Assembly (NCBI GenBank): GCA_013812695.1 | Contig: JACCSZ010000219.1 | Location: forward strand, 1-38,723 | DNA length: 38,723 nucleotides | Direction of reading: 5' to 3' | Origin: Gemmatimonadales bacterium | Lineage (GTDB): Bacteria; Gemmatimonadota; Gemmatimonadetes; Gemmatimonadales; GWC2-71-9 | Shown: in pieces, positions 1 through 38,723 of the stretch | Numbering within the stretch: position 1 is the stretch's first letter | Layout of the letters: every line of letters begins with the position of its first letter | Notes under the pieces: model-generated | The model's input: the letters and a program-made list of their open reading frames with translations, nothing else | Database searches by the model: none | Told to the model about the DNA's origin: nothing | Program-made: the position numbers and the translations under genes

Positions 1-325
1 AGCTCCCGAGGACGCTGAGCGGCATCAGTGCGGTCGTGAGCAGCACCATCACGAGGGAGATCCCGTCGATTCCGACCCGATAGCTGATCCCCCAGCTCGC
101 GATCCACGGCGTATTCGAGACCAGCTGGAGCTGCGTGTTGGTGAGATCGAGCGCCCACCAGAGCCCGGCCGACACCAGGAACTCGAGCGTGGCCACGACC
201 ATCGCCGTGCGCTTGGCCGAGCGCTCGTCGCCCAGGAGTACCGGCACCACGCCGATCAGCGGAAACAGGACGAGCGCGTGCAGAATCCAGTGCTCGTACC
301 CGATGGACTGCAGGAGGGCGGTCAT
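1..325 (-). CDS. nuoM: NADH-quinone oxidoreductase subunit M (partial, C-terminus outside window)
   Basis: This is the 5' part of the gene for an antiporter-like, proton-pumping membrane subunit of complex I. Reading the minus strand from an ATG at 325 gives about 108 residues with no stop before the window edge. It has a hydrophobic N-terminus, a second hydrophobic stretch, then VGIDGISLVMVLLTT, which matches the conserved TM region of NuoM near this position. The start lies 7 bases after the nuoL stop, as expected for the nuoL-nuoM order. Roughly 400 more residues should lie outside. NuoN would normally follow. Sequence and gene order both fit NuoM rather than another Mrp-type antiporter. 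Confidence 0.9.
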   Translation of the reverse strand, partial: MTALLQSIGYEHWILHALVLFPLIGVVPVLLGDERSAKRTAMVVATLEFLVSAGLWWALDLTNTQLQLVSNTPWIASWGISYRVGIDGISLVMVLLTTALMPLSVLGS

Positions 326-332
326 CGCGGGG

Positions 333-2306
333 TCACCGGATCACGGCGCGCAGGATCCAGAGCGCTCCCACCAGGAAGAGCACGACGTACACGCCCACCT
401 GCCCCGTCTGAAGCAGCCGGAGACCCCCGCCCACCACCCGCGCGGCCCACGCCGACCCGTTGACCGCCACGCCGTCCACCAGCCGCTGGTCCACGCCGCG
501 CCAGAGCACCACGCGCGAGACCCAGGCGAGCGGCCGCACGATGACCGCGTCGTACAGCTCGTCGACGTAATACTTCCGATTGAGCACCAGGCTCAGTCCG
601 GTATCCGCCGGCGCTTCCCTGGCCGGCGGCGTGGGGCGGCCCAACGTGGTCCGGAAGCCGAGGAAGAGGCCGAGCGCACCGATGGCGACGGCGGCGCCTA
701 CGAGGAAATATTCGGTCGAGCCCGTAGGCATGACCAGCTGCGTGATCCGAAGGCCAGGCTCCATGACCGGCTCGAGCCAGCGCTCGAGCGCCGGGTGCCC
801 ACCGACCAGGTGAGGCAGGTTGAGCACGCCGCCGACGGCGCTGAGCAGGCCGAGCACGACCAGCGGGCCGGTCATGATCCACGGGGCCTCATGCAGGTGC
901 GCCCGCTCCGGCTCGCCCGTCCGGTTCTGGCCCATGAAGGTCATGGCCATCAACCGCGCCATGTAGAAGGCCGTGAGCAGCGCGGCGAGCACGCCCATGC
1001 CGTAGAACAGGTAGAACACCGGCAGATCCGCGCCGCGCGCAAAGGCCGCCGCCAGAATCTCGTCCTTGGAGAAGAAGCCGGAGAACGGCGGGATGCCGGC
1101 GATGGCGAGTGTCGCGATCATCATCAGCGCGAAGGTCACGGGCATCCAGCGTCTGAGGCCGCCCATGTTCCGCATGTCCTGCGCGTCCTCGTGCGAGTGG
1201 GTCGCGTGATAGGCGTGGTGCATCGCGTGGATCACACTGCCGGCCCCCAGGAACAGCAGCGCCTTGAAGAACGCGTGGGTCGCCAGATGGAAGACGCCCG
1301 AGACGTATGCGCCGGTGCCGACCCCGAGGAACATGTAGCCGAGCTGGGAGACGGTGGAGTAAGCCAGTACCTTCTTGATGTCGTACTGGCGGAGACCGAT
1401 CGTGGCCGCGAACAGCGCGGTCAGGGCGCCGATGCCGGCGACGACCGTGCTCGAGACCGGCGCGAGCGCAAACAGCACGTTGGTCCGCGCCACCAGGTAC
1501 ACGCCGGCGGTCACCATCGTCGCGGCGTGAATGAGCGCCGACACCGGCGTCGGCCCCGCCATCGCGTCGGGGAGCCAGGTATACAGGGGGATCTGCGCCG
1601 ACTTGCCGGTGCAGCCGAGGAACAGGAACAACGTGATGGCGGTGACGATGGCGCCGCCCGGCTCGAGCACGGCGGCGGCCCGCTCGTTGACGTGGGCGAA
1701 GTCGAGGCTCCCGAACGTGCGCCAGATGAAGAACATGGCTACCAGGAAGCCGAAGTCGCCGATCCGGTTCATGATGAACGCCTTCTTGCCGGCGTCCGCG
1801 TTGACCTTGTCGGCGAACCAGAAGCCGATCAGCAGGTACGAGCAGAGCCCCACGCCCTCCCAGCCGATGAACATCACCGGGAAGCTCGACCCGAGCACCA
1901 GCACCAGCATGAAGACGACGAACAGATTGAGGTAGGCGAAGTAGCGCGCATACCCCGGATCCTCGCGCATGTAGCCGACACTGAACAGGTGAATCAGGCT
2001 CCCGACGCCGGTGACGATCAGCAGCATCACAGTGGAGAGCTGGTCCACCTGGAAGGCGAAGGCCACCTGCAGGCGGTCCACGGGCAGCCACGACCAGAGA
2101 TGCACCACGAGTGGCGCGTGCGGGGGCTCACGCCAGAGCTCGACCAGGACGCCGAGGGATACGACGAAGGAGCCCAGGAGCACGCCCGGCCCCACCACCG
2201 ACACCAGACGCTTGGCCTCGGGTCGCCAGAGTGCCAGCGCGCCGTTCACCAGAAACCCCGCCAGCGGGAGCGCCACGGCGAGCCAGACCACGTGCGAAAA
2301 GGCCAT
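333..2306 (-). CDS. nuoL: NADH-quinone oxidoreductase subunit L
   Basis: The product is 657 residues, slightly longer than the 613 of E. coli NuoL. It is the distal antiporter-like, proton-translocating subunit of complex I. The sequence shows many hydrophobic helices. It carries GWEGVGLCSYLLI, with the conserved glutamate of the pumping unit, and CTGKSAQIPLYTWLPDAM followed by GPTPVSALIHAATMV, with the conserved lysine and broken-helix region. A histidine-rich loop follows (HAMHHAYHATHSHEDAQD). The C-terminal portion after about residue 490 should contain the long lateral helix and final anchor. The ATG at 2306 overlaps the nuoK stop by one base, which points to translational coupling. Confidence 0.97.
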   Translation of the reverse strand: MAFSHVVWLAVALPLAGFLVNGALALWRPEAKRLVSVVGPGVLLGSFVVSLGVLVELWREPPHAPLVVHLWSWLPVDRLQVAFAFQVDQLSTVMLLIVTGVGSLIHLFSVGYMREDPGYARYFAYLNLFVVFMLVLVLGSSFPVMFIGWEGVGLCSYLLIGFWFADKVNADAGKKAFIMNRIGDFGFLVAMFFIWRTFGSLDFAHVNERAAAVLEPGGAIVTAITLFLFLGCTGKSAQIPLYTWLPDAMAGPTPVSALIHAATMVTAGVYLVARTNVLFALAPVSSTVVAGIGALTALFAATIGLRQYDIKKVLAYSTVSQLGYMFLGVGTGAYVSGVFHLATHAFFKALLFLGAGSVIHAMHHAYHATHSHEDAQDMRNMGGLRRWMPVTFALMMIATLAIAGIPPFSGFFSKDEILAAAFARGADLPVFYLFYGMGVLAALLTAFYMARLMAMTFMGQNRTGEPERAHLHEAPWIMTGPLVVLGLLSAVGGVLNLPHLVGGHPALERWLEPVMEPGLRITQLVMPTGSTEYFLVGAAVAIGALGLFLGFRTTLGRPTPPAREAPADTGLSLVLNRKYYVDELYDAVIVRPLAWVSRVVLWRGVDQRLVDGVAVNGSAWAARVVGGGLRLLQTGQVGVYVVLFLVGALWILRAVIR

Positions 2307-2602
2307 CAGCCCCGCAGCAGGTTGATGTTCTGAAGGTCGACCGATTGCTTGTGCCGGAAGATCGCGAGGATGATCGCCAGCCCCACCGCCGCTTCGGCCG
2401 CTGCCACGGTCATGACGAAGAACACCATGATCTGGCCGCTGGCGCCGTAGAGCTGGGCCAGGGCCACGAAGGTCAGGTTGACGGCGTTGAGCATCAGCTC
2501 GATACACATGAAGAGGATGATCGCGTTCCGGCGGAGGAGCACGCCGGCCACGCCGAGACTGAAGAGGATGGCCGAGAGACCGAGCGCGGGCCCGAGCAGC
2601 AT
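2306..2602 (-). CDS. nuoK: NADH-quinone oxidoreductase subunit K
   Basis: This is a 98-residue, three-helix membrane subunit of complex I, close to the usual 100. Two buried glutamates of the proton path are visible: E35 in [10 protein letters not shown] and E70 in [11 protein letters not shown], matching E36 and E72 of E. coli NuoK. The C-terminus [17 protein letters not shown] is typical of the family. The ATG at 2602 shares one base with the end of nuoJ, and the stop shares one base with nuoL, so the gene sits in a continuous overlapping chain. Confidence 0.97.
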
Positions 2603-3159
2603 CAGGCGTTTCGCTTGGCGAGCACGACGGCACCGACGATGGCCGCGAGCAGCAGGATCGAGGTGATCTCGAACGGCACCAGGTAGATCTGGAACAGCGG
2701 CGCCGCGAGCCCGCCGACCACGCCTCGGGCGGCCGCGTCCTGCTGCGCGAGCTGGCCGGCGGCAAACACCGTGGCGGGGTCGGCGAATGCCGGGGCCTGG
2801 GAGATCTCGCTCGCCAGCCGGCGCGGGGTGTAGCGCCAGAGCGCGAACAGCTCGATGGCCAGCAGGCCGACGATGACGACCGTCGCCGCCACGCTCGACG
2901 CGCCCCGCATGTCGGAGCTGGCCTGGCCGAGGTTGAGGAGCATGATGACGAACAGGAAGAGCACCATCACCGCGCCGGCGTACACCAGCACCTGGATCGC
3001 CGCGATGAACTGCGCGTCGAGCAGCACGTAGATGGCGGCCAGCGAGAACATGGTGGACACCAGCCACAGGGCCGCGCTCACGGCGTTGCGCTGCAGGATG
3101 CAGAGCGCCGCCGAGACGACCGCGAACGCGGCGAAGACGTAAAACACGGTCTGGGTCAT
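2602..3159 (-). CDS. nuoJ: NADH-quinone oxidoreductase subunit J
   Basis: This is a 185-residue complex I membrane subunit. It has a hydrophobic N-terminal pair of helices, then [20 protein letters not shown], the conserved third helix that carries the pi-bulge and gates the coupling channel. Two more helices follow: one around [18 protein letters not shown] and a last one in the C-terminal third ([21 protein letters not shown]). The start ATG at 3159 abuts the nuoI stop codon (3160-3162). Family and position in the operon leave little doubt. Confidence 0.96.
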
Positions 3160-3666
3160 CTACTCGCCCTGAGGGTCGCTCGGGTCCCAGAGCGTCGACA
3201 CCGCGTGGGTCTGCGACTGCAGCCGTTCGAGGTCGTACACGAACCGGCCGCGGGTGTACTCGGCGTTCTCGAAGTGGACGCCCACGTGGATGGCCTCCTC
3301 AGGGCAGACCTCCTGGCAGTACCCGCAGAACACGCAGCGGAACTCGTCGATCTCGTAGATCAGCGGGTACCGGTTCCCTTGCTCGTCCTCGCCCGGCACC
3401 AGCTTGATGCAGTTGGCGGGGCAGATCTGCGGACAGAGTCCGCAGGCCACACACTTGGACCGGCCCTGCTCGTCGGTGAGCATCCGGTGCGTCCCGCGCC
3501 AGCGCTGGGAGATGCTCCACTCGGTCGTGCTCTTCTGCTCCGGGTACTGCATCGTCACCTTCGGCTCGAACATGTGCTTGAAGGTGAGCGCCATGCCCTT
3601 GAGCGTAGCCCGCACGTAGCTGACTTCGCGCTCCGGGCGGCGCATGACCTTCACCCCGATCGCCAT
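3160..3666 (-). CDS. nuoI: NADH-quinone oxidoreductase subunit I, 2x[4Fe-4S] ferredoxin-like
   Basis: This is a 168-residue peripheral-arm subunit carrying the N6a and N6b [4Fe-4S] clusters that pass electrons towards N2. Two ferredoxin motifs are intact: C72-C75-C78-C82 ([13 protein letters not shown]) and C111-C114-C117-C121 ([13 protein letters not shown]). The N-terminal amphipathic part (residues 15-40) should sit on the membrane. The ATG at 3666 overlaps the nuoH stop by one base. Much longer frames run upstream through nuoH, but they are only the same frame read through another gene. Confidence 0.97.
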
Positions 3667-4907
3667 CAGCCCGTGACCGTGGCGCGCTTCACGAGCGGCT
3701 TGGCGCTGTGCTGCCGCCGGTTGGAGCCCTTGATGAAGACCCCGCTGTCCAGCAGCCCGAAGACCAGAAACGCCACCACGACGTTCACCCCGAGCAGGGC
3801 GAGCGAGCGGAGCTTGGGATCGGTGATCCCGGCGACGTGCTCGATGCCATAGATGGCCGTGCAGATCACCATGATGTAGGCCAGCGCGATCGGCATCAGC
3901 ACCTTCCATCCGAGCGCCATGAGCTGGTCGTACCGGAATCGCGGCAGGGTCCACCGGATCCACATCACGAAGAAGATCCAGAACATCAGCTTGAGGAAGA
4001 AAAAGGCCCCCGTGGCGATGGTCTGCAGCAGTCCGCCCTGTTCGTCCCAGCGGCCCGGGATGTCCCAGCCTCCGAAAAACAGGGTCGTGACCATGGCGCA
4101 GACCGTCACCACGTTCGCGTATTCGGCGATGAAGAAGAGCGAGAACTTCATCGCGCTGTACTCGGTGTGATACCCCGCAATCAGCTCCGACTCGGCCTCG
4201 GGCAGGTCGAACGGGAGCCGGTTGGTCTCGGCGAATCCCGAGATGAGGAAGATGAAGAACGACAGGAACAGCGGCAGGACGTACCACAGGCCGGCCTGCT
4301 GGTCCCGGATGATGGCCCCGAAGCCCACGTTTCCGCTGATGAGGAGGACAGGGATGAGGCTCAGACCCATCGCCACCTCGTACGAGATCATCTGCGCCGT
4401 GGCGCGAAGCCCCCCGAGAAGCGCGTATTTGCTGTTCGACGACCACCCCGCCAGCGCGATCCCGTAGACGCCCATGGAGCTGATAGCCAGCACGAACAGG
4501 AAGCCGATGGGCAGATCGGCCACGACCATCGGGAGTGGGCCGTGGTAGGCGAAGGGGCCGAGCGGACCGAGGGTGACGTCGAAATCCACCGGCAGGGGGG
4601 CGGCGAACGGGATCACGGCCGACAGCATGAGGGCCGGAATGAACGCCAGCGCGGGGGCCAGGACGAACAGCCAGCGGTTGGCGAGCGCCGGGGAGGTTTC
4701 CTCCTTGAGGATGTTCTTGACACCGTCGGCGGCCGGCTGCAACAGGCCGGCCCAGCCCACCCGGTTGGGCCCGCGCCGGTTCTGCATCCACGCGCTGACC
4801 TTGCGCTCCATCAGCGTGAGGAGCGCCACGCCGACCAGGATGACGGTGAAGACGAAGAGCATCTTGAGGACGCTCAGCAGAATGAACCCCTTCATCTCCG
4901 GGGTCAT
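3666..4907 (-). CDS. nuoH: NADH-quinone oxidoreductase subunit H
   Basis: This is a 413-residue membrane subunit forming the quinone chamber with NuoB and NuoD. It contains [19 protein letters not shown] near the N-terminus and the acidic quinone-loop signature [20 protein letters not shown], both diagnostic of NuoH. Eight or so hydrophobic helices are visible. The C-terminus is short, basic and hydrophilic (from about residue 395). The ATG at 4907 overlaps the nuoG stop in an ATGA arrangement; an in-frame ATG at 4895 would remove four residues. Typical lengths are 325-430. Confidence 0.97.
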
Positions 4908-6505
4908 CGCGCGGCGCCTTCCGCGCGTCCTGGCACGGGCGCGGATCCAGTCCGAAGGACCCGGCCGGTGTATCCGATATCCCCATGCCCGAGGCCGGCG
5001 AAGACGGGCCACCGCTCGCCAAGCAGCTCGAACGCTTCCGCTGCGGTGGACGGCGCGTCGGCGCTCGGGCCAGGTCCGGCGAGCACTTCGCCGGCAATCC
5101 ACCACGCGGGACGCGCCATGCCCGGCTGCGATTTGGCCTGCTGATAGCGCTGGATGCGGTGGTCCCGGTTCACGTAGGTGCCGTTCTCCTCCGCCATCGT
5201 GGTGACCGGCAGCACCAGCTCGACGTTCCTGAGGGCATCCGCGATCACGGTGCCCAGGAGGACGACCATGCCGGGCGCCGCGGCCAGCGCGGCCTCGTCG
5301 GCTTGGTCGAGGTCCGCGTCCAGGACGATCACCACGGCGGCGGAGAGTGCCTGGCGCATGGCGGCGGCCCACTGTGGCGTATAGCCGAGCAGCTCGGCCC
5401 CGGCCAGGTTCGGCGCCCGCTCGCGGCGGAGCGCCAGGTTGGGCACGCCGGACAGCGGGGCCTCCTCGCCCAGCGGCACCTGCACGGCGGCGGCCACCTC
5501 GAAGCGATCCACGAGCCGGCGCACCAGTCCGAGCGATTCCGTCGACGCGCGCCCGGTCGCCAGGATGACCGCGGAGCCGCTGGCGCCGCGCAGCACCTGC
5601 TCGAACCGGGCGAGCGCGGTGTCCCAGTCGGTCGCCGTGTGGCGGGCGCCGTCGCGCACGAGCGGCGCCTCGATGCGGTCGCCACGATTCATCCAGCGGT
5701 AGTTGGCGCGGCCGTAGTCGCACATGAAGTGGCGGTTGACCTCGAGGTTCGGCCGCGGCCGGATGCGGATCACGACGTCGTCGCGGGTGTCGATGCTGAC
5801 GTTGCAGCCCTGGGTGCAGCCGGGGCAGACGCTGGCGGTCTTGTCGAGATCCCAGGCCCGCGCCTTGTGCAGGAAGTCTTTGGAGAGCAGCGAGCCGACC
5901 GGGCAGAGGTCGACGACGTTACCGGACCACGCGTGATCGAGCTTCTGCTCCTCGCTGATGCCGATGTAGGCCCGGTCGCCGCGCTCGCTCACGTTGAGCA
6001 CGGGGGCGTCGGCCACGTCCTCCATGAACCGGACGCAGCGGGTGCACAGGATACAGCGATTCGGCACGTAGAGGATGTCCGGACCGAAGTCCTCGACCGG
6101 GCTGTAGCGCTTGGCGTACTCGGCATACCGGGTGCCGGCGCGGCCTTCCTGGAATACGTAATCCTGCAGCTCGCACTCGCCCGCCTGATCGCAGATCGGG
6201 CAGTCCAGCGGATGGTTGATGAGCAGGAGCTCGAGTACGCCCTCGCGGGCCTTCTTGGCACTCGCGCTGTTGACGTGGACAACCTGGCCCTCGACCACCG
6301 ACGTGACGCAGGCGGGCATCAGCTTGGGCGCCTTTTCCACTTCCACCAGGCACATCCGGCACACCGCCGGGCTCGGCAGCGACGGATGGTAGCAGTAGTG
6401 CGGCACCAGCACGCCCGCCTGCTTGGCGGCCTCGATGATGGGCGTGCCCTTCGGCACGCTCACTGGCATACCGTCGATCGTCACGTTGACCAGTTCGTCG
6501 GCCAT
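4904..6505 (-). CDS. nuoG: NADH-quinone oxidoreductase subunit G, short form
   Basis: This is a 533-residue iron-sulfur subunit of the peripheral arm. All N-terminal cluster ligands are present: [2Fe-2S] C38, C49, C52, C66; N5 H98, C102, C105, C111; N4 C151, C154, C157, C201. A further CxxCxxxC set (C227, C230, C234) with C262 after 27 residues matches the N7 site known from E. coli and Thermus NuoG. The molybdopterin-oxidoreductase-like C-terminal half is much reduced: E. coli NuoG is about 908 residues. The remaining tail keeps a [17 protein letters not shown] stretch typical of that fold. The ATG at 6505 begins [12 protein letters not shown]. An unusual 122-base gap separates it from nuoF. 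Confidence 0.95.
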
Positions 6506-6536
6506 TGCGCTTTCCTGGTTGGGCTCGGGTGCTGTA

Positions 6537-6614
6537 TTCACCACGAAGGCACGAAGGACACGAAAACCATTCCGCACGCGGCCCCCCTCGTGGCCTTGGT
6601 GCCTTGGTGGTGAA
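6537..6614. repeat. Imperfect inverted repeat between nuoG and nuoF
   Basis: The left arm (6537-6563) and right arm (6588-6614) are 27 bases each and match as inverted copies at 24 of 27 positions. Each arm contains a short direct repeat (ACGAAGG or CCTTGGTG units). Translated on the plus strand, the left arm gives HHEGTKDTK, a string I recall from spurious ORFs over a dispersed non-coding repeat in many soil and aquatic bacteria. It fills the only sizeable gap in the second half of the nuo operon and could form a hairpin in the nuo transcript. Assignment to a dispersed family is from memory, not a search. Confidence 0.7.
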
Positions 6615-6627
6615 AGAGCATCGGCAC

Positions 6628-7935
6628 TCAAACCACCGCCATCGCCGGCTCGCGCGCGCCGGCGATGTACGCCTCGAACTCGGACCGGAACTTCTGGATG
6701 CCGCTCACGACCGGCGCGGCGCAGGAGTCGCTCAGGACGCAAATGGTCTTGCCGGTCATATTGTCGCAGAGGTCGAGGAGGAGCTGGAAATCGTCCTGCT
6801 TGCCCCGGCCGGTCAGGATACGCTCCAGGATCCGCGTCGTCCACGCCGTGCCCTCCCGGCACTGGGTGCACTGGGCGCAGCTCTCGTGGGCGTAGAAGCG
6901 GGCGAGGCGCCAGATCTGGTACACCATGTCGGTGGTGTCGTCCATGACGATCATGCCGGCCGAGCCGAGCATCGAGCCTTGCTCGACGATGCCTTCGTAA
7001 TCGAAGAGCGCCGCTTCGGCTTCCTCGCGCGTCATGATGGGCACCGAGCTGCCGCCCGGAATGATCGCCTTGAACGTCCGACCCGGCTTGGGCCCCCCGG
7101 CCATGTCGTACAGGATCTCCTTCACCGGCGTGCCCATCGTGACCTCGTAATTGCCGGGCCGCTGGATGTGCCCGCAGATCGAGATCAACTTGGTGCCGGT
7201 GCTCTTGGGGTTGCCGAGACACAGGGCCTTGTACCACGCGGCGCCGCGGTTCAGAATGTGGGGGACCGCGCTCAGCGTCTCGACGTTGTTGATCGTCGTC
7301 GGCATGCCGAACAGGCCGGCCACCGCCGGGAACGGCGGCTTGATCCGCGGGTTCCCGCGCTTCCCTTCGATCGAGTTCATCATCGCGGTCTCTTCGCCGC
7401 AGATGTACGCCCCGGCGCCGCGATGCAGCACGATGTCCACCCGCTTCCCGCTCCCCAGCGCGTCGGCCCCGAGCGCACCCATCGCGTAGGCCTGCTCCAC
7501 CGCCGCCGACATGACCTTCCACGGCTCGGTGAACTCGCCGCGGATGTAGAGGTAGCACCGCTCCGCCCCGATGGCGTACGCCGCGATCGCGCACCCCTCG
7601 ATGAGGGCGTGCGGCGTCCAGCGCATGATCTCCCGGTCCTTGAACGTTCCGGGCTCCGATTCATCCGCGTTGCATACGAGATAGTGCGGCTTGACCACGT
7701 CCTTCGGCATGAAGGACCACTTGAGTCCGGTCGGGAAGCCGGCGCCGCCACGGCCCCGGAGGCCCGACGCCTTGACTTCTTCCACGATGGCGTCGCGCGT
7801 CATCGCGAGCGCCCGCTTCAGCGCCTCGTAGCCGCCGCGCTCCACCCAGCCGTCGTACGTGCGCGCGCCGGCGTCACCGAAGTACCGGGACAGCACCACC
7901 GTCTCTTTCGAGTGGCTCGGATGCGGAAAGCCCAT
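6628..7935 (-). CDS. nuoF: NADH-quinone oxidoreductase subunit F (FMN and NADH binding)
   Basis: This 435-residue protein is the NADH-oxidising subunit at the tip of the peripheral arm. The glycine-rich GRGGAGFPTG at 61-70 contributes to FMN/NADH binding. GAGAYICGEETAMMNSIEG (173-191) and NNVET (216-220) are the usual Complex1_51K signatures. The N3 [4Fe-4S] ligands are C353, C356, C359 and C399. The ATG at 7935 overlaps the nuoE stop by one base. Length matches the family (about 430-445). Confidence 0.98.
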   Translation of the reverse strand: MGFPHPSHSKETVVLSRYFGDAGARTYDGWVERGGYEALKRALAMTRDAIVEEVKASGLRGRGGAGFPTGLKWSFMPKDVVKPHYLVCNADESEPGTFKDREIMRWTPHALIEGCAIAAYAIGAERCYLYIRGEFTEPWKVMSAAVEQAYAMGALGADALGSGKRVDIVLHRGAGAYICGEETAMMNSIEGKRGNPRIKPPFPAVAGLFGMPTTINNVETLSAVPHILNRGAAWYKALCLGNPKSTGTKLISICGHIQRPGNYEVTMGTPVKEILYDMAGGPKPGRTFKAIIPGGSSVPIMTREEAEAALFDYEGIVEQGSMLGSAGMIVMDDTTDMVYQIWRLARFYAHESCAQCTQCREGTAWTTRILERILTGRGKQDDFQLLLDLCDNMTGKTICVLSDSCAAPVVSGIQKFRSEFEAYIAGAREPAMAVV

Positions 7936-8459
7936 TACGGGAACCTCTGCAGGATGCCCGCGACCTTGTCGGGGGTCACGTCCTCGATGAAGTCGTCGTC
8001 GACCATGATCGGCGTGGGAAAGCCGCAGGCGCCCAGGCACTCGACCTCGATGACCGTGAACCGGTCGTCGGGACTGGTGGCCCCCAGTTCGACGCAGCCG
8101 GTGGCCGCGAGCAGTGCCTTCACCACATCCTCCGCACCGCAGATGTTGCACGGTGACGTGGTGCAGACCTGAATGAAGTGGCGGCCCACTGGATGGGTGT
8201 GGTACATGGTGTAGAACGTGACCACGCCCTTCACGTAGGCCGGGGTCAGGTCCAGCGCTTCGGCCACTTCGCCGATGTCCGTCTCCGAGATCCAGCCCCT
8301 GACCTCCTGGACCATCCAGAGCGCGGGCAGCAGGCATGCCTGCTTGGTCGGATAGCGGGCGAACAGCTCCTCCAGTTTCGTTCGCGTCTCGCCCACGAAC
8401 ACCGGATCCTGCGCGGCCGGCGTGGCGCCGTGGCTTCCGTGCGCCTGGTGCGAGGTCAT
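7935..8459 (-). CDS. nuoE: NADH-quinone oxidoreductase subunit E
   Basis: This is a 174-residue thioredoxin-like subunit carrying the N1a [2Fe-2S] cluster. Ligands are C99 and C104 (VCTTSPC) and C141 and C145 (ECLGACG). A helical N-terminal domain precedes them, with the family-typical LPALWMVQE and PAYVKGVVTFYTMYHTHP. The ATG at 8459 overlaps the nuoD stop in an ATGA arrangement. The polar, His/Ala-rich first 20 residues are less conserved. Confidence 0.97.
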   Translation of the reverse strand: MTSHQAHGSHGATPAAQDPVFVGETRTKLEELFARYPTKQACLLPALWMVQEVRGWISETDIGEVAEALDLTPAYVKGVVTFYTMYHTHPVGRHFIQVCTTSPCNICGAEDVVKALLAATGCVELGATSPDDRFTVIEVECLGACGFPTPIMVDDDFIEDVTPDKVAGILQRFP

Positions 8460-9748
8460 CGGTCGACTTCTCCCATCACGATATCGACGCTCGCGTTGAT
8501 GGCGATGACGTCGGAGAGGAGCGCGCCCTCGCACATCACGGGCAGGCTCGACAGGTTGATAAACGACGGAGGCCGGATGCGCCACCGCACGGGCTTGGCC
8601 GTGCCATCGGAGACCAGGTAGTAGCCGAGCTCGCCCTTAGGGTTCTCGACGCCCAGGTAGGCCTCGCCCACCGGCGGCTTCACGCCGTCCATCACCTGCT
8701 TGAAGTGGAAGATCATCGCTTCCATGTCGCTCATCGCGCGCGACTTGGGCGGCAGGATGACGCGGGGATCGTCCACGTTGATCGGGGCGCCCTTGAGCGT
8801 GGCCAGCCGGTCGAGCGCTTGCTCGAGGATCCGGTTTGACTGCCACATCTCCTCGAGCCGCACGCGGTAGCGGTCGTAGATATCGCCGTGCTCGCCCACG
8901 GGCACGTCGAACTCGTACGTCTCGTAGTCGAGATAGGGCCGGTCCTTGCGCACATCGTAGTCCACCCCGCTGGCCCGGAGCATGGGCCCGGAAAGCGAGT
9001 GGTTGATCGCCTGCTCCGCGGTCAGCACGCCCACGCCCTGGGTCCGCCCGATCCAGATGGCGTTCCGGGTGAACATCGTGTCCACTTCGGCCAGCGTCTT
9101 GGGAAAGGTTCGGGTGAAGTCGCGGAGCCCGGCCTCGAAGTCGTCGGGTACGTCGGCCATCATGCCGCCGACGCGGGTGAGGCTCGTCGTGAGCCGCGCG
9201 CCCGTCCACTTCTCCTGCAGGTTGTAGATTCGCTCCCGCTCCTGAAACGACCAGAGGAACGGCGTGAACGCGCCGAGGTCGATCCCCGTGGTGCCGAGCC
9301 AGACCAGATGAGAGATGATCCGGCTCATCTCGCACGCGATGACCCGGAGGACCCGGCAGCGCTCCGGCACCTCGATGGCCATCAGCTTCTCCGCCGCCAG
9401 CGCGAAGCAGACGTTGTTGGCCATCGGCGAGAGGTAATCGGTGCGGTCGGTAAGGGGAATGATCTGGTTGTAGTGGCGGTACTCGCCCAGCTTCTCGAAC
9501 CCCGAGTGGAGGTAGCCGATGTGCGGAATGCAGCGCTTGACGGTTTCGCCCTCGAGCTCGATCACCAGTCGGAGCACGCCGTGCGTGGCCGGGTGTTGCG
9601 GGCCGATGTTGACCAGCATGTGCTCTGCGCCGAAGTCCTCGTCGAACGCCACCGGGGCGTCCCGTACACCGAGCGGCACCCGGGTGGGGCGGCCCTGCGC
9701 GTCGAGCCCGGGTGTCGCCAGCGCCATCTCGACCGTTCGCAAGCTCAT
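8456..9748 (-). CDS. nuoD: NADH-quinone oxidoreductase subunit D
   Basis: This is a 430-residue, hydrogenase-large-subunit-like protein that lines the quinone-binding cavity. GPQHPATHG (residues 49-57), then HIGYLHSGFEKL, form the conserved quinone-site region. DRTDYLSPMANN and the C-terminal DIVMGEVDR are family hallmarks. NuoC is a separate gene here, so this is not the fused NuoCD of enterobacteria. The ATG at 9748 overlaps the nuoC stop in an ATGA arrangement. Confidence 0.98.
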   Translation of the reverse strand: MSLRTVEMALATPGLDAQGRPTRVPLGVRDAPVAFDEDFGAEHMLVNIGPQHPATHGVLRLVIELEGETVKRCIPHIGYLHSGFEKLGEYRHYNQIIPLTDRTDYLSPMANNVCFALAAEKLMAIEVPERCRVLRVIACEMSRIISHLVWLGTTGIDLGAFTPFLWSFQERERIYNLQEKWTGARLTTSLTRVGGMMADVPDDFEAGLRDFTRTFPKTLAEVDTMFTRNAIWIGRTQGVGVLTAEQAINHSLSGPMLRASGVDYDVRKDRPYLDYETYEFDVPVGEHGDIYDRYRVRLEEMWQSNRILEQALDRLATLKGAPINVDDPRVILPPKSRAMSDMEAMIFHFKQVMDGVKPPVGEAYLGVENPKGELGYYLVSDGTAKPVRWRIRPPSFINLSSLPVMCEGALLSDVIAINASVDIVMGEVDR

Positions 9749-10362
9749 TTCAGGAATCCCCGCTCGCCCCGCGCCAGCCGCTCCCGCATGTCCGCGGGCA
9801 GCTCGTCATACGCCTCGGCGATCGACAACTCTTCCATGGAGTAGTGCGCTTCCGGATTGGCGGCCAGCGCCTGCCGCGTCTGCTCCGCGCGGCTGAAGTG
9901 CCCGCGCAACGGGAAATCCTTCCGGAGCGGAAACCCCTCGGCATAGGTCTCCCACATCAGGATCCGCCGCAGGTCCGGGTGTCCCACGAAGGTGATGCCG
10001 AACATGTCGTACACCTCGCGCTCCAGCCAGTCGGCCCCGCGCCACAGGTCGTAGACGGACCGGACCTCGAGCGGACCGCCCTTGTCGAGCTCGACCTTGA
10101 GGCGCAGGTCGGCCTTGCGGCCGAGCGACCGGAGCTGCCAGACCACCTCGACCGGCCGCTCGGGATCCCGGTACTCGACGGCGGTCACGTCGGTGAGATA
10201 GTCGAACTGCTGGCCGGGCGCGTCCTTGAGCCACGCGAGCACGTCGTGCGCGCGGTCCCGCTCGACGTACACGACCGTGTCGCCGCAGGACACCAGGTGG
10301 CGGGTGACGGCGTCGGCGAACTGGGCGCGGAGCGCTGCGACCGAGGGAGGGGCGTTGGTCAT
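9745..10362 (-). CDS. nuoC: NADH-quinone oxidoreductase subunit C
   Basis: This is a 205-residue peripheral-arm subunit (30-kDa family). The signature EREVYDMFGI followed by GHPDLRRIL is intact, as is the C-terminal PLRKDFPL. I choose the ATG at 10362 (MTNAPPSVAALRAQF). Longer in-frame readings would run into nuoB and the hairpin-bearing gap, and have no family support. A 67-base space separates it from the nuoB stop, one of the few breaks in the operon. Confidence 0.95.
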   Translation of the reverse strand: MTNAPPSVAALRAQFADAVTRHLVSCGDTVVYVERDRAHDVLAWLKDAPGQQFDYLTDVTAVEYRDPERPVEVVWQLRSLGRKADLRLKVELDKGGPLEVRSVYDLWRGADWLEREVYDMFGITFVGHPDLRRILMWETYAEGFPLRKDFPLRGHFSRAEQTRQALAANPEAHYSMEELSIAEAYDELPADMRERLARGERGFLK

Positions 10363-10399
10363 GCGGCCGCGCCCTGGACACACAGCTGCCGCCGCGCCC

Positions 10400-10434
10400 C
10401 GTGAGGCGTGTGACGCGTGAACGTCTGCCTCACG
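10400..10434. other. Inverted repeat at the nuoB end / nuoB-nuoC gap
   Basis: CGTGAGGC (10400-10407) and GCCTCACG (10427-10434) form a perfect 8-bp inverted repeat around a 19-base loop. The second arm includes the nuoB stop codon. It could form a hairpin in the nuo mRNA just before nuoC. There is no T tract, so a terminator is unlikely; a stability or processing element is possible but unproven. Confidence 0.4.
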
Positions 10435-11059
10435 TGGACCGGGTCTGGTGAACGGAGTTGCCGAACGGCTCCGACAGTTCGTCGACGCGATCGGCAGGCA
10501 GGAACAACCCGGACGGCCCGACCAGCTTTTCGTCGCGGAGCATGTCGTCAGTGATGCTCTCACCCATGATCTTCTTCTGGAGCAAACGGATGCCGTAGAT
10601 GAGCCCTTCCGGCCGCGGCGGGCACCCCGGAACATAGACATCCACGGGGATGATGGTGTCGATCCCCTGCACCATCGAATAGTTGTCGAAGATCCCGCCC
10701 GAGGACGCGCAGGCCCCCATCGAGATCGACCACTTGGGCTGCGGCATCTGGTCCCAGATACGCCGGATCACGGGGGCCAGCTTGAACGGCAGCCGTCCGG
10801 CGCAGATGAGCACGTCCGCCTGGCGGGGTGAGAAGCTCATCCGCTCCATCCCGAACCGAGCGAGGTCGAACCGGCTGGCCGCCGTGGCCATGAACTCGAT
10901 GGCGCAGCAGGCGGTGCCGAACGGCATCGGCCACAGCGAGTTGCTGCGGGCCCAGTTGGTGAGGAAGTCGAGCCGGGTGGTGACCCAGTTGGGCGAGACC
11001 GGCGAGACGGTGGTGCCGTCCCCGCCGCCGAACCCCGTGGCGGGATCGCTCAGTCCCAT
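10430..11059 (-). CDS. nuoB: NADH-quinone oxidoreductase subunit B
   Basis: This is a 209-residue subunit holding the terminal N2 [4Fe-4S] cluster that reduces quinone. The ligands are the tandem C51-C52 (GTACCAIE), C117 ([10 protein letters not shown]) and C146 ([10 protein letters not shown]), all conserved. [12 protein letters not shown] and QMPQPKW are further family markers. The ATG at 11059 lies inside the end of nuoA, a 10-base overlap. Confidence 0.98.
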
Positions 11060-11415
11060 TGCAGCGCTCCGCGCTTCCAGACATAGACGTATCCCACCGC
11101 GAGGATCGCGATGAAGACGAACATCTCAATGATGAGCACCCCGGCCATGTCGCCGAGCTGCCGGAAGGCCACGGCCCACGGAATCATGAACACGGTCTCG
11201 ATGTCGAAGATGATGAAGAGCATCGCGACCAGGTAGAACTTGACCGAAAACCGCTCGCGGGCATCGCCGAGGACGGGCATCCCGGACTCGTACGGGGCGA
11301 TCTTGGTGGGTGTCCGGCGGTAGGTCGACAACACGTGTGACACGCCCAGCATCAGGGCCGCGTTGGCGACGACGAACGCGAGCAACAGCAGGATCGGGAT
11401 GTACGGCTGAAGCAT
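11050..11415 (-). CDS. nuoA: NADH-quinone oxidoreductase subunit A
   Basis: This is a 121-residue membrane subunit with three hydrophobic helices (about residues 5-28, 60-82 and 89-110). The TM2 signature [15 protein letters not shown] and the loop APYESGMP are diagnostic of NuoA. It is the first gene of the complex I operon. The ATG at 11415 faces the 129-base spacer shared with the divergent dcd gene, so the operon promoter should lie there. Confidence 0.97.
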
Positions 11416-11544
11416 ACGCCTCGGCTTTCGTGAATTTTTTCACTATCCGCCGAAAAGTAACCGACCCAAAAGGTCAATTCAACCCGACCCCGGTCCGGCT
11501 ATATTCCCGCCCGACAGCCTGTTCGTGCCCTGCTTCGAGGCCGC
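11416..11544. promoter_or_regulatory. Divergent promoter region between nuoA and dcd
   Basis: This 129-base spacer separates the start of the nuo operon (minus) from dcd (plus) and is AT-richer than its surroundings. On the plus strand TATATT at 11500-11505 resembles a -10 box about 40 bases before the dcd ATG; no strong -35 is seen (TTCAAC at 11478-11483 is the nearest). On the minus strand TTGACC (11477-11472) resembles a -35 for nuo, with no convincing -10. A small inverted repeat GTGAA-TTTT-TTCAC lies at 11430-11443. That promoters lie here follows from gene orientation; the boxes are weak. Confidence 0.45.
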
Positions 11545-12123
11545 ATGTCCATCAAATCCGACCGCTGGATCCGCCGCATGGCCCGCGACCACGGGATGAT
11601 CGAGCCATTCGTGGACACCCAGGTCCGGCAGGCCGACGCGCACGGGCGGCGGGTGATTTCCTACGGGCTGTCGAGCTACGGCTACGACATGCGGGTGGCG
11701 CCCGAGTTCAAGATCTTCACCAACGTACTCAGCGTGATCGTGGACCCGAAGGAGTTCGACCACCGGAGCCTGGTGGAGTTCGACGGCGACGTCTGCATCG
11801 TCCCGCCGAACAGTTTTGCCCTCGCGCGGTCGGTCGAGTATTTCCGGATCCCCCGGCAGACGCTGACGATCTGCGTCGGCAAGAGCACCTACGCCCGCTG
11901 CGGCATCATCACGAACGTCACCCCGTTCGAGCCGGAGTGGGAGGGACACGTGACGCTCGAGATCAGCAATACGACGCCCCTGCCGGCGCGGATCTATGCG
12001 AACGAGGGCATCTGCCAGGTGCTGTTCTTCGAGGCGGACGCGGACGACATCTGCGAGACCAGCTACGCCGACAAGGCCGGCAAGTACCAGCGGCAGACCG
12101 GCGTCACGCTCCCCAAGCTCTGA
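11545..12123 (+). CDS. dcd: dCTP deaminase
   Basis: This is a 192-residue dUTPase-fold enzyme that deaminates dCTP to dUTP for dTMP synthesis. The active-site segment [10 protein letters not shown] (112-121) supplies S114 and R118. E139 in TLEISN is the catalytic glutamate, and the spacing matches S111, R115 and E138 of the E. coli enzyme. [15 protein letters not shown] (37-51) is the usual N-terminal signature. The length equals that of E. coli Dcd. From the sequence I cannot exclude the bifunctional deaminase/dUTPase type. It is followed 14 bases later by an M1 peptidase gene, possibly co-transcribed. Confidence 0.95.
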
Positions 12124-12137
12124 ACCGCAGGCCGCCG

Positions 12138-14180
12138 ATGCGCCACCTCGCGCTGCTAGCCGCGCTGGCCGCGAGCCCCCTCGCCGCCCAAGAGCCGGAC
12201 ACCAACGCCCCGACCCAGCCGGTGCGTCCGCTCAACCTGCAGCCCGCGCTCAAGCCGCCCATCGCCGACACCGGCATCTTCAGCCCGCTCACGCTGCCGC
12301 CGCCCAGCGAGGTCCGGTCGGCCGGGGGCGCACCCGGGCCGCGCTACTGGCAGCAGCGAGTGGACTACCGGATCCAGGCGACGCTGGATACCGCCGCCCG
12401 CCGGATCGACGCGACGGAGCGGATCCATTACACCAACGCGTCGCCCGACACGCTGCGGTTCGTCTGGCTCCAGCTCGACCAGAACCTGTTCCGATCCGGC
12501 AGCACGGGGTCGCTGCTTTTCCCGGCCGAGAGCCGGTTCGGCGGGGCAGGATTCGAGGGCGGTGTCGACATCGTGTCCTTGAGCCAGTCGCCCGTCCCCG
12601 CTCCTCCCGTCTCGCCTCCCGCACGCCGCCGCCCGCGCGCAGCCGCGCGCCCGGCGCCCGCACGGCCCGAAGACTCGCCCGCGGCACTCACCCACCGGAT
12701 CGACGGCACGATGATGTACGCGGAGCTCGCGCAGCCGCTCGTGCCGGGCGGCGCCACGGTGTTGGACCTGGCCTACCGCTTCAACGTCCCCGAGCACGGT
12801 GCCGACCGAATGGGCCGCGAGGGCAGCCTGTACGAGCTCGCCCAGTGGTATCCGCGCATGGCGGTCTACGACGACGTCCACGGCTGGAATACCGACCAGT
12901 ACCTGGGCCAGGGCGAGTTTTACCTGGAGTATGGTGACGTCGAATACGAGGTCACCCTGCCGGCGGGCTACATCGTGGCGGGCACGGGCACCCTGCAGAA
13001 CGCCGAGCAGGTGCTCACGCCGGCCACGCGGGCCCGGCTGGCGGCGGCACTGCGGTCGGACACCACCATCGCGATCGTCACCGCCGACGAGCTCGCGTCG
13101 GGCGCCGCGCGACCCCGGCGCGACGGCATGCTCACGTGGCGCTTTCGCGCCGAGCGAGTGCGTGATGTCGCGTGGGCGGCCTCGCCCGACTACCAATGGG
13201 ACGCGTCGGGGTGGGAGGGCGTCCTGACCCAGGCGTACTATCGCCCGTCCGCGCGGTCCACCTGGCAGGACGCCGCCGCGATGAGCCGAGCCTCGCTGGT
13301 GGAATTCAGCACCCGGTGGCTCCGCTACCCGTATCCGCAGCTCTCGGCAGTCGAGGGTCCGGTGTCCGGGATGGAATACCCGATGGTCGCCATGGTGGCC
13401 CGCGGTGACGACGCACCGGGTCTGTCTGCGGTGATCGCGCACGAGATTGGCCACATGTGGTTCCCGATGGTGGTGGGCTCCGACGAGCGGCGCCACGCGT
13501 GGATGGACGAAGGCTTCGGCACGTTCATCACTACGTTCGCGGAAGCCGGCGCCTGGAGCCGCGACGGCGGCGAGGCGCGACGCGAGGCAGTGCGCACCGT
13601 GACGTCGCTCGATCAGACGCCGTCGGCGCAGCCGATCATCACCCCGGCCAACCGGTACCGGAGCCACGACAACCTCGTCAGCCTCGCGTACGTGAAGCCA
13701 TCGATCCTGCTCCTCGCGCTCCGCAACAAGATCCTCGGCCCCGGCGTGTTCGACGCCGCGTTCCGGGAATACACGCGGCGGTGGGCGTTCAAGCACCCCC
13801 AGCCGGCCGATTTCTTCCGCACGATGGAGGAAGTGTCGGGGCGCGACCTCGCCTGGTTCTGGCGCGGGTTCTTCCTCTCCACCGCCGCGCTGGACCAGAC
13901 CGTCGAGAGCGTGCGGCAGGAGCCGGACGGCGCCGCCCTCATCACGCTCCGGAATCTGGGCCCCGCCGTGATGCCCGTCGAGCTCGAGCTCGGGTTCGCC
14001 GATGGCACGACGCAGACGGTAGCGCTGCCGGTCGAGATCTGGTACGGCGGGAACCGCTACGTCCACCGGCTCGTGAGCGGTCCGGCGATCGTCCGCGCGC
14101 GCGTGAACCCGGATGGACAATTGCCGGACCTGCTGCCGCTCAACGATGCCTGGTCGCTGGACACGGCAGCCTCGCGCTGA
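12138..14180 (+). CDS. Exported M1-family zinc metallopeptidase (paralog 1)
   Basis: This is a 680-residue gluzincin predicted to be secreted. A Sec-type signal peptide (MRHLALLAALAASPLAAQ) is followed by a Pro-rich linker. The N-terminal beta domain includes DTLRFVWLQLDQNLF. The catalytic domain holds GMEYPM (411-416), in place of the classical GAMEN exopeptidase motif. The zinc site is HEIGH at 435-439, with the third ligand E458 exactly 18 residues later. Residues 150-180 are a low-complexity Ala/Arg/Pro insertion absent from the second copy at 15820-17817. The ATG at 12138 gives the clean signal peptide. Whether it is an aminopeptidase or another peptidase cannot be told from sequence. 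Confidence 0.88.
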   Translation: MRHLALLAALAASPLAAQEPDTNAPTQPVRPLNLQPALKPPIADTGIFSPLTLPPPSEVRSAGGAPGPRYWQQRVDYRIQATLDTAARRIDATERIHYTNASPDTLRFVWLQLDQNLFRSGSTGSLLFPAESRFGGAGFEGGVDIVSLSQSPVPAPPVSPPARRRPRAAARPAPARPEDSPAALTHRIDGTMMYAELAQPLVPGGATVLDLAYRFNVPEHGADRMGREGSLYELAQWYPRMAVYDDVHGWNTDQYLGQGEFYLEYGDVEYEVTLPAGYIVAGTGTLQNAEQVLTPATRARLAAALRSDTTIAIVTADELASGAARPRRDGMLTWRFRAERVRDVAWAASPDYQWDASGWEGVLTQAYYRPSARSTWQDAAAMSRASLVEFSTRWLRYPYPQLSAVEGPVSGMEYPMVAMVARGDDAPGLSAVIAHEIGHMWFPMVVGSDERRHAWMDEGFGTFITTFAEAGAWSRDGGEARREAVRTVTSLDQTPSAQPIITPANRYRSHDNLVSLAYVKPSILLLALRNKILGPGVFDAAFREYTRRWAFKHPQPADFFRTMEEVSGRDLAWFWRGFFLSTAALDQTVESVRQEPDGAALITLRNLGPAVMPVELELGFADGTTQTVALPVEIWYGGNRYVHRLVSGPAIVRARVNPDGQLPDLLPLNDAWSLDTAASR

Positions 14181-14296
14181 TGGATCGACTGGCCCCGTCG
14201 GGCCGTTCCGGGGCCGTGCCCGCGCCAGGCGCTCTTCCCGAGGCCTCCGACGGCCGATAGATTCTTCCGCCTCGCTCGCATCTCCCGGGGGCCGTT

Positions 14297-15757
14297 GTGT
14301 CACTGCCGGACTACCTGCTCGATCTGCCTGCCGAGGAAGCCGCCCGTCTGATCGCCCTCGGGCTGCTCGACCGAACGGCGGACGCGGCACGGCGCCTTGC
14401 CGATTCGACCGACCCGATGGCCCTGCACGACTTTCGAGTCGCCACGCGCCGGCTCCGAAGCGGGCTGGAGGCCTATCGCCCGGAGATCGACGGGAGCGTG
14501 TCGCGAGCGAGTCGTCGCCGCCTTCGTCGCCTGGCGCGCGCCACGCGCCGGAGCCGGGACTTCGAGGTTCACCTGCAGTGGGAGCGCGCACAGGACGCCG
14601 TCCTCACCGAACGGCAGCGCACGGGGCTGCGCTGGCACCTCGAGCGACTCGAGGCCCGCCGCCACCGCGCCGACCGGCGCCTCGGCGTGCTGGTGGCGCG
14701 CCGCTTCGCTCGTTTCGAGCGGCGTCTCCGCCGGCGGCTCGAGACCTACCGCCTCCACATCGAGCGCGATCCCACTCGTCGGCGGCACGAGGCGGCTGCC
14801 GTGCTCGGGCGGCGCCTTTGCAAGTTCGGCGGCGACCTCGAATGCCGGCTGGCCGCCATGCGAACGATGGCCGACGACGCGGCCGCGCGGCGCGCCCGGA
14901 TCGCCGCCAAGCGACTGCGGTATCTGCTCGAGCCCATCCGCGGTGAGGTCGACGGCGTCGAGCCGCTGATCGTGAGGCTGCGAGATCTGCAGGACGCGCT
15001 CGGCGAGCTCCACGACAGCCAGACCCATTGGGTCGAGCTCTCCGGCGAGGTCGAGAAAGCCGGGCGCGAGCATGCGCGGCGGCTCGAGGGCGCGCTTCGC
15101 GATGGCGGCGAACGCGGGCCCGAGAGCGCCGACGCAGGCGACGATCCCCGGCCAGGACTGCTCGCGCTGCTCGAGCGGCTCGACGATCGCGAGGCCGAGG
15201 CCTTCGCCCGACTGCGCGCGGACTGGCTGGCGGGTGCCGCGGATAGCTTCTTCGAGGCCGTGGGAGCAGTCGGGAAGCGGGTCGCCCACCGCCCTTCATG
15301 CGTAGCCGAGATCGAGCGGCGATTCCTGCTCCGGCGCATGCCCGCCTCCGCCCAGGCGTTCGCCTTTCAGGCAATCGAGCAGGGCTGGCTTCCCGGCAGG
15401 CGCGTCGTCGAGCGCATCCGTCTGCTGCGGCGGCCAGACGTCCCGATCACCTACCATTCCAGCAAGTGCGCCACCGGGGGCCGCTCGATGGCGGTCGGGG
15501 GCGAAGTGGATCTTCAGTTGTTCGAGCAGATCTGGCCGCTCACCTCCGGCAGGCGGGTGGTGAAACGCCGGCACGTGATGTCAGACTATGGAGTGCAGTG
15601 GGCAATCGACCAGTTCCTCGACCGCGATCTCGTTCTGGCCGAAGTAGCACCGCCGGCGGAAGGCGTCGAGGTGATTCTGCCCGAGTGGCTCCAGCCATAC
15701 GTCGTCCGAGAGGTGACCGGCGAGGGTGCGTACACGAGCCGGGCCTTGGCGCGATAG
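14297..15757 (+). CDS. CHAD domain protein with C-terminal CYTH-like domain
   Basis: This is a 486-residue, very Arg-rich cytosolic protein with no signal peptide. Residues about 5-300 are a CHAD domain: helical, with the paired conserved histidine/arginine segments MALHDFRVATRRLRSGLEAY and IAAKRLRYLLEPI. CHAD domains bind polyphosphate. From residue 338 a CYTH-like tunnel domain follows: EIERRF in place of ExExK, then VERIRLLR, SSKCATGG, VVKRRHV, WAIDQFL and AEVA. That order is the reverse of E. coli YgiF (CYTH then CHAD). The start is GTG at 14297. It lies between two paralogous M1 peptidase genes. Triphosphatase activity is uncertain because the key lysine is arginine here. Confidence 0.8.
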   Translation: MSLPDYLLDLPAEEAARLIALGLLDRTADAARRLADSTDPMALHDFRVATRRLRSGLEAYRPEIDGSVSRASRRRLRRLARATRRSRDFEVHLQWERAQDAVLTERQRTGLRWHLERLEARRHRADRRLGVLVARRFARFERRLRRRLETYRLHIERDPTRRRHEAAAVLGRRLCKFGGDLECRLAAMRTMADDAAARRARIAAKRLRYLLEPIRGEVDGVEPLIVRLRDLQDALGELHDSQTHWVELSGEVEKAGREHARRLEGALRDGGERGPESADAGDDPRPGLLALLERLDDREAEAFARLRADWLAGAADSFFEAVGAVGKRVAHRPSCVAEIERRFLLRRMPASAQAFAFQAIEQGWLPGRRVVERIRLLRRPDVPITYHSSKCATGGRSMAVGGEVDLQLFEQIWPLTSGRRVVKRRHVMSDYGVQWAIDQFLDRDLVLAEVAPPAEGVEVILPEWLQPYVVREVTGEGAYTSRALAR

Positions 15758-15819
15758 GGCATGCAGGGACGAGCTGCTGCTTCCGCCCCCCGTTCGACAT
15801 CTTGCTGGAGGGTGCCACC

Positions 15820-17817
15820 GTGCGCGTGAGCTCCGCTTCGCTGCTCTGCTGGCTGCTGGCCGGCCCCTTGGCGGCCCAGGACACCTCCGCATCCGGCCGA
15901 CCAGGCCCCGAGGCACGATTTCGCCGACTCGACCTTCCCGCTCCGACCGCCCTCCGGAGCGCCAACGGCGCGCCCGGCCCCGCCTATTGGCAGCAGCGCG
16001 CCGACTACGTGATCCGCGCCACGCTTGACACCGCGATCCGGTCGGTGCGCGGTGAAGAGCGCATTACGTACAGCAACAATTCGCCGGACACCCTTCGGTT
16101 CGTCTGGCTGCAGCTCGACCAGAACCTGTTCAACAGCGACAGCCGCGGGTTCCGCGTCTTCGGACAGGATCCGCGCTTCGGCACCAAGGGCGCCGAGGTG
16201 TCGGTGCGGCTGCTCAAGGTCGGCGAGCCGGCGGTACCGCGCGCTCGCGGACGGGCGGCCGCGCCGGCGGCGGCACTGCCGTACGTCGTCAACGGGACCC
16301 TCCTGCGGATCGACCTCGCGCGCCCGCTCCCGCCCGGCGGACGGCAGATCCTGGAGCTGGAGTGGTCGTTCCCGTTCGGCGCCAACAGCAACCGGATGGG
16401 TCTGGAGGATATCGACGGCGCGACCATCTACGAAGTGGCGCAGTGGTACCCGCGGATGGCGGTGTACGACGATGTGCGCGGCTGGAACACCGAACAGTAT
16501 ATGGGCCAGGGCGAGTTTTACCTCGAGTACGGCAGCTTCGACGTGAGCCTGACCGTGCCGGCCGACATGCTCGTCGCCGCCACCGGCACGCTCCGGAATC
16601 CGGACGAGGTCCTGACCGCGGCACAGCGCGCGCGGTTGGCGCGGGCACGCACGAGCGCGGAGACGGTGGTCATCCGCGGCAAGAACGAGATCGGCAGCTC
16701 TGACTCGCGGCCGCCAACGCAGGATCCGTCCCTTACCTGGCGGTTCACCGCCGACAGCGTCCGCGACTTCGCCTGGGCCGCGGCCCGGCACTTCATCTGG
16801 GACGCGGTCGGCGTGAACGGCGGCAAGACGCTGGCGATGAGCTTCTACCCGCCCAGCGCCGAACCGCAGTGGAAGGACGCGACGCAGTACGCCAAGACCG
16901 CCATCGAGTACTACTCCACGCAGTGGTCACCCTACCCGTATCCGTACGCCAGCAACGTGAACGGGATCGAGGGTGGCATGGAGTACCCGATGATCGTCTT
17001 CTGCCGGAACCGCACGGACCCGCACGCGCTGTACAGCGTGACCGACCACGAGTTCGGCCATACCTGGTTCCCCATGGTGGTGGGCAACAACGAGCGACTG
17101 CACGGCTGGATGGACGAGGGGTTCAACAGCTTCATGAACCACTACAGCTTTCCGCGGAAGTTTCCCGACGCCCCACTGCCGTCATCCCGCGGCGTCCAGG
17201 AGACTTATCTCAAGAACGCCGTGTCGGGCGACGAACAGCGTATCATGTCGCCCGCGGACCGGATGCGCTCCAACGAGAACTGGCGGCAGGCGCTGTACAA
17301 CAAACCGGCGGTCGGGCTCGTGCTGCTCCGGGATCAGATCACCTCGCCCGAGCGGTTCGACCCGGTGTTCCGCGAATATATCCGCCGGTGGTCGTACAAG
17401 CATCCGGCCCCGGCTGATTTCTTCCGCACCATGGAGGACGGGCTCGGCGAGGACCTGAGCTGGTTCTGGCGCTCGTGGTTCTACACGACCGAGCGGCTCG
17501 ACCAGGCCGTCGACTCGGTGGCAATCTCGGACTCGGCGGGCGTGATCTCACGGGTGTACTTGCGGAACGCCGGAGCGATGCCGATGCCGGTGGAACTCGC
17601 GCTGCTCATGGACGACGGGACTACACAGCGGCTTCGGCTGCCTGTGGAGATCTGGGGGCTGGGCGACCGGTACACGGCACTCGTGCCTGGGCCGCGGAAG
17701 GTGAGCGGGGTGATCATCGATGCGGAGGGCCTGTATCCGGACGTCGAGCGGGCGAACAACCGATGGCCCGCGGCCGGAGCGCCATCGAAGCCGGCGCGCG
17801 CGTCAGGGAGGAGATAG
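15820..17817 (+). CDS. Exported M1-family zinc metallopeptidase (paralog 2)
   Basis: This is a 665-residue paralog of the product of 12138-14180. The two share DTLRFVWLQLDQNLF, WYPRMAVYDD and GQGEFYLEYG. The zinc site is HEFGH at 410-414 with E433 eighteen residues on; GMEYPM at 386-391 replaces GAMEN. A signal peptide (MRVSSASLLCWLLAGPLAAQ) follows a GTG start at 15820, with GGAG a few bases upstream; no ATG gives a signal peptide. A Tyr/Pro-rich stretch SPYPYPYASN precedes the active site. It probably acts in the periplasm or at the cell surface on peptides; the substrate is unknown. Confidence 0.88.
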   Translation: MRVSSASLLCWLLAGPLAAQDTSASGRPGPEARFRRLDLPAPTALRSANGAPGPAYWQQRADYVIRATLDTAIRSVRGEERITYSNNSPDTLRFVWLQLDQNLFNSDSRGFRVFGQDPRFGTKGAEVSVRLLKVGEPAVPRARGRAAAPAAALPYVVNGTLLRIDLARPLPPGGRQILELEWSFPFGANSNRMGLEDIDGATIYEVAQWYPRMAVYDDVRGWNTEQYMGQGEFYLEYGSFDVSLTVPADMLVAATGTLRNPDEVLTAAQRARLARARTSAETVVIRGKNEIGSSDSRPPTQDPSLTWRFTADSVRDFAWAAARHFIWDAVGVNGGKTLAMSFYPPSAEPQWKDATQYAKTAIEYYSTQWSPYPYPYASNVNGIEGGMEYPMIVFCRNRTDPHALYSVTDHEFGHTWFPMVVGNNERLHGWMDEGFNSFMNHYSFPRKFPDAPLPSSRGVQETYLKNAVSGDEQRIMSPADRMRSNENWRQALYNKPAVGLVLLRDQITSPERFDPVFREYIRRWSYKHPAPADFFRTMEDGLGEDLSWFWRSWFYTTERLDQAVDSVAISDSAGVISRVYLRNAGAMPMPVELALLMDDGTTQRLRLPVEIWGLGDRYTALVPGPRKVSGVIIDAEGLYPDVERANNRWPAAGAPSKPARASGRR

Positions 17818-17838
17818 GCGGGGCACCCGCGCCGCAGG

Positions 17839-17868
17839 CCGGCAACCCGGGTGACGACGGGTTGCCGG
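17839..17868. terminator. Bidirectional hairpin between convergent genes
   Basis: CCGGCAACCCG (17839-17849) and CGGGTTGCCGG (17858-17868) form a perfect 11-bp stem with an 8-base loop in the 70-base gap between the convergent M1 peptidase and LVIVD genes. Neither side has a clear T tract (an A-rich GAGAAAAT run begins 10 bases to the right), so it is a terminator by position and stem strength rather than by a full intrinsic signature. Confidence 0.6.
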
Positions 17869-17887
17869 GGAAGCGGGAGAAAATCAT

Positions 17888-19072
17888 CTACGGCACGTCG
17901 AGCTGCCACAGCCCGCTGAGCATGTCGATCGCATAGAGCGATCCGCCCGAGAGCTGCACCCCCCACGTGAACGTATTCCCCTCTCCACCCGGACGAATCT
18001 GCGAGATCAAGCGGCTCGAGAGATCGCCCGCCAGCGTCCCCGAGACGTCGAGGGCTACCACGCCGCCGTCGTAGTACGCGGCATACAGAATCTGCCGCTG
18101 CTCGTCCATCCAGAAGTTGTGCGTGCCGGCGTTCTCCAGGCGAAAGAACGCGACCTCGCGGGGCCGCGCCAGGTCCGAGACATCCACGACGTGAATGTCG
18201 CCGCTGGACCGCGAACCCACGACGCCCGCGCCCTCCTGCCCGAGGAACAGGTACCGCTGCTCGCCGCGCACGGGATTGTGGAACCACCAGCCGTTGTGCA
18301 CCGCCACTCCGCCGGGCACGGCTCTGTCCGACGTGACCAGGCGGCTCACCTCCTGGGGAGACGAGGGCGACCCACCTTCGATGCCGTTGCCCACGTCGTA
18401 GACGATCACCCCTGTGTTCCAGGCGAACACGAACGCCAGCCCGTCGCGTACATAGGTATCGTGGATGCCGTACGCCGGCGGGATCGGCACGGTGGCCACC
18501 GCACTGACGGCGGCGGGGTCGGTGATGTCGAAGATGACGAGCGCGGGGCCGGCCGGATTGCGGGCGGCGAACACGTACCGGCTCCCGCCGATCTCCGCGA
18601 TCGTGGCGGTGTGAATGCCCTCGGCCACGTGGACACTGTCCCGAAACGCGGGCCGCCGCGGATCGGTCAGGTCGTACACATACAGGCCGGCGCCCGCGCC
18701 ACCCTCCGCCCCGAACACCAGGGTGCCACCGTCATCGCTGACCTGGACGTCGCTCACGGTCGCGATGCCCGGCACCATCACGGAGTCCGCCAGCACCGGC
18801 GCGCCGCTCGCATCGAGCGACCAGACGTTGACCACGTTGCCGGGAACGCCGCCCCGAGGCACGCGGCCCCATGTCCCGGTGTAGGCGTAGGCGCCGTGCA
18901 CCCACAGGTCCGAGCTGTACCGGTCCGGCACATTGTTGCCGCCGGCGACGATGGCGAAATCGGACGGCGGGGGCGGCTGCGTGGGTCCGCCGCCCCCGCC
19001 GTCGCCACCTCCGCAGGCGGCAAGCGCGAATGCCGCGGCGAGCGCGGGCAGCGAGAGCCATCGCCAAGGCAT
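17888..19072 (-). CDS. LVIVD-repeat beta-propeller lipoprotein
   Basis: This is a 394-residue predicted lipoprotein. The N-terminal hydrophobic signal ends in ALAAC with the lipidated cysteine at C20, followed by a Gly/Pro linker. The rest is a series of about 45-residue repeats with cores such as LYVYDLTDPRRP, LVIFDITDPAAV, IHVVDVSDLARP and VVALDVSG, typical of LVIVD propeller repeats. I chose the ATG at 19072, with GGTGAG 10 bases upstream. A GTG at 19087 that overlaps the preceding stop (GTGA) is the alternative and adds five residues. As the last gene after sdhB and a barrel gene it is probably co-transcribed with them. Function is unknown. Confidence 0.82.
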   Translation of the reverse strand: MPWRWLSLPALAAAFALAACGGGDGGGGGPTQPPPPSDFAIVAGGNNVPDRYSSDLWVHGAYAYTGTWGRVPRGGVPGNVVNVWSLDASGAPVLADSVMVPGIATVSDVQVSDDGGTLVFGAEGGAGAGLYVYDLTDPRRPAFRDSVHVAEGIHTATIAEIGGSRYVFAARNPAGPALVIFDITDPAAVSAVATVPIPPAYGIHDTYVRDGLAFVFAWNTGVIVYDVGNGIEGGSPSSPQEVSRLVTSDRAVPGGVAVHNGWWFHNPVRGEQRYLFLGQEGAGVVGSRSSGDIHVVDVSDLARPREVAFFRLENAGTHNFWMDEQRQILYAAYYDGGVVALDVSGTLAGDLSSRLISQIRPGGEGNTFTWGVQLSGGSLYAIDMLSGLWQLDVP

Positions 19073-19083
19073 GTGGGCGTTGC

Positions 19084-20325
19084 TCACCGGTGCGTCATTT
19101 CTTGGTGCTCGGGTCTCGCCATGTCGGTCTCCGTTTCCAGCACGCCGTAGCGCCCCATCCGATGCAGCGCCGCGCCGGCGCTGACGCGCACGCCGAGCGC
19201 GAGCGACCAGATGTGGTTCCGGCCATACAGGCTCGTCACGTCGAAGAGTCCCCCGCCCACCTTGGCGATCCGGGCATATCCAACTTGCACCAGGGGCCGG
19301 ATCTCGAACGCCGGCCGCCGGATCGCGGTGACTTCGTACCCAGCCGTGTGCGTCGTCCATCGTGACACCCCGATGATCGAATTCTCGAGGTGTGGCCGGA
19401 GCGAGCGGAAGCGGGCGACCCGTTCCTCCTCGGGCCGCTCGGTCCGTTCGAAGCGGTACTGGAGACGATGCGGGCGCCTGGTCCATGCACCTTCGAGGAG
19501 CGCGCTGCGAAACACGAAGAAGCCGCTGGCTTCCGACGTCCGGGCCCACTCCAGCATGAGGTAGACCGGGTCCTTGCCCAGCGGGCGGTCCCAGCGGGCG
19601 GCCACGCTCCACTTGCCCTGGGCGGGGCCCGCGCCCGGCCGATGCTCGGGCGAGTGGACGTGCGCGTGCGATGCCTGCACGGTCAGGCCGCGTATCAGCG
19701 TTCCGGAGACGCGCACGCTTCGGGAGTCCCCGAACCTCCCCCCGATCCTCGGCCACTGCCCCGGACGTTCCGGCTCGTCGCCGTTGAATACCCCCGCCTC
19801 GACGGTCACCGGCCCCGTGCGGAAGGCCGCGATCGCCACCGCGCGCTCGAGGATCTGGGCGAGGTGGTGATTGACGGGGTATCCCAGAAACGGCCGTACC
19901 ATGGGATCGTCGGTACCGAACGGAGCAAAGCCCTTGCCGGCGCTGAGCGACACGCGTGCGACGCCGTCGTGCCTTCCGAGCACATCGTCTGCGCTGAGCA
20001 TCAACTCGTGCAGGTAGGTGTGCGGATGGCGCCGGTCGACGAACCCTTCGCCCCAGTCGCCCGGCGTCAGCTCGCCCCCAGGGATCGTGGCGCCTTCGAG
20101 ATTGAGGACGCCCGTGAGGCGGAGCCGGCCCGGGCCGCGCGCGTGCAGGTGGAGGATGGGCTGGACGACTCGTACCTCACCCAGCGCGCCGCCCCCCGGC
20201 ACCGGCTCGGACCGCTCGAACGCCAGCACCGCATGTGCTCCCACGCGGACCGACGCGGGCTCCCCCTGGGCGGACGTACCTACAGGAGCCGACGCCATCA
20301 GGGCGGCCAGTGCGGTCCGGGCCAT
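19084..20325 (-). CDS. Predicted outer-membrane beta-barrel protein
   Basis: This is a 413-residue exported protein that I do not recognise. A signal peptide (MARTALAALMASAPVGTSAQ) is followed by alternating polar/apolar strands ending in aromatic residues, as in outer-membrane barrels, for example VSLSAGKGFAPFGTDDP, VTVEAGVFNGD and WSLALGVRVSAGAAL. It contains no cofactor motif. The C-terminal region is hydrophilic, without the usual terminal Phe. The ATG at 20325 lies 11 bases after the sdhB stop and the gene ends against the LVIVD lipoprotein gene, so all three look like one unit. A porin-like role is an inference from the strand pattern only. Confidence 0.65.
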   Translation of the reverse strand: MARTALAALMASAPVGTSAQGEPASVRVGAHAVLAFERSEPVPGGGALGEVRVVQPILHLHARGPGRLRLTGVLNLEGATIPGGELTPGDWGEGFVDRRHPHTYLHELMLSADDVLGRHDGVARVSLSAGKGFAPFGTDDPMVRPFLGYPVNHHLAQILERAVAIAAFRTGPVTVEAGVFNGDEPERPGQWPRIGGRFGDSRSVRVSGTLIRGLTVQASHAHVHSPEHRPGAGPAQGKWSVAARWDRPLGKDPVYLMLEWARTSEASGFFVFRSALLEGAWTRRPHRLQYRFERTERPEEERVARFRSLRPHLENSIIGVSRWTTHTAGYEVTAIRRPAFEIRPLVQVGYARIAKVGGGLFDVTSLYGRNHIWSLALGVRVSAGAALHRMGRYGVLETETDMARPEHQEMTHR

Positions 20326-20336
20326 GCCGGGACTCG

Positions 20337-21103
20337 TCAGTCGGACTCTGACACCACCGCGCGCACGGGCGCCACCGCGGCCCGGAGGTAATCCCGATTC
20401 ATCCGGGTGATGGTATCGATGCTGATCAGTTTGGGACACGCTTCCTGGCATTCGCCGTACAGCGTGCAGCCCCCGAACCCCTCGATATCCATCTGCTCCA
20501 CCATGCGCCGCGCCCGCAGCCCCCGCTCGGGTTGGCCCTGCGGCAGCAGGCCGAGGTGCGTGATCTTGGCCGCCGTGAAGAGCGAGGCCGAGCCGTTGGG
20601 ACAGGCGGCCACGCAGGCCCCGCAGCCGATGCACTGCGCCGCGTCCATGGCGGTATCCACCTCGTCCTTCGCGATCAGCGTCGCGTTGCCGTCGATCGCG
20701 CTGCCCGTCGGCGCGCTGATGTAGCCGCCGGCCGCGATAATCCGGTCGAACGCCTCGCGGCTCACGACCAGGTCCCGCAGGATGGGGAAGGCGCGGGAGC
20801 GCCAGGGCTCGACGGAGATTTCGCGGCCGTCCGCAAAGCTCCGCATGTGGAGCTGGCAAGTGGCGGTACCCTTGTTCGGACCGTGCGCCACACCGTTGAT
20901 CATCAGGCTGCACGAGCCGCAGATGCCCTCCCGGCAGTCGTGGTCGAAGGCGATCGGCACCTCCCCGGCCGCCATCAGGCGCTCGTTCACCACATCGAGC
21001 ATCTCCAGGAACGACGCGTCCGGGCTGATGTCGTTGGCCTCGTAGCGCACCATGCCGCCGGGGGCGCTGGGCCCCGCCTGACGCCAGACCTGGAGCGTGA
21101 CGT

Positions 21104-21107
<4 letters not shown>
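20337..21107 (-). CDS. sdhB: Succinate dehydrogenase / fumarate reductase iron-sulfur subunit
   Basis: This is a 256-residue electron-transfer subunit of complex II. [2Fe-2S] ligands are C58, C63, C66 and C84. The ferredoxin-like part has C159-C162-C165-C169 ([13 protein letters not shown]) and C214-C220-C224 ([13 protein letters not shown]), carrying the [4Fe-4S] and [3Fe-4S] clusters. The start is GTG at 21107, overlapping the sdhA stop as GTGA; no ATG fits the family N-terminus (VTLQVWRQ). The sequence resembles the SdhB/FrdB type paired with a single b558 anchor rather than the E. coli SdhB type. Confidence 0.95.
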
Positions 21108-23017
<1,910 letters not shown>

Positions 23018-23042
23018 GCCGCTCTCCAGTGCTCAGGCAGCC

Positions 23043-23110
23043 TGTCAACTTGAGCGAAGCGAAGGAGCCATGGACCGAAGCATGCCCCCTTCGCTGCGCT
23101 CAGGGTGACA
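23043..23110. repeat. REP-like inverted repeat between sdhC and sdhA (copy 1)
   Basis: Arms at 23043-23065 and 23088-23110 match as inverted copies at 20 of 23 positions. The core is TGAGCGAAGCGAAGG with CCTTCGCTGCGCTCA opposite. The same core recurs at 24782-24880, so this is a repeat family. It lies inside the sdh operon, and in RNA would form a hairpin between sdhC and sdhA. Confidence 0.75.
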
Positions 23111-23141
23111 ACGCGGGGAAGGCCGACGAAGCGCCCGCCGC

Positions 23142-23801
23142 TCACCGAATCACCCCCGCGTACACCGCCAGGGGAATCACCGTGAATCCCGCCCACACGA
23201 TCAGGGAGAGCGCCACCGCCAATTGCCGCCGGAGGGGGCGCGGCGACGGCTGGCTCACGCCGAGACTCCGTCCGCTGCTCCAGAGCCCGTGGTACAGGTG
23301 GAGGCCCACCGCCACCAGCGCGAGCTCGTAGAATGCTACCACGAGCAGGTTCGCGAACCCCGCCACCACGTTGTGGTAGGGGTCGCCCTCGACGAACGAG
23401 GTGTGGACAATACCGACCGTGAAATGGAGGACGTGGTACACGATGAACACCAGAATCAACACGCCGCCCCACCGGATCGAGCGTGACGCCAGGGTCGACA
23501 CCTGCGGCCGGCGCCCTCCGGCATACCCCACGGGCCGTGCCACCTGACTGCGCCGGGTGAGCTGTACCGCCGCCACGATGTGGACGACCACGGCCGCGAG
23601 GAGGGCCAGCCGGGCGACCCATAATGCTCCGCCCGTCCCGTGCAGGAGCCGGCTGTACAAGTTGATCTTCTCCGGGCCCTGAAAGACGAGCAGGTTGGCG
23701 AGCACGTGGGTGACCAGGTACGCGACCAGGAGCAGCCCGCTCACGGCCATGACCGCTTTCTTCCCGACCGAAGACTTCCAGAGCGCCTGCACCCGGTTCA
23801 T
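23142..23801 (-). CDS. sdhC: Succinate dehydrogenase cytochrome b558 membrane anchor
   Basis: This is a 219-residue integral membrane subunit with about five helices. It carries VTHVLANLLVFQGPEKIN, VVHIVAAVQLTRRSQVARP, VYHVLHFTVGIVHTSF and GLHLYHGLWSSGRSLG. The four helix-borne histidines in TH, VVHI, HVLH and LHLYHG are the expected ligands of two b haems in the single-anchor (b558) type. No sdhD is present or needed. The ATG at 23801 is 13 bases after the mdh stop. Quinone is likely menaquinone in this type, an inference. Confidence 0.94.
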   Translation of the reverse strand: MNRVQALWKSSVGKKAVMAVSGLLLVAYLVTHVLANLLVFQGPEKINLYSRLLHGTGGALWVARLALLAAVVVHIVAAVQLTRRSQVARPVGYAGGRRPQVSTLASRSIRWGGVLILVFIVYHVLHFTVGIVHTSFVEGDPYHNVVAGFANLLVVAFYELALVAVGLHLYHGLWSSGRSLGVSQPSPRPLRRQLAVALSLIVWAGFTVIPLAVYAGVIR

Positions 23802-23814
23802 GGATACTCCCCGA

Positions 23815-24747
23815 TCAGCCGGCGTCGACGACGGCCTGGGTTGCCCGCACCGCCTCGGCCGACTGCGCCAGCTCGGCCCGCTCGGCATCCGTGAGCTCGA
23901 TCTCGACGATCCGCTCCAGACCCGTCCGCCCGAGCTTGCACGGCACCCCGCAGAACACGTCGCGGAGGCCGAACTCTCCTTGTAACCACGCCGAGCACGG
24001 AAGGATCCGGCGTTTGTCGAGCGCGATCGCCTCGACCATCTGCACCGCCGCGGCGCTGGGGGCGTAGTACGCCGAGCCCGTCTTGAGATACGACACGATC
24101 TCGGCGCCGCCGTTGCGGGTTCGGTCGAGAATGGCGTCGAGCCGGTCGCGTGCGAGGAGCTGGCTCACCGGGATCCCCGAGACCGTCGTGTAGGACACCA
24201 ATGGAACCATGGTGTCACCGTGGCCGCCGAGCACCATCGCCTGGATGTCGTCGACCGACACGGCCATGGCCTCGGCGAGGAACATCCGGTAGCGTGCGGT
24301 GTCGAGGACCCCGGCCATGCCGATAACCCGCTCGCGCGGAAACCCGCTTGCCTTCATGGCCACGTAGCACATGACGTCGAGCGGGTTGGATACCACGATG
24401 ATGATCGAGGCCGGGGCTACGCGCGCGATCTCCTTCGCCACCGAGCGGACGATCCCGGCGTTCGTCTTCACCAGGTCGTCGCGGCTCATCCCGGGCTTCC
24501 GCGCGATGCCCGCGGTCACGAGGAACAGCTCGGCGCCGGCGGCCTCGTCGTAGCCGTTCGTGCCGACGATGCGGGTGTCGAACCCCTCGATCGGGCCGGA
24601 CTGCCACTGGTCGAGGGCCTTGCCCTGCGGCACGCCTTCGACCACGTCGATCATCACGACGGTACGGGCCAGACTCTTCTCGGCCAGCCGTTGTGCCGCG
24701 GTCGCGCCCACGTTTCCGGCCCCGACGACGGCCACTTTTCCCAGCAT
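23815..24747 (-). CDS. mdh: Malate dehydrogenase (NAD, LDH-like type)
   Basis: This is a 310-residue enzyme interconverting malate and oxaloacetate. The Rossmann motif is GAGNVGAT (9-16), with D34 indicating NAD preference. Substrate arginines are R83, R89 and R153. N121 lies in VVSNPLDV, and the catalytic pair is D150 and H176 ([10 protein letters not shown]). R83 rather than Gln in the [12 protein letters not shown] loop favours malate over lactate. It is first in mdh-sdhCAB, so the two successive TCA steps from succinate (via fumarate) and malate are co-expressed; fumarase is not here. Confidence 0.96.
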
Positions 24748-24781
24748 GCGCGATCGCTTTCGTGTGGGGGGGACGCGGCTC

Positions 24782-24880
24782 GTCATCGTGAGCGGAGCGA
24801 AGGATCGGCTCGGGCATGCGAGTGAGGGTCGAGGCTCACTCGTACCACCCACCCGATCCTTCGCTTGCGCTCAGGATGAC
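24782..24880. repeat. REP-like nested inverted repeat between trmL and mdh (copy 2)
   Basis: The outer arms (24782-24808 and 24853-24880) share the CGAAGGATCGG / CCGATCCTTCG core and match with two mismatches and one extra base. Inside lies a perfect 8-bp hairpin, CGAGTGAG (24819-24826) with CTCACTCG (24835-24842). The outer arms belong to the same family as 23043-23110. The element takes up most of the 159-base gap upstream of mdh, leaving little room for a promoter on the downstream side. Confidence 0.75.
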
Positions 24881-24906
24881 GCTCCGGAACCGAAGAATCT
24901 ACCGGC

Positions 24907-25389
24907 TCACTGCGCTGCCTCCAACCCTGCCGGTAGCGCCACGCCGAGCTGCCGGAGCCCCTCGTACAGCACGACGCTCACCGCGTTGGCGAGGTTGAGG
25001 CTGCGCACCTCACCAGGCATTGGAATCCGGAAGCAGCGCTCGGGATGCTTCTCGAGAATCCGCGTGGGCATGCCCTCCGTTTCGCTCCCGAACACCAGCA
25101 CTCCGCGCTCCCGGAACCGCGCGTCCCGATAGTCGTTGCCCGCGTTCGCCGAGAAGTACAGGCAGCGGTCACGGCTGATGGCGTCGCGGAATTCGAACCA
25201 GTCCGGGTGCACCCAGAGGTCCACCTTGTCCCAGTAGTCGAGCCCCGCGCGCTTCACCTCTCGCGCGTCGAGTGAGAAGCCCAGCGGCTCGATCAGGTGC
25301 AGCGGCGTGTCGGTGGCCGCGCACAGGCGGGCGATGTTGCCGGTGTTCGGCGGGATCTGCGGTTGGATCAGCGCGACGTGGAGGCCCAT
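24907..25389 (-). CDS. trmL: tRNA (cytidine/uridine-34-2'-O)-methyltransferase, SPOUT family
   Basis: This is a 160-residue SPOUT methyltransferase that 2'-O-methylates the wobble base of tRNA-Leu isoacceptors. The family strings NTGNIARLCA, LHLIEPLGFSLD, AGLDYWDKV, FGSETEGMPTRIL and SLNLANAVSVVLYE are all present, including the knot that binds SAM. Length matches E. coli TrmL (157). The ATG at 25389 shares its A with the moaA stop codon (TGATG), so translation is likely coupled to moaA although the two pathways are unrelated. Confidence 0.94.
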   Translation of the reverse strand: MGLHVALIQPQIPPNTGNIARLCAATDTPLHLIEPLGFSLDAREVKRAGLDYWDKVDLWVHPDWFEFRDAISRDRCLYFSANAGNDYRDARFRERGVLVFGSETEGMPTRILEKHPERCFRIPMPGEVRSLNLANAVSVVLYEGLRQLGVALPAGLEAAQ

Positions 25390-26408
25390 CACCCGCCGCG
25401 CGTGTGCATCTCGCGCCGCGGATCCGCGCGCAGGCTGTCGATCTGGTGGAGGATGCCACGGTCGGGAAGCGCCGCCCGGACCTCGGCGCCGCGATCGGTA
25501 CGCGAGCTCCAGGTGTCCCGGATGCGGCCGGCGATCTCCTCGTCCGAGGCGCCGGTGCGGAGCAGCTCGCGGAGGTCGAGCCCGCGCTCACCGTACAGAC
25601 ACAGCAGAAATGTGCCGTCCGCGGTGAGGCGCGCTCGGTCGCAGGTGCGGCAGAACGGCGCCGTGGTCGAAGCGATCACGCCGAACGTGCTGCCGTCGGC
25701 CAGACGAAATCGCTCGGCGGGCGCCCAGCCGCTCTGGTGCAACTCCGTCACCGGGCCGTGCTCGGCGGCAATGCTCGCAAGGATTTCCTGCTGCGAGACC
25801 ACCTTGCGCTGATCCCAGTCCGTCGCGCCACCCACGTCCATGTACTCGATGAACCGGACTTCCAGTCCCCTGTCCCGTGCAAAGGTGAGCAGGTCGAGAA
25901 CCTCATCATCGTTGTAGCCGCGGATGACCACGGTGTTGAGCTTGACCGAGTCGAATCCCGCGGCGGTGGCGGCGTGAATTCCCGCGAGCACTTCCGCGTG
26001 CCGCGCGCTGCGCGCGAACGCCACCATCCGCTCAGGCTGGAGCGTGTCGATGCTCACCGTCACCCGCCGGAGCCCCGCCTCGCGCAGCGCCTGCGCCGAG
26101 CGTGCGAGGAGAATGCCGTTGGTGGTGAGGGCGAGGTCACGGACGGCCTCGTGCCGGCGCAGCAGCCGGACCAGGGTCGGCAGGGCGTGCCGCAGCAACG
26201 GCTCGCCGCCGGTCAGCCGGATCTTGCGCACTCCGAGGCCGACGAAGATCCCCGCCAGTCGATCGATTTCCTCGAACGTCAGGATCGATTCCCGTGGCAG
26301 CCACACGTACTCCGCCTCCGGCATGCAATACCGGCAGCGCATGTTGCAGCGATCGGTGACCGAGATCCGCAGATTTCGGAGCGGGCGGCCGAGGACGTCG
26401 ACGGTCAT
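25389..26408 (-). CDS. moaA: GTP 3',8-cyclase (molybdenum cofactor synthesis)
   Basis: This is a 339-residue radical-SAM enzyme that starts molybdopterin synthesis by cyclising GTP. The SAM cluster ligands are C21, C25 and C28 (CNMRCRYC). The second, substrate-binding cluster uses C253, C256 and C270 (FCRTCDRARLT). LTGGEPLLR (65-73) is the SAM-binding segment. The C-terminal Gly-Gly needed for activity is present (MHTRGG). The gene overlaps moaE by four bases (ATGA) and trmL by one. The partner moaC is not in this cluster. Confidence 0.96.
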   Translation of the reverse strand: MTVDVLGRPLRNLRISVTDRCNMRCRYCMPEAEYVWLPRESILTFEEIDRLAGIFVGLGVRKIRLTGGEPLLRHALPTLVRLLRRHEAVRDLALTTNGILLARSAQALREAGLRRVTVSIDTLQPERMVAFARSARHAEVLAGIHAATAAGFDSVKLNTVVIRGYNDDEVLDLLTFARDRGLEVRFIEYMDVGGATDWDQRKVVSQQEILASIAAEHGPVTELHQSGWAPAERFRLADGSTFGVIASTTAPFCRTCDRARLTADGTFLLCLYGERGLDLRELLRTGASDEEIAGRIRDTWSSRTDRGAEVRAALPDRGILHQIDSLRADPRREMHTRGG

Positions 26409-26833
26409 TGCACGTGCTGCAGCGTGGCCGTGGGATCGACCCAGGCCACGGTGCCGTCGGCGTAGAACTCACGCTTCCAGACCGGTACGCGCCGCTTGAC
26501 CTCCTCGATGACGTACCGGCAGGCCGCGAACGCCTCCTCGCGGTGAGCGGAGGCGGCCACTACCGCCACCGCGGTGTCGCCGATCGCGAGCGAGCCGACC
26601 CGGTGCCGCAGTGCGACCGCCACGTTCCAGCGCGACTCCGCTTCGGCGGCGATGCGGCCGCATTCAGCTTCAGCCATCGGACCGTACGCCGAATAGTCGA
26701 GCCGGAGCACGGCGCGCCCGCTGTGATGGTTCCTCACCTGACCCAGAAACGAAGCCACTCCGCCGCGGTCGGGCGCGGCTGCGGCCGCCAGCAGCGCGGC
26801 GAGATCGATGGGCCGGTGGGTCAGGAACCCCAC
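26405..26833 (-). CDS. moaE: Molybdopterin synthase catalytic subunit
   Basis: This is a 142-residue large subunit that transfers sulfur from thiocarboxylated MoaD to precursor Z. Family strings include GGVASFLGQVRNH, LDYSAYGPMAE, RVGSLAIGD, AAFAACRYVIEEVK-like helix residues and PVWKREFYADG with the catalytic lysines. The best start is GTG at 26833, two bases after the moaD stop; no ATG exists near it and GFLTHRPIDL is the expected N-terminus. Confidence 0.93.
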   Translation of the reverse strand: MGFLTHRPIDLAALLAAAAAPDRGGVASFLGQVRNHHSGRAVLRLDYSAYGPMAEAECGRIAAEAESRWNVAVALRHRVGSLAIGDTAVAVVAASAHREEAFAACRYVIEEVKRRVPVWKREFYADGTVAWVDPTATLQHVQ

Positions 26834-26835
26834 GA

Positions 26836-27117
26836 CTACCCGCCCGCGAGCGGAGGAAGGATGGCAATCTCGTCGCCATGGACGACCGGCTCTTCCCGGT
26901 CGGCATGAGCGAGGTTGCGAGCGCACAGCGGCTTGGCGGGCAGCTGGTCCCCGCCCGGGAGGCGCCGGAGCTGATCGAGCACGGTACCGATCGAGGCCGG
27001 CGCCGAGAGCGTCAGCTCCCTGCGCTCGAAGCCCAGACGCTCCGCGTAACTCGCGAAGAGCAGCACGTGCACCGTGACGGTGGATGGGGCGGCGACAGGC
27101 ATGACGGAAGTTACCAT
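26836..27117 (-). CDS. moaD: Molybdopterin synthase sulfur carrier subunit
   Basis: This is a 93-residue ubiquitin-like sulfur carrier. The family features are VTVHVLLFASYAERLG at the N-terminus and the C-terminal DEIAILPPLAGG, whose terminal Gly-Gly is adenylated and thiocarboxylated. An ATG at 27102 would give 88 residues and is nearly as good a start. It is the first gene of the moaDEA-trmL run. A strong hairpin lies just upstream (27122-27158). Confidence 0.92.
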   Translation of the reverse strand: MVTSVMPVAAPSTVTVHVLLFASYAERLGFERRELTLSAPASIGTVLDQLRRLPGGDQLPAKPLCARNLAHADREEPVVHGDEIAILPPLAGG

Positions 27118-27121
27118 GAAA

Positions 27122-27158
27122 CCGGGCCGCGCCGCGATACGCTCGCGAGGCGGCCCGG
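27122..27158 (-). terminator. Compound GC hairpin between HU gene and moaD
   Basis: CCGGGCCGC (27122-27130) and GCGGCCCGG (27150-27158) form a perfect 9-bp stem. A second 5-bp stem (27133-27137 with 27143-27147) lies inside its loop. On the minus strand it is followed by only TTTC before the moaD ATG at 27117. It may terminate the HU transcript or limit read-through into moa. The short T run makes the call uncertain, and it could instead act as a leader structure of moaD. Confidence 0.45.
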
Positions 27159-27190
27159 CGCTGCGATGGATGCCGTTGTGTGCTGCGGGG

Positions 27191-27520
27191 TCAGAGTCCC
27201 TGGACGGGCTCCGCCTCGGGCTGACCTTCGTCGGCGACGAGGGCCCGCAACTCCTTGCTGGGCTTGAACACTGGGACCGGGCGGGCGGCCACTTCCACCG
27301 GATCGCCGGTGCGCGGATTCCGCGCCATGCGCGTTTTCCGCCTGCGAATCTTGAACGTGCCGAAGCCGCGAACCTCGATGTTATGCTGCTCCTTGAGTGC
27401 GTCCTTCACCGCCTCGAGGAACGCATCCACGACGCGAGCGCAATCCTTCTTGGAGATCATCGGACCAGCGGTCTTGGCAATCGACGCGGTTACCTGTTCG
27501 ACGAGATCGGCCTTGGTCAT
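27191..27520 (-). CDS. HU/IHF-family DNA-binding protein
   Basis: This is a 109-residue nucleoid protein. The N-terminal MTKADLVEQV and the helical half through FLEAVKDALKEQ are followed by IEVRGFGTFKIRRRKTRMARNPRTGDPVEV, where RNPRTG is the DNA-intercalating arm with its conserved proline. PVFKPSKELRALV completes the fold. The last 15 or so residues are an acidic tail not usual in the 90-residue HU. Which of HU or IHF-alpha/beta it is cannot be decided from sequence alone. It begins 63 bases after the carA stop. Confidence 0.92.
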   Translation of the reverse strand: MTKADLVEQVTASIAKTAGPMISKKDCARVVDAFLEAVKDALKEQHNIEVRGFGTFKIRRRKTRMARNPRTGDPVEVAARPVPVFKPSKELRALVADEGQPEAEPVQGL

Positions 27521-27583
27521 GCGTCCCCCAGACAGGTTACGGGCAGCGGAGCGGACGGGCCTCCTAACGCCGATTCTATGAGC

Positions 27584-28714
27584 TTAAGTGTTGTCTGTCA
27601 AGGGGTTGGCGTTCGCGGCGAGGGCGCCTCGGCCAATCGACGCCATGAATTCGGCGAAGTGGGGAAAGGCGTCGTGGGGGCCGGGCGCAGCCTCCGGGTG
27701 ATACTGCACGGCGAACAACGGCAGCTCCCTGTGCCGAACGCCTTCGATCGTACCGTCGTTCAGGTTGAGGTGGGTCACCTCGAGCGCGGGCGCGCCCGGA
27801 ACGCCGTCCACGTCGCCAACCACCGCGAAACCATGGTTTTGCGTGGTGATGAGCACGTGTCCCGCGCGGACGTCTCGCACGGGATGATTTCCGCCCCGAT
27901 GGCCATAGGACAGCTTGGCGGTAGCGCCCCCGAACGCGAGACCCACGAGCTGGTGGCCCAGGCAGATGCCGAAGGTCGGGAGGCCGCCCTCCGCCAGCTC
28001 GCGGACGTTCGCCAGGGCGTACTCGACGGCCACCGGATCGCCGGGCCCGTTCGAAAGGAAGAGCCCATCAGGGTTTAGCCTGCGCACCATCGCGGACGGA
28101 AACTCCGCGGGCACTACGGTCACGCGGCAACCGGCCTGGACCAGCATGCGGACGATGTTTCGCTTGATGCCGTAGTCGTACGCCACGACGTGGGGCCCGC
28201 GGCCCTCGCTGTACGGCTCGCGAATGGTGGCGCGGGAGGCTAGGTCGAGCCCGTCCATCGACGGCGACGCGAGCAGTCGCGCCGTCAGCTCGTCGCCCGG
28301 CTGGCGCCCCTCGGCGATGACGCCGCGCATCGCGCCGCGCGCGCGCAGGTGGCGAGTGAGCCGACGCGTGTCGATGCCTTCGATGACCGGCACTGCGGCC
28401 TCGGCGAGCCATTCGTCCAGGCTGCCGGTCGCGCGCCAGTTCGAGGGATGGCGGCTCAACTCGCGCACGACTACGCCGGTCACCTGCGGTCGCGCCGACT
28501 CCATGTCCTCCACGTTCACACCGTAGTTGCCGATCATCGGCGCCGTCATCACGACGATCTGGCCGAGGTAGCTCGGATCGGTGAACGTCTCCTGATAGCC
28601 CGTGAGGTTGGTGGTGAAGACCACCTCGCCGAAGACCGGCTCGATCGGGCGCGCGGTGGTCCCCGAGAACCAGGCGCCGTCCTCGAGCAACACGAACGCG
28701 GGGCGATCCGTCAT
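27584..28714 (-). CDS. carA: Carbamoyl-phosphate synthase small (glutaminase) subunit
   Basis: This is a 376-residue glutamine amidotransferase subunit that supplies ammonia to CarB for arginine and pyrimidine synthesis. The triad is C251 (FGICLGHQ), H339 and E341 (QYHPEA). The N-terminal domain holds [14 protein letters not shown] and [19 protein letters not shown] (221-227) precedes the glutaminase core. carB is not adjacent; an HU gene follows. The ATG at 28714 is 25 bases after the secG stop. Confidence 0.97.
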
Positions 28715-28739
28715 CCGGTCACCCCGCGGTCGAGCGGCG

Positions 28740-29177
28740 TCACGGCTTCGGGGTGCTCGCGGGAGGAGGGGCGGTCGACGGTGGCGTAGTCGCGGGCGAT
28801 TTCGCAGCGCCGGATGCGGGAGCGCCGGCGCTCGACGGCGCGGGCGCCGCTGCCGACCCCGCCGGCGGTGTACCGCCCAGCGGCAGCGGGGCGCTGGGCG
28901 CGGTGGCCGGCGTAGTGGCGCGAAGGCGCTCCTGCAGCGAGCTGGAGCCTCCGCCCCGGGGCACGAGCGAAAGCGCCAGGGCGAGCACGAGGAAGATTCC
29001 GCCGCACCACCAGGTGGCCTTGGTCAGCAGAGTGACCGCCTGGCGGCCGCCCAGGACGGTGTCGGTCGTAGCGCCGCCGAGCGAGGCGAGACCGCCACCC
29101 TGGCCGGCTTGCAGCAGCACGACCGCCGAGAGCAGCAGCGCGTCGATGATGAGCAGCGTGAGCAGAAATGCGAACAT
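28740..29177 (-). CDS. secG: Protein-export membrane protein SecG, with Pro/Ala tail
   Basis: This is a 145-residue Sec translocon accessory subunit. Two hydrophobic helices (about residues 3-24 and 55-72) flank the loop [20 protein letters not shown], close to the family GqggGl...G signature. The usual SecG is 75-115 residues. Here a tail of about 60 residues made of Ala, Pro, Ser and Thr extends to the C-terminus and is probably disordered. GGAGGGAG precedes the ATG at 29177 at good spacing. tpiA, often next to secG, lies about 9 kb away here. Confidence 0.9.
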
Positions 29178-29336
29178 GGACTCCCTCCTGGGCAGCCGGG
29201 AAGTTTACCCGCCGGCGGAGTTCGGGTCAACTCGGGCAGCGCCGGTTGTCCGCGTGCGGGGTGGACCGACATGTTTGGCGGTCAATCGCCCACGTGCACC
29301 TGGCGGGCGCCCATGCTTCGCTTTCCCGAGATCGCC
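29178..29336. promoter_or_regulatory. Divergent spacer between secG and pgm
   Basis: This 159-base spacer separates secG (minus) and pgm (plus) and must hold promoters for both by orientation. The secG ribosome-binding site GGAGGGAG is at its left edge. I see no convincing -35/-10 pair; an ACATGTTT patch near 29270 is the most AT-rich stretch. Confidence 0.4.
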
Positions 29337-30980
29337 ATGGCTCCGCACCCGCTCGCCGGCCGCCCTGCCCCGTCCGAGCTTCTGGTGGACGTCGCACAGC
29401 TCGAACGGCTGTATTACGAGGGTCGGCCCGACGCCGGACAGCCCGCGCAGCGGGTGAGCTTCGGCACGAGCGGCCACCGAGGAACCCCCATCGACGCGAG
29501 CTTCACCGAAGCGCACATTCTCGCCATCGCGCAGGCGATCGCCGAATACCGACAGGGCCAGGGCATTACCGGTCCGCTCATCCTGGGCAAGGATACGCAC
29601 GCGGTGTCGCGCCCGGCCGAGCGGAGCGCGCTCGAGGTGCTCGCGGGCAACGGCGTCACGGTCATCGTCGAGCGCGACGACGGCTACACGCCCACGCCCG
29701 CCGTCTCGCGGGCCATCCTCGCCTGGAATGAGGGCCGCGACTCGGGACTCGCCGACGGGATCGTCATCACCCCGTCGCACAACCCGCCCTCCGATGGCGG
29801 CTTCAAGTACAACCCGCCGGACGGCGGCCCGGCCGACACCGCGGTCACGGCCTGGATTCAGGAGCGCGCCAACGCTCTGCTGGTCGCCGGCAACGCCGGA
29901 GTACGACGCCTGAGCCTCGAGCGCGCGCGTGCCGCGGCCACGACGCACGAGGAAGACCTGGTCGAGCCTTACGTCGCGGGGCTCGGGAGCGCCATTGATC
30001 TTGAAGCTGTGCGGTCGGCCGGCGTCCGCATCGGGGTCGATCCGCTCGGGGGGGCCTCGGTGGCCTACTGGCCGCGGATCGCCGAGCGCTACGGGCTGGA
30101 CCTCACCGTCGTCAACGATCGGCTCGATCCCACCTTCGGCTTCATGCCCGTCGATCACGACGGCAAGATCCGGATGGACTGCTCGAGCCCCTGGGCGATG
30201 GCCGGGCTCGTCGGCCTGCAGGATCGCTTCGCGGTGTCCTGGGGGAACGATCCGGACGCGGACCGGCACGGCATCGTCACTCCGGCCGCGGGGCTTCTGA
30301 ATCCGAATCACTACCTGGCGGTGGCCATCGGGTATCTGCTCGGGCACCGCCCGTCCTGGCCGCTCGCGGCGCGGGTGGGCAAGACGCTGGTGTCGAGCGC
30401 GCTGATCGACCGCGTGGTCGCGGACCTTGGCCGCGAGTTGCTCGAGACGCCGGTCGGGTTCAAGTGGTTCGCGCCGGGCCTGTACGACGGAAGCTGCTGC
30501 TTCGGAGGCGAGGAGAGCGCCGGCGCCAGCTTCCTCCGCCGCGATGGCGGGGTGTGGACGACGGACAAGGACGGGCTGCTGCTGGGTCTGCTGGCGGCGG
30601 AGATTACGGCGGTCACGGGCCGCGATCCGGGTGCGCACTACTCGGAGCTGACGGCTCGCCTCGGTGGGCCAGTCTACACCCGGATCGACACCCCGTGCTC
30701 CCCGGCCGAGAAGGCGGGGTTCAAGCGCTTGACGCCGGAGTCGATCACGGCGACCACGCTCGCCGGCGATCCGATCCAATCGAAGTTGACTCGGGCGCCG
30801 GGAAACGGCGCACCGATTGGCGGGCTCAAGGTGACGACGGCGGAGGGCTGGTTCGCGGCGCGGCCAAGCGGGACGGAAAACGTCTACAAGCTGTATGCGG
30901 AGAGCTTCCGGGATGCGGGGCACCTGCAGCGGATCGTGGAGGAGGCGAGGGGGATGGTGGGAGGAGTCGTCAGCGTCTGA
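29337..30980 (+). CDS. pgm: Phosphoglucomutase (alpha-D-glucose phosphate-specific)
   Basis: This is a 547-residue enzyme interconverting glucose 1- and 6-phosphate. It aligns by eye with E. coli Pgm (546 residues) from [12 protein letters not shown] onward, which fixes the start at the ATG at 29337 rather than 29313. Motifs present are FGTSGHRG, the phosphoserine loop ITPSHNPP with S147, the metal loop [18 protein letters not shown] and the phosphate-binding RPSGTE near the C-terminus. It is the only plus-strand gene right of 17817. Links to glycogen or nucleotide-sugar genes are not visible here. Confidence 0.97.
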
Positions 30981-31039
30981 AGCGGGCAGCGACGTTTGAA
31001 GCGAACCGGGCCTTGGCCGAGGAAGATCTGGCAGGCGCC

Positions 31040-31146
31040 GATGTAATCCGAGAGCCGCTCAAGGCCGCGGCAGGTCGGGCGGCGGCGATGTAGCGCGCGA
31101 GCTCGGCGGCCCGGTTGAGCGCCAAGGGCGCCCAGATAACCCTCAC
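31040..31146 (-). pseudogene. ParE/RelE-type toxin remnant
   Basis: From a GTG at 31146 the minus strand reads VIWAPLALNRAAELARYIAAARPAA, close to the start of ParE-like toxins (WSPLA...I..YIA...P.AA). The match then stops; in the next frame LERLSDY follows, as expected some 20-25 residues later in a full toxin. So an internal deletion plus frameshift fits. No antitoxin gene is seen. The GTG lies 6 bases after an isolated GTTAGGC core site (31159-31153 on the minus strand), as a gene cassette would begin. The match is short and by eye. Confidence 0.4.
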
Positions 31147-31152
31147 GCCGAG

Positions 31153-31159
31153 GCCTAAC
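31153..31159 (-). other. Isolated integron-type core site GTTAGGC
   Basis: GTTAGGC on the minus strand matches GTTRRRY, the R' (1R) consensus of integron recombination sites. It has no R'' partner within the next 40 bases upstream and no flanking L-box pair, so alone it could be chance. Its position 33 bases beyond the attC-like site and just before the toxin-like GTG makes it worth recording. Confidence 0.3.
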
Positions 31160-31191
31160 CTGCGCCAGATCGTCTCTCCGCAATCGCTGCC

Positions 31192-31284
31192 GCCCAACGG
31201 ACCGCGCTTGAGCTGCGGCGCATTGGTGAAAGAGTAGTCATTCACCAATCTGCGTGCACCGCCAGCTTCAGGCGCTTGTTAAGC
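31192..31284 (-). other. attC-like integron recombination site
   Basis: Read on the minus strand, the 93-base site runs R'' GCTTAAC (31284-31278), L'' GCGCCTGAAGCTG (31275-31263), a perfect 9-bp inner stem (31249-31241 with 31230-31222) around a 10-base loop, L' CAGCTCAAGCGC (31215-31204) and R' GTTGGGC (31198-31192). R'' fits RYYYAAC and R' fits GTTRRRY. L'' and L' pair with one extra base on one side, as the extrahelical base of attC does. No integrase gene is in the window. A dispersed non-integron repeat with the same shape is the alternative. Confidence 0.6.
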
Positions 31285-31322
31285 GGCAGCCCTGGGTTCA
31301 GGGGCGTCGTACCGGCGCACGA

Positions 31323-31644
31323 AGCATTCGAGATCGCGCCCGGCATTCCCCAGCCCGAGATGGGAAACCAGTTGCACACCATGCCGCCGCAGGTCACGGG
31401 AAAGAAAGGCGCCTGCGTCACGCCCATCATGAAGCGGAGGACCAGCACCCCAGGCGAACCCTCCCAGGACGACACCGAGCTGCACGGGGGACAGCTCCAG
31501 GTCCGCGGCCATCGGGGCGCCGGCCACGGACATGTTGGTCCGGAGCAGGTAGGCGACAAAGCTCATGATCGCGATGAGGGCGCAGACCCGCCAGCGGACC
31601 GACGTGGGTCGTTCGGAGCGGCTGATTCCGGCATCGAGATTCAC
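31323..31644 (-). pseudogene. Truncated and frameshifted MFS transporter gene
   Basis: From an ATG at 31644 the minus strand encodes a normal MFS start: WRVCALIAIMSFVAYLLRTN, SVAGAPMAADLELS and LGVVLGGFAWG. Near 31451 the frame breaks; the second frame continues as VLVLRFMMGVTQAPFFPV and GGMVCNWFPISGWGMPGAIS, which belongs about 50 residues later in an ACS-type anion/sugar acid MFS protein. The homology ends near 31323, about 40 bases before the attC-like site. So both an internal deletion and a 3' truncation are present. It starts 10 bases after fpg/nei and was probably once in that operon. It cannot make a working transporter. Confidence 0.7.
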
Positions 31645-31654
31645 GTCGCCCTCC

Positions 31655-32539
31655 CTAGTCGAGGTCGTCGACCGAGCGGGGCCAGTCCTCGCGCAGGATG
31701 CGCGACATCGCGCGGTCGGCCAGCAGCCGGCCGCCGGTCTGACAGCGCGCGCAATAGTTGGTCTCGTTGGCCACGTACCGTATGCGCTGCACCGGCGCGC
31801 CGCAGTCGGGGCACGGCTTTCCGTACCGTCCGTGGACCGCCATGCCTTCCCGAAAGGCGGTGACCTTGTCCGGGAATCCTTCGCCTGCCTCGGCGCGCAG
31901 GCGCTCGGTCCACTCCAGCAGGGTCACCCGGGTGGCGTCGAACAGTCGGCGTACCTCGTCCGGGCCCAGCTTCCGCGTCAGGGCGAGTGGCGACAGCCTC
32001 GCCCGGTGGAGAATCTCGTCCGAGTACGCGTTTCCGATCCCGCTGAAGAGTCGCGGATCGGTCAGAGCGCGCTTGAGCGTGTGGTTCTGGCTCACGAGCC
32101 GGGCCTCGAACGCGTCGGGCCGAGCATCGAGGACCTCGAGGCCTCCGCGGTCGAACTCGCTGAGGGCGGCTTGGCCCTGCACCAGATGCACCGACGCCCG
32201 GCGAGTGGTTCCGGCCTCGGTGAGCACGAGGGTGCCAGTGGAAAACTCGAACAGCGCGAGGGCCAGCTTTCCGGGCGGCTTGGCGCCGGCTGCGTGCCAG
32301 CGCAAGCGTCCCGCGATCATCAGGTGGATCACGACGAACCGGTCGTGCTCCAGCGCCAGGACGATGCGCTTGCCGACGCGGCGCAGGCCCGTGACGGCAC
32401 TGCCCACGAGCTCGGCCGGCGCGGGCGCGACCGAGCGGAGCACGAACGGGTTCCGGAAGGTGAGTCGCTCGAGCGGCCGGCCGAGCACCCGGGGGGCCAG
32501 GCAGTCGAGATAGACCGCGATGTCGGGGAACTCGGGCAT
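31655..32539 (-). CDS. Fpg/Nei-family DNA glycosylase
   Basis: This is a 294-residue base-excision repair enzyme with AP-lyase activity expected. P2 and E3 of MPEFPDI are the catalytic N-terminus. A helix-two-turn-helix region is seen in DPRLFSGIGNAYSDEILHRA. A zinc finger at C243, C246, C263 and C266 ends the known fold, followed by an extra 28 residues. Its N-terminus resembles a Fpg/Nei subgroup with PELPDI rather than classical MutM (MPELPEVE), so the preferred lesion is uncertain. It begins 21 bases after the hutF stop. Confidence 0.9.
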   Translation of the reverse strand: MPEFPDIAVYLDCLAPRVLGRPLERLTFRNPFVLRSVAPAPAELVGSAVTGLRRVGKRIVLALEHDRFVVIHLMIAGRLRWHAAGAKPPGKLALALFEFSTGTLVLTEAGTTRRASVHLVQGQAALSEFDRGGLEVLDARPDAFEARLVSQNHTLKRALTDPRLFSGIGNAYSDEILHRARLSPLALTRKLGPDEVRRLFDATRVTLLEWTERLRAEAGEGFPDKVTAFREGMAVHGRYGKPCPDCGAPVQRIRYVANETNYCARCQTGGRLLADRAMSRILREDWPRSVDDLD

Positions 32540-32560
32540 GAGAGTCGGCCCGTCAACCTG

Positions 32561-33856
32561 TCATGGTGTCATGGTGCCCATCGTCGCCCGCCACTTCCCC
32601 CCGACGTACGTCCCCGCGATCACCTCGTTCCCCGCCCCGAACACCAGCGCGTCGAGCAGGCGGTCGGCCGGCACATCGGCCAGCGACGGCGCAGCGAGGT
32701 CCACGGCCGCGAAGTCCGCCCACCAGCCCGGCGCGATCCTTCCGGCCCGCAGGTTGAGCGCGCGCGCGCCGCCCGTCGTCGCCGCCGCCAGCAGCGTCGG
32801 CGCTACCGCCCCCTCGGAGTCGGGCAGCGCTCCCCGCAGCTCGCCCCGCAGCCGTTGGCCATACTCCAGCCACCGCATGTCCTCCAGCATCGACAGGCGC
32901 GCGTTGCTGTCCGTGCCGAGCGCGAGTCGTCCACCCGCCGCGTGCAGCCGGGCGAGATGCGGGACGCCATCGCCGAGATTGCCTTCGGTGAGGGGACAGA
33001 GACACCCTACGCCCCCAGCCGCGAGAAACCGTGCCATGTCCTCGTTGGCTGTGTGCGTGCAGTGCACCGCCGTGAATGCCCCATCCTCCACCGCGTCGAG
33101 CACGACGGCCATCGGCGTCCGGCCATAGGCGGCGCGGCACTCCTCGATCTCGCGGCGCTGTTCCTCGACGTGCAGGTGCATCGGCAGGCCGCGCCGGACG
33201 GCCTCCTGGTGGATAGCGCGAATGTCTTCTGGGCTCGCGGCGCGGATGCTGTGGGGCGCGGCCCCCATGGACTGGGTGGCCGGATCCAGCATCGGACTCA
33301 AGCGGTCGATCCGCTGCCAGAAACCGTCCACCGACGTGGTGGCAAAGCGAAGTTGCGCGCCGTCGAGGCTTCGTCCGGGGGCGCTGGTCGCGTAGTAGCA
33401 GTACAGCACCACCAGCCGGATGCCGGCATCCCGGGCCGCCTCGAGCACCGCCTCGTCGAGCGCGAAGTCACCCTGGCGCTCATGGTGGACGTAGTGAAAC
33501 TCGCCGACCGCGGTGATCCCGGCATCGCGCATCTCGGTAAAGGCGCGGGTCGACAGCCGACGTAGCGTCGTACGGTCGAGTGAGCCCACCAGCGAGTACA
33601 TGGCCTCCCGCCACGTCCAGAAGCTGCCGGTGCCGGCCGGAAAGCGTTCGCCGTAGCCGCGGAGCCCACGCTGAAAGGCGTGCGAATGCGCGTTCACGAA
33701 CCCCGGCAGCAGCGCGATGCGGTTCAGTCGGCTCGCCTCGGGTCTACCCAGGGAGCCGACGTCGTCGATCCGGCCGGCGTCGTCGATGGCGATCTGCACC
33801 CGCGGCTCGAACCCGGCCCCGGTCCACGTCAAGTCCGGCTCGAGCACGGCACTCAC
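32561..33856 (-). CDS. hutF: Formimidoylglutamate deiminase
   Basis: This is a 431-residue amidohydrolase-superfamily enzyme that turns N-formimino-L-glutamate into N-formyl-L-glutamate in histidine breakdown. Signatures are NAHSHAFQRGLRGYGERFPA (metal histidines), FWTWREAMY, GEFHYVHH, MHLHVEEQ, VHCTHT, CPLTEGNLGDG and GTDSNA. I use the GTG at 33856, overlapping the argE-like stop as GTGA; a TTG at 33868 is the alternative. hutH, hutU, hutI and hutG are not in the window. A related aminohydrolase such as guanine deaminase is less likely given the FWTWRE and GEFHYVHH strings. Confidence 0.9.
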   Translation of the reverse strand: MSAVLEPDLTWTGAGFEPRVQIAIDDAGRIDDVGSLGRPEASRLNRIALLPGFVNAHSHAFQRGLRGYGERFPAGTGSFWTWREAMYSLVGSLDRTTLRRLSTRAFTEMRDAGITAVGEFHYVHHERQGDFALDEAVLEAARDAGIRLVVLYCYYATSAPGRSLDGAQLRFATTSVDGFWQRIDRLSPMLDPATQSMGAAPHSIRAASPEDIRAIHQEAVRRGLPMHLHVEEQRREIEECRAAYGRTPMAVVLDAVEDGAFTAVHCTHTANEDMARFLAAGGVGCLCPLTEGNLGDGVPHLARLHAAGGRLALGTDSNARLSMLEDMRWLEYGQRLRGELRGALPDSEGAVAPTLLAAATTGGARALNLRAGRIAPGWWADFAAVDLAAPSLADVPADRLLDALVFGAGNEVIAGTYVGGKWRATMGTMTP

Positions 33857-35013
33857 GCTCGAGTACAACTCCGCCGGATGACGGCGTCGAGCACCTCACC
33901 GGCCTGGCGGAACTCCGTGACCGGCAAAAACTCGTTGGGCTTGTGCGCCACCTCGATGCTGCCGGGACCGTACAGGACGCACTCGAAGCCCGCGCGCTGC
34001 AGCCATCCGGCGTCGGTGGCGAACATGACGCTGTGCTCGCCGCGCTGGCCCGTCGCCTCGCGGAGCGCCGTATGGATCGGCGCACTGGCGTCGAGCAGCA
34101 TGGCCGGGCTTTCGCCCAGGTCCTCGAGCGCGAACGGCTCGCTTACCGAGCGCTCGATGGCGACGCGTACCCGATCGGACATCGCCGCCGCGCTCATACC
34201 CGGCAGGAGCCGGATGCCGAGCAGCAGCTCGCAGCGGTCGGGGATGACGTTGGCGGCGCTTCCGCCGCCGACCGTGCCGACATTGAGGGCGGCGAACGGC
34301 ACCTCAGGGAACGCCTCCGCACCGGCCGGCCGCTCCGACTCCATGAGTCGCCGGAGCTCCGCGAGTGCCGAGATGGCTCGCGCCGCTGGTTCGATGGCAC
34401 TCCGCCCGAGATGGGGATAGCCCGAGTGTGCGGCCTGGCCGAGAAACGTCACCCGAAGCCGAATCATGCCCTTGTGCGCGCGGACGACTCGAAGACCGGT
34501 CGGCTCGCCGATGACGACGTGGCGTGGCAGCCGCGCCGCGTGCTCGTAACTCTCCGCGAATCGACGGGCGCCGAGCGTGCCGACTTCCTCATCATAGGTG
34601 AACAGCAGGACCAATGGTCGGCGGAGCTTCGCGGGTTCGATGGCCGCCACGCGATTGGCGGCGAGCGCGAGAAAGCCCTTCATGTCGGCGGTCCCGCGCC
34701 CGACGTAGCGATCCCCGGCCTCGGTCATGATGAAAGGATCCGAGCGCCACTCCGGTTCCACGGCGGGAACGACATCCATGTGTCCCGAGAGGACCAACCC
34801 TTCCCGGTCATCCGTCTCGGGTCCGACCGCCACGACCAGATTGGCCTTGGTGCGGTCCGCCGATGGGTTCGCCGCGATGCGCACTCCGGGCCGGTCCACA
34901 TACTCGGAGAGGAATTCGGCCAGGGGCAGATTACTCTGGTGGCTGGTGGAGTCGAAGGCGACGAGCCGCGCGAGCAGCGCGCCGTCGTCGAGCCGGGGCC
35001 TCGCTGCCGTCAG
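33853..35013 (-). CDS. M20-family peptidase, acetylornithine deacetylase-like
   Basis: This is about 386 residues of an M20 metallo-amidohydrolase resembling ArgE. Numbered from the CTG at 35013, metal and catalytic residues are H78 and D80 (SGHMDVVPA), D110 (GRGTADMKGF), E142-E143 (YDEEVG), E170 (GEPTGL) and the C-terminal VAHKPNEF histidine. The expected N-terminus (LLARLVAFDSTS) leaves only about 12 upstream residues. No ATG, GTG or TTG lies there; CTG at 35013 overlaps the kinase stop as CTGA. The gene overlaps hutF downstream by four bases, so a role on an N-acyl-glutamate or a related substrate is possible. The ArgE reaction itself is not proven. Confidence 0.82.
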   Translation of the reverse strand: MTAARPRLDDGALLARLVAFDSTSHQSNLPLAEFLSEYVDRPGVRIAANPSADRTKANLVVAVGPETDDREGLVLSGHMDVVPAVEPEWRSDPFIMTEAGDRYVGRGTADMKGFLALAANRVAAIEPAKLRRPLVLLFTYDEEVGTLGARRFAESYEHAARLPRHVVIGEPTGLRVVRAHKGMIRLRVTFLGQAAHSGYPHLGRSAIEPAARAISALAELRRLMESERPAGAEAFPEVPFAALNVGTVGGGSAANVIPDRCELLLGIRLLPGMSAAAMSDRVRVAIERSVSEPFALEDLGESPAMLLDASAPIHTALREATGQRGEHSVMFATDAGWLQRAGFECVLYGPGSIEVAHKPNEFLPVTEFRQAGEVLDAVIRRSCTRA

Positions 35014-38000
35014 CTGGGGCTCTCTGTCGAGAGCCGGGCAAGCCGGAGCCGCACCTCGCGGACGCCCGGCTGGAGCTCCGGGTCGGCGTCCTTCCAGAGG
35101 TCCACGAAGCGGCGATATCGCTCGGCGGCCCGGGTCCGGTCGCCCTTCGCCTCGTACAGCTCGCCCGAGCGCTTGAGGGCCGGCGGGAGCTGGAACGGGT
35201 CGAGCAGCAGTTGCCGGAACGCGTGCGCGTTGATGGCCCGGTCGTACAGCCCCAGCGCCGAGTCCGCCTGGCCGGCGCGGTCGGCGAGCCGGGCGAGATC
35301 GAACAGGCCGCACGCGATGCACGCTCCGCTCTGCTCGTGCCACTCGCGGTACGCCGCTGCCGCATCGGCGGTACGTCCTTCGGCCTCGGCGAGCGCGCCC
35401 GCCGCGAACAGTCGCAGATCGTCGCCCCGCCGTTGGCCGGCGGGCACGGACGACTCGTACTCGCGGGTCAGCCGCCGGGCGACGTCGGGCTTGCCGAGCC
35501 TGGCGTAGGTCAGGATCAGCACGGGATAGGGTCGATCCGACGCCGGCATGTCAGCGAGCGGATGCCGCTGTAGCGCGGTGCCGAGGATCGACATGGCGGA
35601 GTCCGGGCTTCGGAAGTCCAGTCGCAGCAGCGCCAGCTCGGCCGCGGCGGCGACGTAGCTCCCGAGCGCGCCGCTCGCCTCGCTCCCGGCCATGTTCTCG
35701 CGCAGGTAACGCTCCGACTCGGCCAGCTTGCCGGTGAGCCGGCCGAGGCGGGCCAGGAGGAGGCCGGTGCGAGCCTGCCAGCCAGGGCTGGTGCGCTGCG
35801 CTGCGCGCAATTCTCCGACGAGGCGACCGCCCGCGGCGTAATCGCGCCGCGTGATCGCCAGCCGCGCGCGCATATCGAGCAGCGCGGGACTTGCCGGCGC
35901 CTTCGCGGCGTAGTTCGCCAACGTCCGGGCGCCGTCCTCGAAGTGGCCCTGCGCGATCTGGGCGACCAGCGCGTTCTCGAAGAACGACGCGCCCCGGCCG
36001 ATCTGCCCGGCCCGCACGGCCAGACTCTCGGCCTCGGCCCATTTCCGGCTCTGCTGCAGCGTCACCGAAAGATTGTTCAGCGCCACCAGATTGTCGGGGT
36101 TGACCGCGAGCGCCGCCCGATAGGCGGCAGCCGACCTGATCGGATCGTACTCGACGAACTGGTGGTAGTAGCCGGCCGTGAGATTCCCTTCCAGCTCGGG
36201 CAGACGGTCCCGGTGGGAGAAGGCCCGCGTCGCCGCGGCGATCTGCCCGGCCTCGTTCCCGCCGAGGTTGCCCAGAATGACGGCCAGCTTCCGGTACGCC
36301 ATGGCGAAGCCGGTATCCAGCGCCACCGCCTCCTGCAGCAGCGGAATGGCTGCCTCGGACTGGTCGTCTTCATCCAGGCGAAGCGCGTCGGAGTATTTGC
36401 GGAGCGCGACCAGCGAGCCGGTGGTCACCTGCTCGAGCGGGGCGTTCGCACGGATCGACACCAGCGACTCCCCCACCCGCTCGCGGAGCTTCTTCGACAG
36501 GCGGTCGATCGCGCCGAGCAGCTCGGCGTCGCCAGGCGCCGTCTCGCGCACGGCCGTGAGCACGTGTCCGTCCGCGGCATTGAGCAGGCTGGCCGAGAGC
36601 ACGTACCCCTTCCCGACCGGGTCGATCTGCCCGCTCACGACGCCTTTGATTCCCTCCCGTTCCGCCAGCTCGCGCGCGAGCGCTACCGGCAGGCGCGTGC
36701 CTCCGGCCCGCTGCATCCGCTGGAGGGCGTCGCCGATGCTCGAGGCGTCCAGCAGCCTCACGGTCGGCGACTGGCTCAAATCCACCCGAAAGGCTTCCGT
36801 CAGGGAGGGGCCCAGCGTGGAATCCGCGCTCCGGTTCTCGAAGTCGGCGAGCACGAGGGGCTCGCGCTCCCTGAGCACGCCGGACGCGACCAGAGTTCCC
36901 ACCGGTCCGATGCCGAGCAGTCGCATCGCCGTGTACCCCGCCGCCACCGTCCCCAAGGCGACGAACGCCAGCGCGCCGCCGAGCACGGCCTTTCGCCATG
37001 TCAGCAGCCTGGCGACGCCGGTCGCCGGCGCCCCGGGTTGCAGGCCCGTGGTTCGCGCCACCGCGCGCCTTCGCTCGTGCAGCCCGGTCAGCAGCATGAT
37101 CGGGAGGCCGAGCAGCAACAGGACGACCGTACCGTACAGCACCCAATCGGGCAGCCCCAGCCGCTGGACGAGCCACCACACCGCCCCGACGAGCACCATC
37201 GACGCCAGCAGGAACACGCCCGCCACGCGGAGCGGGTGTCCGCGGCGAATCGCCTGCTCGGTGCCCGTCGAGACGAATCCGGGGGTGGAGACGGGCAGGG
37301 TGCCGCCGGTCGGCGTGCTCATCGCGTCGAGCTGCGGCACCATCTCCGCCGCGCTCTGCCAGCGATCGGCCGGCCGCTTCTCCAGGCAGCGCATGACCAC
37401 CGCGTTGAGGCCAGGCGGTACCGTACGGCGGTGCTGCACCAACGGATCCGGCGCCTGCGTGATCTGCGCGGCCAACAGTGCCTGCGCGGTCGGCGCGGTG
37501 AACGGCGGTCGGCCGGCAAGCATCTCGTAGGCGAGCGCGCCGACGGCATAGATGTCGGCGCGATGATCCACGTGCGGGTCGGCGGCCGCCTGCTCGGGCG
37601 CCATATAGGCCGGCGTGCCGAGCGCCACACCGAGCGACGTGAGCGACGAGCCGCCGCTCGAGGCGCTCACCGCCTTGGCCACACCGAAGTCGGTGATGAC
37701 GGCGTGGCCCTCGGACAGCAGGATGTTGTCAGGCTTGATGTCCCGGTGGACCACGCCGTTCCGATGCGCGTACGCGAGCGCGTCCACCACCTCGCGCAGG
37801 ATGCGGACGCTCTCGAGCACGGGCAGCTCGCCTTCGCGAGCGAGCTTTATTCGGAGCGATTCGCCCGAGATGAACGGCATCACGTAGTAGAGGAGGTCGC
37901 CAGAGGCGCCGGCGGTGAGCAGCGGAACGATGTGCGGGTGCTGGAGGCGGGCCGCGAGCTGAATCTCGCGCTCGAACCGCTCGACGTTGACGGCGGCACC

Positions 38001-38150
38001 CATCTCGGGCGGCAGAAGCTTCAGGACGACCTGCCGGCCAAGCCGGACTTCCTCGGCGAGGAACACCCGACTCATCCCACCGCCCCCCAGCTCCTTCAGG
38101 ATGCGGTAGTGGTCGCCGACCGCGGCCTGAAGCCGTTGTACGAGATCGAT
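35010..38150 (-). CDS. Membrane-anchored Ser/Thr protein kinase with TPR-rich C-terminal region
   Basis: This is about 1046 residues if translation starts at ATC 38150. The kinase domain (about 15-275) has GGGGMSRV (glycine loop, 22-29), K44, E62, HRDIKPDN (135-142), DFG (154-156) and MAPEQ. Three hydrophobic helices follow near 308-330, 336-356 and 388-410. Then comes a LADFENRSADS segment like those preceding TPRs in such kinases, and a long helical region with TPR-like repeats. Between the upstream stop (38183-38181) and the ATG at 38075 there is no ATG, GTG or TTG in frame. The ATG would cut the glycine loop. AGGAG at 38162-38158 lies 7 bases before ATC. Targets are unknown. Confidence 0.88.
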   Translation of the reverse strand: MDLVQRLQAAVGDHYRILKELGGGGMSRVFLAEEVRLGRQVVLKLLPPEMGAAVNVERFEREIQLAARLQHPHIVPLLTAGASGDLLYYVMPFISGESLRIKLAREGELPVLESVRILREVVDALAYAHRNGVVHRDIKPDNILLSEGHAVITDFGVAKAVSASSGGSSLTSLGVALGTPAYMAPEQAAADPHVDHRADIYAVGALAYEMLAGRPPFTAPTAQALLAAQITQAPDPLVQHRRTVPPGLNAVVMRCLEKRPADRWQSAAEMVPQLDAMSTPTGGTLPVSTPGFVSTGTEQAIRRGHPLRVAGVFLLASMVLVGAVWWLVQRLGLPDWVLYGTVVLLLLGLPIMLLTGLHERRRAVARTTGLQPGAPATGVARLLTWRKAVLGGALAFVALGTVAAGYTAMRLLGIGPVGTLVASGVLREREPLVLADFENRSADSTLGPSLTEAFRVDLSQSPTVRLLDASSIGDALQRMQRAGGTRLPVALARELAEREGIKGVVSGQIDPVGKGYVLSASLLNAADGHVLTAVRETAPGDAELLGAIDRLSKKLRERVGESLVSIRANAPLEQVTTGSLVALRKYSDALRLDEDDQSEAAIPLLQEAVALDTGFAMAYRKLAVILGNLGGNEAGQIAAATRAFSHRDRLPELEGNLTAGYYHQFVEYDPIRSAAAYRAALAVNPDNLVALNNLSVTLQQSRKWAEAESLAVRAGQIGRGASFFENALVAQIAQGHFEDGARTLANYAAKAPASPALLDMRARLAITRRDYAAGGRLVGELRAAQRTSPGWQARTGLLLARLGRLTGKLAESERYLRENMAGSEASGALGSYVAAAAELALLRLDFRSPDSAMSILGTALQRHPLADMPASDRPYPVLILTYARLGKPDVARRLTREYESSVPAGQRRGDDLRLFAAGALAEAEGRTADAAAAYREWHEQSGACIACGLFDLARLADRAGQADSALGLYDRAINAHAFRQLLLDPFQLPPALKRSGELYEAKGDRTRAAERYRRFVDLWKDADPELQPGVREVRLRLARLSTESPS

Positions 38151-38157
38151 CCGCCAG

Positions 38158-38162
38158 CTCCT
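38158..38162 (-). promoter_or_regulatory. Shine-Dalgarno sequence preceding the kinase ATC
   Basis: AGGAG on the minus strand lies 7 bases upstream of the ATC at 38150. The residues after that ATC (DLVQRLQAAVGDHYRILKEL) match the usual lead-in of this kinase type, which normally begins with Met at or near this point. The site therefore supports initiation there rather than at the internal ATG at 38075. Confidence 0.5.
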
Positions 38163-38226
38163 GGAAAGGGATGCCCAAAGCTAGGGGCGGCAGAATGGGA
38201 AGGCCAGCGCGGGAGCGGCCCGCGCC

Positions 38227-38723
38227 TTACGGCTTGACGAGCCCCACCAGCTCCGCCCACCCGTCCGCATCCAGACTCGCGCCACCCACCAGCACGCCGT
38301 CCAGCTCCGGCCGAGCCAGCAGCGCAAGCACGTTGCCGGCATTCACGCTGCCACCGTACAGGATCGGTACCCGGCCCCCCACGCCGCGCCGACCGATGCT
38401 GAATCGGATCAGCTCGTGCACCTGCGCGGCATCGTCGGGCGTCGCGTTCTTGCCTGTGCCGATGGCCCAGACCGGCTCGTACGCCACGACGACTTGTTCC
38501 CACCCGGCCGCAGGCACCTTGTCGAGGAGCGGCTCGAGCTGGCGCGTGATGATGTGTTCGGTGCGCCCACCTTCACGCTCGGCCAGCGTTTCGCCGACAC
38601 ACACGAGCGGGAGCAGTCCCGCCTTGAGCACCGCAGCCGTCTTCCGCGCCACCTGGTCGTGGGTCTCGCCGAACAGGTGCCGCCGCTCGGAGTGCCCGAC
38701 CAGGATCACGGCCGCGCCGGACT
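38227..38723 (-). CDS. tpiA: Triosephosphate isomerase (partial, N-terminus outside window)
   Basis: The last 165 residues of the glycolytic enzyme are visible; about 85 more should lie beyond the right edge. GHSERRHLFGE carries the catalytic histidine and AYEPVWAIGTGK the catalytic glutamate. YGGSVNAGN and GVLVGGASLDADG are the phosphate-binding loops. The stop at 38227 is 76 bases before the kinase start. Nothing unusual is seen in the visible part. Confidence 0.97.
   Translation of the reverse strand, partial: SGAAVILVGHSERRHLFGETHDQVARKTAAVLKAGLLPLVCVGETLAEREGGRTEHIITRQLEPLLDKVPAAGWEQVVVAYEPVWAIGTGKNATPDDAAQVHELIRFSIGRRGVGGRVPILYGGSVNAGNVLALLARPELDGVLVGGASLDADGWAELVGLVKP

Follow-up and report, generated by a model that had tools for sequence, protein, structure and literature searches.

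The operon for malate dehydrogenase and succinate dehydrogenase (complex II) in a Gemmatimonadales bacterium ends in two genes for envelope proteins, which raises the question of what an outer-membrane barrel and a propeller lipoprotein do behind sdhB, and whether their place there says anything about their function. All positions of this locus refer to the window, i.e., the whole stretch of 38,723 nucleotides that has been analysed. The initial annotation had described a beta-barrel protein and an LVIVD-repeat lipoprotein downstream of mdh-sdhCAB with gaps of about 11 bases or less, and its coordinates and spacing have been confirmed, with the genes assigned as follows:

23815-24744, minus strand: mdh, which opens the cluster and encodes malate dehydrogenase (NCBIfam MalateDH_bact TIGR01763, 457 bits, cut-off 352)
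23142-23810, minus strand: sdhC, b558-type cytochrome b subunit (TIGR02046, 167 bits, cut-off 96; PF01127)
21104-23017, minus strand: sdhA, flavoprotein (PF00890 and PF02910)
20337-21107, minus strand: sdhB, iron-sulfur subunit, overlapping the sdhA stop (PF13085 and PF13183)
19084-20325, minus strand: barrel protein P0001, 413 aa, signal peptide and predicted 16-strand outer-membrane barrel (AlphaFold2, Foldseek)
17888-19087, minus strand: lipoprotein P0002, 399 aa, lipobox, Gly/Pro-rich linker and seven-blade LVIVD propeller (PF08309, AlphaFold2)

The ATG of the barrel gene lies 11 bp past the sdhB stop, and the GTG start of the lipoprotein gene overlaps the TGA stop of the barrel gene by 4 bp. 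Judged by this short gap and overlap, both genes are probably co-transcribed with mdh-sdhCAB in the family of the window. The order mdh-sdhCAB-barrel-lipoprotein has been found repeated in 23 other genomes of this family, so that the arrangement is not due to chance. Neither protein is a component of complex II, in agreement with the initial annotation, and adjacency to sdh is restricted to this one family (f1). With a probability of roughly 0.4 we favour the reading that the two genes form a co-inherited outer-membrane pair, consisting of a porin-like channel and a propeller lipoprotein that would use metal to hydrolyse a small ester, and that this pair has been inserted behind sdh. Two unannotated genes of a respiratory operon would hereby become a defined and testable pair of a channel and a predicted metalloenzyme.

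Distribution of the pair and of its linkage to sdh

The linkage has been surveyed in 298 Gemmatimonadota genomes with barrel and propeller profiles and with sdhB as queries, and about 80 neighbourhoods have been clustered. As the 42-column Pfam LVIVD model missed the lipoprotein gene when its own genome was searched, it has been replaced by full-length alignments in the searches for the propeller. sdhB is present in 288 of the 298 genomes and the barrel family, distant paralogues included, in 140. Within f1, the coordinates place the barrel next to sdhB in 24 of the 33 genomes with a clear barrel (G066 and G119, which are split by contig ends, are counted among the 24). These linked genomes belong to nine genera (g1, g3, g14, g16, g18, g20, g23, g25, and g27) with sdhB identities of 64-86%, and the genes that follow the pair vary among them. 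The other nine family barrels lie away from sdh, namely those of G014, G015, G036, G076, and G238 and four of genus g10, a genus in which the lipoprotein directly follows sdhB and any barrel is found elsewhere (G037, G041, G109, G133; G168 has no barrel). Outside the family, adjacency to sdh has been found in none of about 32 genomes compared, and every genome checked in the sister families f2, f4, and f6 has the pair at a distance from sdh. The initial annotation had named separation from sdh in relatives as the finding that would speak against its proposal; such separation is seen at the level of the phylum, whereas most genera of this family do not show it.

The association between the two genes themselves is broader. 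An LVIVD lipoprotein lies directly downstream on the same strand in 61 of 82 barrels, and among the 21 barrels that have no such neighbour one is cut by a contig end and 20 are truly unpaired, including 15 of a divergent subfamily (bits up to ∼306) and the four g10 barrels. Away from sdh the pair is surrounded by unrelated genes, among them a Bmp-type (nucleoside-type) ABC transporter, an S41 peptidase, MatE, MoeA, a TonB receptor, and Hydantoinase_B, and the survey of neighbours for a clue to the substrate has yielded no recurring partner other than sdh. Since the pair is both steadier and more widespread than its linkage to sdh, the pair has to be regarded as the conserved unit and sdh as a later, derived address; read from gene order and pair conservation, the barrel-lipoprotein pair is older than its sdh link. 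The proposed conserved envelope module has therefore held with regard to the pair, and to its contiguity with sdh inside f1, while a general tie to respiration or dicarboxylate use is not supported, given its position beside unrelated genes, far from sdh, in the sister families. An operon linkage confined to one family can mislead about function.

Regarding the linkage itself, the pair may have come to lie behind sdh by accident and may use the sdh promoter with no functional link to respiration. This account covers the sdh link only, is compatible with the favoured reading, and appears quite possible, at somewhat less than an even chance: the linkage is found in a single family, inside which several reversals are seen (G014, G015, G036, G076, and G238), whereas its retention over nine genera, in which different genes follow the pair, speaks for a shared expression that has apparently been kept. 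Under the favoured reading of a channel with a hydrolase, insertion behind mdh-sdhCAB would provide steady expression under respiration, and by its place behind sdhB the pair would be made together with complex II.

A predicted metal site in the propeller lipoprotein

P0002 carries the lipobox FALAAC after an N-terminal hydrophobic segment, and a lipobox is visible in nearly all relatives. One LVIVD match is obtained with PF08309 (25.3 bits against a curated cut-off of 20.2), and the match to the choice-of-anchor B family TIGR04312 is partial, with scores between 39 and 50 bits (39.1 for P0002) where the cut-off is 100. We know of no choice-of-anchor B or LVIVD protein described as paired with a barrel. 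The AlphaFold2 model (pLDDT 82, pTM 0.83) predicts 28 strands (7 × 4) that form a closed seven-blade propeller. Among PDB structures, Foldseek places the Sphingobium TCM1 phosphotriesterase (5hrm) first, with E 2.8e-10 and TM 0.66/0.54, and numerous further propellers of seven blades score only slightly worse. A search of PDB sequences with a profile built from 44 relatives has likewise ranked 5hrm and 5ioj, both representing this phosphotriesterase or haloalkylphosphorus hydrolase, first with E-values of 6.7e-4 and 1.4e-3. Direct comparison of the propeller and the phosphotriesterase by hhalign has given E-values of 1.2e-4 to 4e-4 over ∼110-130 columns at a probability of only 35-55%. Taking into account this low probability, the modest TM and the closeness of other propellers, the fold match alone is no proof of shared chemistry. 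The Cu/Zn-SOD propeller lactonase of Deinococcus had also been considered and has been dropped, as it has six blades, uses calcium and belongs to a different fold group.

According to the title of a structure paper cited in PMC11656708, the TCM1 phosphotriesterase has a binuclear metal centre in a seven-bladed propeller. Across 66 sequences of P0002 and its relatives, permuted ones included, H159, H209, H264, and H323 never vary, and the same holds for E128, E285, and D113 across 44. The metal ligands of the phosphotriesterase, which we take to be E201, H258, H389, E407, and H475, are matched at precisely these positions by Glu or His of the corresponding kind in its near-identical homologue P0003. 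Three free MAFFT alignments have all equated H159 with H258, H209 with H317, and H323 with H475 of P0003, while H264 and E285 miss H389 and E407 by 4 and 7 residues. With the blades counted by eye, each of the two proteins has a histidine on the innermost strand of blades 3, 4, 5, and 6, and the blade-5 His is followed by a Glu 18 residues on in the phosphotriesterase (E407) and 21 residues on in P0002 (E285). E201 has no exact counterpart in P0002, in which E128 is found in the same blade on another strand. Further differences are the identity of ∼14% over the fold, the missing blade-7 His, the lipoprotein nature of P0002 and its partner barrel, and the larger size of the phosphotriesterase (∼580 aa), which has long insertions. 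We regard a metal site common to both proteins as likely, not proven, and the match of the histidines by blade as a prediction.

In the favoured reading, the propeller would hold a metal site of four His and Glu in its central channel, as does the TCM1 enzyme, and would most likely hydrolyse, with the help of metal, a small ester that is probably charged. Anchored to the outer membrane, this hydrolase would stand beside, and may touch, the channel that passes its substrate or its product. LVIVD propellers are widespread and mostly have no assigned function, and an active-site pattern like that of a known phosphotriesterase suggests what to assay. Many lipoproteins of the family show, by eye, an Ig-like N-terminal segment, in collinear and permuted forms alike. 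As a side observation, several longer LVIVD-type propeller ORFs (∼500-800 aa) have been found per genome in many genomes (G225, G271, class families f5 and f7), and the propeller family has therefore expanded in Gemmatimonadota.

The barrel, its distant relatives and competing roles

No Pfam or NCBIfam family has matched P0001 in profile searches, and searches of Pfam, NCBIfam, and PDB sequences with single sequences have given nothing useful. The structure prediction called for by the initial annotation is consistent with a barrel, at moderate confidence: the AlphaFold2 model, built with eight homologues, shows a signal helix followed by 16 long strands (pLDDT 65, pTM 0.69). Foldseek relates it to 16-strand general and anion-selective porins (Omp32, OprP/OprO, OmpF) with E-values near 1e-10; the TM reaches only 0.47-0.52, and sequence similarity to these porins is lacking (best E 0.7). 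The barrel is further set apart from them by unusual conserved loops, with the invariant motifs DRRHPHTxxHE, PFGxDDPMxRP, NHHxxQxxERA, and FxGDEPx, and by a C-terminal RxGRY tail. This invariant tail, in the region of the barrel C terminus (window 19100-19170), lies beyond the last predicted strand, in place of the terminal aromatic residue usual for outer-membrane proteins. If the barrel is porin-like as modelled, the loops with conserved His, Asp, and Arg probably lie along its pore or around the pore mouth.

Weak matches to the barrel profile have revealed a second family, an unnamed group of outer-membrane proteins (e.g., WP_052628285.1) covered by no Pfam family, with the motif order DRQHPHD, HR, HHWQDATHI, and FNGREPDE (general form DRxHPHD / HH / FNGxEPDE). 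These proteins share motif order and length with the barrel and align to its profile positions ∼57-300; they are only ∼30% identical to it, or 1e-5 to 1e-18 by profile. One of them adjoins a CopC-CopD fusion in Gemmatimonadota (L119, 4927-8051), and two copies on Sphingobium plasmids (L133 and L134, around 7000) belong to an island that also encodes MerR, glutaredoxin, and DUF305 and, in L134, a heavy-metal P-type ATPase. The barrel of the pair retains the His-rich motifs of these copper-island relatives; their Met/His-rich ends and their CopC-CopD or MerR/DUF305 neighbours distinguish them from the pair. The kinship supports a role of the pore for a metal or a charged solute and keeps alive a rival in which the barrel passes or binds a copper-like transition metal and the propeller is a non-catalytic lipoprotein that binds or scavenges metal. 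We consider this metal-handling role unlikely. The shared motifs beside copper genes and the four invariant histidines of the propeller are consistent with it; the relatives are distant, the Met-rich segments are absent from the pair's barrel, no LVIVD gene adjoins the copper-island copies that have been checked, and no metal genes adjoin the pair in the neighbourhoods examined.

The idea of the initial annotation, a module for the uptake of succinate or malate that is functionally tied to complex II and has the propeller as its surface ligand-binding part, draws on the contiguity with mdh-sdhCAB in the majority of family genomes with a clear barrel, where later genes vary, on the g10 lipoproteins that remain behind sdhB without the barrel, and on malate-bound Omp32, which stands at rank 4 of the barrel's Foldseek list. 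As OmpF, PorB, OprP, and many others score alike, so that Omp32 is one among dozens of equal matches, the last point is uninformative on dicarboxylates. The separation from sdh in all checked genomes of the sister families and the conserved channel residues of the propeller, which are His and Glu of metal type and not the Arg or Lys expected of a dicarboxylate site, leave dicarboxylate uptake with no specific support and make the module improbable. In BtuB/BtuG, a barrel is combined with a seven-blade propeller lipoprotein, and BtuG caps BtuB. The broad architecture of the pair is alike, with the gene of a seven-blade propeller lipoprotein directly after that of the barrel, and the propeller might in such a complex be a non-enzymatic surface lid that binds its ligand tightly and hands it to the barrel. 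This also seems improbable to us, because the pair's barrel is modelled with 16 strands and has no TonB Plug domain in Pfam searches, barrel and propeller are separated in g10, the divergent barrel subfamily has no adjoining propeller, and conservation is centred on a residue set of metal type. The porin-like channel with a metal-dependent propeller hydrolase stays our preferred reading.

Permuted propellers and the surroundings of the locus

In 21 relatives, all from the family of the window, the order of the propeller is swapped, with the part corresponding to query 191-398 ahead of that corresponding to query 41-190 in one open frame and a short linker connecting the former C terminus to the former N terminus:

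L005, 9265-10734: permuted propeller gene
L006, 9578-11089: permuted propeller gene
L007, 909-2393: permuted propeller gene
L039, L042-L043, L046, L048-L057, L059, L061, L063, L065: further permuted loci

Tandem LVIVD genes have been rejected as the cause of the swapped halves, since the frames are single and continuous and contain one copy of each half. The propeller is collinear in the genus of the window, in g14 and g27, and in all outgroup families, and the permuted form is therefore derived. The breakpoint, between blades 3 and 4, is common to all permuted genes and thus suggests a single origin. A single clean origin has nevertheless been rejected on the tree of propeller and barrel, which requires about four changes of form and excludes one clade of permuted genes (p-AU 0.01). 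As close relatives carry the orthologous predicted enzyme in either collinear or permuted form, they offer natural material for studies on the closure and evolution of propellers. The pair is a variation on known LVIVD propeller lipoproteins and porin-like barrels with an unusual permutation history and, as far as conserved residues and models indicate, a good lead to its chemistry. That it represents a new enzyme-channel system, in which a porin-like barrel is joined by a binuclear-metal propeller hydrolase at the surface or in the periplasm, permuted at one breakpoint with the metal site kept and later incorporated into the sdh operon in a single family, is a tentative proposal that we hold to be unlikely.

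Several features of the surroundings have been noted by eye. Downstream of the sdh operon, at a distance of ∼7 kb, a run of nuo (complex I) genes occupies 322-11059 on the minus strand, which brings the genes of complex I and complex II into one 25-kb stretch of the window. Two adjacent M1-like metallopeptidase genes (12200-17817, plus strand) are convergent with the sdh operon, and a CHAD-like ORF (14297-15757) lies between them. Upstream of mdh, Moco genes (moaA and moaE) are located at 24907-28714 on the minus strand; the sdh-free barrel of G133 (L062) adjoins this same cluster, located there on the opposite strand, and a MoeA gene lies upstream of the barrel-lipoprotein pair in L039 and L050. 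The recurrence of Moco genes near mdh or the pair may be due to chance.
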